A stretch of DNA of 64,000 bases from Terriglobus roseus. Lineage in GTDB: Bacteria; Acidobacteriota; Terriglobia; Terriglobales; Acidobacteriaceae. The notes below the pieces were generated by a model. It was not told the DNA's origin. It saw only the letters and a program-made list of their open reading frames with translations, and searched no databases. The DNA lies in contig NZ_LT629690.1 in the NCBI RefSeq assembly GCF_900102185.1, forward strand, positions 4,402,001-4,466,000, read 5' to 3'. Every line of letters starts with the position of its first letter. Position 1 is the stretch's first letter. The translations under genes and the position numbers were made by a program. This document shows positions 1 to 64,000 of the stretch, piece after piece.

Positions 1-3000
1 GTAGCGGCGTCTGTGGCCACATCGCCCGCATACTGCGCGGTGATCACATGACTACCCGCAGCAAACGCAGCTGCCGTGATGGTCGCAGTACCGTTCGCAT
101 CCAAAGCGCCCGTGCCAAGCAGTGTCGTGCCTTCCAGGAATCGGATGCTACCAGTGGGTACAGGTGCAACGGCTGTCTTGATGGTTGCGGTCAGTACCGG
201 TGTATCCAGCGTAAGAGCCGGGTTAATGCTGCTTACCAACGCAATCTGCGGTATCTGCGTTACCTGCTCTGACACTGCGCTGGAGACAGAGGGCGAGTTG
301 TTGCTATCCCCTGCATAAGACGCGGTGATGGAGTGCATGCCCGGTGACAACGTTGTCAACGCGAGCGTCGCAGTGCCATGGTTCAAAGTAACCTGTCCCA
401 GCGCGGCTGAACCATCCATGAACCTCACGTTGCCCGTGGGCGTTACGCTTTCACCCGTCACGTTCGCCGTGAAGGTGACAGCGTTGCCGTAGTGGCTGGA
501 TGAACCGCTGGTGGTCAACACGGTCTGCGTCGACGCGTTACGAATCCCCTGCGTCAACACAGCAGAAGTGCTGCCCTGAAATGTACCGTCGCCGCGATAC
601 ACAGAAGTCAGGCTGTGTGTTCCCACAGAAAGCGATGATAGCGTCAACGTCGCCGTACCATCCGCGTTCAGGGTGCCCGTTCCAATGGTGGAGGCACCAT
701 CCAGGAACGTAACGGTACCTGTGGGATGTGCGGTAAGGCCATTGACTGTTACCGAAGCAGAAACTCCGGCCATCAACGTCAACGCAGATCCTCCAACGGC
801 AGGGTTCGCGCTGGATGTGATGGAAGCATGCGTCTGCACGAACACGGATTGCGTCACCGTGTTCGAGTTGCTACTAGCGTGCGTTCCATCGCCGGAGTAA
901 ACCGCAACAATGTTGTGTTGGCCCACCGAGAGCGTGTTAGTGTTGTACGCCGCCACGCCAGTAGGATCCACAGACACAACGCCAAGTACGTTTGCACCAT
1001 CCTGGAAGGTGACCGTACCGGTTGGGTTACTTACACCGCTTGCCACCGCTGCACGCAGCGTCACTGTATCGGCATAACCGGCAGATGCGTTGCTCGTGGT
1101 CAGAACGGTATTGCTTGTGGCGCCGTCAATGATGATGGTCACGATCGCCTGCGCGGCAGAGTTGTTCTGGTCACCCGCAAATTGTGCAGTGATGGTGTGT
1201 GTACCTACAGTAAGCGTCTGTGTCGTGAAGCTCGCACTACCTGACCCGTTCACTGTCATGGTGTTCAACACCGCGCTGTTGTTCAGCAACTTCACTTGCG
1301 GGTTTGATGGAAGAACACCATCGCTGATGAGATTCACGTTCAGTGTGACGGGCGTGTTGTAGGTGGTGTGCATCGTAGAGCTGCCCAGCGTGAGCGTGGG
1401 CGTTCCCAGGGACACCATCACAGTAGAAGGAGCAGAGGTAAAGCCTGCATAGTTACCGTCACCACTGTAGGTCGCGGTAATGCTGTGTTGGCCTACCGCC
1501 AAGGTGCTCAGTGTGATGGCCGCCGTACCCTGTCCATTGATCGAAACGGTGTTCAGCGTCGTCGCGCCATCCATGAAGGTGATCTGACCAGTCGGTTTAA
1601 CAACGCCCACGGCCGAGACCGTAGCCGTCATCGTCACAGACTTACCAGCGAGCACGTTGTTCGTGCTTAGCTGCAGAGCCACGCTGGAACTGGTGGACTG
1701 TACCACCTGCGTGAATACGGGAGAGGTGCTCACCTCATAGTTTGTGCTTCCATTGAATTTCGCGGTCAGCGAATGCGTGCCCACTGTCAGCACCGTGGTG
1801 GAAAGCGTCGCTACACCATTCGTCAGTTGTGTGGTCCGTAACGCGTTGGCACCGTCATAGAAGGTTACGTTGCCAGTGATGGCACCAACTGCCGTTTGGC
1901 CGGGAGTCATCGTCACGGTTGCGGTCAGCGTTACAGCAGAACCGCCATCAGATGGTGTTCCGTCGCTGGCGAGTGTGGTGACAGTGGTCAGCTGATTTAC
2001 CGTAACCACGGTGTTAGCTCTGCCGCCCGCCGTGTAATCGTCTCCGCTGTAGGTCGCAGTGACGGTATCGGTCCCCGTCGTCAGTCCTGTGGTGGCCAGC
2101 GAGAACGTGCCATTGCCGTCAATAGGACCGCTTCCAAGAACAGTGACACCATTCGCAAATGTGATGGTGCCGGTCGGCGCAGGGCCATTGGGGCTGGCGA
2201 CTGTCGCTGTCAGCATCGTGCTCTGGCCCACGGTGATTGTCGTTGGATTGGCCCCAGCTGAAATAGTGGGGTCAGCCTTGGTAATCACCTGCTGGATCGC
2301 CGCAGAAGTACTGGTGTTGTTGTTGGTATCACCTGCGAACTTCGCCGTGATGTTGTGTGTTCCACCGGTCAGCGTAGAGATGGTGAAGGTGGCCTTGCTG
2401 TTGGCCCCCACACTACCTGCGCCGATGGCTGTTGAGCCATCGTAGAAGGTCACAGTACCGCTGGTGACCGGCGTGGTGGCGCTGATGGTCGCCGTAAACG
2501 TCACAGGCTGATTGACTGCAGCTGTATACGACGAAGAGACCACAGCAATCGACGTGTTCTGCAGGACGTTCTGCGTTACAGAATCGGTGCTCGACGCGTT
2601 GTTGTTATCGCCGCCGTAGGTCGCGTTGATGGTATGCGACCCCAGCGATAGCGAACTCGTGCTGAAGGTGGCAATGCCGTTGCTGTTCATCGTGACATCG
2701 CCGCTGATGGCGGTTGTGCCGTCGTAGAAGGTCACCGTTCCGGTAGGCACACCGGATGCCTGTGTTTCGCTGACAACTGCGGTGAAGGTTACCTGATCGC
2801 CCAGTCCTGCCGGGTTCTTGTTTGAAGATAGGGTCACCTTTGTCGGTTCTACGGAGAGCACGATGCCGGTCATGCTGACGACATCCGGAGAGTTCGAACC
2901 GTCCGATTGCACGGTGAGCGTACCCACTGGATTCACATTATTTACATCCGTAATGGTGGTCGGTGCAAACTGCACTCCCAGCGCACATGTCCTACCCACG

Positions 3001-4643
3001 GTCACTGCAGTGGAGGTGTAGCAGGTGGTGGTGGCAGCGTCCAGAGCGCTCTGATTGAACAGAATATTCGAGGGCGTCAGTGTGTCGGTGCCGTCATTTT
3101 CAATCTGCAGTATCTGCGGTACGGCGGCCTTCTTGCCCACCTTCATGCTGTCGAAATACAGCATCGACTTGTTGCTATGGATCAGCAGTATGCGTTTGTT
3201 GAAGTCGTCGGTAATGTACAGATTGTTCTGGTCATCTAGCGCAATCGAATAGGGGGTGGACAGCTCAACCGTGTCAGCGTTCACCAATGTCGTGGCATCA
3301 ATGGGCCGGTTATAGCTGACGATGGATTCCATATTGCCCGTTGTGACATTGGCACGGCGAATGCGGTTGTTCTGCGAGTCGGCGATGTAGATATTGCCCA
3401 AAGCATCCACAGCAACCGCAGTGGGGAAGTTCAAGGAAGCTGAAAGCGACGGACCACCATCCCCATAAAGACGGGGCGGGCCGTTCAGGACGCCTGCCAC
3501 TGTGACCAGCTTGCCATCGGAACCCAACTTACGAATCGCCTGATTAAACTTGTCCGCGATGTAGAGAGCCCCACTGGGATCAAACGCCAGCCCAAAGGGT
3601 TGATTGAGTTGTGCCATGGTGGCTAGCTGACCATCGTTTGCATATCCGGCAATGCCGGTGCCGGCAACAATGGTCATCATGCCCGTGGATGCGTCCACAC
3701 GGCGCACCATGTTGTTGCCCGTGTCAGCAATGTAGATGTTGCCGTCAGCGTCGAGTGCCACGCCGTACGGAGACAACAGAAGTCCTGACGTAGCTGGCGT
3801 GTTGTCCGGTGATGATCCAGATGTAGCCAACGTGCCTGCGACCGTCGTGATGATGTGTGTCACCGCGTCTACACGACGAATGGCATTATTGCCCGTGTCG
3901 GCAAAATACAGATTGCCCGCGCCATCCATCGCAAGCTGTGCAGGCAGGTTCACGCCAGCCGTCTTTGCTGCAGCACCATCGTTCTCACTGGATGCATAAC
4001 CAATGCCAGCGTAGGTATAGATATTGCCAGCGGTGCTCACGTGCCGGATGCGGTTGTTCAACGTATCGGAAATGTAGAAATCGCCCGCAGGAGTGCCGAT
4101 AACGCCGCGTGGCAAATAAACGTGGGCATACGTTGCAACCCCGCCATCCTCGCCGCTCGTATACTCCGGCTGCTGGCCATTGCCGGCGACCAACTCCGCC
4201 TTGCCAGGATGAATAACAGCAAGCGAACCAGTGCCCACGCCGTCTATCAACTGCTGCGCCACCACCTGGCTGCCGTTAACCAGCACCACGGCACCCGGAC
4301 GATGTCCCGGTGTCGTTGGCTTAAACAGAACATTCACAGTGCAGGAGGGTTGGGCCGGTCCCGCAACGCACGTGCCGCCGCCTGCATCGGTGAAGTCTTT
4401 GCTCGCAATTCCCTGTGTGAGGACGCGCACTTCCGTCACCGTGCCCGCTGTTGGATGCAGCGTCACCGTAAGGTTCGCGCTTCCAGTCAACGACGTGGTG
4501 CCGGGAATGTGTTGGACGGTTTGTGCGGCAGAAATTCCTGCGGTGCTCAGGCAGGAAAACAAAGCTCCCATAACGGGCAGCAGAACGGAGCGCAGACGCG
4601 CGGACACGCAAGGCCGCGAGGTCTTCGACGAACCAGCAAACAT
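1..4643 (-). CDS. Giant exported NHL-propeller and Ig-like repeat protein (3' end outside window)
   Basis: About 1,547 codons are visible and the frame is still open at position 1, so the C-terminus lies outside. The ATG at 4643 is preceded by an AAGGAAG ribosome site. An N-terminal signal peptide (about residues 1-40, ending near AGISAAQ) is followed by an HYDIN/ASPM-like beta domain. About residues 160-480 form an NHL beta-propeller with recurring motifs of the type GNIYIADTGNNMVRRVD. From about residue 600 to the window edge there are Ig-like modules of about 96 residues, each with a motif such as HSITATYSGDGNY (Big_3 type). Such proteins are common in Terriglobia and are thought to be surface or secreted adhesion or carbohydrate-contact proteins; the actual role is unknown. 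Domain family calls are by motif. Confidence 0.85.
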   Translation of the reverse strand, partial: MFAGSSKTSRPCVSARLRSVLLPVMGALFSCLSTAGISAAQTVQHIPGTTSLTGSANLTVTLHPTAGTVTEVRVLTQGIASKDFTDAGGGTCVAGPAQPSCTVNVLFKPTTPGHRPGAVVLVNGSQVVAQQLIDGVGTGSLAVIHPGKAELVAGNGQQPEYTSGEDGGVATYAHVYLPRGVIGTPAGDFYISDTLNNRIRHVSTAGNIYTYAGIGYASSENDGAAAKTAGVNLPAQLAMDGAGNLYFADTGNNAIRRVDAVTHIITTVAGTLATSGSSPDNTPATSGLLLSPYGVALDADGNIYIADTGNNMVRRVDASTGMMTIVAGTGIAGYANDGQLATMAQLNQPFGLAFDPSGALYIADKFNQAIRKLGSDGKLVTVAGVLNGPPRLYGDGGPSLSASLNFPTAVAVDALGNIYIADSQNNRIRRANVTTGNMESIVSYNRPIDATTLVNADTVELSTPYSIALDDQNNLYITDDFNKRILLIHSNKSMLYFDSMKVGKKAAVPQILQIENDGTDTLTPSNILFNQSALDAATTTCYTSTAVTVGRTCALGVQFAPTTITDVNNVNPVGTLTVQSDGSNSPDVVSMTGIVLSVEPTKVTLSSNKNPAGLGDQVTFTAVVSETQASGVPTGTVTFYDGTTAISGDVTMNSNGIATFSTSSLSLGSHTINATYGGDNNNASSTDSVTQNVLQNTSIAVVSSSYTAAVNQPVTFTATISATTPVTSGTVTFYDGSTAIGAGSVGANSKATFTISTLTGGTHNITAKFAGDTNNNTSTSAAIQQVITKADPTISAGANPTTITVGQSTMLTATVASPNGPAPTGTITFANGVTVLGSGPIDGNGTFSLATTGLTTGTDTVTATYSGDDYTAGGRANTVVTVNQLTTVTTLASDGTPSDGGSAVTLTATVTMTPGQTAVGAITGNVTFYDGANALRTTQLTNGVATLSTTVLTVGTHSLTAKFNGSTNYEVSTSPVFTQVVQSTSSSVALQLSTNNVLAGKSVTMTATVSAVGVVKPTGQITFMDGATTLNTVSINGQGTAAITLSTLAVGQHSITATYSGDGNYAGFTSAPSTVMVSLGTPTLTLGSSTMHTTYNTPVTLNVNLISDGVLPSNPQVKLLNNSAVLNTMTVNGSGSASFTTQTLTVGTHTITAQFAGDQNNSAAQAIVTIIIDGATSNTVLTTSNASAGYADTVTLRAAVASGVSNPTGTVTFQDGANVLGVVSVDPTGVAAYNTNTLSVGQHNIVAVYSGDGTHASSNSNTVTQSVFVQTHASITSSANPAVGGSALTLMAGVSASVTVNGLTAHPTGTVTFLDGASTIGTGTLNADGTATLTLSSLSVGTHSLTSVYRGDGTFQGSTSAVLTQGIRNASTQTVLTTSGSSSHYGNAVTFTANVTGESVTPTGNVRFMDGSAALGQVTLNHGTATLALTTLSPGMHSITASYAGDSNNSPSVSSAVSEQVTQIPQIALVSSINPALTLDTPVLTATIKTAVAPVPTGSIRFLEGTTLLGTGALDANGTATITAAAFAAGSHVITAQYAGDVATDAA
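20..2780 (-). repeat. Array of about ten Ig-like domain repeats inside the giant exported protein
   Basis: Ten copies of the strand motif H-[ST]-[IL]-T-A-x-[YF]-x-G-[DS] can be read on the minus strand, near 40, 320, 605, 895, 1185, 1465, 1750, 2050, 2340 and 2620. Spacing is about 285-300 bp (95-100 residues). The DNA of the copies has diverged well beyond simple tandem duplication, so the array is old and held by protein selection. Confidence 0.85.
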
Positions 4644-5048
4644 TGGTTTGTAACTTCCTTACAAGGGTTCCTGGGAAATGGAAAAGAGAGAGAACGAGAA
4701 CCAAGTCGTCCATCAACGGACGTGAGCGATACAGGTTGCAGATCGATTGAGTAGTTAGCCTACGCAACGTCTGTTGTTATTTCTATGAATAATTCTTCCA
4801 CCGGTATCCGAGTATGAACATCACCCACACGTGGAAGAACTGCTTCACCCTGTTAGGGGTAACCAAGCCCATCTTCGCGTTATCTATCGTGGGGGCGACA
4901 TAGCCGTAACTGGAGTGTGTGAACAGATAGCCGCAGATTTTTAACAGAGCTAAAAAACCGTGCCTAGGAAGGCGGGTGTATGCTGAATTGCTCTGTATTC
5001 GGGGTACCCGACAGAGCCCACCACGCACAGGAATCAAAGGAGAAGCCC
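4644..5048. other. Intergenic divergent promoter region, about 405 bp
   Basis: This gap separates the divergent giant exported protein (minus) and the small plus-strand protein at 5049. It must hold both promoters. The minus side ends in an AAGGAAG ribosome site just upstream of 4643. I could not assign clear -35/-10 pairs. An open frame on the minus strand at 4783-5037 has no family features and is treated as chance. Confidence 0.5.
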
Positions 5049-5237
5049 ATGGGACTGTTGGACGAAGTGGAAAAGATCGCAGGCGCAGTAGTCGCTGTCG
5101 AAGGTCTGAAAAAGGTAGACTCCGACCCCTCCATCCTCACCGAAGCTGCGGCTGCCTTTGCCGGCTATGAAGGCACTGGCGCGCTCAAGGATTTCGTCAA
5201 TAAGGAAGAAGGCGAAGGCGAGAAGAAAGAAGGCTAA
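5049..5237 (+). CDS. Small hypothetical protein, 62 aa, acidic/lysine tail
   Basis: The ATG at 5049 is chosen because AAAGGAG ends about 6 nt upstream; a longer frame from 4980 lacks a ribosome site and adds an unlikely leader. The protein begins MGLLDEVEKIAGAVVAVEG, predicted as an amphipathic helix, continues with an alanine-rich middle, and ends in a charged Glu/Lys tail. There is no signal peptide or membrane segment. It stands alone, converges on mnmE and is followed by a hairpin at 5270-5300. I do not recognise the family. Confidence 0.65.
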   Translation: MGLLDEVEKIAGAVVAVEGLKKVDSDPSILTEAAAAFAGYEGTGALKDFVNKEEGEGEKKEG

Positions 5238-5269
5238 TCACCTGCCCCCTGCAATCCGACACAAACATA

Positions 5270-5300
5270 AAGGCCCTTCCGCGAGCCATGGAAGGGCTTT
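5270..5300 (+). terminator. Hairpin after the small 62-aa gene
   Basis: CCCTTCC (5274-5280) pairs with GGAAGGG (5290-5296) across a 9-nt loop, with A-rich sequence before and CTTT after. The U-run is short on the plus side; on the minus side (after mnmE) the hairpin is followed by a T-rich stretch, so it may work in both directions. Confidence 0.5.
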
Positions 5301-5417
5301 GCGTCTACTGCTTTTATCTCTCGGGAAAATTAGCGCCCCATACTACGCTGCCTTATCCGCTTGCCAGAGGGAGTAGATGCGGTGCCGGAGTATTTGGCGG
5401 GACGCGTAAGCGCTTAT

Positions 5418-6806
5418 CTACTTACCAATGCAAAAGCTGGAGAAGATACGGTTCAGCACATCGTCTGCCGTGGTCTGCCCGGTGAGCGAATCCAACGCAC
5501 GCAGGCATTCGTAAAGGTCCAGCAACACCATCTCGTGCGGTATGCCAGTGCGGGCCGCTGCCACAGCGCGTTCCAACGCCTCCAACGCACTCTGTACCGC
5601 ATCGCGCTGACGCAGGTTGGTTAACGTAGCGCCTGCTGCAGAAGGCTGCGATCCCGCCATGCGCAGAATCTCTCCACGAAGCTCTGCAATACCTTCGCCT
5701 GTTGCGGCAGAAGTGACCACGCCTTTTGTGTTCGCAGGAAGAGACTTCGAACCTTGGCGAAGATCCGCCTTGTTCCATGCAATCAGCAACGGGCGATTCT
5801 GCAGCGCTTCTGCGAGCGGCGCTTCAAGGTAAGCCTCAAGAGCATCCGCTTGTGAATCACTCGCCTCTGTTGCGTCGACGACGAGCAACACAGCGTCAGC
5901 ATCCGCAATGGCACGGCGTGAACGTTCCACGCCCATACGTTCCGCTTCATCTGCCGTTTCGCGAATGCCCGCAGTATCCAGCAACTCCACTGGAATACCG
6001 TTTAGGTTCACTCGCTCCGCAATCACATCGCGTGTGGTGCCAGGCGAAGCCGTAACAATCGCGCGCTCCTGTTCTACCAACCGATTAAACAGCGAACTCT
6101 TTCCCGCATTCGGCTTGCCCACAATAGCAAGCTGAAGACCCTCCCGCATCAACCGGCCATGCGTAAAGCTGGCCAGCAATGTCTGCAATGGCTGCTGCAC
6201 ATCGCGAACACTCGCAACGATCTCATCCGCCGCCATCGTTGGTGTGTCGTCTTCCGCAAAATCAATGCCCGCCTCAAGCGTCGCGATGAGAACAAGCAAC
6301 GCATCTTTCGCAGGACGGATCTCCGTAGCAATGCTGCCACTCATTTGTTCTGCAGCCAGCTTCGCCTGCTCCAGCGTTTGCGCATCAATCAGATCGCGCA
6401 CAGCCTCGGCCTCTGTCAGATCAAGCCGTCCGCGCAGAAACGCACGTTCCGTAAACTCACCCGCACGCGCAGGCGTTGCGCCCAATGCGACGCATCGCCG
6501 CAACAGCCAGTCCAGCACCACAGGCGAACCATGCGTGGCAATCTCCACCACATCTTCACCGGTATAACTTTGCGGAGCCTTGTAATACGTGGCGATGGCG
6601 TCGTCGATGCGCGTTCCGTCCACGTCGCGCAGAATGCCATAGACAGCATGACGCGGCGTGGCCCACGAAATCTTTGCGAATAACTGCTGAGCCACAGCGA
6701 GCGCGTTGCTACCAGACAAACGAACCACACCAATGCCGCCTCGCCCCGCAGGCGTCGCAATGGCAACAATGGTGGTCTCCTCCAGAAGATCGTGCGCTGC
6801 GCTCAT
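5418..6806 (-). CDS. mnmE: tRNA uridine-5-carboxymethylaminomethyl(34) synthesis GTPase MnmE (TrmE)
   Basis: 462 residues, normal for the family. With MnmG this GTPase modifies the wobble uridine (U34) of certain tRNAs. The N-terminal tetrahydrofolate-binding domain is intact (TPAGRGGIGVVRLSG near residues 18-32). A helical domain encloses the G domain, with G1 GKPNAGKSS (230-238), TTRD (257-260), DTAG (277-280) and NKAD near residue 345. The protein ends in the family's C-terminal C-x-G-K motif (CIGK). No mnmG lies next to it. A monocistronic minus-strand gene; its 3' end converges on the small gene at 5049. Confidence 0.97.
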   Translation of the reverse strand: MSAAHDLLEETTIVAIATPAGRGGIGVVRLSGSNALAVAQQLFAKISWATPRHAVYGILRDVDGTRIDDAIATYYKAPQSYTGEDVVEIATHGSPVVLDWLLRRCVALGATPARAGEFTERAFLRGRLDLTEAEAVRDLIDAQTLEQAKLAAEQMSGSIATEIRPAKDALLVLIATLEAGIDFAEDDTPTMAADEIVASVRDVQQPLQTLLASFTHGRLMREGLQLAIVGKPNAGKSSLFNRLVEQERAIVTASPGTTRDVIAERVNLNGIPVELLDTAGIRETADEAERMGVERSRRAIADADAVLLVVDATEASDSQADALEAYLEAPLAEALQNRPLLIAWNKADLRQGSKSLPANTKGVVTSAATGEGIAELRGEILRMAGSQPSAAGATLTNLRQRDAVQSALEALERAVAAARTGIPHEMVLLDLYECLRALDSLTGQTTADDVLNRIFSSFCIGK

Positions 6807-6920
6807 GAACTTATCTTAGTGACTCTCCAACGAAACCACTCAAACGCAAAATCACAAAGGCTGCACCTGTACACACTGTGTACCGGATGCAACCCTTGCA
6901 AACTTGTTGTTCTGACGAAG

Positions 6921-8666
6921 CTACTTAGCCTGCTCGTCGATCCACTTCGACACACGTGCATCCAGCACGGTCAACGGCAGTGCGCCACCGTTCAGCACCT
7001 CATCATGGAACGCCTTGATGTCGAACTTCGCGCCCAGCTTCGCCTTTGCCTTCTCACGCAGCTTGCGAATCTCAAGCTGACCCATCTTGTAGCTCAGCGC
7101 CTGTCCCGGCCATGCAATGTAGCGGTCGGTTTCCGTCTGCGCCAGCGCGTCGTTCACATCATTGGCGTGCATGTAATCAATCACCTGCTGCCGCGTCCAT
7201 CCCTTGTCATGAATGCCAGTGTCCACAACCAGACGCACCGCACGAAACAGCTCGCTGTTCAGTCGGCCGTAGTCGCTAACAGGGTCCTGATAGAAACCGA
7301 CTTCCTTACCCAGCTCCTCCGCATATAGCGCCCAGCCTTCGCTAAACGCTGAGTAGCCGCCACGGAGGCGGAACTTCGGCAATCCCTTCAACTGCTGCGC
7401 CATACTGATCTGCATATGATGTCCCGGCACGCCCTCGTGATACGCAACCGCTTCATCCAGCACCAGCGTGCGTGTCGTCGGATTCGCAACCGCAACCACA
7501 ACGCGTCCTGGACGCTTCCCATCCGGCGTACCTGCGTTGTAGTGCGTAGCCTCCGCTGCGGCGAAGTCAGGGATGGGTTCCACAGTCACAGGCGACTTCG
7601 GCAACAGGCCGAACAGCTCCGGCAACTTCGGCTCCATCTGCGCAATGTACTTGCGGAAGTCTTCCACGATCTGTTCTTCGCTCTTCGGCTTCCACTTCGG
7701 ATCGGCATTGATCACAGCGCGCCACGTCGCCAGGTCCTTGTATCCCGCTTTCTTCGACAGCACCGTCATCTCTGCAGTGATGCGCTTCACCTCATCCAGG
7801 CCAAGCTGATGAACCGCTGCAGGCGTAATGTCCAGCGTGGTCATCTGCTTCACAGCTTCCGCATAACGGCGCTTGCCATCCGGCAGCGATTCAATCGAAA
7901 GCGCCTCGCGTCCCTTCGGCGCGTAATCATTGCGCAGAAACGCAGAGAACTTTGCGTACGCAGGGAACACATCGTTGTTTACAGCATCCGTGATCTCCTG
8001 CGTCAGCCGCGTCTTGTCAGCTTCGCTGAAGCTGGCCGGAAACTTCTTCGTAGGCAACAGAAATGGATTAGCCTTCACCACGCCGTCGCACTGTCCTGCG
8101 AGCTTCTCCGTGATGACCTTCGGCGGCATCAGCCCATCCTTCAGTCCAATGCGCATTACGTCCGTGGTCTCGCTCAGCACGCGCGGAATCTGCTTCAAAC
8201 GTGCAACGTAATCCTCGTAGTGCTTTACCGAATCGAACGGCATGCTCAGCGCCAGATCAGCCAACCCGGTGTGAATACCGTTCTGCTGATTGATGGGCAT
8301 CTCATAGTTCTTCAGTTCATAGCTCACATCACCGCGCTCCAGTCGATCCTGCAGCAGCGCATGCGAAGTAATGTCTGTGTCGCTCATGCCATCCGTAGAG
8401 ATGGCCTTCAGCCGCTTCAGAAAATCATCGTTCTCGGCGTGGTCACGCTGAATCGAGGCAAGCGAATAGTCGCCTAACTGATCGTTGTAGCGATAGTCGC
8501 CGAACGAAGTCGCGCCAGTAGGATTGCGCTTCAGCCCGTTCTGGAAGTACTCCTCAAACAGCGCATTCTGCGCGGCCGTGCGGTCCGCAACGGAAGTCTG
8601 AGCAGGAAGTGACACGCACACAGAAACAGCTGTGCAGGCAAGCAACAGGGCAGGCGTAATTCGCAT
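6921..8666 (-). CDS. Exported DUF885 protein (putative zinc metallopeptidase-like)
   Basis: I chose the ATG at 8666 (581 aa) because it begins a clear signal peptide, MRITPALLLACTAVSVCVSL, cleaved near LPAQ. The longer frame from 8840 would run back through the upstream terminator and into khpB. The remainder matches the DUF885 family, which contains an HExxH-like motif, here HEGVPGHHM about two thirds along, preceded by DEAVAY. Family members are thought to be periplasmic or secreted metallopeptidases, but biochemical proof is thin. It is a single gene between mnmE and khpB. Confidence 0.88.
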   Translation of the reverse strand: MRITPALLLACTAVSVCVSLPAQTSVADRTAAQNALFEEYFQNGLKRNPTGATSFGDYRYNDQLGDYSLASIQRDHAENDDFLKRLKAISTDGMSDTDITSHALLQDRLERGDVSYELKNYEMPINQQNGIHTGLADLALSMPFDSVKHYEDYVARLKQIPRVLSETTDVMRIGLKDGLMPPKVITEKLAGQCDGVVKANPFLLPTKKFPASFSEADKTRLTQEITDAVNNDVFPAYAKFSAFLRNDYAPKGREALSIESLPDGKRRYAEAVKQMTTLDITPAAVHQLGLDEVKRITAEMTVLSKKAGYKDLATWRAVINADPKWKPKSEEQIVEDFRKYIAQMEPKLPELFGLLPKSPVTVEPIPDFAAAEATHYNAGTPDGKRPGRVVVAVANPTTRTLVLDEAVAYHEGVPGHHMQISMAQQLKGLPKFRLRGGYSAFSEGWALYAEELGKEVGFYQDPVSDYGRLNSELFRAVRLVVDTGIHDKGWTRQQVIDYMHANDVNDALAQTETDRYIAWPGQALSYKMGQLEIRKLREKAKAKLGAKFDIKAFHDEVLNGGALPLTVLDARVSKWIDEQAK

Positions 8667-8697
8667 GCAGATGAGCCTAGCAGACCGCAAACCCCCG

Positions 8698-8730
8698 CAA
8701 AAGAAAAGAACGCAGCGAAAACGCTGCGTT
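8698..8730 (-). terminator. Rho-independent terminator after khpB
   Basis: A perfect 9-bp stem AACGCAGCG/CGCTGCGTT (8709-8730) with a 4-nt loop. Read on the minus strand it is followed by CTTTTCTTTT, a good U-run. It lies about 25 bp past the khpB stop and so ends the yidC-khpB transcript before the DUF885 gene. Confidence 0.85.
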
Positions 8731-8754
8731 CGTATCAATGAGATGTCCTTTGGC

Positions 8755-9306
8755 CTACCGGCGGCGGAAGCGTTCGCGAATCTTCGCGGCGCGGTCATCG
8801 CGTTCGCGTGCCTGCCAGCCTTCGGGATACAGAACCACAAACCGATTCGGTCCTTCGCCGCTGGACTCCGTACGCAGCCCCTCAGCCTTCTTCAGCGCTA
8901 GGTGGAGCATACGGCGTTCGCGGCTGCTCATGGGTTCAAAGCGATAGGGCTTACGGCTGTTCTTTACGGCCTCAATCCCCTCTTCCGCCAGGTCCAGAAT
9001 CTCGCGATTGCGTTCTGCCTTGTAGCCGCACGCATCGAAGCTGATGCGATCATGCTCTTCCGGCTCCAGCCGCAGAATCTTCGCGCACACATGCTCCAGC
9101 GAGCGCAGCAGTTCCCCGTCCCGGTGGATCAGCATCTGCTCATCCGGGCCACTCAACTCCACATAGATCAGGCGGTCCTCCAACCCATCCGGGTCAGCGG
9201 CGCCTGCGCCAGCCACAATGCGGAAGCGGAGTTTGAATCCGCCGGTTGTGGTCAGCATCTTCAGAAAATCGTGGGTCTGCTGGGCTGCGGTCTTCAGATC
9301 CTGCAT
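8755..9306 (-). CDS. khpB: Jag/KhpB-like RNA-binding protein (KH and R3H domains)
   Basis: A start at 9306 (183 aa, MQDLKTAAQQT) is preferred, with AGGAAG 11 nt upstream; a start at 9345 would add 13 basic residues. The middle (about residues 35-105) fits a KH-type domain. The C-terminal part (about 120-165) is an R3H domain with the R-x3-H signature (SSRERRMLHLAL) and the motif SSGEGPNRFVVLYP. The Jag_N domain of Firmicutes is missing, which makes the protein short. Placement just downstream of yidC is the classic arrangement. KhpB with KhpA binds many RNAs and affects cell division and envelope growth in Gram-positives; the role here is inferred. Confidence 0.88.
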   Translation of the reverse strand: MQDLKTAAQQTHDFLKMLTTTGGFKLRFRIVAGAGAADPDGLEDRLIYVELSGPDEQMLIHRDGELLRSLEHVCAKILRLEPEEHDRISFDACGYKAERNREILDLAEEGIEAVKNSRKPYRFEPMSSRERRMLHLALKKAEGLRTESSGEGPNRFVVLYPEGWQARERDDRAAKIRERFRRR

Positions 9307-9388
9307 GTGAATGCGTTCTTCCTTCTTTCGGGATCGTCGCCGCATAGCGGTTGCCGTCCCGTGAGATTAAAAATTTTAGGGTGTCTCT

Positions 9389-9440
9389 GACAGGTACGCA
9401 TGAGAGGCAATCTCAGTTGCACATTTCATGCGTACCTGTC
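9389..9440 (-). repeat. Perfect 15-bp inverted repeat between yidC and khpB
   Basis: GACAGGTACGCATGA (9389-9403) and TCATGCGTACCTGTC (9426-9440) are exact reverse complements separated by 22 nt that can pair further (GCAA/TTGC). In the RNA it forms a long hairpin directly after the yidC stop, followed by an AU-rich stretch. It could be an attenuator, an RNA-stability element or a protein-binding site. Confidence 0.75.
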
Positions 9441-9444
9441 CGGA

Positions 9445-11232
9445 TTACCGTTTGCCCTGGATGGTCCGTGGCTGACCCGCCTTACGGCGGGCACGCTTCG
9501 CAGCCAGCTCGCGCATCTCGCGGCCTTCCTTCGTCTGGTTCATGGCGAACTGCGCCAGGATCATGATGATGTTACCCACACACCAGTACAACGCCAGACC
9601 CGACGAGTAGTTCCACGTAATGAATCCGGAGAACAGCGGCATCGTGAACGCCATCATCTTCTGCTGCTGCGGATCCATACCCGGAGCCGGCATATAGAAC
9701 TGCGTCAGGAACTGCGTCAGCACCATCACGATGGGCAGGATGTGGTACGGATCGGCCACCGTCAGGTCATGCAGCCAGAACCAATGTGCCTCACGCAACT
9801 CCACCACCTTGGGCAGCATGCCCAGCATGGCAAACAGCAGCGGGAACGTCAGCAGCGTGGGTACGCAACCGCCAAACATGTTCACGCCGTTGTCCTTCTG
9901 CAGCGCCATGATCTCGGCGTTCATATCTGCACGCTTCGGATCAGTCACCTTGTACTTGGCATACTTCGCCTTGATGGCGTCCATCTGCGGCTGGATGCGC
10001 TGCATCTTCAAACCGCTCTTCATGGTCTGGTAGCGGAACGGCAGGATCACAATGTTCACAACGATCGTGAGCACCACAATCGCCCATCCCCAGTTGCTCG
10101 CAACGTGATCGTGAATCCAGTTCAGCAGCAGGAACAGCGCCTTCGCGAACGGTCCCCAGAAACCAAAGTCGACAACAGGCTCCAGCGTTTCGCTCGATCC
10201 CGAAACCTTGATGCCCTTCAGGACATCCACGGACTTCGGTCCAACGTACACACGCATGCTGCTGGTGTTTTCCGTGCTGCCTGCAGCAATGCCCACAACT
10301 GGAACGTCCACAGCCTTTTCAGAAACTGTGCCATCGCGGTGCAGCTTGTTCACGTCGATGGTGTTGTGCAGCATAACTGCCGTTGCCGAACCAGCGTTGT
10401 CCGGCAGGAAGACGGCAGCAAAATAGCCATCCGCCGTGCCCGCATACTGCAGGGGAGCGTTCAGCGTTTCGCCGCCAGAAACCTTCTTGAACTCGATGTG
10501 TTCGGCCTTGCCGTCCTTCATCGTCTCAATGCGCGAACCGTTGTAATCCAGCACCTGCTCCTGGTCGCCAAAGCCAGCAGGCCATGCCAGCAGAGCGCGC
10601 ACCGGCGATCCATTCACACTCACGCTGACCGTCGCCTTCAGCACGTACGTGCTGTCAAAGCTGAAGGTCTTGGTCACATCCACGTTGCCCTGTGTGTAGT
10701 GGTACGTCAGGGTCTGCGGAGCGGTCAGGTTGCCCGTCGCGGAAGGAACGAAGAGAGCCTGCTTCAGGCCAGCCGTGGTGCCCGCGTCATAGGTATGCAG
10801 CGACATCGGGAAGCCAAACTCGTGGCTCGCCTTCGCATTCACCAGGTCCAGCGGAGCGCCGTAGCGGCTCTTGAACTTCTTCAGAACCCACGAGCGAACT
10901 TCCGCACCGCGGTTGCTGAAGGTGATCTTGTATAGCTCGTTCTCAACGGTCGTGGTCTGTTCGGCCGCGGCAGAAACGGTGTTGCTGGCGCCACTGGCTG
11001 CAGGAGCCTGCACGGCGTTTGCATTGAAGTCAGCTTTGCTGCCGGTGGGCGCGCTTACCGGCGCGCTCTGGCTCTGTGTCTGCGCCGTAGGCGGCTGCAG
11101 TGGCTGCTTCTGTTTCGACTTATAGAACTGAAGCCCGGCAAACACGCCGAACATGACGACCAACATTACGAGGAAGGTGGTGTTGCTCTGCGAGCCGCCG
11201 CCTCCCTGATTAGGGTTCTTGATCTCTGCCAC
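9445..11232 (-). CDS. yidC: Membrane protein insertase YidC
   Basis: The preferred start is the GTG at 11232 (595 aa, begins VAEIKNPNQGGGG) with ACAGGAAAA just upstream; an ATG at 11286 would give 613 aa. One N-terminal membrane helix (TTFLVMLVVMFGVFAGLQF) and a Pro/Gln-rich linker lead into the large periplasmic beta domain. The C-terminal 60KD_IMP domain follows, with its helices near WIHDHVASNWGWAIVVLT, GGCVPTLLTFPLLFAM and WNYSSGLALYWCVGNI. YidC inserts inner-membrane proteins alone or with SecYEG. The protein ends in a short basic tail. No rpmH or rnpA is seen here, because the upstream neighbour is the divergent ribokinase gene. Confidence 0.96.
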   Translation of the reverse strand: MAEIKNPNQGGGGSQSNTTFLVMLVVMFGVFAGLQFYKSKQKQPLQPPTAQTQSQSAPVSAPTGSKADFNANAVQAPAASGASNTVSAAAEQTTTVENELYKITFSNRGAEVRSWVLKKFKSRYGAPLDLVNAKASHEFGFPMSLHTYDAGTTAGLKQALFVPSATGNLTAPQTLTYHYTQGNVDVTKTFSFDSTYVLKATVSVSVNGSPVRALLAWPAGFGDQEQVLDYNGSRIETMKDGKAEHIEFKKVSGGETLNAPLQYAGTADGYFAAVFLPDNAGSATAVMLHNTIDVNKLHRDGTVSEKAVDVPVVGIAAGSTENTSSMRVYVGPKSVDVLKGIKVSGSSETLEPVVDFGFWGPFAKALFLLLNWIHDHVASNWGWAIVVLTIVVNIVILPFRYQTMKSGLKMQRIQPQMDAIKAKYAKYKVTDPKRADMNAEIMALQKDNGVNMFGGCVPTLLTFPLLFAMLGMLPKVVELREAHWFWLHDLTVADPYHILPIVMVLTQFLTQFYMPAPGMDPQQQKMMAFTMPLFSGFITWNYSSGLALYWCVGNIIMILAQFAMNQTKEGREMRELAAKRARRKAGQPRTIQGKR

Positions 11233-11355
11233 GTTTTCCTGTCTGGTTGGCGCGCCGGGTTCCGCGCCAAAGTATCCATTTCTCATTCTAAATCGGGAAT
11301 AATCCCCACGCTTTTCGCCGTCTAAATCATTGCCGCGTGCTATGAAAGAGGCAGC

Positions 11356-12273
11356 ATGAGCGTCATCCTTGTCGTCGGAAGCATCAATCTGGACCTGGTC
11401 AGCACCGTGGACCGTATCCCAACACCGGGTGAAACGCTGTTGGGAAGCAGTTTTGCCACCATTCCCGGGGGCAAGGGCGCCAATCAAGCCGTAGCCGCCG
11501 CCCGACTCGGGGCCGCCGTCCATATGATCGGCCGGGTCGGAGCCGACAGCTTCGGTGAAGTGCTGCGAAACGCCCTCATCGTGGAAGGAATTGACACCTC
11601 CACCGTCGTCACCGTGGAAGGCCCCAGCGGCGTGGCCGCCATCACCGTGGCGGCAGACGGCACCAACAGTATCGTCGTCACGCCCGCGGCCAACGCCACG
11701 TTGCAACCCGCGGACATCGCTGCTGCCCGCAACCAAATCCGCAAAGCCTCCATCGTGCTGGCGCAGTTGGAAACGCCGCTGGAGACCATCACCGCGCTGG
11801 CGCAAGAGTGCCGAGAGGCGAAAATCCCCCTCATTCTGGACCCCGCACCCGCTCAGCCGCTTCCGCTGGAACTGCTGCGCTCCGTAACCTGGCTCACGCC
11901 AAACGAATCAGAGACACGCACCTTGCTGGGCCGCACTACAGTCATGACAGAAGCCAAAGCCGCCGAGCGACTACTGGCTCTGGGCGCGCGAAACGTCATC
12001 CTGAAACTCGGCCCACGCGGTGTGTACCTGGCGGGTGCAGACGTGCCAACCCCGGCGTTCGTTCCCTCACCCGACCTTCGCGCCGTGGACACCACCGCCG
12101 CGGGCGACTGCTTCAACGGAGCCTTCGCCGTCGCTCTCACCGAAGGCCGCTCGCCGGTAGAAGCTGCGGGCTTCGCTTGCGCCGCCGCGGCACTCTCCAT
12201 CACACGAACCGGGGCGCAGACAGGCATGCCCTATCGCTCTGATGTGAACAAGCTGCTGCGCTCGCTTACTTAG
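11356..12273 (+). CDS. rbsK: Ribokinase (PfkB family)
   Basis: 305 residues. The N-terminus VGSINLDLVSTVDRIPTPGET and the motif PGGKGANQAVAAARLGA are typical of ribokinase; the C-terminal signature DTTAAGDCFNGAF (near residue 245) holds the catalytic Asp and the anion hole. The enzyme phosphorylates ribose, or a related sugar, at O5. It is divergent from yidC and convergent with the MFS gene at 12283. No ribose transporter lies beside it, so nucleoside salvage or another PfkB substrate is possible. Confidence 0.9.
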   Translation: MSVILVVGSINLDLVSTVDRIPTPGETLLGSSFATIPGGKGANQAVAAARLGAAVHMIGRVGADSFGEVLRNALIVEGIDTSTVVTVEGPSGVAAITVAADGTNSIVVTPAANATLQPADIAAARNQIRKASIVLAQLETPLETITALAQECREAKIPLILDPAPAQPLPLELLRSVTWLTPNESETRTLLGRTTVMTEAKAAERLLALGARNVILKLGPRGVYLAGADVPTPAFVPSPDLRAVDTTAAGDCFNGAFAVALTEGRSPVEAAGFACAAAALSITRTGAQTGMPYRSDVNKLLRSLT

Positions 12274-12282
12274 TTCGAACGG

Positions 12283-13533
12283 CTATTCTTCAATCTTCAT
12301 GCCGCTGGGCGAACCCAGCGTGGCATAGCTCAACGCACCCAGCAGCGTCACCGCAGAGCAAACCGCAAACGCCAGCGTAAAGCTGTGCGTGCGATCCACG
12401 ATCATCCCGGTGACAACGGGCGCGACCGACGCAATCAGGAAGCTGGCAAAGTTCTGCAAAGCACCCAACGCAGAAACCAGATGCGACGGACTAACCGCCT
12501 GCACATAGCCCCATCCGCTGGTGCCGCCAAACTGAATAAACCCAAACGCAACGCTGATGCTGATCACCGCAGCGGGCAACGAATACGCATGCGACGCGAA
12601 GAACGACGCGGCTGCACTCAGCACCATGCCGACAATGATCTGCGTGCGATGAATGGACGTCAGCTTGTAACCGCGTGCAGCAAATGCATCCGCAAGAAAG
12701 CCGCTGGCCAACATGCCAAACGCACCAGCAAGAAACGGAATCGCCGCAAGCCATCCACTCTGCGATAACGACAGATGTCGCTCCGTTTGCAGATATCCCG
12801 GCAGCCACGCAATGTAGAGCCACGCGGTGTAATTCACACCGCCAAAGCCCAGCATCATGCCCCACACCGTGCGTTGCGTCAGCAATTCACGATAGACACT
12901 GCCTGTCGGAATCACGGTCAGCGTTTCATCGCTGTACATCGTCGCCGCACGTGGGCGATGCAGCAGCAGCCAGAGCAGTGCAACGACCAGTCCCACACCG
13001 CCCAGCACCTCAAACATGCCACGCCAACCGATGCGCAGCATCAACAGCGTGAGCAAAGGAGGCGCAGCAGCAAGCCCAAATGTCTGTGAAGAACTCATTA
13101 GCGCTGTAGCGCGTCCGCGCGTCCCGCGGCTGAACCACTCCCGCACACTACGAATGCCACTGGGATAAAACGGAGCTTCACCTGCTCCCAACAAGATGCG
13201 CAGAATGATGAACACGGGGAACGACGTAACGAACCCAGTCAGCAGTTGCGCCAGGCTCCAAACCGCCAGCCCAACGCCCAGCATCACACGCGTTCCCAGC
13301 CGATCCAGCCACGCCACCAACCCAAGCTGCGCAAACCCATACGACAACGAGAAGGCAGACAGCAGCCAACCCATCTGCGCATTGTTCAGGTGCAGCTCAC
13401 CCCGCACAACAGTATTCGCAACAGACAGTGAGGAGCGGTCAAAGAAGTTCACGATGCCTGCGGTAAACAGCAAAGCAAGCGTAATGCCCTGATGCGCGCG
13501 AAGGCTGCGCTCCTTGGTTGCAAATGCGTTCAA
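12283..13533 (-). CDS. MFS transporter, anion:cation symporter type (second transporter of the hexuronate operon)
   Basis: 416 residues with about 12 hydrophobic segments. The N-terminal pattern (FFDRSSLSVANTVVRGEL..., GWLLSAFSLSYGFAQL, DRLGTRVMLG) is that of the ACS family, whose members carry hexuronates, glucarate, gluconate and similar organic anions. It begins 36 bp after larB on the same strand and is the last gene of the run from 20011. A substrate or product of the LarA step (an aldonate) is a reasonable guess; the substrate cannot be read from the sequence. Confidence 0.85.
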   Translation of the reverse strand: MNAFATKERSLRAHQGITLALLFTAGIVNFFDRSSLSVANTVVRGELHLNNAQMGWLLSAFSLSYGFAQLGLVAWLDRLGTRVMLGVGLAVWSLAQLLTGFVTSFPVFIILRILLGAGEAPFYPSGIRSVREWFSRGTRGRATALMSSSQTFGLAAAPPLLTLLMLRIGWRGMFEVLGGVGLVVALLWLLLHRPRAATMYSDETLTVIPTGSVYRELLTQRTVWGMMLGFGGVNYTAWLYIAWLPGYLQTERHLSLSQSGWLAAIPFLAGAFGMLASGFLADAFAARGYKLTSIHRTQIIVGMVLSAAASFFASHAYSLPAAVISISVAFGFIQFGGTSGWGYVQAVSPSHLVSALGALQNFASFLIASVAPVVTGMIVDRTHSFTLAFAVCSAVTLLGALSYATLGSPSGMKIEE

Positions 13534-13569
13534 AACGGCAGCCTCGTGTGCGGAAGAGTCGAATCAACC

Positions 13570-14322
13570 CTAACGCACGGCGCGGTTTGCGTACAACGTA
13601 GCCACGTAACCAGCGCCGAAACCGTTGTCGATATTGGTCACCGTGATGTTGGGCGAACAACTATTCAACATGCCCAGCAGCGCCGCCACACCACCAAAGG
13701 CCGCACCATAACCAACGCTCGTAGGCACCGCAATCACTGGCACGGCAACAAGCCCGCCAACAACAGAAGGCAACGCGCCTTCCATACCCGCACAGCAGAT
13801 CACCGCATCCGCTTCACGAATCGCATTCAAATGCGCAAGCAGACGATGCAATCCCGCCACACCAACATCCGTGAATCGTGAAACCGTCGCACCAAAGAAG
13901 TCCGCAGTAATGGCGGCTTCTTCCGCAACATTCAGATCGCTTGTGCCTGCGCAGACAACGGCAACGCGTCCGCCACTCTTCTTCGCACCGTCGCCGCAGG
14001 TAATGCAGCGTGCGCGTGCGTGATACTTCGCATCGGGAACCAGCTTCTGTGTCGCTTCAAACGCAGCGGCATCCGCGCGAGTAGCCAACGCGGGCGTCCC
14101 GCTGGCATGAATACGCGCAAGAATAGCGGCGGTCTCTTCAGACGTCTTTCCCGCAGCAAACACCACTTCCGGCAGACCACTGCGAAGCGAACGATGATGA
14201 TCCACCTTCGCAAACTCAAGGTCTTCAAAAGGCAGCGAAGCCAGCTTGTCCGCAGTCTGTTCCGCGGTTAGCTTGCCTGCTTCCAGTTCACGCAGCAGAT
14301 GAAGAAGTGCATCACGCTGCAT
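13570..14322 (-). CDS. larB: Nickel-pincer cofactor biosynthesis protein LarB
   Basis: 250 residues. LarB carboxylates and hydrolyses nicotinic acid adenine dinucleotide, the first step toward the (SCS)Ni pincer cofactor. The AIR-carboxylase-like C-terminal half is clear: GTSDLNVAEEAAITADFFG, ICCAGMEGALPSVVGGL (about 175-191) and NSCSPNITVTNIDNGFGAG. Cys222 in NSCSPN sits where the L. plantarum enzyme has its adduct-forming Cys221. It overlaps larE by 11 bp, so the two are translated together. No larC (nickel insertase) was found in this window; it must be elsewhere if the cofactor is made. Confidence 0.95.
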   Translation of the reverse strand: MQRDALLHLLRELEAGKLTAEQTADKLASLPFEDLEFAKVDHHRSLRSGLPEVVFAAGKTSEETAAILARIHASGTPALATRADAAAFEATQKLVPDAKYHARARCITCGDGAKKSGGRVAVVCAGTSDLNVAEEAAITADFFGATVSRFTDVGVAGLHRLLAHLNAIREADAVICCAGMEGALPSVVGGLVAVPVIAVPTSVGYGAAFGGVAALLGMLNSCSPNITVTNIDNGFGAGYVATLYANRAVR

Positions 14323-15157
14323 GATTAGCCTTCAACAGCGAATCAATGGAAAGCAGGGCATTCATACTGCCGCTGCGATAGCCTTCCGTGTCCAGCGTGA
14401 CGTACGTGAATCCCGCAGCCTTCACCGCTGCAGTGATCTGCGAAAGCATATCCAGCGACAAAGCCTTCGCAAGCTCTCCACGTTCAATCTCAACACGTGC
14501 CAATTCGCCATGATGCCGCACACGAAGCTGCCGGAACCCAAGCGCAAGCAAAGCCTCTTCCGCCTCTTCCACCTGTCGCAAAGCTTCCGCCGTCACAGGG
14601 CGACCATACTCCAGCCGCGAAGACAAACACGCGGACGCAGGACGATCCCAAACTTCCAATCCAAAATGCTGCGCGAGCGCGCGAATCTCCTGCTTGCCCA
14701 GCGAAGCATCGGCAAGCGGAGCCACCGCATGATGATTCGCAGCCGCACGCTGCCCCGGACGAAAATCACCACTGTCATCGCGGTTACGACCATAAGCAAT
14801 CGTCGTAATGCCGGTCTCGCTCAGCATGCGTTCCATCGTGAGAAACAATTCGTCCTTGCAATGGAAGCAGCGCGCACCATCGTTACGCACATATTCCGCG
14901 CGATCCATCTCGCTGGTCTGCACCACCCGCAAGGGAATGTTGTTGTCTTCTGCAAACTTCATCGCAAAAGCAAGATGCGTACGCGGCAATGAAGGCGAAT
15001 CAGCAATCACGGCAACCATCTTGTCGCCAAGAACCTGGTACGCCTCCCATGCGAGATACGCGGAGTCCACACCGCCGCTGTATGCCACGGCCATACGTTC
15101 ATACCGGCGCAACTCCGTATGCAACTGTTCACGAAGCTGCGCCAGTGCAGTATCCAT
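14312..15157 (-). CDS. larE: ATP-dependent sacrificial sulfur transferase LarE
   Basis: 281 residues. LarE adenylates the LarB product and donates sulfur from its own cysteine, twice, to make the dithiolate of the nickel-pincer cofactor. The PP-loop SGGVDS lies at residues 27-32. The motif RPASACLSSRLEYG contains Cys177, which matches the sacrificial Cys176 of L. plantarum LarE. A second pair (CFHC, residues 97-100) is also present and could bind metal. The gene starts 2 bp after the larA stop. Confidence 0.95.
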   Translation of the reverse strand: MDTALAQLREQLHTELRRYERMAVAYSGGVDSAYLAWEAYQVLGDKMVAVIADSPSLPRTHLAFAMKFAEDNNIPLRVVQTSEMDRAEYVRNDGARCFHCKDELFLTMERMLSETGITTIAYGRNRDDSGDFRPGQRAAANHHAVAPLADASLGKQEIRALAQHFGLEVWDRPASACLSSRLEYGRPVTAEALRQVEEAEEALLALGFRQLRVRHHGELARVEIERGELAKALSLDMLSQITAAVKAAGFTYVTLDTEGYRSGSMNALLSIDSLLKANHAA

Positions 15158-15159
15158 CG

Positions 15160-16485
15160 TTACTTGGCCTCAGGCAGATCGCGCGAAAGATCCTTGCGCG
15201 ACGGGTTATCCAGCTTTTCCTTCGTGGCCCACAGACCGGCGGAAGGCGTGCTGATGTAGAACACTTCCTCGCCATCCGGCATCGTGTTCCAGCCTTCCTT
15301 CATCACAGCGGGGTCATAGCGCTTCTGCATCTCTTCGCAGTTCGCGTAACCATAACCCACCTGCTCAATCTCTTCCTTCGTGAGATGACCCGGTGCATAC
15401 GTGATGTGGAAACGACCTTCGCTGCTGCCGTGGATCAGGTGAGCCACACCATGCGGAATCTCCTGCATGTCAGCTTCCGTCTTGTACAGAGCCAGCGTGC
15501 GCGGCGTTCCCTTGTAGCCATACTTGCGGATCAGCGCATCCACTTCCGGCTGCTCACCAAAGCGCTCCACACCTGGCGCAATAATCAGCAACTCGCCACC
15601 ATCGGCAATCGCCATACGCGTACGATAAACAGCCTTGTTCGCCACCCACGTCGCGCGGAACTCATCCGCCTGCATCACGGCAACAACCTTATTGATCGGC
15701 TTATCGAACAGCGTAATGTTCTGTTCGCGGCTCTGCTTTGCAGCTTGCAGATACGTGTCCAGATCGTCGCCCACAAAGATGCCGCTGGTCACCAGCTTGT
15801 TGTCCGCATCGCGCTGCATCACAATCTGCAGGTAAACATCCGGCAGGTTCTGCAGATGTTCGACTTCGCTCCAGTTGTAGCAGGCGCGCAGCGGCGTAAT
15901 CAGGCAGCCAAGGTTGTTCTCAATGCCATACACCGCGGCCGCAATGTGCGATGCGCAGATGGTGTCCTTGCCGCCCAGACCAATGTAGTAGTTCTTGTTG
16001 TGGTTCGCAAAACCAAGCACTTCATGCGGAACAACATGGCCCACGTTGATGATCAGGTCCCACTGCTCATCAATGAGCTTGCTATTCAGATCAACCGGGA
16101 TATCCCAGTCCGCAGCGCCATCGGTGGTGTCCTTCACCATCGCAGCAGGAATGTTCGCAACTTTGGTAACGCCGTTGCGCCAGTCATGCGGGAAGATACG
16201 ATCGTTCGGAATCGAGCCGAACATCCACTTGTTCTCCGCCTCAGTGTGCGGCACATGCTGGCCCAGCGTGGGGATAACTTCCACATGCGCGTCAGGCAGC
16301 GCGTTGTAAAGATACTCGGTGATCCAGCCAGCTCCAGAGTGTGCGCGAGTAAGATCCGGCGGCAACAAAAGAACGCGCTTCAGATCCTTGTTGATGCGTG
16401 TGCGCGCTTCACTCAAAAGACGGTCGCAAGCTTCCTTAATCTGTGCGTCCGATACGTGCGGTGCTTGTACGGTAAACCAGGCCAC
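15160..16485 (-). CDS. larA: LarA-family nickel-pincer racemase/epimerase, probably acting on an aldonate
   Basis: I chose the GTG at 16485 (441 aa, MAWFTVQAPH) because GAGGGAAG lies 5 nt upstream; the open frame runs on to a TTG at 16521 without a ribosome site. Motifs of the DUF2088/LarA family are intact: PPDLTR (Asp44, Arg47), LGQHVPHTEAE (His77), then His154, Lys164 and His180. The last three have exactly the 10 and 16 residue spacing of His174, Lys184 (covalent cofactor attachment) and His200 (nickel ligand) in L. plantarum lactate racemase. The active centre therefore looks functional. The text around the lysine (ANHNKNYYIG) differs from the lactate-racemase type I know, and the gene lies in a hexuronate operon. 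D-gluconate 2-epimerases are known in this superfamily, so an aldonate substrate is favoured over lactate. Confidence 0.88.
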   Translation of the reverse strand: MAWFTVQAPHVSDAQIKEACDRLLSEARTRINKDLKRVLLLPPDLTRAHSGAGWITEYLYNALPDAHVEVIPTLGQHVPHTEAENKWMFGSIPNDRIFPHDWRNGVTKVANIPAAMVKDTTDGAADWDIPVDLNSKLIDEQWDLIINVGHVVPHEVLGFANHNKNYYIGLGGKDTICASHIAAAVYGIENNLGCLITPLRACYNWSEVEHLQNLPDVYLQIVMQRDADNKLVTSGIFVGDDLDTYLQAAKQSREQNITLFDKPINKVVAVMQADEFRATWVANKAVYRTRMAIADGGELLIIAPGVERFGEQPEVDALIRKYGYKGTPRTLALYKTEADMQEIPHGVAHLIHGSSEGRFHITYAPGHLTKEEIEQVGYGYANCEEMQKRYDPAVMKEGWNTMPDGEEVFYISTPSAGLWATKEKLDNPSRKDLSRDLPEAK

Positions 16486-16572
16486 GATGACTTCCCTCAG
16501 CGGCGAACGCCGCGCTTCCAAAACTTATTGATCTTTCTCGGCAATACGAAACGCCGGAGAAAGAGGTTCCAT

Positions 16573-17820
16573 CTATCCCAGGAACAAGTGCTTGATATGA
16601 CGGTCAAAAAGATTCGTCGTTACATTACGCGCCACAACTTCTTCATTCGCTTCCAGCGCATCAATGTAGCGATTGCCCATCTTCGCCGCCACCTTAAAGC
16701 CAACATGCAATAGCTGGCGCAGGTCCGGGTTGTACTGCGGATCGCCTTCAACGTGACGCAACGCACGAACATACTGCTCGCTCGTCCATCCGTTCACCGT
16801 CTCCGGCGTGGGCAGGTTTTCCGTCTTGATGTCGATCACAGTGGAATACGGAGCGCAAAGCTCTTCCGCATGCGCAAATGCTTCTGCGTACACTTCCTTC
16901 GCAAGCGCCAACGCATCGCCACCGGCTTCCGCAAGGCCAATCAACTCTTCCAGCCACGTCGTGCCAGCCGTCTTCACATGTACGCCCGCGCCCGTGTCTT
17001 TCAACGACTTGCGAATCGGCTCGTAAATGCTGAACTTATCCGATCCCGAATGCACACTCAGCTTTAGATTCGCAGGCAGACCATACGTCTTCACTGCGTA
17101 AGCAATGGTCGCAATGTCCTCGCGGAATTCCTTCTCAAACTGTGCGACATTCCCTACGTAATCCACACCCTTGTTGAAACGGCCTGTGAACTTCGGAGCA
17201 ATTGTCTGGATCGGCAACTTCTCATCCGCAATTGCCGCAAGAATAATCAACAGCTCCGGCGGCGTCTGTGGATTGTCGGTCTCATCCATTGAGATCTCCG
17301 CAACGAAATCCTCAGATCCCTTCTTCGCCACCACTGCCTTGTAGATCGCAGCAGCTTCCTGCACAGCAGCCAGGAAGGTCTTCGCAGTCTTCTCAACGAA
17401 CGCCTTGTCCAGCGAGAATGGCTTCTCAATCCCCGGAATGGTGATCTCACCCATCAGTTCCGGATGACGCTCCACAAACTGCGCAATCTCGTTCTCATCA
17501 CTCTTCTGACCAATGTTGTCTGCGACATCCAGCGTGAAGAAATCGCACGGTGCAACAAAGCGCTCATAGGTCTTCAGATTGATGTGATCCGCATCAGCGA
17601 AGTATGGCTTCGTCCAACCCAGCTCCTTCACGGCAACATCAATCGCAGCGCGCGTCTGGCTTGGCTCAGAACCAATAATCAAATGTTCGCGGTTCGACTT
17701 GTTCCACACCGGCGTAATATCCGCACCGGCCTCAGCGGCCATGATGCATGCCTGCAACTGCGCCTTTGCCTGATGTGCGAAACGATCGCCCATACCGAGC
17801 GAAAATTTAGGTAGCTGCAT
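16573..17820 (-). CDS. uxaE: Tagaturonate/fructuronate epimerase (UxaE family)
   Basis: 415 residues. The N-terminus FSLGMGDRFAHQAKAQLQA and the motif PVWNKSNREHLIIGSEP are characteristic of the UxaE family, best known from Thermotoga, which epimerises D-tagaturonate to D-fructuronate at C4 in a metal-dependent way. Candidate metal ligands occur in the FADADHIN, LSVHSGSDKFS and LHVGFKVAAKMG regions. Its presence lets galacturonate merge into the glucuronate branch without UxaB. It lies between the SDR gene (95 bp upstream) and larA (87 bp downstream) on the same strand. Confidence 0.88.
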   Translation of the reverse strand: MQLPKFSLGMGDRFAHQAKAQLQACIMAAEAGADITPVWNKSNREHLIIGSEPSQTRAAIDVAVKELGWTKPYFADADHINLKTYERFVAPCDFFTLDVADNIGQKSDENEIAQFVERHPELMGEITIPGIEKPFSLDKAFVEKTAKTFLAAVQEAAAIYKAVVAKKGSEDFVAEISMDETDNPQTPPELLIILAAIADEKLPIQTIAPKFTGRFNKGVDYVGNVAQFEKEFREDIATIAYAVKTYGLPANLKLSVHSGSDKFSIYEPIRKSLKDTGAGVHVKTAGTTWLEELIGLAEAGGDALALAKEVYAEAFAHAEELCAPYSTVIDIKTENLPTPETVNGWTSEQYVRALRHVEGDPQYNPDLRQLLHVGFKVAAKMGNRYIDALEANEEVVARNVTTNLFDRHIKHLFLG

Positions 17821-17915
17821 GTTTCCTCTCCCGGCTATTCAGCTCTTAGCCTTTAGCTCTTGTTGTCAGCGCTGATGCATCCGGCGCAATGATTGAACAC
17901 GTTCTTACGTAACGA

Positions 17916-18689
17916 TTACTGATTCACACCACTTGCAAGAAATCCACCGTCCACCACAATCGTGTGTCCGTTGGTAAAGCTGGCCGAGTCGCTTGCCAAA
18001 TAAATCGCTGCACCCACAAGCTCTTCCGTCTTACCAAAGCGATCCATCGGGCAGCGCATACGCAGTTCCTGTCCCCGCGGCGAACCATCCAGCAGAGCCG
18101 CATTCAACTCAGTGCGGAACACACCCGGCGCAATACCGTTCACCGTCACGCCATGCTTTGACCATTCAACAGCGAGTGAGCGTGTCAGCGAAAGCACAGC
18201 AGCCTTACTGGCTGCATAGCCCGCCACTTCGCTCAACGCAACAAAGCTGTTCAGAGAAGCAATGTTGATGATGCGACCATACTTCTGCTCAATCATCTGC
18301 TTGCCAAACACCTGGCAGCTACGCAGCATGCCGGTCAGGTTAGTGTCCATGATCTGGTTCCACTCCGCTTCCGGATACGTCAGCGTAGGCTGGCGCTTGA
18401 TAATGCCTGCCGAGTTGATCAGAATATCGACCTTGCCAAACTCCTTCAGCACGGCAGCCAGCAGGGCTTCAATCTGTGCGCGGTCTGTCTGGTCACAAGT
18501 CTGGCGAATGGTCTTGCGGCCCACTGCTTCAATCTCTGCAGCAACGTCATTCACCTGCTCAGCGCGGCGACCGGTGCTCACCACATCGGCACCAGCCTGT
18601 GCCAGGCCAATTGCCATCGCACGGCCAATACCACTGGTTCCACCAATTACGACCGCAACACGGCCTTCAAGACTCAAAGGATGTTTCAT
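17916..18689 (-). CDS. SDR oxidoreductase, probable fructuronate reductase (or KduD-like)
   Basis: 257 residues, classical SDR. The cofactor motif GGTSGIGRAMAIG lies near residues 16-28, NSAGI near 90, and the catalytic Ser and YAASK near 145-165. The ATG overlaps the exuT stop (ATGA), so translation is coupled. By context it would reduce the 2-keto sugar acid made by UxaC/UxaE; the SDR-type fructuronate reductases of Bacillus and the 2-keto-3-deoxygluconate dehydrogenase KduD are both near relatives. I favour D-fructuronate to D-mannonate because UxaE sits in the same operon. Confidence 0.8.
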   Translation of the reverse strand: MKHPLSLEGRVAVVIGGTSGIGRAMAIGLAQAGADVVSTGRRAEQVNDVAAEIEAVGRKTIRQTCDQTDRAQIEALLAAVLKEFGKVDILINSAGIIKRQPTLTYPEAEWNQIMDTNLTGMLRSCQVFGKQMIEQKYGRIINIASLNSFVALSEVAGYAASKAAVLSLTRSLAVEWSKHGVTVNGIAPGVFRTELNAALLDGSPRGQELRMRCPMDRFGKTEELVGAAIYLASDSASFTNGHTIVVDGGFLASGVNQ

Positions 18690-20011
18690 GCTCCCAACCT
18701 CTCCGGGTTAACAGGTACGTCCGCTCGGCGCAGGCCGGGCGCAAAAATCTGCAGGCACACAAACGCCACCATGTAGATGGAACCCGCAAGGATAAACAGT
18801 GTGTTGTAGCTGCCGGTCAATTGCAGAATGCGTCCTGCCTCAACCGATAGCAGCGTGCCAAGAATGGAACCCACCATGCCAGCCAGACCCACCACAGAAC
18901 CAACAACGCTGTTCGGGAAAACGTCAGAAGCGCACGTGTACACATTCGCGCTCCAACCCTGATGTCCAGCGGTTGCCAGGCTCAGCAGCGCTACTGCCGT
19001 CCACATGTCGTTCACGTGGCTGATGTACAGCATGGGCAACGAGAACAGTGCGCAGAAGAACATCGCACCATAGCGTGCCTTCGCACCATGCAGTCCAAGC
19101 TTCTCAAACAGCGCAGGTAGCCAGCCGCCCAGAATGCCACCCACAGTTGAAGTCAGATAGACAACGATGATGGGCAATCCAAGATTCTTCAGATCAACAT
19201 GAAAGCGCGAATCCAGATAGCCCGGAATCCAGAACAGATAGAACCACCAGATGGGATCGGTCAGGCCCTTGCCCAGCACAATGCCCCACGTCTGGCGATA
19301 CGTCAGCAGCTTCAGCCACGGAATATTCGCGGCATCCATCTGCTCCGCGTTTTCTTCATAGATGTGGCGAAGCTCTTCGCCCGTAAGCGTCGGGTGTTCC
19401 TTCGGCTTGCGATAGTAGAACCACCACCAGATGATCCACGGCAAACCAATCAATCCCGTGAAAAGAAACGCGGCATGCCAGCCGTAATGAATGGTGATCC
19501 ACGGAATCGTGAGCGGGCAGATGATCGCGCCTGCAGTCGCACCGGCATTAAAGATGCCCGTAGCCAGCGAACGTTCACTGCGCGGAAACCAGTCGGCAAC
19601 CGTCTTGATTGCAGCAGGGAAGTTACCAGACTCGCCAAGACCAAGTGCAATACGCGCAACACCAAAACCCGTCACCGTGCTGACAAAAGCATGCGCCAGC
19701 GCGGCCATACTCCATACAGCCATCACCAGGCTGTAGCCCAGGCGCGTGCCCACCTTATCGATAAGGCGTCCAACGCCCAGCAGGCCAACGGCATAGGCTA
19801 CTTGGAACATCGCAATGATGTTGCCGTAACCTTCTTCGCTCAGGCCAATGCTGTGTTGCAGCGTGGGCTTCAACAGGCTAAGGACCTGGCGGTCCATATA
19901 GTTGATCGTGGTTGCCACAAACAGCATGGCGCAGATTGTCCAGCGGACATTCCCCACGTGCGTCCGGCGTTGGCCGGGCGACAGGTCTGCAGTCGGTTCC
20001 AAGGGGCTCAC
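18686..20011 (-). CDS. exuT: Hexuronate MFS transporter, ExuT-like
   Basis: 441 residues, 12 predicted membrane segments. The ACS-family signature NYMDRQVLSLLKPTLQ and the segment GLGESGNFPAAIKTVADWFPRSERSLATG are close to E. coli ExuT, a proton-coupled uptake system for galacturonate and glucuronate. It is the first gene of the seven-gene minus-strand run ending with the MFS gene at 12283. The 210-bp gap to the divergent regulator at 20230 holds two palindromes and a LacI-type site. Confidence 0.88.
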   Translation of the reverse strand: MSPLEPTADLSPGQRRTHVGNVRWTICAMLFVATTINYMDRQVLSLLKPTLQHSIGLSEEGYGNIIAMFQVAYAVGLLGVGRLIDKVGTRLGYSLVMAVWSMAALAHAFVSTVTGFGVARIALGLGESGNFPAAIKTVADWFPRSERSLATGIFNAGATAGAIICPLTIPWITIHYGWHAAFLFTGLIGLPWIIWWWFYYRKPKEHPTLTGEELRHIYEENAEQMDAANIPWLKLLTYRQTWGIVLGKGLTDPIWWFYLFWIPGYLDSRFHVDLKNLGLPIIVVYLTSTVGGILGGWLPALFEKLGLHGAKARYGAMFFCALFSLPMLYISHVNDMWTAVALLSLATAGHQGWSANVYTCASDVFPNSVVGSVVGLAGMVGSILGTLLSVEAGRILQLTGSYNTLFILAGSIYMVAFVCLQIFAPGLRRADVPVNPERLGA

Positions 20012-20087
20012 TCGCGCTCCGAAAAAGGGCGTTCAGATATGCCGGACAAGCTTACAGTGATTTGCGCGCTGTTGGCACGCCCTTTAT

Positions 20088-20102
20088 AAAAACGCTTCGA
20101 TA
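20088..20102. promoter_or_regulatory. LacI-type operator candidate shared with uxaC
   Basis: AAAAACGCTTCGATA differs by one base from the sequence at 22518-22532 upstream of uxaC. The CG-centred core is like LacI-family sites. It lies about 75 bp upstream of exuT. Confidence 0.5.
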
Positions 20103-20118
20103 AAGATATCAGGCTGCA

Positions 20119-20133
20119 AGTGGTCAGACCACT
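20119..20133. promoter_or_regulatory. FadR/UxuR-type GntR operator between exuT and the FCD regulator
   Basis: AGTGGTCAGACCACT is a perfect palindrome containing TGGTCAGACCA, the core of FCD-subfamily GntR sites such as that of E. coli FadR. It is placed between the divergent exuT operon and the regulator at 20230, as expected for repression of both. Confidence 0.75.
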
Positions 20134-20163
20134 CTGTATGTGTACGCCTGCTCTTCAGCCACT

Positions 20164-20179
20164 GTCAAACGTTTTTGAC
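20164..20179. promoter_or_regulatory. Inverted repeat GTCAAA-N4-TTTGAC upstream of the FCD regulator
   Basis: Perfect 6-bp arms (20164-20169 and 20174-20179) with a CG-containing spacer, about 50 bp upstream of the regulator start. It may be a second operator or part of its promoter. Confidence 0.4.
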
Positions 20180-20229
20180 CACATTCAGCTTCCCAATGCC
20201 TCGTTCTGTGTGCAGAATGGGTGCTGACC

Positions 20230-20988
20230 ATGACGAACGTCAATACCCGTCTACCAGCCGCCGACCGCCAGATCGCCATGCGCGTGGTGGAACGCATTCG
20301 CGAGGCGCTAGAGGATGGCACCTGGAAGCCCGGTGACAAACTGCCGCCCGAACGCGAGTTCGCGGCGACACTCGGCATCAGCCGTTCCAGCTTGCGCTCT
20401 GGCCTGGGTTATCTCGCAGCCATGGGATTGCTGCAGGTGCGTCATGGTGTAGGCGCGTTTATTTCCGAGGCTCCAACGCAGTTCGGTGCGGCATCACTGC
20501 CGTTTCTCGATGCCCTTCACGGCTACGACATCCATCAGCTATTTGAAGCACGACGCATCCTCGAAGGCCACATCGCATCGCTTGCGGCAGAGCGCACCAC
20601 GGAGCGCCACCTGCAGCAGATGGCCGAAGAACTGGAAGAGATGGAAGCTTCCGTTGACCAGCCACAGGAGTACCTCATTCACGATGTACGTTTCCATCGC
20701 ATCGTGGCCCAGGCCGCAGGCAATTCCATTCTGGCAGCCATCATGGAAAGCCTGACCGGAGCGCTCTACGAGGTGCGGCATTCCGCTACGGAACAGATCG
20801 CCGATCTGCACGTAACAACAAAATTCCATCGCGACATCTACCGAGCCATCCGCAGCGGCAACTCGCGCACCAGCCGCGCAGCCATGGAAAAACATCTCAC
20901 CAACGCAGAAGCCGACGACGACCTGCCTCCTAAGAGAAAGCGCCAGCCAGCAAAGTCCAAGGCCCGCACTGCAGCCTCCCGCAGCTAA
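20230..20988 (+). CDS. GntR-family regulator with FCD domain (UxuR/ExuR-like)
   Basis: 252 residues from the ATG at 20230; a GTG at 20221 is in frame. The N-terminal winged helix (about 18-85) has the family motif WKPGDKLPPEREFAATLGIS followed by a second recognition motif (SLRSGLGYLAAMGLLQVRHGVG). The C-terminal FCD domain (about 95-220) has the Asp/His positions of a metal-assisted ligand pocket (HDVRFHRIVAQAAGN, TTKFHRDIYRAI). The last 25 residues are Lys/Ala-rich and look disordered. FCD regulators bind sugar acids; placed between exuT and uxaC, this is the likely hexuronate sensor. Confidence 0.9.
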   Translation: MTNVNTRLPAADRQIAMRVVERIREALEDGTWKPGDKLPPEREFAATLGISRSSLRSGLGYLAAMGLLQVRHGVGAFISEAPTQFGAASLPFLDALHGYDIHQLFEARRILEGHIASLAAERTTERHLQQMAEELEEMEASVDQPQEYLIHDVRFHRIVAQAAGNSILAAIMESLTGALYEVRHSATEQIADLHVTTKFHRDIYRAIRSGNSRTSRAAMEKHLTNAEADDDLPPKRKRQPAKSKARTAASRS

Positions 20989-21002
20989 TCCGACGAGCGA
21001 AC

Positions 21003-21036
21003 AAAAAGACAGCCCGGCCTTAGCCGGGCTGTTTTG
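21003..21036. terminator. Bidirectional terminator between the FCD regulator and uxaC
   Basis: ACAGCCCGGC/GCCGGGCTGT stem (21009-21032) with a 4-nt loop. It is followed by TTTT on the plus side and by CTTTTT on the minus side. The two flanking genes converge, so it serves both. Confidence 0.9.
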
Positions 21037-21053
21037 CATTGCGAAAGACAAAT

Positions 21054-22448
21054 CTACAAACGGTAAGCCTTCTTCACCAGGTTCACCGTCAGGTCCTGCG
21101 CCAGCTCAAACGCCTCATCCTCTTCAATGCGATGTTCCGCTACCAGCCGTGCCAGGAAAGCGCAATCGATGCGACGAGCCACGTCGTGCCGTGCCGGAAT
21201 GCTCAGGAACGCACGCGTGTCATCGTTGAAGCCAACCGTGTTGTAGAAGCCTGCGGTCTCCGTAGCTGTCTCGCGGAAACGCATCATGCCTTCCGGGCTA
21301 TCGTGGAACCACCACGGCGGTCCCAAACGCAGCGCAGGATAGTGTCCGGCCAGCGGTGCAAGCTCACGGCTGAAAGCGGTCTCATCCAGCGTGAACAGGA
21401 TCACCGTCAGGTTCGCCTCATTGCCAAACAGGTCCAGCATCGGCTGCAGCGCATGCACGTAGTCGGTGGCAGTCGGGATGTCCGCACCCATGTCGCGACC
21501 AAATTTCTCAAAGAGAATCTGGTTGTGATTGCGCATGCTGCCTGGGTGAATCTGCATGACGAGCCCGTCTTCGACAGACATGCGCGCCATCTCCGTCAGC
21601 ATCTGCGCACGGAAGACTTCTTCATCATCCTCATCCGCTTCGCCGCTCAAAATCACGTCGAAAAGCTGCGCACACTCTTCCGGATCAAGGTCCGCAGTAC
21701 GTGCCGTCGGATGCCCATGATCGGTAGCCGTCGCTCCCAACGATTTAAAGAACGCACGACGATTGCGTAGTGCATTCAAATAGCCTTCCCACGTCTCCGT
21801 ATTCTCGCCAGTGATCTCGCCCAGCTTGGCAATGTTCTCGCGGAAGCCAGCAAACTCAGGATCCACAACCGAATCTGGTCGGAACGTAGGAACAATGCGT
21901 CTCTTCCAATCACCCTTGCGCAGCGTCTGAATATCCGTCAGGGGATCAATGGCAGAGTCAGTGGTCGCCAGCACATCAATCTTGAAGCTCTCAAACAAAG
22001 CGCGCGGACGAAACTCGGGCGTCTGCAGCTTCTCAGCAATGGTGTCGTAATACAGATCCGCAGTCTTTGAAGACAGGCGCTCCGTCAGACCAAACTGCTC
22101 CTGGAACGCATAGTCCAACCACAGGCGTGAAGGTGTTCCGCGAAACAGATAGTAGTGGTCCGCGAAAATCTTCCAAACCTTGCGCGGATTCTCAATGACC
22201 GCCTTGCCAATCTCCAGGTCTTCCAGCTTCACGCCCTGGCTGTACAGCATGCGGTGAACATAATGATCCGGCTGGATGAACAGCTTCGAAGGATCAGGGA
22301 AGGCGTCGTTCGTGGCGAACCAGCCGGCCTGTGTGTGTCCATGCGGGCTTACGATCGGCAGATCGCGCACCGTTGCAAACAAACGTTGCGCAATGGAACG
22401 AGTGGTCGGGTCTGCCGGAAAAAGGCGGTCGTCGTGCAGCAGGGGCAT
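21054..22448 (-). CDS. uxaC: Glucuronate/galacturonate isomerase UxaC
   Basis: 464 residues, normal for the family. The N-terminal SPHGHT motif (His36, His38) belongs to the amidohydrolase-like metal site; LWLDYAFQEQFGL, ATTDSAIDPL and the C-terminal GFNDDTRAFLSIPARHDVARR are typical UxaC segments. It interconverts D-galacturonate/D-tagaturonate and D-glucuronate/D-fructuronate, the first step after uptake by ExuT. It is transcribed alone, divergent from the glycerate kinase gene, and has a LacI-type site (22518-22532) in its promoter region. Confidence 0.95.
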   Translation of the reverse strand: MPLLHDDRLFPADPTTRSIAQRLFATVRDLPIVSPHGHTQAGWFATNDAFPDPSKLFIQPDHYVHRMLYSQGVKLEDLEIGKAVIENPRKVWKIFADHYYLFRGTPSRLWLDYAFQEQFGLTERLSSKTADLYYDTIAEKLQTPEFRPRALFESFKIDVLATTDSAIDPLTDIQTLRKGDWKRRIVPTFRPDSVVDPEFAGFRENIAKLGEITGENTETWEGYLNALRNRRAFFKSLGATATDHGHPTARTADLDPEECAQLFDVILSGEADEDDEEVFRAQMLTEMARMSVEDGLVMQIHPGSMRNHNQILFEKFGRDMGADIPTATDYVHALQPMLDLFGNEANLTVILFTLDETAFSRELAPLAGHYPALRLGPPWWFHDSPEGMMRFRETATETAGFYNTVGFNDDTRAFLSIPARHDVARRIDCAFLARLVAEHRIEEDEAFELAQDLTVNLVKKAYRL

Positions 22449-22517
22449 CGTGGTGGTCCTCCTGGAATATTCGCGGCGGCAAGCTCGCCGTCACGCGGGC
22501 CATACCATCATCCTCCC

Positions 22518-22532
22518 AAAAACGTTTCGATA
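22518..22532. promoter_or_regulatory. LacI-type operator candidate upstream of uxaC
   Basis: AAAAACGTTTCGATA contains the self-complementary core AAACGTTT and matches 14 of 15 bases with 20088-20102. It lies 70 bp upstream of uxaC and about 30 bp upstream of the divergent kinase gene, so it could control both. Confidence 0.55.
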
Positions 22533-22559
22533 CAAACACAACAGATTTTTGTGAAAACT

Positions 22560-23846
22560 ATGGTGGATCATGGAACCATGCCTGCCCATGAGGAAGCCGT
22601 CGTCCGCCAGCAACTCCGTTCCCTGTTTGACACTGCAGTAGCGGCCGCCAATCCTCACGTCGTCCTCGCATCCTCTCTGCCCGAACCGCCCAAAGGCCGG
22701 TGCATCGTCGTGGGAGCAGGCAAAGCCTCGGCCGCCATGGCAGCTGCCGTAGAAGAGGCATGGCCGCAGGTTCCCATGGAAGGCGTAGTGGTCACCCGCT
22801 ACGGCCACGCCGTTCCCACGCGCCACATCCGCATCGTGGAAGCATCGCACCCCGTACCCGACGCAGCCGGGATGCAGGCCGCCGAAGACATCCTCGCCGC
22901 CGTCCAAAATCTGTCGCCCGACGACCTCGTCCTGGCGCTCATTTCCGGAGGGGGATCAGCCTTGTTAACACTCCCCGTAGAAGGCATCACCCTCGCAGAC
23001 AAGCAAGCAGTCAACGCAGCACTCCTCGCATCCGGAGCCCCCATCCATGCCATGAACACCGTGCGCAAAGCGCTCTCCCGCATCAAGGGCGGCAAGCTGG
23101 CGCAGGCCGCCGCACCCGCCCGCGTGGTCACACTCGTCATCAGCGACGTCCCCGGCGACGACCCGGCGATCATCGCCTCCGGTCCCACCGTCCCCTCCGC
23201 CACCACTGCCGCCGACGCGCTACGCATCATCCGTGAATTCAACATGGAAGTCCCGGCAAGTGTCCTTCGCGTGCTCGAATCGCAAAGCGAAGAAGTCCCC
23301 AAAAGTTTCGAGGCAGACGTCCGCATGATCGCCTCCCCGCTCCAGGCCCTCCAGGCCGCAGCCGCTAAAGCAAAGGAGTTCGGCTGGAACCCATTGATCC
23401 TGGGCGACGCCATCGAAGGAGAAAGCGCGCAGCTCGGCACCGTAATGGCAGGCATCGCCGCGTCCGTGCGCCACTACGGACACCCCATCGCCAAACCCGC
23501 TGTGCTGCTCTCCGGCGGCGAAACCACGGTAACGCTGGGCCGCGAGAAACCCGGCCGAGGCGGCAGAAACACCGAGTTCCTGCTCTCCTTGGCCATCGCC
23601 CTTAAGGGAGCACCGGGCACCTACGCCATCGCAGGCGACACCGACGGCATCGACGGCTCAGACGATGCCGCTGGCGCCATCGTCACCCCCGAAACCCTCG
23701 TCCGTGCAAAGGACGCATCCGCCATCGCGGCAGATTTTTTACGTCGTCACGACAGCTATTCGTTCTTCGCCACGATCGATGATCTGGTCATCACCGGCCC
23801 TACGTTGACCAACGTGAACGACGTCCGCGCGGTGCTGATCCTTTGA
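22560..23846 (+). CDS. Glycerate 2-kinase / MOFRL family protein (GckA-like)
   Basis: 428 residues from the ATG at 22560; no strong ribosome site is visible, and an ATG at 22578 is also possible. The N-terminal DUF4147 domain shows VVGAGKASAAMAAAVEE and LISGGGSALLTLP, and the C-terminal MOFRL domain shows LSGGETTVTLGREKPGRGGRNTEF and DTDGIDGSDDAAGA. Family members phosphorylate D-glycerate to 2-phosphoglycerate. It is divergent from uxaC and may handle glycerate arising from sugar-acid breakdown; the direct link to this pathway is inferred only from position. Confidence 0.88.
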   Translation: MVDHGTMPAHEEAVVRQQLRSLFDTAVAAANPHVVLASSLPEPPKGRCIVVGAGKASAAMAAAVEEAWPQVPMEGVVVTRYGHAVPTRHIRIVEASHPVPDAAGMQAAEDILAAVQNLSPDDLVLALISGGGSALLTLPVEGITLADKQAVNAALLASGAPIHAMNTVRKALSRIKGGKLAQAAAPARVVTLVISDVPGDDPAIIASGPTVPSATTAADALRIIREFNMEVPASVLRVLESQSEEVPKSFEADVRMIASPLQALQAAAAKAKEFGWNPLILGDAIEGESAQLGTVMAGIAASVRHYGHPIAKPAVLLSGGETTVTLGREKPGRGGRNTEFLLSLAIALKGAPGTYAIAGDTDGIDGSDDAAGAIVTPETLVRAKDASAIAADFLRRHDSYSFFATIDDLVITGPTLTNVNDVRAVLIL

Positions 23847-24195
23847 AATTGGCTGGTCCGACCTCTGGACAGATTTGATTCGATTCAGGTCTTTTGTCGA
23901 CAAAACGGCCACATGCTTTCCGTGCTTCCCCTACGAAAGGTTTCGCTCGGAAGAACCCCTCTAAAAAACGTGTAAAAAGCATGTTTCTTTTCTTCATTTC
24001 GGTGTGATATAAGTCCCGCCGTCGAAGAGAGCTCTGTTTATTTGCACTGAAAGCCTCCTGAGCTAATGGGGGACAGGTGCATCGGGCGGCGCTCCAGCGG
24101 CAAAAAAATATCGCGGATTTTGAAACGTCTCAGGACTGATCGAACCATCCGCGTAAACGTTGTCATAGTGCTGTACACGGAGAGGCCACATCACC
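23847..24195. other. Intergenic region upstream of the TonB receptor, about 350 bp
   Basis: It contains the perfect 14-bp palindrome TTTTGTCGACAAAA (23892-23905), an AT-rich stretch near 23965-24015 that probably carries the receptor promoter, and the LacI-type site at 24121-24132. A 65-codon frame on the minus strand (23800-23997) overlaps the kinase end and is treated as chance. Confidence 0.5.
24121..24132. promoter_or_regulatory. LacI-type operator candidate upstream of the TonB receptor (same motif as rhaEW and lutA)
   Basis: TGAAACGTCTCA fits the consensus TGA[A/G]ACG[A/T][T/C]TCA found also at 37090-37101 and 43262-43273. It is nearly self-complementary about a central CG, as LacI/GalR operators are, and lies 64 bp upstream of the first possible receptor start. 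Confidence 0.6.
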
Positions 24196-27100
24196 ATGCA
24201 TGGACCACACAAGAACATAGGACCCTGCGTCCCCGCACCGGACTCCGGAACGACGAAAGAGTCCACCTTGAATCCGATCTCCCATAACGCCATCCTGCGT
24301 ACGTTCCGGCGCAGTGCGTTCGCCCTTATGCTGGCGGCCGCTCCCGTCGCCGTGCTTTCCGTAGGCGCACCTTCCGCATGGGGCCAGGCATCTGCATCCA
24401 CAGACGCTGCTGGTACCGTTACGGACGCAACCGGCGCAAAGGTTCCGGGAGCCACGATCCATCTCATTAACAACGGCACTAAGGCCGAACGTACCACCAA
24501 GTCCAACGGCTCTGGCGACTGGTCCATTCCCAATCTGCCTCCGGCCAACTACAGCATCCGCGTGGAAAAGGACGGCTTCAAGACTTCCGTCATCCCGTCC
24601 CTGGATGTTCAGATCGGCCAAACTGCCAATGGTTCCGTAACGCTCGCCGTCGGTGGCACCAACGAAACGGTTGAGGTCAGCACCCTTCCGCCACAGCTCC
24701 AGACACAGGAAGCCACAGTTGGCCAGGTCATCGACCAGAAGCAGATCAACGACCTCCCACTGAACGGCCGTAACGTGTTGCAGCTCGCCACACTGGCCCC
24801 GGGCGTTTCGCCGCCGCAGAGCGGCCAGCAGGGTGGTTCAGCCGCGCAGACCGGTACCGCCTCGTCATCCCGTAACTTGTACATCACGGTAGACGGTGGT
24901 CGCGGTAACTCGACCAACTACGTGCTCGACGGCACGTATGTGCGTTCCGTTCGCTTCAACAACATGTCGCTGCTGCCGAACACGGATACCCTGCAGGAGT
25001 TCAACCTCCTCCGCTCAACCTTCTCCACGGAGTATGGTCAGGGCCAGGCAGTCGTCTCCATGGTCACCAAGTCTGGTACCAACAGCATTCACGGATCGGG
25101 CTACCTGTTTGCACGTAACGGTATCTTCGACGCGCGTAACTACTTCCAGCCAGCGTCTACCGGGCCTAAGCCAGACTTCCATCGTTGGCAGTTTGGTGGC
25201 ACCTTTGGTGGCCCAATCATCAAGGACCATCTCTTCGTCTTTGGCGGTTATGAAGGTCAGCGCTCGTCGAAACAGAACCTTTACACGGCCTTGTTCCCAA
25301 CGCAGAACGAGTTGAACGGTACATGGGAAGCTAATAGCAGCCAGGCCCTTCCCGGAAACAATGGCGGCTTTGCCTATAACAAGGCCAATCCGGCCGGTTT
25401 CACCGTAACCAACAAGGTCGCGCAAGTCCTGAACCCAACCTATCCAGTACTGAACTCGGATGCGTTGACGATCAACGGTAGTTCAAACTACGGTCTCACG
25501 TTGCCGTTCACTGACAACTATGATTCGTACACGGTTCGCGGCGACTGGAACGTCACCTCAAAGAACTCGCTCTTCGGACGTTACGCAAACTACAACGCCA
25601 GCCAGATCACCCCGACGGCTACCGGCAGCTCGACCTCGAATCCTCTGCTCGGCCGTAACGCAGTACTCGGTGACACGTACCTCATCACAAACAAGATCGT
25701 GAACGAAGTCCGTATCGGTTGGAATGAGTTCTACAACATCACTCTTGGTGTGTTGCAGAGCGCTGGTCCCAACGGTAACTGGGCGTCAGCGGAAGGTCTG
25801 ACTAACGTCACAGCTCTCACGTCTCCACGTCAGAATGGTCGTGCTAGTTTCGGCATCGCCAGCTTCGGCAACGTAGGTGACGGATCGGGCGATCAGGGTG
25901 GTCACGAAAATGTGCTGAGCATCGGTGACTCGATTTCGGATGTACTCGGTAAGCACACGCTCAAAGCCGGCTTCCAGTTCCAGAACCGCCGTCTGTGGCA
26001 GATTGCCGATAACAACTCTCGCGGCGCTGCAACCTTCGACAACTGCACCACGGCAACCTATAACGCTGGCTATACGCCCACCAGCCCGAACGACACTGGC
26101 GGCGGCGCAACCGGCGGCAACTGCGCCGTAGGCAACAAGGGCTATCAGTTGAATGGTGTCTGGTACCTCTATAACAAATTCCAGAACTACGCTCGCGGCA
26201 TGTGTACTTCGGGTTGCAACGGTAACGCTGGCACCACGCTCGGCCACTATCGCGACAACACCTACGGCGTCTTTGTCAGCGATATCTGGACGATCACTCC
26301 CAAGTTGACCGCAAACCTCGGTTTCCGTTGGGAATACAACCAGCCCTTCCACGAGCAGAATGGTTTGGAAGGATCACTCGATCCAACCACTCACTTGGTT
26401 ACCTTTAGCAAGCTCCCGGCAAACATTCCTCAGGCGTATTTGAATGCCGGCATCATCGACACACAGCACACGTATCAGCCTGGCATCATCCAGCCCTTCA
26501 AAAAGGGTTTCATGCCTCGCGTCGGTCTCGCGTATGAAATGCATCCCGGAACTGTCGTCCGCGCCGGTTACGGTATCTACTTCGACAACCTGAACACCAA
26601 CGAACTGCAGTTCACACGGTATGCAGCTCCGCTGTACTTCCAGCAGGCGTTCAGCAACGTAACTACCAATCAGCTCTATCCGGATCCGCTCACAACGACG
26701 CAGATTCCTTCGCCGTTCTCGATCTTCCCATTCAACAAGCAGCCGCTCACCCAGGAATGGAACGCCAGTCTGCAGCAGGATCTCGGCCATGGACTCTTGA
26801 TGGAATTGGCCTACACCGGCAGCAACTCGCACCACATGTGGAAGCGGTATGACCAGAACATGTGTCAGCAGTATCCGTTCGTCGTCCCGGCGAATATCTC
26901 CGTTTGTACCCGCGCCAACCCGAAGTTCGGCAACGGAATCCTGACCAGCTCCACTCTGGGTGCAGCCAACTTCAACGGTGGTTCCATCAAGGTGGAAAAG
27001 CGCCAGAGCAATGGCCTCTACTACCTCGGCAGCTACCAGTGGTCCAAGAACCTCGACAACATCTCGGGTGAGGCTGGTGCAAACGACTCGTCGTACGCCA

Positions 27101-27804
27101 CCACCACCGCATTCGATCACTCCTACTCGAACTTCGACGTTCGCAACCGCGCTGTAATTTCGGGCGGATACGAACTTCCGTTCGGCAAGGGTAAGGAATT
27201 CCTTCAGGGTAAGGTTGCTACTGCCGTCCTTGGCGGATGGAGCTTCCAGCCCGCTATTCAGCTCCGTACGGGCTACCCGTTCAACATCACGGGTTCGGGC
27301 TGCAGCTTCGCCTCCTACAACACCTGCCGCGCTTTCCTCGCGCCAGGCCGCACGATCGCCAGCTCCTTCAAAGGCTCAAACCGCGGCATCAGCAGCTGGT
27401 TTGATCCGACTGCGTACTCGCAGGATCCCAATACAGCCACAGTTTGCGCGCCCGGCGCAAACTGCACCGGCACCGCTTCCAACGGACAGGCTGTAGCGGT
27501 GAACTGCACCACCAGCACCAGCTATTGCTCTGCAACTCGTCCTCAGCCATTCCTTCAGGGCTGGGTCACCCGTAACACCGGCCGCGGTCCCGGCACGGTG
27601 TCCTTCGACCTCTCGGCGATCAAGAACTTCAAGGTCTATGAGCGGTTCAACATGCAGTTCCGCGTCGAAGCTTATAACGTAATCAACCACGGCATCTTCT
27701 CCAACCCTTCGGGTGCAATTGCCACCGGTACCTCGGTTGGCAAGATTACCGGCACCTCGATGGATAACCGCAGCCTGCAGTTCGCCATCAAGGGAACGTT
27801 CTAA
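24196..27804 (+). CDS. TonB-dependent receptor with carboxypeptidase-regulatory domain (Oar-like)
   Basis: 1,202 residues from the ATG at 24196; a TTG at 24268 (LNPISHN...) just before the signal peptide is an equally likely start. After a signal sequence (RSAFALMLAAAPVAVLSVG) comes a CarboxypepD_reg-like domain (AAGTVTDATGAKVPGATI), then a plug (INDLPLNGRNVLQLATLAPG) and a long beta-barrel ending in an aromatic strand (RSLQFAIKGTF). This is the acidobacterial outer-membrane receptor type thought to import oligosaccharides or bind large substrates. No SusD-like partner is present. A LacI-type site shared with rhaEW and lutA upstream suggests rhamnose-related substrates. Confidence 0.93.
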   Translation: MHGPHKNIGPCVPAPDSGTTKESTLNPISHNAILRTFRRSAFALMLAAAPVAVLSVGAPSAWGQASASTDAAGTVTDATGAKVPGATIHLINNGTKAERTTKSNGSGDWSIPNLPPANYSIRVEKDGFKTSVIPSLDVQIGQTANGSVTLAVGGTNETVEVSTLPPQLQTQEATVGQVIDQKQINDLPLNGRNVLQLATLAPGVSPPQSGQQGGSAAQTGTASSSRNLYITVDGGRGNSTNYVLDGTYVRSVRFNNMSLLPNTDTLQEFNLLRSTFSTEYGQGQAVVSMVTKSGTNSIHGSGYLFARNGIFDARNYFQPASTGPKPDFHRWQFGGTFGGPIIKDHLFVFGGYEGQRSSKQNLYTALFPTQNELNGTWEANSSQALPGNNGGFAYNKANPAGFTVTNKVAQVLNPTYPVLNSDALTINGSSNYGLTLPFTDNYDSYTVRGDWNVTSKNSLFGRYANYNASQITPTATGSSTSNPLLGRNAVLGDTYLITNKIVNEVRIGWNEFYNITLGVLQSAGPNGNWASAEGLTNVTALTSPRQNGRASFGIASFGNVGDGSGDQGGHENVLSIGDSISDVLGKHTLKAGFQFQNRRLWQIADNNSRGAATFDNCTTATYNAGYTPTSPNDTGGGATGGNCAVGNKGYQLNGVWYLYNKFQNYARGMCTSGCNGNAGTTLGHYRDNTYGVFVSDIWTITPKLTANLGFRWEYNQPFHEQNGLEGSLDPTTHLVTFSKLPANIPQAYLNAGIIDTQHTYQPGIIQPFKKGFMPRVGLAYEMHPGTVVRAGYGIYFDNLNTNELQFTRYAAPLYFQQAFSNVTTNQLYPDPLTTTQIPSPFSIFPFNKQPLTQEWNASLQQDLGHGLLMELAYTGSNSHHMWKRYDQNMCQQYPFVVPANISVCTRANPKFGNGILTSSTLGAANFNGGSIKVEKRQSNGLYYLGSYQWSKNLDNISGEAGANDSSYATTTAFDHSYSNFDVRNRAVISGGYELPFGKGKEFLQGKVATAVLGGWSFQPAIQLRTGYPFNITGSGCSFASYNTCRAFLAPGRTIASSFKGSNRGISSWFDPTAYSQDPNTATVCAPGANCTGTASNGQAVAVNCTTSTSYCSATRPQPFLQGWVTRNTGRGPGTVSFDLSAIKNFKVYERFNMQFRVEAYNVINHGIFSNPSGAIATGTSVGKITGTSMDNRSLQFAIKGTF

Positions 27805-27826
27805 CCATTCACGTCGTAACTCCTCG

Positions 27827-27861
27827 GGGGCTTGGCAGAAATCTGTCAAGCCCCTTCTTTT
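27827..27861 (+). terminator. Terminator after the TonB receptor
   Basis: GGGGCTTG (27827-27834) pairs with CAAGCCCC (27847-27854), the loop being able to pair further, followed by TTCTTTT. Confidence 0.85.
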
Positions 27862-27970
27862 GCAACTCTTTCTGAATCAATCAATTAGACGTGGCATGTT
27901 TTCCGTCTGAGGTGTACGTACCATAGAAGAAGACCCTCCTGAAACTCCCAAGCTGGGTCCCACTCATGCG

Positions 27971-28066
27971 CGTAACTCCAATGGAATGAAGATTTTGCCC
28001 GTAACCCCAATGGGAAGACGATTTTACGCCCGCCCTCCGGCGTAAATCGTTTAGAAAGACGATTTT
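27971..28066. repeat. Three short related repeats in the receptor-DUF1080 gap
   Basis: Units of 26 bp at 27971-27996, 28000-28025 and 28041-28066 each start CGTAA and end GATTTT; the first two share CGTAAC[T/C]CCAATGG and the last two share AAGACGATTTT. The third also forms an inverted repeat (AAATCGT...ACGATTT). A G-run, GGGGGGAGGGGG, follows and seems to serve as ribosome site for the next gene. Confidence 0.6.
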
Positions 28067-28092
28067 AGAAAAACAGGGGGGAGGGGGTACCC

Positions 28093-28959
28093 ATGCGCAC
28101 TGCCATCGCCATTCTGTTTCTCGCAACTTCCGTTTCCATCGCCGCGCAATCTGTACCGAAGGAACTGGAATCGCAACCAACGCGTCCGCCCGTCACCGGC
28201 CCACACGGCGAAACCCTGATCGGCATGCCGAAGTTCCATGAGCCGTTGCCCTACGACATCGACGCGCACACCGGTTACACCCAGATCTTCGACGGCGCCT
28301 CACTCAAGGGATGGGATGGAGACCCCACCATCTGGCGCGTGGAAGACGGCATCATGATCGGCGAGACGCTGCAGGACAAGCCGCGCGGCAACAGCTACAT
28401 CGTTTACACCGACAAGAAGACCAAAGACTTCGACCTGAAGCTCCAGATGAAGATAGAGAAGGGCGGCGGAGGCGGCATCCAGTACCGCTCCCACGCCGGA
28501 ACCCCATGGACACGCCCGCAACCAGCCGCCGCAGGCCCCAACGGCACACCCACCAAGTGGCTACTTACCGGCCCGCAGGCCGACTTCTGGTTCCCTGTGG
28601 GGAGAGCCGCGCAGCAGCACACCGGCCAGTGGTACTCCGAGAACACCATGCAGGGCATCCTGGCCTACCGGGGCCAGGTAACCCAGGCACTCCCCGGCGA
28701 CGGAAACCGCCTTGTAGCCAACATCGGCGACCGCCAGGGCCTGGGTGGGTACGTGCGCACCAACGAGTGGAACGATTATGAAATCATTGCGCGCGGCGGC
28801 GTGATGATGCACATCATGAACGGCCAGTTGATGGCCATCTTCATCGACGACAACCCGAACGACGCCAACAATCAGATCGGTAACATCGGCTTCGAGATCG
28901 AGTCCCAACCCTGCAAGATCAGCGTCCGAGACATCTGGTTGCGCACCTTCGACAAGTAG
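28093..28959 (+). CDS. Exported DUF1080 protein (3-keto-disaccharide hydrolase-like domain)
   Basis: 288 residues. The signal peptide MRTAIAILFLATSVSIAAQS is followed by a single DUF1080 domain, a concanavalin-like beta sandwich: YTQIFDGASLKGWDGDPTIWRVEDGIMIGE, an internal GGGGIQYRS, and NEWNDYEIIARGGVMMHIMNGQLM. The family includes proteins assigned as 3-keto-glycoside hydrolases and is widespread in Acidobacteria and Bacteroidetes. The GGAGG within the preceding G-run is 8-10 nt from the ATG. Substrate unknown. Confidence 0.88.
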   Translation: MRTAIAILFLATSVSIAAQSVPKELESQPTRPPVTGPHGETLIGMPKFHEPLPYDIDAHTGYTQIFDGASLKGWDGDPTIWRVEDGIMIGETLQDKPRGNSYIVYTDKKTKDFDLKLQMKIEKGGGGGIQYRSHAGTPWTRPQPAAAGPNGTPTKWLLTGPQADFWFPVGRAAQQHTGQWYSENTMQGILAYRGQVTQALPGDGNRLVANIGDRQGLGGYVRTNEWNDYEIIARGGVMMHIMNGQLMAIFIDDNPNDANNQIGNIGFEIESQPCKISVRDIWLRTFDK

Positions 28960-29010
28960 CGTCGTATGCTGGTGCTCGTGTAACGAACCCAATTGTCGTC
29001 AGGAGAGGGA

Positions 29011-29463
29011 ATGAACAGGAGAGACTTTCTGGGAGCGGCTGGCGTGTTGCCCTCTGCTCTCGTTCAGCATTCACAGGGCATTACGCACGTAGATACAGTG
29101 CGCACTGGTCCAGCGCTCAAGAGTTCCGTGGTGAAATCCTCTAGTCTGCAAGCCACTGGCGATAGTCCTGGCGCGAAGGCGAAGACACACTTCAACGGCC
29201 CGACGAAACAGCTCGCAGCTCTGGCATCGGGATTGGTCACACTGGAACCGGGTGCACGCCCGCATCCGCCACACCGTCACCCCGAAGAAGAACTGGTGAT
29301 CATTGCGGAAGGCACTGGCGAGATCGTGGTGGATGGTGTCACCACCCACGTTGGCCCCGGCGACATGATGTACGCCGAAGCCAACGTGCTGCATGGGATC
29401 GTCAACACGGGCAAAACGCACATGACCTTCTACTTCACGAAGATGCTCGCCAAGAACGCCTGA
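29011..29463 (+). CDS. Cupin-domain protein with Tat-like signal
   Basis: 150 residues from the ATG at 29011, which has CAGGAGAGGG just upstream; the longer frame from 28993 runs through that site. The N-terminus MNRRDFLGAAGVLPSALV has an RRDFLG twin-arginine motif. The C-terminal half is a single cupin barrel: RPHPPHRHPEEELVIIAEGTGE carries the metal-binding His/His/Glu, with the last His in VLHGIVNTG. Function unknown; secretion in folded, metal-loaded form is suggested. It is probably co-transcribed with the DUF1080 gene 50 bp upstream. Confidence 0.82.
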   Translation: MNRRDFLGAAGVLPSALVQHSQGITHVDTVRTGPALKSSVVKSSSLQATGDSPGAKAKTHFNGPTKQLAALASGLVTLEPGARPHPPHRHPEEELVIIAEGTGEIVVDGVTTHVGPGDMMYAEANVLHGIVNTGKTHMTFYFTKMLAKNA

Positions 29464-29497
29464 GTGATCTCAAGCATTCGCTGGTTTCAGCGACTCA

Positions 29498-30130
29498 TCA
29501 AACAGCTGCTTTACGCCTTGTCGTGAGTTCACGCCAGTTGAAGTAGATGTCCGGGAAGAATAGATAAGCCGCAAAGAGGCTTATGAGGATCAGGAAGAAT
29601 CGCTCATCGCTAAGGTGCACCCACGCGGGTATCGGATTGGCCACGCGCGTAAAGATGAAGTTCAGCGTAAACAGGTAAGACCGCACCATCCATTGCCGGT
29701 GCGCCTGTATCTGTCGGTTGCGCGCAGTTTGGTATGCAGCAAACGTGCATGCTGCCCACAGTAATCCGCCCACACCATTCGCAATGTTCGGTTCCAGAAG
29801 ATATGCCGTGGGTGCCGCGACTGCGATGCAGATTACATACACACGACCCATTACTCGATGGCGCAATAAATGGCGCTGTCGAAAACGCGTGGAGAAAAGA
29901 AACGGACCTAACACTGTTGCTGTTACACCGCACACGGCATGCGGGATTAGGATCGCAAGTTCTTTCAGAAAACGTGCACGTGCATGAAGCGGATCCGAAC
30001 CGAGGAAGGTTGGATAGTCGGTGTAAGCCAGAACGCTGAGTCCCATCAACCCCAACACTATCCAGAGATAATGATGCGGTCGCAGACGGCGGGCAGGTGT
30101 TCCAGGCGCGATGGCGGGAAGCGTTGCCAT
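29498..30130 (-). CDS. DUF2306 integral membrane protein
   Basis: 210 residues from the ATG at 30130 (GAGG about 9 nt upstream); the open frame extends to 30208 without a good site. At least four hydrophobic segments are visible. The His/Arg-rich motifs between helices (HAVCGVTATVLGPFLFSTRFRQRHLLRHRVMGRVYV and HRQWMVRSYLFTLNFIFTR, given here as two separate stretches) are the DUF2306 pattern, where histidines may bind haem. Function unknown. Same strand as the YeiH gene, 100 bp downstream of it. Confidence 0.75.
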   Translation of the reverse strand: MATLPAIAPGTPARRLRPHHYLWIVLGLMGLSVLAYTDYPTFLGSDPLHARARFLKELAILIPHAVCGVTATVLGPFLFSTRFRQRHLLRHRVMGRVYVICIAVAAPTAYLLEPNIANGVGGLLWAACTFAAYQTARNRQIQAHRQWMVRSYLFTLNFIFTRVANPIPAWVHLSDERFFLILISLFAAYLFFPDIYFNWRELTTRRKAAV

Positions 30131-30230
30131 AGCGGCAACCTCAGTCTGAAATGTTGGAATCTGCGCGAAGTGTAGCGCAGATTCAAAACATTCCGCGCAG
30201 ATTTTCAACCGAGTGGAAGATGAATTTTCG

Positions 30231-31319
30231 CTAGAGATGAAAGGCGCGATCCGCGCCCCACACCAACGCCAGAGTCATCACTGCAATCACTACTTCGCCA
30301 ATAACACCCACCATCAGTGGGCGAACACCTTGCTTGCTCAGATCGCGGAAGCTGGTGCGTAATCCCACTCCAGCGAACGTAAGTAGAAATGCCCACCGCG
30401 AAAGATTGCCAAGTGCCAGAAGGTTTGTCTTGGAAAAGAAGTTCACACTGGCCAACGTGGAAATCAGTAGAAATCCAAGGACGAACTTCGGGAACTTCTT
30501 CCATAGAAACGCAGCTTTGTTTTCTACGCCTGAAGCCTGTCCCTTTGACGCCCAGTAGATGGCGTAGCCAAGCACAACAAAACCGATCATGGCATTGCGG
30601 CATGTCTTCACAAGAACAGCGACCTTACCAGCGGCATCGGAATACAGCGCACCTGCTGCGGCGGTTTCTGCAGTGTTGTCGACGGCAAGTCCGGTCCATA
30701 CGCCATATGCCTGATCGCTCAGGTGCAGCGCGTGGCCAATGAGAGGGAACAGAAATAACGACACCGCACCCAGTGCGAGAATCGCGGCAATGGCGTACGA
30801 CGAGTCTTCCTCATCCGCATCAATCGCACCTTGCGTGGCAATGATGGCGGAGACGCCACATACGGAAGCACCTACGGACAGCAGTGAAATCAGCTTGGGA
30901 GCAAGCCGGAAACGTTTGCCTAGCCATGTCATAAAAGCAAGCGCGAGGATAATCTCCACGAACACCAGAGCGAGCGCGATACCGCCAAGCTTCAGAATGT
31001 CGCCCATCAGAAAGCGCGCACCCAACAGCACGATGCCGAGCTTCAGCCAGAACTCATACGTGGCCACACCGCTGCGGAAGATCTTTGGCACGCCAACAGT
31101 GTTGGAAATCAACAGACCGATCAGGATCGCCCACAACACATACTCAATGTTCGGCAGTACAAGATGATGCGCTTTGCCGTAGCGAGCAATGAACTGCTCC
31201 AGAAACTTTCCTGCATAGCCCACAACAAACAGCAACAGAACGCCGGGTAACGTGCGCAGCAGGTCTACGAGCGCACCAGAGGAAGCAGAGGTATCAGGAA
31301 CCGTACGAGTATTGGACAT
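30231..31319 (-). CDS. YeiH-family putative sulfate exporter (UPF0324)
   Basis: 362 residues with about ten membrane helices. Family motifs: GIVLLGARFLMGDILKLGG, LLSVGASVCGVSAIIATQGAI and TGLAVDNTAETAAAGALYSD. The last part (NLSRWAFLLTFAGVGLRTSF) is also typical. Assigned as a putative sulfate exporter by family; transport has not been firmly shown for most members. AGGAG lies 10 nt before the ATG. An 18-bp gap separates it from a 35-residue membrane peptide gene upstream. Confidence 0.88.
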   Translation of the reverse strand: MSNTRTVPDTSASSGALVDLLRTLPGVLLLFVVGYAGKFLEQFIARYGKAHHLVLPNIEYVLWAILIGLLISNTVGVPKIFRSGVATYEFWLKLGIVLLGARFLMGDILKLGGIALALVFVEIILALAFMTWLGKRFRLAPKLISLLSVGASVCGVSAIIATQGAIDADEEDSSYAIAAILALGAVSLFLFPLIGHALHLSDQAYGVWTGLAVDNTAETAAAGALYSDAAGKVAVLVKTCRNAMIGFVVLGYAIYWASKGQASGVENKAAFLWKKFPKFVLGFLLISTLASVNFFSKTNLLALGNLSRWAFLLTFAGVGLRTSFRDLSKQGVRPLMVGVIGEVVIAVMTLALVWGADRAFHL

Positions 31320-31337
31320 GAGTGGTCTCCTGAACCT

Positions 31338-31445
31338 TTACCAGGGCACAACGTTGAGAAGGCCGAAGCGCACCAGTAGAGCCAGAACCAGCGCAAGCAG
31401 CACGGCCCAGGTATCAGCAGAAATGCGTTGTGAAGGGGTTGTCAT
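31338..31445 (-). CDS. Small single-span membrane protein, 35 aa, upstream of the YeiH gene
   Basis: Too short for usual gene calling. It reads MTTPSQRISADTWAVLLALV and continues with hydrophobic residues to a NVVPW end, so one membrane helix is expected. The stop lies 18 bp before the YeiH ATG on the same strand and the gap contains only the YeiH ribosome site. It may be a subunit or regulator of the transporter. I see no strong ribosome site of its own, which lowers confidence. Confidence 0.55.
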   Translation of the reverse strand: MTTPSQRISADTWAVLLALVLALLVRFGLLNVVPW

Positions 31446-31571
31446 GGGTTCTATGAAGATAAGGCTGCCACCTAACGTTATGCAAACGTCTTCGCTGAGG
31501 GGACGTTCATACACAACCGATTCACGCAGTAGTAGGCTTGCTGTCTAAGTCTTCACTCCGGGAGTGGTGTC

Positions 31572-33290
31572 GTGAATCGCAAGTGTGTGAGCTGGGCTTT
31601 GTGCGTCGTAGCTGGATTGTTTGCTGTTGCACCTTCTGCTGTTGCGCAGCACGCGTTGCCTGCAGACACCGCGCAGCAGGTAAACATCACGGTGAATCTC
31701 GACAAGCCCTTAGGTACGTACAAGCCGATTTACGCGTGGTTCGGGTACGACGAAGCGAACTTCACCACGATGCACGACGGTCGCGCTTTGATGAAGGAGC
31801 TTCACGATCTCAGCCCTGTGCCAGTTACGATCCGCGCTCATCACCTGCTGACAAGCGGAAACGGTGTCCCGGAACTGAAGTGGAGTTCCACTGGCGTCTA
31901 TAGCGAAGATGCGCAGGGAAAGCCGGTGTACAACTTCACATTGCTCGACGGTATCTTCGACGCGTATCGCGACGCGGGTGTGCGGCCCATGGTGGAGCTT
32001 GGCTTCATGCCGAAGGACCTTGCAGCAGATGTGCCGGGACGCCCCGAAGCCTACCAGGTGCACTATCCGGCCAGCACCATCAGCGGTCGCAGCAATAATC
32101 CTCCGAAGGATTATGTGAAGTGGGGTGAGTTGTGTCGCACCGTCACCGAGCATCTTGTGCAGCGCTATGGCCGTGACACCGTGCAGCAATGGTACTTCGA
32201 GGTATGGAACGAACCAGACATTGATTACTGGCACGGAACACCGCAGGACTATTTCAAGTTGTATGACTATGCCGTGGCCGGCGTGCGTGCTGCTCTTCCG
32301 AATGCGATTGTTGGTGGCCCCGCGACGACTGGTCCGCGCTCCGATAAAGCTTACGCATTTCTCAAGGGATTTCTCGATCACGTGCGCGATGATCGTAGCG
32401 CAGCCGATGGTAAGGTAATCCCGCTGCAGTTCATCAGCTTTCACGCAAAGGGACAGCCGGTTATTCAGAATGGTGAAGTCACCATGGGCATTCGCAGCGA
32501 ACTACGCGATGTGGACCGCGGCTTCTCACTGATCGCAAGTTATCCGCAGTTCAAGCCATTGCCCATCATTCTTTCGGAGGCTGATCCGGAGGGTTGTGCG
32601 GCGTGTTCCAGCAAGGTGAATCCTGCGAATAACTATCGCAATGGCACGCTATACCCTGCCTATACAGCAGCGGCGTACAAGCGGCTCTTCGACCTTGCAG
32701 ATAAGCATGGCGTCAACCTCATCAGTATGTTGAGTTGGTCGTTCGAGTTTGAGAACCGCGACTCGTTTGAAGGCTTCCGCGATCTTTCTACTAACGGTGT
32801 CGATAAACCGATCCTGAACTTCTTCCGCATGGCTGCGAAGATGAACGGCACACGTGTGACAGCAACCAGCAGCGCTGAAGTTGCGCTGGATAAAGCTCTT
32901 GCCGATGGAGTCCGTGGCAATTCCGACATTGCAGCCATGGCTACCCGAGATTCTCACAGCGCTGCCACCATGCTGTGGAATTACAACGACGCTGCGGCAT
33001 CTACAACGACAGCATCAGTCCAACTCACGATCGCGCAATTGTCCAGCGCAGTACATGCCGTGCGCGTAACGGAATATCGCATTGACAGCATGCACAGCAA
33101 CGCCTACACCGTGTGGCAGCAGCTTGGCTCTCCTGCTCATCCCACACCGGATCAGCTCCGCAAGCTGAAGTCTGTCGATGGTCTTCAATCGATGGGCCCC
33201 CCGCATCGTGTCACGGTAAAGAATGCAAAGCTAACCATGGCCGTTGCACTGCCTGCGCAAAGTGTGTCGTTGTTTCTCTTCGATTGGTAG
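31572..33290 (+). CDS. Secreted GH39-like glycosidase (beta-xylosidase type)
   Basis: 572 residues from the GTG at 31572, with GGGAG upstream. A signal peptide ends near SAVAQ. The (beta/alpha)8 domain has YFEVWNEPD with the acid/base Glu214 and IILSEADPEG with the nucleophile Glu336, the spacing expected for GH39. A C-terminal beta domain follows from about residue 430. Family members include beta-xylosidase, alpha-iduronidase and others. Given a xylose-dehydrogenase-like gene at 38784, xyloside cleavage is plausible but unproven. Confidence 0.85.
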   Translation: MNRKCVSWALCVVAGLFAVAPSAVAQHALPADTAQQVNITVNLDKPLGTYKPIYAWFGYDEANFTTMHDGRALMKELHDLSPVPVTIRAHHLLTSGNGVPELKWSSTGVYSEDAQGKPVYNFTLLDGIFDAYRDAGVRPMVELGFMPKDLAADVPGRPEAYQVHYPASTISGRSNNPPKDYVKWGELCRTVTEHLVQRYGRDTVQQWYFEVWNEPDIDYWHGTPQDYFKLYDYAVAGVRAALPNAIVGGPATTGPRSDKAYAFLKGFLDHVRDDRSAADGKVIPLQFISFHAKGQPVIQNGEVTMGIRSELRDVDRGFSLIASYPQFKPLPIILSEADPEGCAACSSKVNPANNYRNGTLYPAYTAAAYKRLFDLADKHGVNLISMLSWSFEFENRDSFEGFRDLSTNGVDKPILNFFRMAAKMNGTRVTATSSAEVALDKALADGVRGNSDIAAMATRDSHSAATMLWNYNDAAASTTTASVQLTIAQLSSAVHAVRVTEYRIDSMHSNAYTVWQQLGSPAHPTPDQLRKLKSVDGLQSMGPPHRVTVKNAKLTMAVALPAQSVSLFLFDW

Positions 33291-34148
33291 CTAGTTGTCG
33301 GAAGGCTTTTCGATGTGGTCAATCACGACTACCGGAACCTGTGCTTTACCGCGCGTTAGTTTCAGTCCAAGCTGCTCCTGAATAGCGGTAAAGAAATCCG
33401 GATCGTTGCTGGCGCCGGCAGCTGCTGTATCCATATTCTGCGGAGCGAAATGCAGTTCAAAATCGTATTGTCCGACATCGCCTGACTGATCCACCACTAT
33501 GCCGCCCGCAGGCATGCTCAGTATGTTGCCTATAAACGAGACCGGGATACCTTTTCCGGAGATATGGCCAATGCCTCTCCCGGAGGTATGGCCAGCATCA
33601 AAGATCGCAGAACCATGGGCTGGGTCCGCGGCTGCTTTCATCTTTATGCCGCCCTTTGCCACCGTCAGCAAGAACACATTGCGTTCCCGCAGTTCGGTGT
33701 GCATCTTTATATGAAAGCGGTCTTCTAGTAGCGCCTGGTCCATCAGCATTTCGCCGGTGTACTGCTGCGTGGCAAATGCCCTAGCGGTATCTGGAATGGA
33801 GAGGCTCGTAAGCTTCTTGTATGCCGCCGCATCCTCCGGGGCCACGCGCGCTTCCACGTCATACTTCGTATCCTTCGCCCAGTCAGGAAGCCCCTCAATC
33901 AGGTCTTTCGTGGGAAAGATTGTGAAGGTATATGCCGCCGCAATGAAGAAGTTTATGGTCATGGCATGTTGCGATAAACCATTCGCCACGTTGTGTTCGA
34001 AGCCATTGTCAGCATGTGCCGGGTCTGTGACATGGATGGAGATGGTCTCCCACGGCACGGGCGCACCGCCTGGCGGTGTAGCCGGTTGTTGCGCAGGAAG
34101 TGCTACGGCGAACAGCAACGGCAGCAGGCGGCGGAATCTCATGCCCAT
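33291..34148 (-). CDS. TIGR03435-family exported protein (soil-associated)
   Basis: 285 residues with a signal peptide (RLLPLLFAVALPAQ). The pattern WETISIHVTDPA, a central LLEDRFHIKMHTELRE and the C-terminal AIQEQLGLKLTRGKAQVPVVVIDHIEKPS are typical of TIGR03435 (DUF3738), a family expanded in acidobacteria of soil. Function unknown. It converges on the GH39-like gene with no gap and follows lutC by 4 bp on the same strand. Confidence 0.88.
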   Translation of the reverse strand: MGMRFRRLLPLLFAVALPAQQPATPPGGAPVPWETISIHVTDPAHADNGFEHNVANGLSQHAMTINFFIAAAYTFTIFPTKDLIEGLPDWAKDTKYDVEARVAPEDAAAYKKLTSLSIPDTARAFATQQYTGEMLMDQALLEDRFHIKMHTELRERNVFLLTVAKGGIKMKAAADPAHGSAIFDAGHTSGRGIGHISGKGIPVSFIGNILSMPAGGIVVDQSGDVGQYDFELHFAPQNMDTAAAGASNDPDFFTAIQEQLGLKLTRGKAQVPVVVIDHIEKPSDN

Positions 34149-34152
34149 TGTT

Positions 34153-34812
34153 TTACAGGATGATGGCCGTCAATCGCCGCGGGCCGTGTACGCCGCGGAT
34201 GCGTGTCATCTCAATGTCGCTCGTGGCGGATGGCCCTGCGATGGTGGTGATGGGCGAGGTGCGATGCGTGATGCGTTGCAGCGCTTCTGCAATCGTCTCC
34301 ACCACCTGGTCGCGCCACAGCACGCAGATGTGATGGTCAGGTAGCAGCGTTGCAGCGCGACGGCCCTGTTCCTCGCCATGTTCCAGGATGATGGTGCCGC
34401 TCATTGCAATGGCCACTGTGCAAGGCGTAAGTACAACGCGAGGTTCTTCCAGCGGCTGCAAAGGCAGATCGAAATCGCGGCGGACTTCCACATCGTTCTG
34501 CGGCAGCCACTCTTCAGGAACCCCCGCAGGTACAAGAAGAAGTGTTTCGTTCGCCTCGCGCATGGCGTGGGCAACAGCGTTTGCGATACCTGCTTCGTCG
34601 GTGAAGACAAGTTCCGAATCGTAATCGCGCAGCCGGTCGTAGAAAAGCTCCAACGTCTCTTCACGATTCAGCTTCGAGGTGCGCTGATATGTGCGTGGAA
34701 TGCGTGCGTACGCTTCTTCCGGAGAATCGTCGATCAGCGTCTCCACATCAGGATCAGCGGCGAGCTGGCGGCGAATCGTATCCAGTACGGTAAAACGTGC
34801 GTCATCACTCAT
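34153..34812 (-). CDS. lutC: Lactate utilization protein LutC (LUD domain)
   Basis: 219 residues from the ATG at 34812, which overlaps the lutB stop by 8 bp (GGAG upstream). The LUD-domain motif CTVAIAMSGTIILEHGEEQG and the C-terminal PSATSDIEMTRIRGVHGPR are characteristic. LutABC together oxidise L-lactate to pyruvate through iron-sulfur centres; LutC is the partner without clusters. Last gene of lutABC. Confidence 0.94.
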   Translation of the reverse strand: MSDDARFTVLDTIRRQLAADPDVETLIDDSPEEAYARIPRTYQRTSKLNREETLELFYDRLRDYDSELVFTDEAGIANAVAHAMREANETLLLVPAGVPEEWLPQNDVEVRRDFDLPLQPLEEPRVVLTPCTVAIAMSGTIILEHGEEQGRRAATLLPDHHICVLWRDQVVETIAEALQRITHRTSPITTIAGPSATSDIEMTRIRGVHGPRRLTAIIL

Positions 34813-36289
34813 CGCCCACTCCATTGCTACCATCTCCGCTGGTATGGCTGCGCTTCCACCACTCGCGGAAGCTCTGCTTCGGTAATGCGCGCAGGTCGCG
34901 ATACTGCGTCCATCCTGCAGCCATGCCGGGCAGGTTCACCAGCTTGCCATCTTTCTCAAACAGACCTTGTCCTGTACGTGCAAGGCGCTGGGCAGCTTCG
35001 TATTGTTTCGGATGTTCGAAGAGATGCGCGGCCATCTTCATGCCCATACTCTCCTGCGAGAGCTTACCGGTGAGTGTGTTCTGATCCTGCGCAACGATCT
35101 TGCCACGCAGATGAATCAGCGTCTCCGGGATATTGATCTTCACCGGGCATACTTCATAGCACGCGCCGCATAGTGACGAAGCGTATGGCAGTGAACGCGA
35201 ATACTTCATGCCATTCAACTGAGGCGAAAGAATTGCGCCAATGGGGCCTGAGTATATCGAGCCATACGCATGGCCACCTGTCTCGCGATACACCGGGCAC
35301 TGGTTCAAACATGCGCCACAGCGGATGCAGTTCAGCGTCTCGCGTTCACGCACGTTAGCCATCATCCGTGTGCGGCCGTTGTCCAGCAGGATTACGTGAA
35401 ACTGCTGCGGTCCATCACCCTGCGTTACGCCCGTCCAGATGCTGTTGTACGGATTCATGCGCTCGCCCGTCGCAGAGCGCGGTAACAGTTGCAGGAACAC
35501 TTCCAGGTCATCGAACTTAGGGATCACCTTCTCAATGCCGATAAGTGTGATCAGCGTCTTCGGCATGGTGACGCACATGCGTCCATTGCCTTCGCTCTCA
35601 ACGACGCAGACGCCGCCAGTCTCTGCAATCGCAAAGTTCGCGCCGCTGATGCCAATGCCTACTTCTAAAAACTTCTTGCGCAGATAATGACGCGCTGCTC
35701 CTGTTAAATCTTCAGCCTCAGTGCCAAGTTCCGTGAGCCCCATGTTCTGCAGGAACAGTTCACGCACCTGATGGCGATTCTTGTGCAGCGCAGGAACAAC
35801 GATGTGCGATGGCTCATCCTTGCCCATCTGCACAATCATGTCGGCTAGATCGGTCTCCCACGGCGTGATGCCTTCGCGTTCCAGCGCGCGATTCATCCCG
35901 ATCTCGTCGGAGGTCATGGTCTTCACCTTGATGACCTCAGGATGCTCCACAGCCAGTCGCTCCGCTGCTTTGCGAATCAGGCGGATGGCGATGGTGTTCG
36001 CTTCATCGGCATCGCGCGCCCAGTGCACCTGCCCACCCGCACGAACGCAGTTGCGCTCAAACTCTTCCAGATAGTGCGGCAGGTGCAACAGTGTATGTGT
36101 CTTGATCGCATGCGCGGATGTGCGCAGATCCTGCCAGTCCGGCATCTCTTCCACGCGCAACGCACGTTTGTTGCGGATGACGTTGGTGGCATGGCGTACG
36201 TTGCGCCGTGTCTGGTCGTCCTGCAGCAACTCATGCGCAAGGATAGGGAATGCGGGTTTCTCCGCCGTGTGTCCTACGCGAACGCTCAT
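34805..36289 (-). CDS. lutB: Lactate utilization iron-sulfur protein LutB
   Basis: 494 residues from the ATG at 36289, which overlaps the lutA stop (ATGA) and is preceded by GGAAGGAG; the open frame begins at 36307. An N-terminal LUD domain contains HKNRHQVRELFLQNMG and SGANFAIAETGGVCVVESEGNG. Two 4Fe-4S motifs follow, CIRCGACLNQCPVY and CGACYEVCPVKI. Electrons from lactate would pass through these clusters to the respiratory chain. Confidence 0.96.
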   Translation of the reverse strand: MSVRVGHTAEKPAFPILAHELLQDDQTRRNVRHATNVIRNKRALRVEEMPDWQDLRTSAHAIKTHTLLHLPHYLEEFERNCVRAGGQVHWARDADEANTIAIRLIRKAAERLAVEHPEVIKVKTMTSDEIGMNRALEREGITPWETDLADMIVQMGKDEPSHIVVPALHKNRHQVRELFLQNMGLTELGTEAEDLTGAARHYLRKKFLEVGIGISGANFAIAETGGVCVVESEGNGRMCVTMPKTLITLIGIEKVIPKFDDLEVFLQLLPRSATGERMNPYNSIWTGVTQGDGPQQFHVILLDNGRTRMMANVRERETLNCIRCGACLNQCPVYRETGGHAYGSIYSGPIGAILSPQLNGMKYSRSLPYASSLCGACYEVCPVKINIPETLIHLRGKIVAQDQNTLTGKLSQESMGMKMAAHLFEHPKQYEAAQRLARTGQGLFEKDGKLVNLPGMAAGWTQYRDLRALPKQSFREWWKRSHTSGDGSNGVGDE

Positions 36290-37071
36290 GCGGTGGCTCC
36301 TTCCCATGCCAGTGCTTCAGCGGTCAACGGATTCTTGCGTGTGCTGTTCAAAATCTCTGCGAGATGGACTGGACGAATGCGGTCGTGCGAGTCCATCTCG
36401 CGATGTAGGCCACCGTCAATCTGCATCAGGCACGAGTTATCCAGCGCTGCGACAAACTCTGCATTCGATTTCTTCACGCAGCCGATCTTGTCCGCTAGCA
36501 TGGCTGAAGACACTTCCGCATTCTTCACAGCGAAGGTGCCGCCAAAACCGCAGCACTGATCGCTGCCTTCCATCGGCGTGTACTCAAGGCCTTCCACACC
36601 TTGCAATAAACGAATGGGACGATCTCCTACGTTGAGCAATCGCAGAGAGTGGCAGCTTGGGTGATAGGTCACACGATGCGGAAAATACGCGCCCACATCA
36701 GTCAGTCCCAGCTTGTCCGTAATCAGTTCACTGAACTCAAACACACGCGGCAGAAAGCTCTTCACGTCGCCCATCATGTGCAGGTCGTTCGCATCGTGCG
36801 CCATCAGTTCATAGTGGTCGCGCATCATGGCCACGCAGCTTGCGCTGGGAACAACGATGGTCTCCGCATCCAGAAACTCATGCAGCAGCTTTCGCACAAT
36901 GGGCAACGCCTCAGCGTGGTAGCCGGTGTTGTAGTGCATCTGGCCGCAGCAGGTCTGGCTGGTGGGAAAAACCACCTCGTGGCCCAGGCGCTCCAGCAGG
37001 TTGACCACGGCCATGCCCGTGCGTGGGAACAGCGTGTCGTTGTAGCAGGCAATGAACAAATGAATGCGCAA
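36286..37071 (-). CDS. lutA: Lactate utilization protein LutA (CCG domain)
   Basis: 261 residues. Two cysteine-rich CCG domains: CYNDTLFP...QTCCGQMHYNTG in the N-terminal half and HPSCHSLRLL...DQCCGFGGTFAVKN in the C-terminal half. They carry the CX(n)CCGX(n)CXXC-type ligands of heterodisulfide-reductase-like clusters. First gene of lutABC; a LacI-type palindrome lies 18 bp upstream of the ATG, where a bound repressor would block transcription. With RhaEW in the window making lactate, the pathway rhamnose to lactate to pyruvate is closed. Confidence 0.94.
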   Translation of the reverse strand: MRIHLFIACYNDTLFPRTGMAVVNLLERLGHEVVFPTSQTCCGQMHYNTGYHAEALPIVRKLLHEFLDAETIVVPSASCVAMMRDHYELMAHDANDLHMMGDVKSFLPRVFEFSELITDKLGLTDVGAYFPHRVTYHPSCHSLRLLNVGDRPIRLLQGVEGLEYTPMEGSDQCCGFGGTFAVKNAEVSSAMLADKIGCVKKSNAEFVAALDNSCLMQIDGGLHREMDSHDRIRPVHLAEILNSTRKNPLTAEALAWEGATA

Positions 37072-37089
37072 GGCAGTTTTTCCCTGATA

Positions 37090-37101
37090 TGAAACGATTC
37101 A
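37090..37101. promoter_or_regulatory. LacI-type operator candidate upstream of lutA
   Basis: TGAAACGATTCA is almost self-complementary about CG (10 of 12 positions) and differs by one base from the site upstream of rhaEW. It sits 18 bp before the lutA start and 150 bp before the divergent glycosidase gene. Confidence 0.65.
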
Positions 37102-37251
37102 GTCCGAACAGAATCTTTCACCAGCCATGCTACTACCGGAGTGTGTCAGGCGGCTACGGCCTCCCGTTTGCAACTTGCGCACACCTGAGAGGCACGTTAG
37201 GCTCATGGCGTTTCATGGACACGGTATTTGCTTGCAGCGAAGGAGAGATGG

Positions 37252-38754
37252 ATGCGTATCCACCACTGGATTTCTGTTTTGGCCGTCAGCCTTGGAGCCA
37301 TTCCTTTGCTTGCAAACGCGCAACAACTGCCTGCAGCCCCGGCAGTACGTGTGGATTGGGCGAAGACAGTTTCCGTGTCGCGCGCCACGCCAACACTGCA
37401 AGTGGTTGTGAATCCACAACTGCTACGCGGCGCAAAGCTGCACGATGGCTCCTTTGCCGCATTGAAGCTGCTCGGCGCGGATTACGTGCGTTATGTTCCG
37501 TGGCTTCCTTATCCCAGGCAGGCGGTGGCCGAGCTTGATCCGCCTACGAAGGAACGGACAAGCTGGGATTTTCAGTACATTGACCCCACGCTGGATGACT
37601 TTATGCAGGCCACCGCAGGGCATAGCGTCATGCTGAACTTCAGCACCATGCCTGCATGGATGTGGAAGACGGACAAACCCGTGACGTACCCGGCTGATCC
37701 CAACCAGGTTTTCTGGGGCTACACGCAGGGAACGGAGATCGTTGACCCCACCTACAAACAGGCTGCGGATTACTACGTGCGCCTTTTGAGCTGGTACACC
37801 AAAGGTGGCCTTACCGACGAGAACGGTAAATGGCACGCCAGCGGCCACCACTACAAAGTGGCCTATTGGGAGCTGCTGAACGAAGTTGAATCCGAACACC
37901 ACTGGACACCCGAGGAATACACCAAGTTCTTCGATGTTGTGACAGAGGCCATGCGCAAGGTGCAGCCCGACCTCAAATTCGTGGCGATTGCAGCTTCCGC
38001 GCCTCGCGAAGACGGCCCTATGTGGGAGTACTTTCTGAATCCCAAGAACCACAAGCCCGGCTCAACGGTGGACTTCATTAGCTACCACTTTTACGCCACA
38101 CCACCCAAGGGCGAGCCGATTGCGGCCATGCAATATACATTCTTCGATCAAGCCGATGGTTTTCTAACTGGTGTGCGGTTCATTGAGCAGATCAAGCATC
38201 GCATGATGCCCGATACCAAGAGCGATCTGAACGAACTCGGCGTGATCCTGCCCACGGACGACGATAGCAATCAGGGGCGTGGCAGTGTTCCGGAGCCCGA
38301 AGGCTACTGGAACCTTGCATCCGCGCTCTATGCGCATCTCTACATAAAACTGGCGCAGCTGGGCATTGATGTTGTGGGCGAATCGCAACTTGTGGGATAC
38401 CCCACGCAATATCCCTCGGTCAGCATGATGGACTACAACACGGCGCAGCCAAACGCGCGGTTCTGGACGCTGAAGCTGTTGCATGACAACTTTGGCCCAG
38501 GTGACAAACTTGTTGCTAATACCAGCCCAGGTAACAACATGACTGCGCAGGCATTCGTGACTCCACGCGGTAAGAAGATTCTGGTGCTGAACAGACGCGC
38601 TGTTGCTCAGACCTTCAAGCTCGGCACGAATACTGCAAAATCCGTCACATACGTTGCACCCAGCACAGGCGACAATCCACCTGCGACGAAGGCTGTTGGC
38701 GGCAAAGAAATTGAACTAGAACCATTTGAAGTAGCCGTTATCGATGTGCAGTAA
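37252..38754 (+). CDS. Secreted clan GH-A-like glycosidase
   Basis: 500 residues from the ATG at 37252, with AAGGAGAG upstream; the longer frame from 37228 has no such site. A signal peptide ends near LLANAQ. The catalytic domain shows YWELLNEVESEHHW (Glu211, likely acid/base) and SDLNELGVILP (Glu328, possible nucleophile), and ISYHFYAT before the second. This matches GH39-like or related GH-A enzymes; the exact family is not certain. A short C-terminal beta region follows. It is divergent from lutABC and only 29 bp upstream of an SDR gene, likely co-transcribed. Confidence 0.8.
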   Translation: MRIHHWISVLAVSLGAIPLLANAQQLPAAPAVRVDWAKTVSVSRATPTLQVVVNPQLLRGAKLHDGSFAALKLLGADYVRYVPWLPYPRQAVAELDPPTKERTSWDFQYIDPTLDDFMQATAGHSVMLNFSTMPAWMWKTDKPVTYPADPNQVFWGYTQGTEIVDPTYKQAADYYVRLLSWYTKGGLTDENGKWHASGHHYKVAYWELLNEVESEHHWTPEEYTKFFDVVTEAMRKVQPDLKFVAIAASAPREDGPMWEYFLNPKNHKPGSTVDFISYHFYATPPKGEPIAAMQYTFFDQADGFLTGVRFIEQIKHRMMPDTKSDLNELGVILPTDDDSNQGRGSVPEPEGYWNLASALYAHLYIKLAQLGIDVVGESQLVGYPTQYPSVSMMDYNTAQPNARFWTLKLLHDNFGPGDKLVANTSPGNNMTAQAFVTPRGKKILVLNRRAVAQTFKLGTNTAKSVTYVAPSTGDNPPATKAVGGKEIELEPFEVAVIDVQ

Positions 38755-38783
38755 TAACATTCGCTTCCTTAGAATGGACGGCA

Positions 38784-39557
38784 ATGGAAACTGCTACGCT
38801 CGCCATCTATCCAAGTCTTCGTAACCGCTCTGTCATTGTGTCCGGTGGTGCCAGCGGCATTGGTGAAAGCATTGTGGAGGCATTCGCTGCACAAGGAGCA
38901 CGTGTAGCGTTCCTGGATATTCAGGATGAGGCGGGGCACGCACTCATCGAACGTATTGTTTCCGCAGGTCACGCGAAGCCCACGTACTATCACTGCGATC
39001 TCTCAGACATCGCAGCACTACGCAGCGTCGCCACGCAGATTGAGCAAGCACACGGCACCGTAGATGTGCTGGTGAACAACGCAGGAAACGATACTCGCCA
39101 CCGCATTGAAGACGTCACCCCTGAGATGTGGGACGCAGCCATGCAGGTGAACCTGCGGCACCAGTTCTTCCTGTCGCAGGCAGTGTTGCCGTCCATGCAG
39201 CATCAGAAGCGCGGATCGATCATCAATCTCAGTTCCATCTCATGGATGATTCCATCCACTGGCCTGCCCGCGTACGTTACGGCAAAGGCTGCGATCGTTG
39301 GCTTAACGCGGACTCTGGCGCATGAGGTGGGCAAGGACAACATCCGCGTGAATGCCGTGCTGCCCGGAGCGATCCTTACGGAACGACAGAAGCGCCTGTG
39401 GATGACACCGGAATACACAGCAGAAGTCATGTCACGACAGGCTCTGAAACGTCATCTTTACGCGGATGACGTGGCGCGCACGGTGTTGTTCCTTGCGGCT
39501 GATGACAGCTCGGCCATCACCAACCAAAGCCTCGTTGTCGATGGTGGCTGGGTATAG
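38784..39557 (+). CDS. SDR sugar dehydrogenase, similar to Caulobacter-type D-xylose 1-dehydrogenase
   Basis: 257 residues. SDR motifs: SGGASGIGESIVEAF, VNNAGNDTRHRIEDVT, catalytic Ser with YVTAKAAIVG. The stretches YPSLRNRSVIVSGG, NNAGND-x-RH, VNLRH and ISW recall the D-xylose dehydrogenase XylB of Caulobacter crescentus from memory. The gene follows a glycosidase by 29 bp. If it oxidises xylose, a Weimberg/Dahms-type path would be needed; no xylonate dehydratase is in the window. Other pentoses or deoxy sugars remain possible. Confidence 0.75.
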   Translation: METATLAIYPSLRNRSVIVSGGASGIGESIVEAFAAQGARVAFLDIQDEAGHALIERIVSAGHAKPTYYHCDLSDIAALRSVATQIEQAHGTVDVLVNNAGNDTRHRIEDVTPEMWDAAMQVNLRHQFFLSQAVLPSMQHQKRGSIINLSSISWMIPSTGLPAYVTAKAAIVGLTRTLAHEVGKDNIRVNAVLPGAILTERQKRLWMTPEYTAEVMSRQALKRHLYADDVARTVLFLAADDSSAITNQSLVVDGGWV

Positions 39558-39576
39558 CTAGACTCCCAGCTATACC
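39551..39576. terminator. Hairpin between convergent SDR and redoxin genes
   Basis: GGTATAGCT (39551-39559) and AGCTATACC (39568-39576) form a perfect 9-bp stem overlapping the SDR stop codon; a second small GC stem follows. There is no clear U-run, so termination is uncertain. Confidence 0.45.
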
Positions 39577-39594
39577 TCGCAACCGAGGCTGCCT

Positions 39595-40686
39595 TCATCC
39601 AAAGGTGAATGAGAACGCCTGTACGCCAGGGTCAAGAAACTCAATCGCAAAGGTGTGATCAGACAGCGCCCCAGTTTGGCGGATGAGTTGGTACAGCCGG
39701 TGTTCCGTCACCATTCCGTTACCTTGAGCGTCCGTATCCACACCATGGTTTGCACCCAAAGGCTTGCCATCCATCGTTACGCGATAGCGAACAGGCTTGC
39801 CATTAGCACCAGGGCCAAGAACAAGATGCAGATCGCGCGCATGGAAACGGAAGACAATCTTCCCGCCTGCCGCGTTTAGCGATGCCTGCTGGCCATGATC
39901 GGTCCACGAGCCCACCAAACCCCAATCATTCAATTGCAACTTGCCGGGTTCGGCATACAGATGGTCAGTGTCGTGCTTGATGCCGCCGGGTGACACAAAA
40001 TGAGCAGCGCGGGCATATCCAACGTAGGTCTCAGGCGATCCGATGTCACCCATGTTCGCAGCGGCTTGCACGCCCTGCCCATGCACATTCGCAATGCCAG
40101 AGGGCATTGACTTCGCATTTGCTTCTTTCAGCAGTTGTTGTATCCAGCGTTCTGACTGGTCGTACTCGCCTTCGCCAAAGTGTTCGAAGCGAACCTTGCC
40201 CTTCGCATCAATGAAGTAATGCGCCGGCCAATATTGGTTGTGGAACGCGGTCCAGATGGCGTAGTTGCTATCGACGGCAACGGGATAGGTAATGCCGAAC
40301 TTCTGCACTGCCTTTTCAACATTGGGCTGCAGCTTCTCCACGTCGAACTCTGGGCTGTGCACGCCGATCACAACCAGGCCGCTGTCTTTATATTTGTCTG
40401 CCCAGGCGCGGATGTACGGCACGGCACGGATGCAGTTGATGCAGGAGTAGTCCCAGAAATCGACAAGGACGACTTTGCCTTTAAGGTCATTCGCGGTCAG
40501 TGGCTTAGAGTTGATCCATCCTGTGGATTTCGCAAGCGAAGGAAGCGGCATGCTGCCCACAATGCTGGGAGCGTCCAGCTCCTGCGCATGTGCCGTTGTG
40601 AACGCGGGAAATGTACTCGCCATCAACATAAGGGCAGCACTCACAACTCCAAGGCGTAACTTGCTCCGCAGCGAAGAACTTAACAT
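39595..40686 (-). CDS. Exported thioredoxin-like redoxin with C-terminal beta domain (DipZ-like)
   Basis: 363 residues. A signal peptide (VSAALMLMASTFPAFTTAHA) is followed by a thioredoxin fold with the redox pair Cys82 and Cys85 in YSCINC. A C-terminal beta domain (about residues 225-363) resembles the extra domain of DipZ/CcdA-fused thioredoxins. Unlike true DipZ, no membrane electron-transfer domain is attached. It probably works in disulfide chemistry in the periplasm. The minus-strand promoter area carries an inverted repeat at 40703-40742. Confidence 0.85.
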   Translation of the reverse strand: MLSSSLRSKLRLGVVSAALMLMASTFPAFTTAHAQELDAPSIVGSMPLPSLAKSTGWINSKPLTANDLKGKVVLVDFWDYSCINCIRAVPYIRAWADKYKDSGLVVIGVHSPEFDVEKLQPNVEKAVQKFGITYPVAVDSNYAIWTAFHNQYWPAHYFIDAKGKVRFEHFGEGEYDQSERWIQQLLKEANAKSMPSGIANVHGQGVQAAANMGDIGSPETYVGYARAAHFVSPGGIKHDTDHLYAEPGKLQLNDWGLVGSWTDHGQQASLNAAGGKIVFRFHARDLHLVLGPGANGKPVRYRVTMDGKPLGANHGVDTDAQGNGMVTEHRLYQLIRQTGALSDHTFAIEFLDPGVQAFSFTFG

Positions 40687-40702
40687 TGGCCTTCATCCTT
40701 CC

Positions 40703-40742
40703 ATCGGACACGCTAATCCCGGCGAGGTCCTGGGTGTCCGAT
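40703..40742. repeat. Inverted repeat upstream of the redoxin gene
   Basis: ATCGGACAC (40703-40711) and GTGTCCGAT (40734-40742) are exact reverse complements 22 nt apart, starting 17 bp before the redoxin ATG. Either a leader hairpin or two halves of an operator. Confidence 0.5.
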
Positions 40743-40815
40743 CCATCTAGTAGACAGCTTTGGGCAGCAAAAAGTTACAGAGTTCCTCGCAGCGCAGCAA
40801 AAGCCGAGCGGCTCT

Positions 40816-41229
40816 TTACCGAAGTGTGCGGTCGGCTTCTCGAATCGGCATGTCGTTGATGCTGGCTTCACGCCGCTGCATGAGCCCTGATGGTGCAAAC
40901 TCCCACAACTCATTTCCGTAGCTACGAAACCATTGCCCGCTATCGTCGTGCCACTCGTAGTGAAACTTCACGGCCATCCGATTGTTCCGAAATCCCCAAA
41001 GCTCTTTCTTGAGTTTGTATCCAAGCTCGCGGTTCCACTTGCGCCGCAGAAACTCCACCACCGCCTGACGCCCGGTCAGAAATTCCGTGCGGTTTCTCCA
41101 CTGCGTGTCCTCGGTGTAGGCGGCAGCAACTCTTTCAGGATCGCGAGTATTCCAGAGATCTTCTGCAATCTGCACCTTCTGTGCAGCCAGGTCTGGATCT
41201 GTGAACGGCGGAACGATCAGTGTGCTCAT
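40816..41229 (-). CDS. DUF1348 / NTF2-like protein
   Basis: 137 residues. The pattern [37 protein letters not shown] and [24 protein letters not shown] is that of DUF1348, a small cone-shaped NTF2-like fold. Function unknown. AGGAGAG precedes the ATG. Divergent from the SRPBCC/ArsR pair. Confidence 0.88.
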
Positions 41230-41305
41230 ACTCTCTCCTGCGAAATGAGATGTCAGAGCAAGACAGAAGACGCATAAACGGTCGCGTTAATGCTTAAGTA
41301 GAAAC

Positions 41306-41355
41306 TTGACAATTCATTTCTCGTGTCGCGTAATAGTAAAGCAGTGACTTTACTA
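41306..41355 (+). promoter_or_regulatory. Promoter and ArsR-type operator of the SRPBCC-ArsR operon
   Basis: TTGACA at 41306-41311 is a good -35; TAATAG at 41331-41336 is a possible -10 with a 19-bp spacer. The perfect inverted repeat TAGTAAAG-N6-CTTTACTA (41334-41355) overlaps the -10, the usual layout for autorepression by an ArsR-family protein. GGAGGG before the ATG at 41373 is the ribosome site. Confidence 0.7.
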
Positions 41356-41372
41356 ATGCAGGAGGGTTTGAA

Positions 41373-41873
41373 ATGAATGATCGGACAATCACGCTTGGCA
41401 CGTTCACCATTGAGAGGCACTATCCACATCTGCCGGAAAAGGTATTCGATGCATTTCGAGATCCAATAAAGAAGCGGCGTTGGATGGGAGGCGAGGGCGA
41501 TCCGAATTCCGCGGCTCGCAAACATCACGGACAGGACTTTGAAATCGTCAGCTTTGAGATGAATTTCAAAGTGGATGAGTTCGAGCGGTGGACCTTCCGC
41601 GTTCCTGGCGGCGAGTTGATGCGCAACGACACCCGCTATCACCGGATCATTCCCAATCACAGCATCGTCTTCGTCTACACGATGGATTGTGGCGAACATC
41701 GCATGTCATCTTCGCAGAACACCGTCGAATTTATTCGAGAAGGACAGGGCACAAAGCTTGTATTCACTGAGCAGGGTGTTTATTTCGACGACCCAGAAGC
41801 TGGTCGCGGACGCGAAATAGGCACAAACGACATTCTCAACAAACTAGGTGAAGAATTGGATAGGAACGGCTAA
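41373..41873 (+). CDS. SRPBCC (AHSA1-like) protein
   Basis: 166 residues. START/Bet v1-like fold: IERHYPHLPEKVFDAFRDPIKKRRWM at the start, GGELMRNDTRYHRIIPNHSIVF in the middle and TVEFIREGQGTKLVFTEQGVYF with the Gly-rich turn at the end. AHSA1-domain proteins bind small hydrophobic ligands. It is followed without a gap by an ArsR regulator, a recurrent pair in which the regulator controls the SRPBCC gene. Confidence 0.88.
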   Translation: MNDRTITLGTFTIERHYPHLPEKVFDAFRDPIKKRRWMGGEGDPNSAARKHHGQDFEIVSFEMNFKVDEFERWTFRVPGGELMRNDTRYHRIIPNHSIVFVYTMDCGEHRMSSSQNTVEFIREGQGTKLVFTEQGVYFDDPEAGRGREIGTNDILNKLGEELDRNG

Positions 41874-42197
41874 ATGGGAACCGCACACGACTATGCTCGC
41901 GTCTTCAACGCGCTTGGCGATCCGACCCGGCGGGTCATCGTCGAACGCGTGAGTGAGGGGCCTGTTTCGGTCTCTGATCTTGCGAAGCCACTCAAGATGA
42001 CCCTTGCGGCGGTCGTTCAACACATTCAGGTGCTTGAGGCCAGCGGTCTTGTCCGCACCAGAAAAGTCGGTCGTGTGCGAACCTGCTCGCTCCGAGCGAA
42101 AGGATTTGCTCCAGCGACTGACTGGATGGCTGCACGTAAGTCTCTCTGGGAGAAGAAGCTCGATCGATTGGGAGCACTTCTTGATGAAGAGGAATAA
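41874..42197 (+). CDS. ArsR-family transcriptional regulator
   Basis: 107 residues, starting directly after the SRPBCC stop (TAAATG). Winged helix with FNALGDPTRRVIVERVSEGPVSVSDLAKPLKM, recognition helix AAVVQHIQVLEASGLVRTRKVGRVRTCSL. No metal-binding cysteine motif is present, so it belongs to the ligand-free or non-metal group usually paired with AHSA1 proteins. The probable operator is at 41334-41355. Confidence 0.9.
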   Translation: MGTAHDYARVFNALGDPTRRVIVERVSEGPVSVSDLAKPLKMTLAAVVQHIQVLEASGLVRTRKVGRVRTCSLRAKGFAPATDWMAARKSLWEKKLDRLGALLDEEE

Positions 42198-42201
42198 AGA
42201 A

Positions 42202-42251
42202 AAGGCGCATCGAGCCACATGCGAAATCGCGGTTGTGGCTCGATGCGCCTT
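42202..42251. terminator. Strong bidirectional hairpin between arsR-type and FAH genes
   Basis: An 18-bp perfect stem, AAGGCGCATCGAGCCACA (42202-42219) with TGTGGCTCGATGCGCCTT (42234-42251), and a 14-nt loop. Short A/T-rich ends on each side. The flanking genes converge. Confidence 0.8.
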
Positions 42252-42286
42252 CTCTGTGTCCTCAAGCGCTGTCGGTCTCGAATCGA

Positions 42287-43135
42287 CTACGCGCTGTAAG
42301 CCGAGACCTTCTGGGTCTGCGTTCCCAGACCTTCAATGCCCAGCTTCACCACTTGTCCGGGCTTCAGATACACCGGCGGCTTCTGCCCCAGGCCTACTCC
42401 AGGAGGCGTGCCGGTGGAGATGATGTCGCCGGGCTGCAGGCTCATGAACTTGCTCAGGTAGCTGACGAGATGGGCAACACCGTAGACCATCGTCTTCGTT
42501 GATCCATCCTGATAGCGGTGGCCGTCCACTTCGAGCCACATCTTCAGGTTTTGCGGATCGGGCACTTCGTCCTTCGTCACTAGCCATGGACCGATAGGGC
42601 CAAAAGTATCGGCGCTCTTGCCCTTTACCCACTGGCCGGTGCCTTCAAGTTGGAAAGCGCGCTCGGAAAGATCGTTGATCACGCAGTAGCCGGCGACGTA
42701 GTCCAGAGCATCTGCTTCCGAGACGTAGCGGGCTTCGCGGCCAATGACCACACCCAGCTCTACTTCCCAGTCGGTTTTCTCCGAATCCTTCGGGATGACG
42801 ATGCCGTCGTTGGGGCCGCAGATGGACGATGTGGCCTTCATGAACAGCACGGGCTCCTTGGGCACTTCCATGCCCGATTCGGCGGCGTGGTCGGCGTAAT
42901 TCAGGCCGATGCACAGGAACTTGCCCACGCGCCCCACACAGGCACCCATGCGGGTTCCAGCCGCAACGGCGGGCAGACGATTCAGATCCAGCGAGGCCAG
43001 CTCCGCCAACGCCTCAGGGCGCAGCGTATCGCCAGCAATATCCGGCACAATGCCGGTCAGATCACGCACGGTTCCATCCGGAGCCACAATGCCGGGATGC
43101 TCATGTCCCGGACGGCCATAACGAACAAGTTTCAT
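42287..43135 (-). CDS. Fumarylacetoacetate hydrolase family protein (diketo-deoxy-sugar-acid hydrolase type)
   Basis: 282 residues. The FAH fold is clear: FLCIGLNYADHAAESGMEVP, PVLFMKATSSICGPNDGIVIP, DWEVELGVVIGREAR with the metal-binding Glu pair, and PGDIISTGTPPGVGLG. Related proteins are annotated as L-2,4-diketo-3-deoxyrhamnonate hydrolase or ureidoglycolate lyase. It is divergent from rhaEW across 270 bp with a LacI-type site between them, which fits a role in deoxy-sugar acid breakdown; other diketo acids are possible. Confidence 0.82.
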   Translation of the reverse strand: MKLVRYGRPGHEHPGIVAPDGTVRDLTGIVPDIAGDTLRPEALAELASLDLNRLPAVAAGTRMGACVGRVGKFLCIGLNYADHAAESGMEVPKEPVLFMKATSSICGPNDGIVIPKDSEKTDWEVELGVVIGREARYVSEADALDYVAGYCVINDLSERAFQLEGTGQWVKGKSADTFGPIGPWLVTKDEVPDPQNLKMWLEVDGHRYQDGSTKTMVYGVAHLVSYLSKFMSLQPGDIISTGTPPGVGLGQKPPVYLKPGQVVKLGIEGLGTQTQKVSAYSA

Positions 43136-43261
43136 GGTCGGTCAGCTTTCCTCTGCCAACCAATGTACTTTGCGACGGCATGGCCTTGCTCACTGGCACC
43201 ATGAAAGCGCAGGGAATTTGTCCGGCCACTCGGACGCGCGGCAGAATTTTGCGCGTAGAAT

Positions 43262-43273
43262 TGAGACGATTCA
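43262..43273. promoter_or_regulatory. LacI-type operator candidate between the FAH gene and rhaEW
   Basis: TGAGACGATTCA; one base different from 37090-37101, and on the other strand (TGAATCGTCTCA) one base different from 24121-24132. It is about 130 bp from the start of each divergent gene. Confidence 0.65.
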
Positions 43274-43404
43274 AAATTCACACCGCGACCGTGGCCAACT
43301 CCACTTTCGCTGTGCGATGATGCGGCGTCCGCGGACTTTTGGGTAAAGACGGCGTGGCCTTCTTTGCCGGTCTGACGGCGCATGGAATGTTGAGAAGGGA
43401 CCTC

Positions 43405-45618
43405 ATGGAAAGCACTGCAAAGCTGAAGTTTCTGGAAGACCGCTGGGACGACGCCGTTGCGTCAAAGCTCGATCCTGCGGAACTGCTCCGTTATCGCTCG
43501 AACCTGCTCGGCTCGGACCTGCGCCTGACCAACTTTGGCGGCGGCAACACCTCCTCGAAGCTCGACGAGATCGATCCGCTCACCGGCGATACGGTGAAGG
43601 TGTTGTGGGTCAAAGGTTCAGGCGGCGACTTGGGTTCCATCAAGCGCGCGGGCTTTGCCACGCTGTACCTCGACAAGCTGCTGGCGCTGGTCAAGCGCTA
43701 CCGCGGCGTGGAGCTTGAGGACGAGATGGTGGCCATGTACCCCCTCTGCACCTTCAACAACAATCCCACGCCTGCGTCCATTGACACTCCTCTGCACGGC
43801 TATCTGCCCTTCCCGCACGTTGACCATTTGCATCCTGACTGGGGTATTGCGCTGGCAGCATCCGCCAACGGCAAGGAAAAGATGGAGCAGTTCAACGCAG
43901 AGTTCGGCCACAAGATCGTATGGGTGCCATGGCAGCGCCCAGGCTTTGAACTGGGCATGATGCTGGTCAAGGCAGTCGCGGACAATCCCGGTTGTGACGG
44001 CATCGTTCTTGGCGGCCACGGTTTGTTCACGTGGGGCGAAACGCAGCGTGAAAGCTATCTGAACACGGTCACGATCATCGATCAGATCGGCCAGTTCATT
44101 GAAGCGCACAACCTGAAGAAGGGCGCACCGGCTTTCGGTGGAGCGAAGCACACGAACCATGCGGAACGTGAGGCTCTGGCAGCGCAGTTGATGCCGATTA
44201 TCCGTGGTGGTGTCTCGCAAAAGCAGCGCCTCATCGGCACCTTCAGCGACAAGGAAGACGTGCTGGAGTTTGTGAACTCCGAATTCGCAAAGAAGCTGGC
44301 GCACCTGGGTACCTCCTGCCCGGACCACTTCATCCGCACCAAGATTCGCCCCATGTACGTGGAGTGGGACGTGAAGGGTGGCGATGTGGAAGGTCTGAAG
44401 AAGGCCATCGCTTCCACGTTGGAAACGTATCGCAAGGAGTATGCGCAGTATTACTCCAACCACGCTCTGCCTGAGTCGCCCAAGATGCGCGACCCCAACC
44501 CGACGGTAGTCCTGGTCCCCGGCGTTGGCATGTTCAGCTTCGGCAAGAACAAGGCAGAGAGCCGCATTACGGGCGAGTTCTACACCAACGCCATTCACGT
44601 GATGGGCGGCGCCGGTCAACTGGGTGAAGGCAAGTGCCCGCCGGTGTTGCCGCAGTCCGGTCCTGCCGCGGACACGTCAGCCTTTGCCACGGAAGAGAAC
44701 TATGTTGCTCTGCCGCCCAGCGAGGCTTTCCGTATTGAATACTGGGCTCTCGAAGAGGCCAAGATTCAGCGTCAGCCACCTGAGAAGGAGCTGAGCCGTC
44801 GCATCGTGATGGTTGTCGGTGGAGCTTCGGGTATCGGTCGCGAAACGGTTCTGCTCGCAGCACAACGTGGAGCACACATCGTCGTTGCCGACCTGACTCA
44901 GGAAGGCGCGGACAAGGTCGCAGCAGAGGCGCAGGCCATCGGTGGCAAGGAAGCGGCCATCGGTGTCACCATCGACATCCGCAACCGCGAAAAGATCCGC
45001 GAGGCGCTGAATAAGGCGGTTGCAGCTTTCGGTGGTCTCGACATCCTGGTGAACACCGCGGCCATCTTCCCGTCGTCTCCTACGGGCGCCATCAGCGACG
45101 CGCAGTGGGGCACCACGTTGGAGATCAACGTGACAGCCAACTGGCTGTTGGGCGACGAAGCCAACAAGGTCTTCAAGGCGCAGGGCCTGCAAGGTTCGTC
45201 CATTGTGCTCACCAGCTCGGCCAACGCTGTGGTACCGAAGAAGGGAAGCGAGGTTTACGACATCTCCAAGGCGGCACTCAGCCATCTGGTGCGTGAACTG
45301 GCCATCACCTTCTCGCCCGATGTTCGCGTGAACGGCATCAGCCCGGCAACGGTTGTGAAGGGATCGACGATGTTCCCACGTGATCGTGTGAAGGCTTCGC
45401 TTGCCAAGTACAACATCGCGTTTGAAGAGAACGATAGCGATGATGACCTGCGTGACAAGCTGGCCGAGTTCTACGCACGCCGTACGCTGACGCATGTGCC
45501 CATTGATCCGAAGGACAACGCAGAAGCTATCCTCTTCATCGGTGGCCCCAAGGCTCCGGTGACCAGCGGCCATCTCATCCCTGTGGATGGGGGCCTGCCG
45601 GAAGCCTTCCTTCGTTAG
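43405..45618 (+). CDS. rhaEW: Bifunctional rhamnulose-1-phosphate aldolase / lactaldehyde dehydrogenase (RhaEW type)
   Basis: 737 residues from the ATG at 43405, preceded by GAGAAGGGA; the open frame begins at 43339. The N-terminal 430 residues are a class II aldolase (NFGGGNTSSKLDEID, DTPLHGYLPFPHVDHLHPD with zinc-type His residues, GGHGLFTWG). The C-terminal 260 residues are an SDR (VVGGASGIGRETVLLAAQRG, NTAAIFP, YDISKAALSHL). The fusion splits rhamnulose-1-phosphate into DHAP and L-lactaldehyde and oxidises the latter to L-lactate. No rhamnose isomerase lies in the window. Lactate would then feed LutABC. Confidence 0.95.
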   Translation: MESTAKLKFLEDRWDDAVASKLDPAELLRYRSNLLGSDLRLTNFGGGNTSSKLDEIDPLTGDTVKVLWVKGSGGDLGSIKRAGFATLYLDKLLALVKRYRGVELEDEMVAMYPLCTFNNNPTPASIDTPLHGYLPFPHVDHLHPDWGIALAASANGKEKMEQFNAEFGHKIVWVPWQRPGFELGMMLVKAVADNPGCDGIVLGGHGLFTWGETQRESYLNTVTIIDQIGQFIEAHNLKKGAPAFGGAKHTNHAEREALAAQLMPIIRGGVSQKQRLIGTFSDKEDVLEFVNSEFAKKLAHLGTSCPDHFIRTKIRPMYVEWDVKGGDVEGLKKAIASTLETYRKEYAQYYSNHALPESPKMRDPNPTVVLVPGVGMFSFGKNKAESRITGEFYTNAIHVMGGAGQLGEGKCPPVLPQSGPAADTSAFATEENYVALPPSEAFRIEYWALEEAKIQRQPPEKELSRRIVMVVGGASGIGRETVLLAAQRGAHIVVADLTQEGADKVAAEAQAIGGKEAAIGVTIDIRNREKIREALNKAVAAFGGLDILVNTAAIFPSSPTGAISDAQWGTTLEINVTANWLLGDEANKVFKAQGLQGSSIVLTSSANAVVPKKGSEVYDISKAALSHLVRELAITFSPDVRVNGISPATVVKGSTMFPRDRVKASLAKYNIAFEENDSDDDLRDKLAEFYARRTLTHVPIDPKDNAEAILFIGGPKAPVTSGHLIPVDGGLPEAFLR

Positions 45619-45636
45619 TTCGGAAACCTAACCAAT

Positions 45637-45669
45637 GCGAGGAGCGTGGCAAATGGCCACGCTCCTCGC
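45637..45669 (+). repeat. Perfect 14-bp hairpin between rhaEW and rhaB
   Basis: GCGAGGAGCGTGGC (45637-45650) and GCCACGCTCCTCGC (45656-45669) with a 5-nt loop. No U-run follows; it ends 13 nt before the rhaB ribosome site. It may adjust rhaB expression by transcript processing or stability. Confidence 0.65.
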
Positions 45670-45696
45670 GTCTGTCCCCTTATGGAGAAGCACCCA

Positions 45697-47115
45697 GTGA
45701 CACCTACCGACACACGCGCACTCGTTGCCATTGATCTTGGAGCGGAAAGCTGCCGCGTCTCGCTGCTGCGCTGGACGGCGAATGGCCCGCAGAGCACACT
45801 GGTGCATCGTTTCCTCAACAACGCTATGGAAACATCGGAAGGGCTTCGCTGGAACCTCACACAGATTGAAGCAGGCCTGGATGAAGGCCTGAAGAAGTGC
45901 GCGGAGATTGCCACGGAAGGCATTCGTTCTATCGCCGTCGATGGCTGGGCCGTGGACTATGCACGTCTTGATGAAAGTGGCGCGGCCATTGGCGATCCGT
46001 ACTGCTACCGCGATGTCCGCAACATTGCCAGCGAAGGTGCTGTTCACGAGATTCTTCCCGCATCGCAGATGCGCGTCCTTACTGCCATCGGCATCATGCG
46101 CATCAACACGCTTTACCAGCTTTACGCGGATAAGATGGCGGGTCTGCCGCAGACGCGTTGGCTGCATCTGCCCGAGTACATACTCCATCGTCTGGGCGGC
46201 CGGGCGGTAAGCGAGTACACCAACGCTACGCACACTCAGCTCATCGACCTGCATCGCGGCGAATGGGCCACGGGCATTTTTGAAAAGCTTGACCTCGATC
46301 CTGAGATGGCTTCGCCCATCGTGCCGCCGGGAACCATCGTAGGCAAACTTGCAGGGCCGCTCGCATTGGTGCCTGCATTCCGAGATACGCAACTCATTGC
46401 GCCCTGCTGCCACGACACTGCATCTGCCATCGCCGGCATTCCCGATGCGGCAGAGGATTGGGCTTACATCTCAAGCGGCACGTGGTCTCTCGTTGGAACG
46501 CTGCTGCATGAGCCAAATAACTCTCAGCCCGCGCGCGACGAGAACCTGACCAACTTTGGTGGCGCTGGTGGCCGCATTCTCTTCCACAAAAATGTCAATG
46601 GCATGTGGCTTCTACGCAACTGCCTGGACGCGTGGCGCGAGGCGGGCCGCGATTGGACATTCGAAGAACTCCTACCGCTAGCCGAAGCATTGGGGCGTCC
46701 GCAATACCTGATCAATGTCGATGCGCCAGATCTTCTGCTGCCTGGCGACATGCCTGCGCGCATCAATCGCCAGCTTGAAGAGAACGGCCGCCCCACGCTT
46801 TCGCCTTATCCCGAAGATGCACCGGGTATGACCGCGCTGATCCTGCACAGCCTCGCCTTCCGTTATGCAGAGGTGCTGGACGCCATCGCATCCATCACCG
46901 GCAAGAAGCTGAAGAAGGTCTACATTGTGGGCGGCGGCAGCCGCAACGAGGTGCTGAATCGGCTCACGGCACAGGCAACCGGATTGGAAGTTGTCCGCGG
47001 TGCTGTGGAGTCGTCCACACTGGGCAATTTCGCAGTGCAGATGGCCGCGTTGGAAAACTCCGCTGACGCACAGAGCATTGCGGAATGGGCTGCGACGCTG
47101 AGGACAGCCTTCTAA
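45697..47115 (+). CDS. rhaB: Rhamnulokinase
   Basis: 472 residues from the GTG at 45697 (GGAGAAG 7 nt upstream); an ATG at 45682 lacks a ribosome site. The protein is a FGGY-family kinase of normal rhamnulokinase length: N-terminal ALVAIDLGAESCRVSLLRW phosphate-1 motif, SIAVDGWAVDYARLDESG, CCHDTASAIAGIP, YISSGTWSLVGTLL and the C-terminal adenosine motif VYIVGGGSRNEVLNRLTA. It phosphorylates L-rhamnulose at O1, feeding RhaEW. Confidence 0.95.
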   Translation: MTPTDTRALVAIDLGAESCRVSLLRWTANGPQSTLVHRFLNNAMETSEGLRWNLTQIEAGLDEGLKKCAEIATEGIRSIAVDGWAVDYARLDESGAAIGDPYCYRDVRNIASEGAVHEILPASQMRVLTAIGIMRINTLYQLYADKMAGLPQTRWLHLPEYILHRLGGRAVSEYTNATHTQLIDLHRGEWATGIFEKLDLDPEMASPIVPPGTIVGKLAGPLALVPAFRDTQLIAPCCHDTASAIAGIPDAAEDWAYISSGTWSLVGTLLHEPNNSQPARDENLTNFGGAGGRILFHKNVNGMWLLRNCLDAWREAGRDWTFEELLPLAEALGRPQYLINVDAPDLLLPGDMPARINRQLEENGRPTLSPYPEDAPGMTALILHSLAFRYAEVLDAIASITGKKLKKVYIVGGGSRNEVLNRLTAQATGLEVVRGAVESSTLGNFAVQMAALENSADAQSIAEWAATLRTAF

Positions 47116-47209
47116 AAGCGAAACAAATGAGGGGCGAACGCTATGTTCGCTCTTCTTTCGAGCAGCAAATGTGGCTTTCGTGCTCTAAGACGCTACAATT
47201 CCCTTTTGA

Positions 47210-48274
47210 ATGGCACCTACGCAAAAAGAGCTGGCCAAGCTGGCAGGCGTCTCCGCCGGAACGGTTTCGAATGTTGTCAACGGTGTCCCCGGTGTCAGTG
47301 AAGCAGCGCGCCAACGCGTGCTTGCAGCCATCCGCGAGCTCAACTACCAGCCGAACCTGATCGCACGCAGCCTCCGCACCAATCGCACGCATACCCTCGG
47401 CATTGTTGTGCCGGACATCACCGTGCCGTTCTATCCGCACATCATTCGCGGTGCCGAATCCGCCGCGCGTGAAGCGGGCTACTTCCTGATGGTGCTCGAT
47501 AGCGAAAACGATCACGAGCGCGAAAGCGCCATGCTGGAGTTGCTGCGCTCACAGCGCAGTGAAGGAACGTTGCTTGTGGCTGCGGGTGGACATGGATGGT
47601 CAAAGGAACAGGCAGCGTCTGTCACCGCACAGGCGCCGCTCGTCTGCCTTGATCGTCTCCCCGAAGGTCTGGCTGTGGACTCGGTCTGCGTGGACGACGC
47701 ACGCGCGGCCGCCATGGCTGTCTCACATCTGGTGGAACGCGGCCATCGCGAGATCGCCGTCATCACCGGCCCGCCGACACTGCGCAACGAACAGGCGCGC
47801 CTTCGCGGCTACCGTACCGCCATGCAGCACCACGGTCTGCAGGTGCGCGAACGTCTCGTTTGGCAGGCGGGTTTCCAGCAAGGGGAAATTGCACGCGTCT
47901 GCCAGGAGGGGCTTCTTGGATCGCGCGAACGTCCCACGGCGATCTTCGCCACCAACGGCGTCACCGGGCTGGGCATGTTGAAGGCGCTGTATGCGCTTGG
48001 CCTGGAAACTCCGCGTGATGTGGCAGTGGTTTGTTTTGATGAGCTCAACGGCGAAGACTTTTTCCGTCCGGGCATCACGACGGTTGTTCAGCCTGCGGCA
48101 GATATCGGCGCGCGAGCTGTACAGGTTCTTTTACGCCGTATTCGCAACAGCGGCGAGACGCCACTGCCGCTTGAGACGGTCCGCCTGCCTGCAACGCTTG
48201 TGGTGCGAGAATCCAGCAGTGAACCGCATGCAGCGCGCGGAACGGCGCGTCCCCGCATCAAAAAGCGCGGATAA
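47210..48274 (+). CDS. LacI-family transcriptional regulator, probable rhamnose regulator
   Basis: 354 residues. The N-terminal helix-turn-helix TQKELAKLAGVSAGTVSNVV (residues 4-23) and hinge helix NYQPNLIARSLRT are standard. A periplasmic-binding-protein-like effector domain follows (LGIVVPDITVPFYPHIIRGAE, DDARAAAMAVSHLVERGH, PTAIFATNGVTGLGMLKAL). The C-terminus ends in a basic tail. It lies 94 bp downstream of rhaB on the same strand. LacI proteins bind CG-centred palindromes, and three such sites precede rhaEW, lutA and the TonB receptor; this is the best candidate for the protein that reads them. Confidence 0.93.
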   Translation: MAPTQKELAKLAGVSAGTVSNVVNGVPGVSEAARQRVLAAIRELNYQPNLIARSLRTNRTHTLGIVVPDITVPFYPHIIRGAESAAREAGYFLMVLDSENDHERESAMLELLRSQRSEGTLLVAAGGHGWSKEQAASVTAQAPLVCLDRLPEGLAVDSVCVDDARAAAMAVSHLVERGHREIAVITGPPTLRNEQARLRGYRTAMQHHGLQVRERLVWQAGFQQGEIARVCQEGLLGSRERPTAIFATNGVTGLGMLKALYALGLETPRDVAVVCFDELNGEDFFRPGITTVVQPAADIGARAVQVLLRRIRNSGETPLPLETVRLPATLVVRESSSEPHAARGTARPRIKKRG

Positions 48275-48326
48275 AACGCGATACACTGGACGCGTCGGAA
48301 TAACCGCTGCAATTCAACTGTGAGTT

Positions 48327-48348
48327 TTCCGCCTGCTATCAGGCGGAA
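48327..48348. other. Hairpin in the gap between the LacI gene and the cytochrome gene
   Basis: TTCCGCCTG/CAGGCGGAA (48327-48348) with a 4-nt loop. No U-run follows on the plus strand; a weak terminator or leader structure. Confidence 0.4.
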
Positions 48349-48446
48349 GCATAGGTGCATTGCCGCTTGGCCCGCTGACCGCAACGCACGACCGCGCCCC
48401 GGGTCTTCATTGTTTGTAATTTCTTTTTACGGGTGACAGAGAACAC

Positions 48447-48980
48447 ATGAAGCATGTAAAGCCGGTACTTCTTAGCTTGACGTTTGGCCTTCCGCTGCTG
48501 GTCTGGGGCGTTTCCCTGGGCAGCGCCGTCTCCGCTCAGTCGGCTGCGGACCAGATGCCCGCCGGCCCCGGCAAAGACATCACCGTGGCCACCTGCACCA
48601 AGTGTCACTCCATCACCAACATCACTGGCCAGCACAAGGACCGTGATGGATGGACGGCGACCATCACCAAGATGGTGGGTTATGGCGCTACTGGCTCCGA
48701 TGAAGATTTCCAGGCCATTCTGGACTACGTCACGAAGAACTACGGTCTGGACAGCGCTGGCGCAGCCGCACCTGCTGCCGCTGCAGCACACAAGATTGCA
48801 GTGAACACAGAACCTGCAGCCCAGCTCGTTACGGATCTGGGACTGACCGACGACGAGTCGAAGGCACTGGTGGCCTACCGCGATAAGAACGGCAACTTCA
48901 AGACCATCGATGACCTTAAGAAAGTACCGGGCATTGATGCCACGAAGTTCGACGCACACGCTGCCGATCTGCAGTTCTAA
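48447..48980 (+). CDS. Exported c-type cytochrome fused to a helix-hairpin-helix domain
   Basis: 177 residues. A signal peptide (about residues 1-31) precedes a small cytochrome c domain with one haem site, CTKCH (residues 50-54), and a likely Met axial ligand in ITKMVGYGA. After an Ala-rich linker (SAGAAAPAAAAAHK), residues about 113-177 form a ComEA-like HhH domain with VNTEPAAQLVTDLGL and FKTIDDLKKVPGI. HhH domains usually bind DNA without sequence preference. The pairing with haem is unusual and the function unknown. Followed by a strong terminator. Confidence 0.85.
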   Translation: MKHVKPVLLSLTFGLPLLVWGVSLGSAVSAQSAADQMPAGPGKDITVATCTKCHSITNITGQHKDRDGWTATITKMVGYGATGSDEDFQAILDYVTKNYGLDSAGAAAPAAAAAHKIAVNTEPAAQLVTDLGLTDDESKALVAYRDKNGNFKTIDDLKKVPGIDATKFDAHAADLQF

Positions 48981-48995
48981 TCAAGACAAGCGAGT

Positions 48996-49027
48996 AAAAA
49001 AGGCTCGGCATATGCCGAGCCTTTTTA
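48996..49027. terminator. Bidirectional terminator between the cytochrome and PpiC genes
   Basis: AAAAAAGGCTCGGCA/TATGCCGAGCCTTTTT forms a 9-10 bp GC-rich stem with A-run before and T-run after, ideal for both convergent genes. Confidence 0.93.
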
Positions 49028-49048
49028 TATGGATTGAAACCGCAATCT

Positions 49049-50125
49049 CTAAGCGCCTGAACCCGCCTTGAAGATGTCTTCCGCGTAGTAGTTTTCCACC
49101 TTGGCCTGATCACGCAGCATTTCAATGTAAGCGCTGCGCAGGAGCTGGCTGCGAGTGTTACGAATCTGATCGCGGATGCTCTGCTGAACTGCCGGATTAT
49201 TCAGATCGCGCTGTCCTGCGGCCTCGCGGCTTACCAGGTGGATGATCGAGTAGCCAACAGGCTGCTTTGATCCCGGAGGCGTGATCGTGATGATGGCCGT
49301 GTTCTCGCCCGCTTTCAGCTTGCTCACCGCATCCCACACCTGCGTGTCCTGTCGCAGTTGCGATTCAGAGATAAAGCCCATGTCGCCGCCGTTGGAAGCG
49401 GTCTGAGGATCTTCGGAGTAGTTCGCGGCCAGCGCGCTGAAATCTGCGCCGCTGTCTAACTGTGCCTTCAGCGTGGCGATCTTTTTGCGAGCATCGGTGT
49501 CGTTGCCCGCCTTGCTGCCCTGCAGATTCGTTCCGCCCGCCTGCTGCGATGGCTGGTTCGTCACCACAATCTGGGCAAGGTGGATCTTGTTCTCAATCAG
49601 GTTGAAATCAGCCTTGTGCGCGTTGTAGAAGTTGGAGACTTCGCCATCGGTCACGTTGATTTTGCTGTTGATCTCTTTGTTAAACAGCTTTTCCAGCGTA
49701 ATGGACTTGCGCAGGTCACGACGTACTTCGTCCAGCGACCGTCCACTTTCCTTGAGCATCTGGTTGAACTGCTCTTCGGTGTAGTGGCTCTTCATCTCCG
49801 TCAACTTGGCGTCCACTTCTTCATTGGTGGCCGTCAGGTTCATCTTGGCAGCGCGCTGCTCAGTAATCTCCGCGTCGATGAGCGTGCGGAGAATGGTCAG
49901 CTTGTCGCTCTTGGCCTGTTCTTCCGTGATGGGCTGTTGATCCTGCTTGCCGCGCTCCTGATCGTCGTAGGTGCGGTCCAGCTCAGAACGCATGATGGCG
50001 TGGCCATTCACGCTGGCGACCACGTCCGCTCCGTGTTCCTTCTTGCACCCTACGGTGGCGACAACGGTGAAAAGACTGAGGGCAGAAAACACCCAGGTGG
50101 CGCGATGTGCGGTCTTTAGAAGCAT
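49049..50125 (-). CDS. Lipoprotein peptidyl-prolyl isomerase (PpiC/SurA-like)
   Basis: The ATG at 50125 (358 aa) places a normal lipoprotein signal at the start, with the lipobox ending in VATVGC; the ATG at 50197 overlaps the dsbA-like stop (TAATG) and would give 382 aa. A SurA_N-like helical domain (about 30-190) precedes a parvulin domain (about 200-320: LAQIVVTNQ, ADFSALAANYSEDPQTASNGGDMGF). It should act on outer-membrane or secreted proteins in the periplasm. Linked to the DsbA-like gene by translational coupling or near-coupling, a sensible periplasmic folding pair. Confidence 0.9.
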   Translation of the reverse strand: MLLKTAHRATWVFSALSLFTVVATVGCKKEHGADVVASVNGHAIMRSELDRTYDDQERGKQDQQPITEEQAKSDKLTILRTLIDAEITEQRAAKMNLTATNEEVDAKLTEMKSHYTEEQFNQMLKESGRSLDEVRRDLRKSITLEKLFNKEINSKINVTDGEVSNFYNAHKADFNLIENKIHLAQIVVTNQPSQQAGGTNLQGSKAGNDTDARKKIATLKAQLDSGADFSALAANYSEDPQTASNGGDMGFISESQLRQDTQVWDAVSKLKAGENTAIITITPPGSKQPVGYSIIHLVSREAAGQRDLNNPAVQQSIRDQIRNTRSQLLRSAYIEMLRDQAKVENYYAEDIFKAGSGA

Positions 50126-50196
50126 CCGGTGCAATGGTAACGCCTTCGCGCCCGGAGCGCACGGTTGCGGCAGAAGCTGTGCAGATTCACGAAACA

Positions 50197-51204
50197 TTAT
50201 TTAGCCGCCGGAGTTTCGGTGGAAGCCGCGGGAGCGTCCAGCGAGGGCAGCGGAACTGCGGGTGGAGGTGTGACTCCCTGTGCCAGCAGGGCGTCATCAA
50301 CGGCACGATAAACAAACTCGATCGGCACGGCGCCGGTAATCATTTCGCCATTGATGAACAGCGCGGGAACACCGTTAACGTTCAGCCCCTCGCCTTCTTT
50401 CATATAGGCCTTGACGCCGGTTTCATCCTGCTTGTCCACGCAGGCATTCAGGCGCTTCATGTCCAGCTTCTGCTTCGTGCCTTCATCCAGCGCAGCGCGG
50501 TCCAGCTGCTTCAACGCCACGGGCAGGGTCTTATTGTTGTCCTTGTCTTTCGCGTCTGGATCAATGCCTACGGTATCCAGGTGGCTGTGCATGTAATCCA
50601 CGTAGTTCCAGTAGGCCTTGGGACTCTGGTCTGCCAGACAGTCGGCGTTTACCGCTGCGTGCAGTCCCCAGGGATGAATCTGGGTCAGAGGGAAGTCCTT
50701 GTACACAATGCGGACATTGTCGCCATATCGGTTCGTGATCGCCGGGAACATCTGCGCATGCATACGGGCGCAGTATGGGCATTCCAGGTCGTCATACACC
50801 ACGATTTTGACGGGAGCCTTCTCGCTGCCGCCGCGCGAGGGGCGTCCCGCATCGCTGGTGATAGTCGAAGGATCCTTGGACAGATCGAAGGTGTTCATCT
50901 GCGCCAGCGACTGGTTGTCCTTGCTGATGAGGAAGGCCATCGGCTTCAGGGGCTTGCCATATTCGCCAATCGAGACGGTGATCTGGTCATAGCCCGTAAC
51001 GGGGCTGGGGCGGCGGTCACCCACCTTCACGTCATAAGTGAACGGCAACTGGGCCTTCGTGCGGATCAGTAGTGCGACGCGGCGCGTTAGTTCCGGCGAC
51101 ATCTTCATAGCGTCCGCGCCAGCCTGGGCACGGCAACCGCTGCTAAGGATAGTGCTGGCAGCCAGCAGAAGAAGTGCAGAAAAACGCGCGGTGCGAGGGA
51201 ACAT
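50197..51204 (-). CDS. DsbA-family thiol oxidoreductase lipoprotein
   Basis: 335 residues from the ATG at 51204 (AAAGG 6 nt upstream; an ATG at 51210 is also in frame). The signal peptide ends in the lipobox ILSSGC. A poorly conserved N-terminal domain is followed by a thioredoxin-like fold with the active site CPYC (about residues 142-145) and the cis-Pro region NVNGVPALFINGEMITG. An inserted helical region separates them, as in DsbA/FrnE-like proteins. The Pro/Ala-rich tail ends at the stop shared with the PpiC-like gene. Confidence 0.88.
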   Translation of the reverse strand: MFPRTARFSALLLLAASTILSSGCRAQAGADAMKMSPELTRRVALLIRTKAQLPFTYDVKVGDRRPSPVTGYDQITVSIGEYGKPLKPMAFLISKDNQSLAQMNTFDLSKDPSTITSDAGRPSRGGSEKAPVKIVVYDDLECPYCARMHAQMFPAITNRYGDNVRIVYKDFPLTQIHPWGLHAAVNADCLADQSPKAYWNYVDYMHSHLDTVGIDPDAKDKDNNKTLPVALKQLDRAALDEGTKQKLDMKRLNACVDKQDETGVKAYMKEGEGLNVNGVPALFINGEMITGAVPIEFVYRAVDDALLAQGVTPPPAVPLPSLDAPAASTETPAAK

Positions 51205-51308
51205 CGACATCCTTTGATTATCTCAGGCTTGTTAGACGGCTCACTTTTCACAAGGGCACAACCACAGGATGGTAGCCTAAGGCGAAAGATTGGAGTCCCC
51301 ACGCCATC

Positions 51309-52349
51309 ATGAATGACGCCTTGAAACCGACTGTGTCTCTGGGAGAGCGCGTTCGCGCTCACATCGCCATTGCGCGGTTAGATCACTCCATCAAAAACCT
51401 GTTTGTCCTGCCGGGCGTGATCGTCCCACTCAGTGCTTACCCCGCGCTGCTGGATCGCTCCCTAATTGTTCGGCTAATTCTGGCGTTCTTTTCCATCACA
51501 TTGGTGGCGTGCAGCAACTATGTCATCAATGAAGTGCTGGACGCGCCTTTCGATCGTTTGCACCCAACTAAGAAGAACCGTCCGGCAGCGCGCGGCCTGG
51601 TGAACATCCCCGTGGCCTATATACAGTGGCTCTGCATGATGCTTGTAGGCTTGGCCATTGGCTGGTTCTTCATCGGGAAAATGTTCACTCTTGTAGCCCT
51701 GATCCTCTGGATCATGGGCTGCCTGTACAACTTCCCGCCGGTTCGCACCAAAGACAAGCCTTACGTGGACGTGCTGACTGAGTCGGTCAACAACCCGTTG
51801 CGCATGTTGTTGGGTTGGTATGCCGTAACGGCAGTGCTGGTGCCGCCGGTTTCCCTGCTCGTTGCGTATTGGATGATCGGCTGCTACTTCATGGCGCTGA
51901 AGCGCTTCAGTGAGCTGAATGAGATTGGCGACCGCGCCGTCGCGGGCTCGTATCGTAAGAGCTTCCAGCACTACACCCCGGAACGCTTGCTGGTGTCGGT
52001 CCTGTTCTACGCTTCCACGGCCATGCTCTTTTTGGGCGCATTCATCATCCGTTACCGCATGGAATTGATTCTCGGCTTCCCGCTGGTGGCCTTCACCATG
52101 GCCATCTATCTGCAGATTGCGTTCAAACCGCAATCCGCTGTGCAGAATCCGGAAAAGCTTTATCGTGAACCGCTGCTGATGGCTTCGTTCGTTGCCACGT
52201 CGCTGGTAATGGCGATTCTGCTCTTCATCCGCCTGCCGCGGCTTGAGGAATTCTTCAATCCCACGCTTCCCTCTTCGCCTGCGGTGACCGCACCCGTTCC
52301 TCAGGCGCAGTTGCGAAATGATATGGGCTTCATCGGCGAGGTGGCATGA
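51309..52349 (+). CDS. UbiA-family prenyltransferase, decaprenyl-phosphate phosphoribosyltransferase-like
   Basis: 346 residues, about nine membrane helices. The first Asp-rich motif, NYVINEVLDAPFDRLHPTKKNRP in two parts (NYVINEVLDAPFD and RLHPTKKNRPAARG), resembles that of Rv3806c, which attaches ribose-5-phosphate to decaprenyl phosphate; the HPTK-x2-RP part is typical of that branch. YNFPPVRTKDKPYVDVLTES follows. It overlaps the next GT-C gene by 4 bp, so a lipid-linked sugar made here may feed the two glycosyltransferases downstream. Confidence 0.82.
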   Translation: MNDALKPTVSLGERVRAHIAIARLDHSIKNLFVLPGVIVPLSAYPALLDRSLIVRLILAFFSITLVACSNYVINEVLDAPFDRLHPTKKNRPAARGLVNIPVAYIQWLCMMLVGLAIGWFFIGKMFTLVALILWIMGCLYNFPPVRTKDKPYVDVLTESVNNPLRMLLGWYAVTAVLVPPVSLLVAYWMIGCYFMALKRFSELNEIGDRAVAGSYRKSFQHYTPERLLVSVLFYASTAMLFLGAFIIRYRMELILGFPLVAFTMAIYLQIAFKPQSAVQNPEKLYREPLLMASFVATSLVMAILLFIRLPRLEEFFNPTLPSSPAVTAPVPQAQLRNDMGFIGEVA

Positions 52350-53884
52350 CAGCAGCGTCTGAGAGCCGATTCAGCCGCACCCTGCTTATTGTCGTTCTTA
52401 TTCTCACGGCAGCCAGCGCGCTTGCCTGGGGCCACTATCGTCCGCTTGATCAGGACGAATGGTTCGTCTTCCAGACGGACACAGTATCTTCCATCAGCAA
52501 GCTGGTAGAGGTTCAGCGACATTACCCCATCTCGCTGGACCCGCTCTTCTATCATCTGCTCGGACACGCCTCTACATCGCTCTTCGGTGCAACGGCATTT
52601 GCTATCCGCTTACCCTCGTTGCTTGGTTTTCTATTGATGCAGGTTTGCCTGTACTTTGTGGCGAAACGCATTGCAGGAAACTTCGCGGGATTTATTGCTG
52701 CCATTATCCCTGCTCTTACAGCAACGCTTTTTTACGCGCAGCAGGCGCGGCCTTACGGTGTTCTCCTGGGGCTCGGAGCGCTGTTATTGCTCGCCTATCA
52801 ACATGGCACGCGCGATCCGCAGCGTACCGGATGGTTGATTGCTCTTGCTGCATCACTGGCGCTTGCGTTGAACACGCACTACTTTGCGATTCTGCTACTG
52901 CTGCCGTTGTATACGGCGGAGCTGGTGCGCATCGTGCAGCGTCGTCGCATCGATTGGCCCATGTTCTTCGCCATTGCGATCGGGTCAGCAGGAGCGTTGC
53001 TCACGTTGCCGTTCCAAAAAGGCGCAGGAGAATTTCGTAAGCACTATTACAACGTGGGCAAGATCGGACTGCATGCCGTCACGCAGTCTTATCGCGCACT
53101 CTTTCTGAATTACACGCAGTATTCGTTGCGGGCGCAGCACATCCTCATCGTGCTTCTTGTGGTGGCGGCATTGGTTCTCGTCGGTGCAATCCTCGTTCGT
53201 TTTCGCGCGAACGATCCGACTGTACCGCTGGCTGAGAAGGCGTTCCTTTTGGTACTTGCGATACTTCCCTTCTTCGGCTTTCTGCTGGCGCGCTTCGTCA
53301 CGCATTCCATCGAGGTGCGTTACATCCTGCCGGCAATTCTGGGGCTTTCCGTTCTCATTGCAATTGCCATTACGCCAATTGAGCGCAACGCATTTCGTGC
53401 ACGTGCCCTGGTCGGAATTGTGCTGCTGCTACTTGTCGGCGCGGGCTTCTCACGTGCAGCAAATGCCCGACTGCAAAGACCATCGCTACAGATGTTGACG
53501 ATTGCGCACGCAGCGGCGCTCTCGGGTCCTATCTATATCCAGAACATGGGCCACTTCGATGAGTTAGGAAACGCGATTGCAGATCCTGCCGTGCGTAGCC
53601 GCATCGCGCTGGTTTACTCCGCACCGTTGGAGATTGCCCTCGCGCATCATGACACCCAGTCGCTCACAGCAGAACACATGCAACATTTCACGGGCTACCG
53701 TATCGAACAATACGAAGATCTCCGCAGCCAACCCGGCCCGCATTTAATGATCGTTTATCCCGGTAGCGGATGGGACTGGCTGGATTCAGCATTGGAACAA
53801 GACCACGCCACAATTACACCTCTAGGCCTCGCATTGGGTGGGGAATTCGTTTCCGTGGCGTTTTCGGCCAAGGAGAATCGTTGA
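52346..53884 (+). CDS. GT-C membrane glycosyltransferase (ArnT/PMT-like), first of two
   Basis: 512 residues with about eleven hydrophobic segments. The acidic motif in the first periplasmic loop, PLDQDEWFVFQTD, is the catalytic DE pattern of GT39/GT83-type enzymes, which use prenyl-phosphate sugars. YAQQARPYGVLLGLGALLLL follows in the next loops. The ATG overlaps the UbiA stop. Acceptor unknown. Confidence 0.85.
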   Translation: MTAASESRFSRTLLIVVLILTAASALAWGHYRPLDQDEWFVFQTDTVSSISKLVEVQRHYPISLDPLFYHLLGHASTSLFGATAFAIRLPSLLGFLLMQVCLYFVAKRIAGNFAGFIAAIIPALTATLFYAQQARPYGVLLGLGALLLLAYQHGTRDPQRTGWLIALAASLALALNTHYFAILLLLPLYTAELVRIVQRRRIDWPMFFAIAIGSAGALLTLPFQKGAGEFRKHYYNVGKIGLHAVTQSYRALFLNYTQYSLRAQHILIVLLVVAALVLVGAILVRFRANDPTVPLAEKAFLLVLAILPFFGFLLARFVTHSIEVRYILPAILGLSVLIAIAITPIERNAFRARALVGIVLLLLVGAGFSRAANARLQRPSLQMLTIAHAAALSGPIYIQNMGHFDELGNAIADPAVRSRIALVYSAPLEIALAHHDTQSLTAEHMQHFTGYRIEQYEDLRSQPGPHLMIVYPGSGWDWLDSALEQDHATITPLGLALGGEFVSVAFSAKENR

Positions 53885-55347
53885 AGAAAATTCAAGCTCT
53901 GTTAGTACTGCTCATCGCAAGCGTCTATGCGCTCTACTTCGTTCATCTCGGGGCGGACTTTCCCGCGTTTGTGCGTTGGAACGATTGGGCGCGCTACACC
54001 GATGAAGGATGGTATACATCCGCGGCAATTCAGCATGTGCTAACAGGGCGTTGGTATTTCCCAAGCGGATTTAACCCCGTTGTAGCACTTCCGGTGTGGC
54101 CCGCTCTCATGCGCTTGTGGTTTGCGATTGTTGGTTGCAGCATGGTTTCCGAGCGAGTTCTTGCCGTGCTTCTTATGGGGGGCTCGCTTTTGATGCTGTA
54201 CTCCCTGCTGCGCCGAACGGTGTCCGAAACTACGTGCATGATCGCAATCTTGCTCTTCCTGCTTTGTCCTTATAACTATGCATTCGCACGTATGGCCTTC
54301 CTTGAGCCTCTGGTGATCTTCCTGTTTTTCCTGGGCCTTTTTATTTGCACCCTGCGCTTATCTTCCTGGGTACGTGCAGCGGCCGTAGGAGTCGTTCTCT
54401 GCGCCATGCTGCTTACGAAGACCACAGCTCTCACTCTGGCGCCAGCCATGTTACTTTTCCTGATGGACTCGTGCAATCCTGGAGTCCCTCTTCGAACAAC
54501 AGTTCGTAATCCTTGTACACTTGCGATTCCGGGGCTAGCCATCGCGATAGCATCGCTGCTAATGGGAGCGTATTTCCTCTTGCTCGTTCGGCCGCACTAT
54601 ATCGCTGACTTCCGCAACATCTTCCACATCAATGCGTATCACGCTAATCTCCGTATTCTTCCGGAAAAACTAGCGATCGCATTAGCCGATCTTCGTGTTG
54701 TCGATCCGTATGTAGCGGTGCTTGTACTCGTACTGCTGCTGATGTCACTATGGTGGTTTCGCGACCTGTGGTCTCAGCCGTTGTTTCGTGCCTCTGCACT
54801 CGCTGTTGCATGCTACGTCTTCTACATTGGCTGGCATGGGTGGCTCTCACAGCGTTATTACGCTCCGTGCGCATTCCTGCTCACGTGCATGCTAGCTATT
54901 GGAGTGCAGCGGATGCAGCACTCCCGAGTTTGTTTTCCCATCTTCACGGTGGTGCTTGCTCTTGCGGCTATCATCATGACGATTTCCACCCTCCGCTGGA
55001 TCGCGCACCCCACATACACCTTTCGCGATGCGTCCCTTTCTATCGCTCGACACATGAAGGCGGATACCGGTGTGCCCACTGTTCTCGCGTCGCCTTCCAG
55101 TGACGACCTTGCTCTTTACTCCGGTATTCACACCTGGAATCCCACGTGGCCCACACAGAATTTAGATGTGCTTCTGCAGCAGAACCCTCTCGGATGGTAT
55201 GCGGCATGGGTACCGCAAGAGGCGTCTCTTTCACCTGCTATCACGAACCGTTACGATGCTCGAGAGATTGAGCGATGGACTGCGATGCCGGATGAGATTC
55301 ACCAGTATCTGGTGCTCTATCGTCTTACTCCACGCACAAGCAACTAA
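53881..55347 (+). CDS. GT-C membrane glycosyltransferase, second of two
   Basis: 488 residues from the TTG at 53881, whose last two bases begin the previous stop codon; AAGGAGA lies 5 nt upstream. About twelve hydrophobic segments; the first loop carries ARYTDEGWYTSAAIQHVLTG, with the DEGWY motif as probable catalytic site. KTTALTLAPAMLLFL is typical of GT39-like proteins. It forms an operon with the UbiA-like and first GT-C genes. Confidence 0.83.
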   Translation: MKKIQALLVLLIASVYALYFVHLGADFPAFVRWNDWARYTDEGWYTSAAIQHVLTGRWYFPSGFNPVVALPVWPALMRLWFAIVGCSMVSERVLAVLLMGGSLLMLYSLLRRTVSETTCMIAILLFLLCPYNYAFARMAFLEPLVIFLFFLGLFICTLRLSSWVRAAAVGVVLCAMLLTKTTALTLAPAMLLFLMDSCNPGVPLRTTVRNPCTLAIPGLAIAIASLLMGAYFLLLVRPHYIADFRNIFHINAYHANLRILPEKLAIALADLRVVDPYVAVLVLVLLLMSLWWFRDLWSQPLFRASALAVACYVFYIGWHGWLSQRYYAPCAFLLTCMLAIGVQRMQHSRVCFPIFTVVLALAAIIMTISTLRWIAHPTYTFRDASLSIARHMKADTGVPTVLASPSSDDLALYSGIHTWNPTWPTQNLDVLLQQNPLGWYAAWVPQEASLSPAITNRYDAREIERWTAMPDEIHQYLVLYRLTPRTSN

Positions 55348-55391
55348 AAGTGCCGTAAGATTTGCGTGAACAACGCTGTCTGACCAAATTA

Positions 55392-55423
55392 CAAAAGCCC
55401 CGGCGATTTGCCGGGGCTTTTTG
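55392..55423. terminator. Bidirectional terminator between the GT-C operon and clpB
   Basis: AAAAGCCCCGGC (55393-55404) pairs with GCCGGGGCTTTT (55410-55421), 5-nt loop, T-run to both sides. Confidence 0.93.
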
Positions 55424-55435
55424 CTTCCGTTGAGT

Positions 55436-58081
55436 TCAGGCTGTAGTTGGTAGATCCGCGGGTTCCGATGTGTGCCCCGTGACGTTGAAGGCGAGATTCT
55501 GCCCTGCGGCTTCCACGCGAACGTGATCGCCATGACGAACTTCGCCGTTCAGGATCTTGATCGCCAATGGATCTTGCACAAGCCGCTGAATTGCACGCTT
55601 CAACGGTCGCGCACCATAGGCTCGGTCGTATCCCGTTGCGAAGACCAGATGCCGTGCTTCCGGCGTCAGTTCCAGCGTGATCTTACGATCCTTCAGCAGG
55701 TTCTCCAGCTCATGCAAACGCAGATCAATGATGTGTGTCAGTTGATCCTCGCCCAGCGCATGGAAGACAACAATGTCGTCCACACGGTTCAGGAACTCCG
55801 GACGGAAGTGCTTTTTCAACTCGTCCAGCACACGTTGCTTCGCATCGTCAAAGCCCTGCGGACCTTCAGCCCACGCGGTCGTCAGAGCATTCGCACCAAT
55901 GTTGCTCGTCAGAATCAGCACAGTGTTTTTGAAGTCCACCGTACGTCCTTTGCTGTCGGTCAGACGGCCGTCATCCAATACCTGCAGCAGCACGTTGAAC
56001 ACATCCGGATGTGCTTTTTCGATTTCATCGAACAACACAACCGAATAAGGCCGACGGCGCACTGCTTCGGTGAGTTGACCGCCTTCATCAAAGCCCACAT
56101 ATCCCGGAGGCGCGCCAATTAAGCGTGCCACGGCGTGCTTCTCCATGTACTCGCTCATGTCGATGCGCACCATCGCCTGATCGTCATCGAACAGGAACTC
56201 AGCAAGTGCACGCGCCGTCTCTGTCTTGCCTACGCCTGTGGGCCCAAGGAAGATGAACGAACCAATCGGCCGCTTCGGATCGCTGAGACCTGCGCGCGAA
56301 CGACGAATAGCATTTGCAACCACGACCAATGCTTCGTCTTGGCCAATGACGCGCTCTTGCAGACGCTTCTCCATCTGCACCAGCTTCTGCACTTCGCCTT
56401 CGAGCATCTTGCTGACGGGGATGCCGGTCCACCGCGAAACAATCTCCGCAATGTCCTCTTCATCCACTTCTTCCTTCAGCATGCGCGCAGACGCACCGGC
56501 CTTGATGGCATCCTGCTCGCCTTCCAGCGACTTCAGTTCTGCTTCAGCCTTTGGCAGATCGCCATACTGAATCGCAGCAGCACGTTCGTAGTTGCCGCGA
56601 CGCGTCTGATCCTCTGCTTCGAACCGCAGGTTCTCTACCTGTTTCTTTAGATCGGTGATGCGACCGATAGCATCGCGCTCATGCTGCCACTTCGCACGCA
56701 GGCCACTTGCCTTCTCGTTAAGTTCGGCGAGTTCGCGCTCCACATCTTCGAGGCGAGCCCTGCTGTTGTCATCTGTCTCGCGCGCAAGAGCCGTCTTCTC
56801 AATCTGAAGACTCATCACGCGACGATCAATCGCATCGATCTCTTCAGGAACTGAGCCGATTTGGATTGCCAGCGAAGCCGCGGCCTCGTCCACAAGGTCA
56901 ATTGCCTTGTCCGGCAGAAAGCGATCGCTGATGTAGCGATGCGAAAGCTCTGCCGCAGCAATAATGGCGGAGTCCTTGATGCGCACATTGTGATGCGCCT
57001 CATACTTCTCTTTCAATCCCCGCAGGATGGCGATGGTGTCCTCAACATTCGGCTCGCCCACATACACCTGCTGGAAGCGACGTTCCAGGGCCGCATCTTT
57101 TTCGATGTACTTGCGGAACTCATTTAGCGTGGTCGCACCAATCGCACGCAGCTCACCGCGGGCCAGCGCAGGCTTCAGCATGTTGCTTGCGTCGACAGCA
57201 CCTTCGCTCGCACCCGCACCAACAAGAGTATGAAGCTCGTCAATGAACAGAATGATCTGTCCATGCGACTCCTCAATCTCCTTTAGCATGGCCTTCAAAC
57301 GCTCTTCAAACTCACCGCGATACTTAGCACCGGCAAGCATGCTCGCCAGATCGAGCGACACAACGCGCTTATCCTTCAACGATTCAGGAACGTCACCGCT
57401 CACGATCCGGCGAGCCAGTCCTTCCACAATCGCAGTCTTACCCACGCCTGGTTCGCCGATAAGAACGGGGTTGTTCTTCGTACGACGCGAAAGCACCTGC
57501 ACCACACGACGAATCTCTTCATCGCGGCCAATGACGGGGTCCAAACGGCCTTCGCGTGCCTGCTTGGTTACATCTTTGCCGTACTTCTCCAGCGCCTGGA
57601 ACTTGCCCTCAGGATTCTGGTCCGTCACACGCTGTGTTCCACGTACGCTGGTCAGCGCCTTCAGAATTGCGTCATGCGTCGCGCCTAGCGCGCTCAATGC
57701 GTCACGCGTCGGGTCGCCCTTTTGCTGCGCCAATGCCAACAGAAGATGTTCGGTTGAAACAAACTCATCCTTAAAGTTGTCGGCTTCCTTAAATGCCTGC
57801 TCCAGCACCTTCGACAGTGCCGCTCCAGCATTGGGATTTTGCTGCGCGCCCTGAATCTTCGGCAACCGCTCAATCGCGGCATTCACACTCGTCAACAACT
57901 GCTGCGCCGGCACGCCGATTTTTTCTAACACCGGCAGCACAATACCTTCACGGTCTTCCAGCAGAGCCGCCAACAGGTGCAGCGGCATCACCTCTGGATT
58001 GCCATACTCCGCGGCCATCTGCCCGGCGGCTTGCACTGCCTCCTGGCTCTTGACCGTCATCTTGTCCCACTTGATTGCCAT
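55436..58081 (-). CDS. clpB: ATP-dependent disaggregase ClpB
   Basis: 881 residues, slightly longer than E. coli ClpB. N-terminal Clp repeats ([20 protein letters not shown]), NBD1 with [18 protein letters not shown], a coiled-coil middle domain (about 410-525) and NBD2 with [20 protein letters not shown]. The Tyr-containing pore-loop motif [16 protein letters not shown] is present. It rescues aggregated proteins with DnaK. Its 5' neighbour hsp20 is on the same strand but separated by a terminator. Confidence 0.97.
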
Positions 58082-58126
58082 CCCCTGACTCCTGTTACTC
58101 GAAATACTAGTGCGTTACCTTCTCCT

Positions 58127-58163
58127 GAAAAACGGGGTTGCCGGGACAATTCACGGCAACCCC
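58127..58163 (-). terminator. Terminator between hsp20 and clpB
   Basis: GGGGTTGCCG (58134-58143) pairs with CGGCAACCCC (58154-58163). On the minus strand the stem is followed by GTTTTTC. It separates the hsp20 transcript from clpB. Confidence 0.85.
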
Positions 58164-58217
58164 ACAGCACTCAACGCGACCTGCTCACCTCCGCGGAGTG
58201 CAAACTGCATCGCCGTC

Positions 58218-58724
58218 TTACGCGGCCTTCTGTTCGGCTGAGGCAGGCTGGTTTTCCTTTGCCTCAATCTGATTTGCAACGACGGCAACCTTGATCTGTT
58301 TTGGCTGTGAGGCTGCCTTTTTCGGCAGCTCAATCACCAACACGCCGTTGTCGCTCTGCGCAGTCACCTGCTCCGTGTCCACCGATTGGGGCAGGGTAAA
58401 GCTGCGAGTGAACGATCCAAACCGGCGTTCGATGCGACGGAAGTTCTCTTCCTTCTGCTCGCCAGCCAAGGCGCGTTCGCCCTTCACGGTCAGCACGTTG
58501 TTTTCCACGCGCACATCCACATCCTCCGGCTTAATGCCGGGGATCTCGAAGGTCAGCGCCAGTTTCTGCGCGTCCTCATAGATGTCTACCGCCGGAACGA
58601 AAGAGCCAGACTGCAGGCTCTCGCCCTCCGTCGCTTGTGGGCGGGAGAAGTCATGAAAGATGGAATTCAGCCGGTTCTGCAGTGCGGCTACATCCGAAAA
58701 CGGTGTGAAACGGGTGATCGTCAT
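58218..58724 (-). CDS. Small heat-shock protein Hsp20
   Basis: 168 residues. The alpha-crystallin domain (about residues 44-135) includes VPAVDIYEDAQKLALTFEIPG, VRVENNVLTVKGERALAG, RRIERRFGSFTRSFTLP and the C-terminal NGVLVIELPKK. An extended Ala/Gln/Lys-rich tail of about 30 residues follows. It holds unfolded proteins for ClpB/DnaK. The promoter region carries a 21-bp palindrome (58791-58811). Confidence 0.95.
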   Translation of the reverse strand: MTITRFTPFSDVAALQNRLNSIFHDFSRPQATEGESLQSGSFVPAVDIYEDAQKLALTFEIPGIKPEDVDVRVENNVLTVKGERALAGEQKEENFRRIERRFGSFTRSFTLPQSVDTEQVTAQSDNGVLVIELPKKAASQPKQIKVAVVANQIEAKENQPASAEQKAA

Positions 58725-58790
58725 TCTCTATCTCCTTGAACCTGCATATCTTATGAGGCCATACCCGTTAGGAGGGCAGCCCAGCCTCTG

Positions 58791-58811
58791 TACTATCTGA
58801 TGCAGATAGTA
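58791..58811. promoter_or_regulatory. 21-bp palindrome in the hsp20 promoter
   Basis: TACTATCTG-ATG-CAGATAGTA is perfectly symmetric. It lies just downstream of a TATAAT box read on the minus strand (58826-58831), so it would cover the start of transcription. It is not the CIRCE element (TTAGCACTC-N9-GAGTGCTAA). A second GATGCAGAT copy lies at 58819-58827. Confidence 0.65.
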
Positions 58812-58825
58812 GCATGAAGATGCAG

Positions 58826-58831
58826 ATTATA
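58826..58831 (-). promoter_or_regulatory. -10 box of the hsp20 promoter
   Basis: TATAAT on the minus strand, about 100 bp upstream of the hsp20 ATG. The -35 region does not match TTGACA; another sigma factor or activator may be used. Confidence 0.45.
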
Positions 58832-58856
58832 TGAGCGCGATACGCTCACATATAGA

Positions 58857-58897
58857 GAAAATTTTAACGGCTGGCAGTCCTGAATTACTGCCAGCCG
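58857..58897 (-). terminator. Terminator after the small His-rich gene
   Basis: CGGCTGGCAGT (58868-58878) pairs with ACTGCCAGCCG (58887-58897), 8-nt loop. On the minus strand TTAAAATTTTC follows. It lies about 30 bp past the stop of the gene at 58926. Confidence 0.8.
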
Positions 58898-58925
58898 CCA
58901 CATCCCCGGGGAAGGTTCTCGTTTA

Positions 58926-59132
58926 CTACAGCTTGAAGATGGAGTTGGAAAACGGGGTTGCCGGTGGGGGGGTGTCCTTGTCGTACTGGATGGGGGCAAA
59001 AGGACGCTCGCCCTGCGTGTGATCGCCCTCTTCATGTTTGGTGGCGGTCACGGTGTGCAGAGAGTTATGTTTTTTGCCGATCTTGCGCGACAGATGGTTG
59101 TGGTTGGAAGAGCCGTGCGAGAGAAAGCTCAT
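58926..59132 (-). CDS. Small His-rich hypothetical protein, 68 aa
   Basis: The ATG at 59132 has an excellent ribosome site (TTAGGAGGT, 7 nt upstream) and the gene is followed by a good terminator, which together make it real. The N-terminal half is rich in His, Ser and Lys (HGSSNHNHLSRKIGKKHNSLH), the middle is charged and the C-terminus Pro/Phe-containing. No signal peptide or membrane helix. I do not know the family; metal or nucleic acid binding is only a guess. Confidence 0.7.
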   Translation of the reverse strand: MSFLSHGSSNHNHLSRKIGKKHNSLHTVTATKHEEGDHTQGERPFAPIQYDKDTPPPATPFSNSIFKL

Positions 59133-59353
59133 GGGGATACCTCCTAACGTCCTCGAACTACGTCAGAGGTGCTCGTCTGGAGCGGGTCCAAGAGGGTGCG
59201 GTCGAGAGCGGCAATACCAACCGGGGTCGGCCAGGCCCAGAGGGGCGGGCTGAAGGCGAATGACACCTCCCTGCCGCGCAGCATACGCCTGCCGCGCGAT
59301 AATCGGCAAGCTGCCGTCTGCTATTTTCAGACTTTTGCAGGGTGTTGATATCA

Positions 59354-60910
59354 CTACTTCGGGCTGGTCAGGGAATCCTTCTTCACCTTCACGACGAAAT
59401 ACGTAAAGGTCCCACCGTCAGGGATGATCAGCTGGTGGGCAATCTCCGGATCAATGTGGGCTACCGCTCCTGCCTTCATCACCTTGGAAACACCGCCAAC
59501 TACGGCGGTACCCTTCTGCTCGCCGGGAGCGGTGGTTCTCGCGTTCTCCAGGTGCCCTCCGCTTACCAGCGTTGCTTCACCTGCAACAGCAACGAACACA
59601 TCCACCCAATCGCGGTGCTGTTCTGCTTCGCCTGTCTTCACGCGTGTCGTGATGCCTAGGCTGTGATTTCCATAACCGCCGAGCGGTTGTGGATATACGC
59701 CCATCTCGGCCTTTGCAGCGTCTGCGGTGGTGGCTTTGGTCCAGTTCTGCATCTGCTGATCGGTGAATACTTCCGCGGCGGTGAAGGGTTCGCCAGCCAG
59801 CTTGATCGTGTCTTTCTTTCGAAAGCCTGCGATGCGATGAAACGTCAGGTAGTTTGCATCGTGAAAACTGTGCGCTGCACCCTGGTCATCGTCGAAAGCC
59901 GTGCGCGAGGCCACGATGATGTCGCTGCCATCGAACTGCCAATCGACGTATTGAAAGCCGTGCACACGCGACTCGGGGTGGTGCAGCACAATCTCACGTG
60001 GTGTCCAGTGCGTCAGGTCTGGCGAACTCATCAGGGCTAGTGTGTTTCGCACACTCGCAGGCGAGCTCACGGCCATGGGCTCTCCTGGCAGCGCGGGGTT
60101 TGACAGGGTCCAGTACAGCTTCGACACAGGATCGAAGCGAATGGAAAACTTCGTTGCGCCGCCGGGAAAGGCCATGAAGCGATCCAGCTTCATGCTGTGT
60201 TCCGCCAACTTCAGCACGGCAGCCCGCGACGCGTTGTTCACGCGCAGAATGTCCAGCATCGAGCCATCACGATCGACCACGGCGTTGCCTTCCAGCCACG
60301 TATCACCGAAGTCGCCTACTGGGAATGACAGCCGATCTGCCATCGTCCAGCTCGTGGGCTTCGTAAGGTCACTGTCTACCGATGCCCACATCAGGAACGC
60401 CTGGAAGGAACCCCACGGACCTTTGGGGTGGTATTCAAATGCCCGGTAGATCTTGCCGTCATGAACTACGACTGGCACTGGCGCTGTGTGGTATCCCGTG
60501 TCTTCCGTGAGGAAGTGGGGGTCGCTCCAGGTTTTGCCATTGTCGTCTGACTCACGGATGACGATCCGACCGTACTCGTAGCTGGTTCCCATCAGGTAGA
60601 TGTGGTTTTTCAGCACAAATAGGTTCGACCAAAACTGATCGTTTACTTCGGCGACCTTCGTCCAGGTCGCACCACGGTCATGGGAAAGAAAGATTCGCGA
60701 TACGGCGGATACCGTGCTGGTGGACCCGGGGCCGAACAGGTCATGCGAAGCGACGTAGTCACCATTCGGCGCAATGACGATCGAAGGGGAGCCGATATAT
60801 TCGCGACTTGCAGGCGGTTGGTGGTCAATGACCACGCCCGGTACCTTTTGGCCAAAGAGGTTGGCGCTCAGGGAAAGAAAGGCAAGCAGGGCGCAGGTAC
60901 GGAATCGCAT
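59354..60910 (-). CDS. Exported sialidase-like beta-propeller protein with C-terminal cupin domain
   Basis: 518 residues. A signal peptide (MRFRTCALLAFLSLSANLFG) precedes a six-bladed propeller with Asp-box motifs (SHDRGATWTKVAE, SDDNGKTWSDP), about residues 25-385. Residues about 400-518 form a cupin barrel (EAEQHRDWVDVFVAVAGEATLV, PEIAHQLIIPDGGTFTYFVV). The Asp, Arg and Tyr set of true sialidases was not confirmed. The fusion suggests sugar binding by the propeller and a metal-dependent step or binding in the cupin. Confidence 0.83.
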   Translation of the reverse strand: MRFRTCALLAFLSLSANLFGQKVPGVVIDHQPPASREYIGSPSIVIAPNGDYVASHDLFGPGSTSTVSAVSRIFLSHDRGATWTKVAEVNDQFWSNLFVLKNHIYLMGTSYEYGRIVIRESDDNGKTWSDPHFLTEDTGYHTAPVPVVVHDGKIYRAFEYHPKGPWGSFQAFLMWASVDSDLTKPTSWTMADRLSFPVGDFGDTWLEGNAVVDRDGSMLDILRVNNASRAAVLKLAEHSMKLDRFMAFPGGATKFSIRFDPVSKLYWTLSNPALPGEPMAVSSPASVRNTLALMSSPDLTHWTPREIVLHHPESRVHGFQYVDWQFDGSDIIVASRTAFDDDQGAAHSFHDANYLTFHRIAGFRKKDTIKLAGEPFTAAEVFTDQQMQNWTKATTADAAKAEMGVYPQPLGGYGNHSLGITTRVKTGEAEQHRDWVDVFVAVAGEATLVSGGHLENARTTAPGEQKGTAVVGGVSKVMKAGAVAHIDPEIAHQLIIPDGGTFTYFVVKVKKDSLTSPK

Positions 60911-60930
60911 GACCGCTCCTCAACAAATAA

Positions 60931-60957
60931 GCGGCTCTCTTTTTTGAAGAGAGCCGC
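60931..60957 (-). terminator. Hairpin between hslU and the sialidase-like gene
   Basis: GCGGCTCTCTT (60931-60941) pairs with AAGAGAGCCGC (60947-60957). On the minus strand TTATTTGTT follows. It lies about 100 bp downstream of the hslU stop and probably ends the hslVU transcript. Confidence 0.65.
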
Positions 60958-61055
60958 CGCATGCAGACATTAGAAGAAGGGTATCGTTCCACCTGAGCTA
61001 GAGCCAGCGTTAGCGGTACAAAGCTGTACTAACTGGTTTCTGTAAGCTCCGACGG

Positions 61056-62645
61056 CTACAAGATATAGCGGCTCAGATCCTGATTCTTCACAATACCTGC
61101 CACCTGCTGTCGAACGTATTCGCGGTCGATGAGGACCACGCGCTCCACACCGCCTTCCACCTGGCGTTCCAGCACTGGCAGAGGATGCGCGTTTTCCGGC
61201 TGTGCCGCGCCGCGAGGTTGTTGCACCGTGCTTGGCTCCACCTGTGCCACAACACCATTGACGGCGGGTTGAGCGTTCTTGATCAGGTCTGGCGCCTGGA
61301 AGCTGATCTCGTCCAGCACGCGTTCCATGATGGTGTGCAGACGACGCGCGCCTATGTTTTCGGTGGTTTCGTTCACGTTGAACGCAAACGACGCCATCTC
61401 TTCCAGCGCATCGGGCTGGAACTCCAGCTTCAAGCCTTCGGTCTCCAGCAGAGCAATGGATTGCTTCACCAGTGACGACTTCGGCTCCGTCAGGATGCGG
61501 ATGAAGTCTTCCACGGTGAGCGACTGCAGCTCCACTCGGATAGGGAAGCGGCCCTGCAGCTCGGGGATTAGATCGCTGGGCTTCGAAACGTGGAACGCGC
61601 CAGCGGCGATAAACAGAATGTGGTCCGTGGAGACGAATCCGTACTTCGTGTTGACGGTGGTGCCTTCCACAATGGGCAGAATGTCGCGTTGCACGCCTTC
61701 GCGGCTGATGTCGGGGCCGTGGCCACCTTCGCGTCCTGCAATCTTGTCGATCTCGTCCAGGAAGACGATGCCCGAATCTTCCACGCGCTCAATCGCGGTG
61801 CGTGTCACCAGATCCATGTCGATCAGGCGGCCTTCTTCCTCGCTGATGAGGTATTCGAAGGCTTCGCTGACCTTCATCTTCTTCTTGCTCTTTCGCGGTC
61901 CGAAAAGGCCGGGAAGGATGTCTTTCAGGTTGACGTCAGCATCTTCTGCGCCGCCCACGCCCACAATCTCAAACTGCGGCTGATTGCGGTCGCGCGCATC
62001 CAGCTCCACGGTGCGGTCGTCCAGCTTGCCTTCACGGAACTGCTGGCGCAGCTTTTCGCGTGTGCGCTCCTGGGTATGGGGTTCCTCCGGCTTCGCTTCA
62101 GCCGAAGCATCGAAGTCAATCGCAACCGCAGGTGTTGCCGCAAGATCAGCGGGTTTTTCCTGCGCAGCTTTCAGCGTCTCGGGAGCAGGTGGCAACAGCA
62201 GATCCAGCAAACGCTCTTCGGCGTTACGCTCCGCCTTGTCCTCAATCTCTTCCAGCTTCTCTTCGCGCACCATCTCAATGCCGGTTTCCACTAGGTCGCG
62301 AACGATGGATTCCACATCGCGGCCCACGTAACCGACTTCGGTAAACTTGCTGGCTTCCACTTTTAGGAATGGAGAATTGGTTAACTTGGCTAACCGTCGC
62401 GCAATCTCTGTTTTACCCACGCCAGTCGCGCCGATCATGATGATGTTCTTCGGCATGATCTCGTCGGCAAGCTCGGGTGCCAGCTTCTGCCGGCGTTGAC
62501 GATTGCGCAGCGCAATAGCGACTGCACGCTTCGCTGCGTACTGGCCAACGACGTACTTATCCAGCTCCGCAACGATCTCGCGCGGCGTCATCTCTTCCAG
62601 CGCAACGGCCTGGTCTTCTGCTACTCCGGGAAGGTAAATGGCCAT
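61056..62645 (-). CDS. hslU: ATP-dependent protease ATPase subunit HslU
   Basis: 529 residues, longer than the usual 440-460. Walker [10 protein letters not shown] (72-80), the GYVGRD pore motif, Walker [13 protein letters not shown] and the conserved C-terminus LSRYIL, which docks into HslV, are all present. The intermediate domain (about 140-270) is enlarged and rich in Glu/Pro. A further insertion of about 45 residues ([20 protein letters not shown] and following) splits the C-terminal domain. Overlap or close coupling with hslV (stop and start adjacent at 62645/62646). Confidence 0.95.
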
Positions 62646-63248
62646 TTAGAGCTCCTCCACGGCGATATTGCTGTTTGTGTAGATGCAGATCTCTGCGGCA
62701 ATCTTCATACCTTTTTCGACGATCTCGCGAGCCGAAAGGTCTGTATTTTCCAGCAATGCCTGCGCCGCAGCCTGCGCGAACGATCCGCCAGAGCCGATGG
62801 TCATGATGGCGCCATCGCCGGTCATGTCCGGTTCAATGACGTCGCCATTGCCACCCAGCAAGTACATGTGTTCCTTGTCGGCGACCAGCAGCAGCGCCTC
62901 AAGTTGGCGCAGCATCTTGTCGGTGCGCCAATCCTTGGCGAGCTCTACCGCGGCGCGCGGCAGGTTTCCGGCAAACTGCTCCAGCTTGCCCTCGAAGCGC
63001 GAGAACAGCGAGAACGCATCCGCCGTCGATCCCGCGAATCCGGCCAGCACCTTGTCCTGATACAGCCGACGTATTTTCTTGGCGCCAGATTTCATCACGG
63101 CTGAGCCCAGAGTCACCTGGCCATCGGCGGCCATCACCACCTTGCCGTTACGACGCACGCACAGAACGGTAGTGGACCGAATGCGGCGTCCATCTGCCGT
63201 GTCGTACGGGTGCATCGCGGGCTGTGCGGAGTGCGTGGTATCTGCCAT
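62646..63248 (-). CDS. hslV: ATP-dependent protease subunit HslV, with N-terminal propeptide
   Basis: 200 residues from the ATG at 63248; ATGs at 63299 and 63215 are also possible. The proteasome-like subunit begins at Thr26 in [20 protein letters not shown], matching the catalytic N-terminal Thr of E. coli HslV (TTIVSVRR). Here it is preceded by a leader rather than only by Met, so self-processing at Ser-Thr is needed, as in some other bacteria. Gly-rich and Ser motifs [16 protein letters not shown] are conserved. Confidence 0.93.
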
Positions 63249-63327
63249 GGAATCGCTGCGTAAAGACAGCTCAGAACGAGTGCCAGAGGAAGTGTGCATC
63301 ACTCACCAGTATACGCCCGCGACTGCC

Positions 63328-64000
63328 CTAAATCACTGGCTCCGCCTCGCCGCGAGTGACCTTCCGCGCCAGCACCATCAGCACCACCACCAACAACAGC
63401 GCGCTGAAATACATGTAGCTCTGGATGATATTCCATCCGTGATACGGCGCGGCCTTGTTGAATGCCAGCCACGCATTCATGGTGAACAGCGAGGCGATGC
63501 CCAGTACCCACGGGCGTTTATGCTGCCAGCATCCATAGGCGAACCAGACCCACGCAAACACGCCGCAGACGATGCCGTAGTGATGTTCCCATGCCATCGG
63601 CGATGCGGCTACGGACGCAATGCCCATCGCCGCGAGATCAGCCGCGGATGCACGCAGCTTGCCCCACGGAAACAACAGTACCGCACCCATGAGCACCAGC
63701 GCCGTCGACACCGTCGTCAGATACACCCAGCGGATGTACGGCGTGTAGAGCAGGGGAGTGTAGGAGATGTTTTCGCCATTGCCAATGGCGCGGTTCAGCG
63801 TACCGAACATGCTCTGGTTGCCGTAGTGCGACTGCGCCTTCTTGCTCAATCCAGCTAGCACATGCAGAAAATCCAGGTTGTTATGAACTCCGAAAACGAT
63901 CACGGAGAACAGCAGCAGCACGGCGGATGTGGCCAGAAATGCGATCGTGGCGTTCCAACGCTTTCGCACGGCCATCCAGATCAGCAGCAGCGCATATTGT
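63328..64000 (-). CDS. GT87-like (DUF2029) membrane glycosyltransferase, 5' part outside window
   Basis: 224 codons visible; the frame is open through position 64000 (the codons before the ATG at 63975 read QYALLLIW, a membrane helix), so the N-terminus with the catalytic Asp is missing. Several hydrophobic segments, the motif GNQSMFGTLNRAIG and the late SPMAWEHHYGIVCGVFAWVW pattern are those of DUF2029/GT87 polyprenyl-phosphate-sugar transferases. Acceptor unknown. Confidence 0.78.
   Translation of the reverse strand, partial: QYALLLIWMAVRKRWNATIAFLATSAVLLLFSVIVFGVHNNLDFLHVLAGLSKKAQSHYGNQSMFGTLNRAIGNGENISYTPLLYTPYIRWVYLTTVSTALVLMGAVLLFPWGKLRASAADLAAMGIASVAASPMAWEHHYGIVCGVFAWVWFAYGCWQHKRPWVLGIASLFTMNAWLAFNKAAPYHGWNIIQSYMYFSALLLVVVLMVLARKVTRGEAEPVI

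Follow-up and report, generated by a model that had tools for sequence, protein, structure and literature searches.

An operon encoding an ExuT-like transporter, an SDR oxidoreductase, UxaE, LarA, LarE, LarB and an MFS transporter lies beside uxaC and a GntR regulator gene in the window (the whole 64,000-nucleotide stretch analysed, genome positions 4402001–4466000). With a probability of roughly three in four, we read it as a GntR-controlled hexuronate operon in which the LarA-family enzyme would epimerise D-mannonate to D-gluconate, using a pincer cofactor formed without LarC, with GntK and Gnd acting downstream. The evidence consists of what the genes encode, which residues are conserved, which genes the genomes contain and how these genes are linked in relatives. 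The route has already been proposed by others, and the novelty that the preliminary description saw in it fails. What is new, and was missed there, is that this LarA, which sits in a separate group-18 clade that we label 18b, may mature independently of LarC.

Profile matches confirmed the gene order, identities and coordinates first described for the minus-strand run exuT-SDR-uxaE-larA-larE-larB-MFS (Table 1). Overlaps had been taken to show a single operon; they are real at exuT/SDR (4 bp) and larE/larB (11 bp), and the other junctions have gaps of 2 bp (larA/larE), 36 bp (larB/MFS), 51 bp (uxaE/larA) and 95 bp (SDR/uxaE), which is still compact. Both MFS proteins scored under the TIGR00893 cut-off of 395 (251 bits for the ExuT-like protein and 237 for the second one), and a second MFS gene occupies the same operon position in Terriglobus roseus (L061). 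The SDR fell below the cut-offs of KduD (245.9 bits versus 338.85) and of the D-mannonate oxidoreductase model PRK08277 (223 versus 281); among the best 25 of 234 models, it passed only NF005559, a broad 'glucose 1-dehydrogenase' subfamily (220.6 versus 215). Copies of the palindrome AGTGGTCAGACCACT carrying 2 mismatches stand close to the gntR/exuT junction of T. roseus and of a further locus (L062); none was found in L064 or L069. An alternative GTG start is possible about 12 codons into the larA ORF.

Table 1. Features of the hexuronate operon and its surroundings (window positions)
Feature	Position	Strand	Basis
Second MFS transporter, resembling galactonate transporters; ends the run	12283..13533	-	PF07690 3.2e-48
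LarB, first NPN-cofactor enzyme	13570..14322	-	NF033503 279.7 bits, cut-off 175
LarE, sulfur insertase, PP-loop and CXXC-C motif	14312..15157	-	TIGR00268 302 bits, cut-off 150
LarA superfamily group 18, putative hexonate 2-epimerase, clade 18b	15160..16521	-	NF052594 582.8 bits, cut-off 500
UxaE, tagaturonate-fructuronate epimerase	16573..17820	-	PF16257 1.2e-52; 179.6 bits, gathering cut-off 27.1
SDR oxidoreductase, probable fructuronate reductase (mannonate-forming, UxaD-like)	17916..18689	-	PF13561/PF00106
ExuT-like MFS hexuronate transporter	18686..20011	-	PF07690 4.1e-55
Candidate operator for the GntR/FCD regulator, perfect palindrome AGTGGTCAGACCACT lying between exuT and gntR	20119..20133	.	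copies with 2 mismatches in L061 and L062
GntR/FCD-family regulator	20221..20988	+	PF00392 and PF07729
UxaC uronate isomerase	21054..22448	-	PRK02925 573.5 bits, cut-off 387; PF02614

LarA exceeded the cut-offs of PF09861 and of NF052594, the equivalog model for LarA group 18 ('nickel-dependent putative hexonate epimerase'). Its residues R59, K176 and H192 correspond to the NPN-binding R75, K184 and H200 of LarA, and D56, H89, H166 and K296 to the catalytic D72, H108, H174 and K298; all are identical in 34/34 LarAs of 18b and in 17/17 of the sister clade, 18a. The spacings of 10 and 16 residues reported earlier for His154, Lys164 and His180 hold, and only the numbering changes, these being H166, K176 and H192 in the listed ORF (offset 12). 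The GntE signature, described as E, V, A and H at LarA positions F175, F176, W358 and T359 (PMC11770544), is present as E167, V168, A360 and H361, likewise identical in both clades (34/34 and 17/17). The AlphaFold model of LarA (pLDDT 89.5) found its best PDB match in 4NAR (Z 40, rmsd 2.4, 392 residues aligned).

In the proposed pathway, ExuT would import galacturonate or glucuronate, UxaC would isomerise the imported hexuronate, UxaE would convert tagaturonate to fructuronate, and the SDR would probably reduce fructuronate to D-mannonate. LarA would then invert C2 by a hidden hydride transfer, with D-mannonate as its putative substrate and D-gluconate as the product; its pincer nucleotide would be made by LarB and LarE, and GntK and Gnd, encoded elsewhere in the genome, would channel gluconate into the pentose phosphate route. 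The GntR regulator may act at the candidate palindrome. Mannonate to gluconate is the most likely reading of LarA because group-18 larA accompanies gntK or gnd in relatives: gluconokinase occurs with it at 10/17 loci and 6-phosphogluconate dehydrogenase at 4/17. Of 19 group-18 Acidobacteriota genomes, 12 had GntK (TIGR01313) over the cut-off, compared with 2 among the 19 other genomes searched, and in 10 of those 12, from three genera, gntK lies within ~2 kb of larA; gnd adjoins larA in 4/4 group-18 genomes of another family, all of one genus. UxaE is absent from 5/19 group-18 genomes, so LarA is not tied to galacturonate alone. No assayed group 18 enzyme was found in the literature examined. 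The conversion first suggested for LarA stands as the best-supported reading, on the E-V-A-H residues, the gntK/gnd linkage, the gntK and gnd of the window genome itself, mannonate oxidoreductase neighbours and 4NAR, though not as a new pathway. Weighing against it are the window SDR's score under the mannonate-oxidoreductase cut-off, the position of gntK 0.7 Mb from the operon, the uxuA elsewhere in the genome, the LarC not found in the window genome, the kinases seen at 18b larA loci, the distance of 18b from the gntK/gnd-linked 18a, and the published growth of T. maritima and phosphorylated route of L. suebicus described below.

The 18b LarAs (34 sequences from several phyla) share 42% mean identity with 18a, and the clade has a tree support of 100/99 on a stem of 1.46. 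Conserved positions specific to 18b number 46, and 13 of these lie at most 4 residues from a catalytic or signature residue, including all four added conserved histidines, H92, H162, H174 and H357, which stand beside such residues (p 0.004, post hoc). On a Kiritimatiellales contig, gnd precedes a tandem pair of larA genes, one of 18b and the other of 18a, and both products exceed the model cut-off, which suggests two functions. The long stem, the 18b-only positions and this tandem would fit an enzyme that epimerises C2 of a different hexonate (for example altronate/allonate, galactonate/talonate or gulonate/idonate) and merely shares the hexuronate operon, and another native substrate has been suspected for group 19 (Desguin 2020, PMC7583248). 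We consider this unlikely: the published substrate-signature residues equal those of GntEs, larA of 18b shares a short gene run with an SDR passing the curated D-mannonate oxidoreductase cut-off of 281 at two loci (317.4 bits in L080 and 323.8 in L084), and gnd, uxaC or gntK lies near larB/larE in several 18b genomes. In 3/3 Occultella genomes, gnd is next to either larB or larE-larB and uxaC lies no more than ~7 kb away, while G151 and G154 have gntK close to larB/larE. In L080 and L081, the next gene after larA-larE-SDR encodes an FGGY-family kinase, with gnd further down in L081; the FGGY kinases near 18b larA fall below the gluconokinase cut-off and score higher with xylulokinase, and a GntK-type kinase was found at 0/33 18b larA loci (4.5–19 kb each).

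Searches with PF03786 (UxuA-type mannonate dehydratase), PF04295 (altronate/galactarate dehydratase) and TIGR01313 (GntK-type gluconokinase) found none of these enzymes in the window, since the sole genome matches to the three models, on which this negative rests, fall elsewhere. The lack of mannonate and altronate dehydratases noted earlier thus holds for the window (PF03786, PF04295) but not genome-wide: a real uxuA is located 0.6 Mb from the operon, at genome 3808625–3809791 (TIGR00695, 424.6 bits, cut-off 199.55), so mannonate has another exit. The genome search also recovered gntK (TIGR01313, 158 bits, cut-off 113.75) and a single run holding two further genes above their cut-offs, gnd_rel (380 bits versus 297.2) and zwf (639 versus 400.6). 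A PF04295 match at 4489258 was rejected as a hidden altronate dehydratase exit, being a galactarate dehydratase in a glucarate/galactarate operon. PF04295 gave matches in 21/36 group-18 genomes, and because only the window genome's copy is named by a model, an altronate route may exist elsewhere.

The presence of uxuA, an operon without gntK and the reversibility of such epimerases would also suit a reverse flux, in which the second MFS imports gluconate, LarA makes mannonate and UxuA (3.81 Mb) dehydrates it. This appears quite improbable, given that UxuA was not over the cut-off in 16/19 18b genomes (PF03786 searched in G000 and G013, TIGR00695 in the other 17), that T. roseus, the nearest named relative, shares the operon but gave no match for uxuA, and that gntK and gnd are linked in relatives. 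No operator copy (≤2 mismatches) was found in the uxuA stretch examined, which argues in the same direction, and equally none in the gntK stretch to link that gene to the operon. Weak TIGR00695 matches under the cut-off were seen in G152, G157 and G159.

LarB and LarE are both encoded in the window genome. The LarC assumed in the preliminary description was not found in this complete genome by two models: PF01969 gave zero matches at E≤0.001, and TIGR00299 at E≤1 gave two, of 18.6 and 11.9 bits (cut-off 90); the LarC search of T. maritima, run as a control, was positive. The 18.6-bit match was dropped, as only long unrelated frames occur at the locus on both strands. Among 19 18b genomes (G000, G013 and those from which 17 of the 33 loci come; several are MAGs whose completeness is not established), LarB exceeded its cut-off in 19 and LarC in only 3, versus LarC in 17/17 tested 18a genomes (Fisher p 1.3e-7, relatedness ignored; PF01969 for 18a genomes, TIGR00299 for the 17 locus-derived genomes and both for G000 and G013). 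These LarB and LarC counts are genome-wide, and LarE counts are locus-based. Residues C97, C100 and C177 are invariant in 27 LarE, whose CXXC-C motif has been read as [4Fe-4S] (PMC9283937), and 28 polar or glycine positions are invariant among 33 LarB. No 18b-specific positions were found in LarB or LarE as a sign of taking over LarC's job, and we set their alteration aside on this ground, in a set whose diversity makes such positions harder to detect.

Protein clustering of the neighbours of the 33 18b larA loci and 13 further regions (proteins of at least 100 aa, groups common to at least 4 loci) showed no candidate insertase. The groups were LarA, LarB, LarE, SDR, UxaC, UxaE/GntR, ExuT/MFS, Gnd, TonB receptors and two unlabelled ones, each in 4 loci: the first consists of FGGY kinases (3/4 members scanned) and the second resembles LacI-type regulators, judging from sequence only. 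In G151, uxaC-gntK-SDR faces larB-larE at a site that lacks an 18a larA; larC was not found in this genome, which carries an 18b larA elsewhere. Because no LarC was found in the window genome or in most tested 18b genomes, the pincer would be completed without it. We tentatively propose, at a little under even odds, that 18b is a nickel-pincer branch maturing without LarC, and that larC was lost when 18b replaced the older 18a enzyme in a lineage, as the G151 arrangement would suggest. The pincer would then be metallated by the epimerase itself, possibly via the four 18b histidines, or by a second nickel insertase, or it would work nickel-free. In the literature examined, LarC is the one enzyme described as inserting nickel into the pincer, and no LarC-free LarA clade was found in open-licence publications; well-conserved 18b LarAs, mostly in genomes with LarB in which LarC was not found, make this textbook step testable.

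The failure of two models to find LarC might instead indicate that LarA is an inactive relic in the window genome, its cofactor left unfinished; this is very unlikely, as all catalytic and cofactor residues are kept in 34/34 18b sequences across several phyla, and larE and larB are retained with invariant motifs. Lactate racemisation feeding LutABC, the alternative offered earlier, is hardly credible despite LutAB-like oxidation genes 14–17 kb away (LutB-like at window 34805–36307, TIGR00273 462.6 bits, cut-off 444.8; a probable LutA-like neighbour at 36286–37071), for LarA scored 28.3 bits against the lactate racemase model NF033504 (cut-off 460) and carries E, V, A, H rather than F, F, W, E/Q, and the Lut-like genes lie outside the larA operon.

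These data support, for LarA group 18, the mannonate-to-gluconate branch of hexuronate (pectin) catabolism proposed by others, and widen its range to soil Acidobacteriota and to contigs with the labels Planctomycetota, Verrucomicrobiota and Actinomycetota. The statement that no hexuronate pathway using a nickel-pincer epimerase had been described was wrong. Rodionova 2012 proposed the route for Thermotoga (cited in Valk 2020, PMC6978723, and Desguin 2020, PMC7583248) and, per Valk 2020, pointed out that Acidobacterium and Terriglobus have gntE homologs; for the sister groups 19 and 20, epimerase activity was shown by Desguin 2020 (PMC7583248), where a hexonate epimerase was hypothesised for group 18.

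Among the closest known systems is the gnd-uxaRED-gntEK operon of Thermotoga maritima, which shares UxaE, an SDR and GntR-family control with the window (PMC3750489). Its GntE2 (LarAH20; PDB 4NAR) has the fold and the same catalytic and cofactor residues as the window LarA, but belongs to group 20 rather than 18, is 24% identical over 328 residues and differs at one of its four signature residues, with S where the window LarA has V. The T. maritima operon includes gntK and gnd, and its LarC search was positive, whereas in the window genome gntK is elsewhere and LarC was not found; this pathway model is described as not growing on galacturonate, glucuronate or gluconate alone (PMC3750489, PMC6978723). 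Within NF052594 group 18, the window LarA exceeds the cut-off yet falls in a separate clade with four added histidines, from mostly LarC-less genomes. Corynebacterium glutamicum GntE1 (LarAH19) and Phytophthora LarAH15, likened to it by published activity, belong to other phylogenetic groups and catalyse the D-mannonate/D-gluconate 2-epimerisation proposed here. Lactobacillus suebicus joins the same UxaC-UxaE-UxuB upper part to 6-phosphogluconate (PMC6978723), epimerising the phosphorylated acid instead (PMC3750489, PMC6978723): there, mannonate is phosphorylated first and then epimerised, by an epimerase without an assigned gene (PMC6978723), whereas in the window epimerisation would come first.

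Profile searches assigned the minus-strand run to an ExuT-like MFS transporter, an SDR, UxaE, LarA, LarE, LarB and a second MFS protein (see table), tightly spaced with two short overlaps and with UxaC and a GntR/FCD regulator just outside. The host genome, in which the window covers bases 4402001-4466000, is a single 4.85 Mb contig, 99.98% complete, with one LarA (PF09861); this protein shares 92% identity with the LarA of Terriglobus roseus DSM 18391, where the gene order is the same. A perfect palindrome between exuT and gntR, AGTGGTCAGACCACT, is a candidate operator; close to the corresponding junction of T. roseus and of one further Terriglobus contig it is found again, with two mismatches. 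The window also contains LutB-like and LutA-like genes for L-lactate oxidation and a gene hinting at a possible non-phosphorylative rhamnose route, judged by its hydrolase-like sequence.

The window LarA scored 582.8 bits with NCBIfam NF052594 ('nickel-dependent putative hexonate epimerase', LarA group 18; cut-off 500) and 28.3 bits with the lactate racemase model, far under the cut-off of 460. Its AlphaFold model (pLDDT 89.5) matched T. maritima GntE2 best (4NAR; Z 40, rmsd 2.4, 392 aligned), and no other structure of the LarA family scored above Z 30. No cofactor or catalytic residue is lost, and at the four published specificity positions the protein carries E, V, A and H, the pattern of GntE enzymes; the signature rule comes from Urdiain-Arraiza 2024 (PMC11770544), which also reports a eukaryotic GntE. 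We consider it likely (probability about 0.73) that the predicted function of this LarA is conversion of mannonate to gluconate.

Of 149 Acidobacteriota genomes, 19 have a protein over the NF052594 cut-off. Gluconokinase (gntK, TIGR01313) was over cut-off in 12 of these versus 2 of the 19 further genomes covered by that search; ten of the 12 (eight from one genus, two from two other genera) have it no more than ~2 kb away from larA. In four group-18 genomes of another family, all of one genus, gnd directly adjoins larA. UxaE was found in 14 of the 19 genomes and any PF03786 (UxuA) match in 7. UxaC shared the fetched stretch with larA at 11 of 17 loci of clade 18a, the group-18 LarAs linked to gntK or gnd. 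In clade 18b, as we term the clade holding the window LarA, an SDR scoring above the cut-off for D-mannonate oxidoreductase follows larE in one short run with larA (contig L080) or adjoins larA (L084). An FGGY kinase lies right behind the SDR in L080 and L081, with xylulokinase as best model and gluconokinase next, both under cut-off; L079 has a partial FGGY kinase, and L081 has gnd ~8 kb further on.

The window's genome encodes gntK and gnd outside the window. The preliminary description reported no dehydratase, which holds for the window and fails genome-wide because a true uxuA lies outside the operon. No operator copy with two or fewer mismatches was found in the fetched uxuA or gntK stretches, and uxuA had no match in T. 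roseus, which has the same operon. A glucarate/galactarate operon lies ~18–24 kb past the window's end.

Features located in the window, its genome (G000) and two 18b-bearing sequences
Feature	Location	Strand	Evidence or remark
UxaE	window, in run 12283-20011	-	PF16257, 1.2e-52
LarE	window, in run 12283-20011	-	TIGR00268
LarB	window, in run 12283-20011	-	NF033503
LutB-like, LutA-like	window 34805-37071	-	L-lactate oxidation
2,4-didehydro-3-deoxy-L-rhamnonate hydrolase relative	window 42287-43135		424.4 bits, under cut-off 500
transketolase-like, gnd, zwf, pgl-like, glucokinase-like run	genome ~0.62 Mb		profile check for gnd and zwf only
gntK	genome 3716265		TIGR01313, 158 bits
true uxuA	genome 3808625		profile search; beside another SDR
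MFS, gudD, kdgD, aldehyde-dehydrogenase-like gene, garD	G000:C1:4483600-4490500		glucarate/galactarate operon (L124)
LarB, LarE of genome G151	8305-9063, 9063-9911		touching
gnd, tandem 18b and 18a larA	L089:2615-6943		Kiritimatiellales contig; both larA over group-18 cut-off

The window LarA averages 42% identity to 17 18a LarAs and 76% to 33 other 18b LarAs. Clade 18b was monophyletic (support 100/99, stem 1.46 changes per site; 18a support 89/70) in a tree built without the distant LarAs L030 and L031 and without two fragments of the L093 gene, which is split. It spans Acidobacteriota, Actinomycetota and contigs labelled Planctomycetota, Verrucomicrobiota, Kiritimatiellota, Armatimonadota and Pseudomonadota; the palindrome was not found in L064 or L069, two 18b loci with hexuronate genes. 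Comparing 34 18b with 18 18a sequences, we found 46 18b-specific positions (one residue in ≥94% of 18b and none of 18a). Four are histidines (H92, H162, H174 and H357), each kept in 34/34 18b LarAs and at most four residues from a signature or catalytic position; none of the 29 positions specific in the converse direction is a histidine. Neither LarB nor LarE showed positions specific to 18b, and both proteins retain their invariant motifs. Nickel is probably still used by 18b LarAs, since H192, the nickel ligand, and the tethering residue K176 are both retained.

The known nickel inserter, LarC, is present in 17/17 18a genomes, and larC sits between larE and larB in, for example, L046, L048 and L052, three loci of that clade. 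At the 33 18b larA loci, 13 of which have larE and/or larB adjoining or close by, larC was never seen. Genome-wide, LarB was over cut-off in all 19 tested 18b genomes and LarC in three, among them G164, which encodes three additional LarAs. In 16 of the 19, two of them with LarC, PF09861 detected no LarA besides the 18b protein; LarC was not over cut-off in G158 and G165 despite a second LarA. In G151, uxaC-gntK-SDR faces larB-larE with no larC between, and the 18b larA lies elsewhere. This genome content suggests that cofactor maturation in 18b could be LarC-independent, the most valuable lead of the analysis.

Within the family of the window's genome, G065 and G107 each encode a GntE-like LarA that belongs to a different branch and has its full set of catalytic residues. 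Its gene cluster includes SDR and GntR genes, and ExuT and gnd each occur there in one of the two genomes; LarB was not over cut-off and LarC not found in either genome. G022 has LarB and LarC and no match to NF052594, the sole LarA model applied there.

The preliminary description knew of no hexuronate pathway with a nickel-pincer epimerase, yet one had been proposed: according to Valk 2020 (PMC6978723), Rodionova 2012 suggested galacturonate catabolism via GntE, with mannonate 2-epimerised to gluconate, and listed GntE homologues in Lactobacillus, Acidobacterium and Terriglobus. Valk 2020 found that L. suebicus itself epimerises 6-phosphomannonate instead of mannonate. Desguin 2020 (PMC7583248) demonstrated the epimerase activity with enzymes from T. 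maritima and C. glutamicum and hypothesised group 18 to be a hexonate epimerase. The T. maritima operon is given as gnd-uxaRED-gntEK in PMC3750489, and galacturonate, glucuronate or gluconate alone did not support growth of T. maritima. Because the Rodionova 2012 proposal and GntE activity are both in print, our core finding is a new member of an already proposed pathway.
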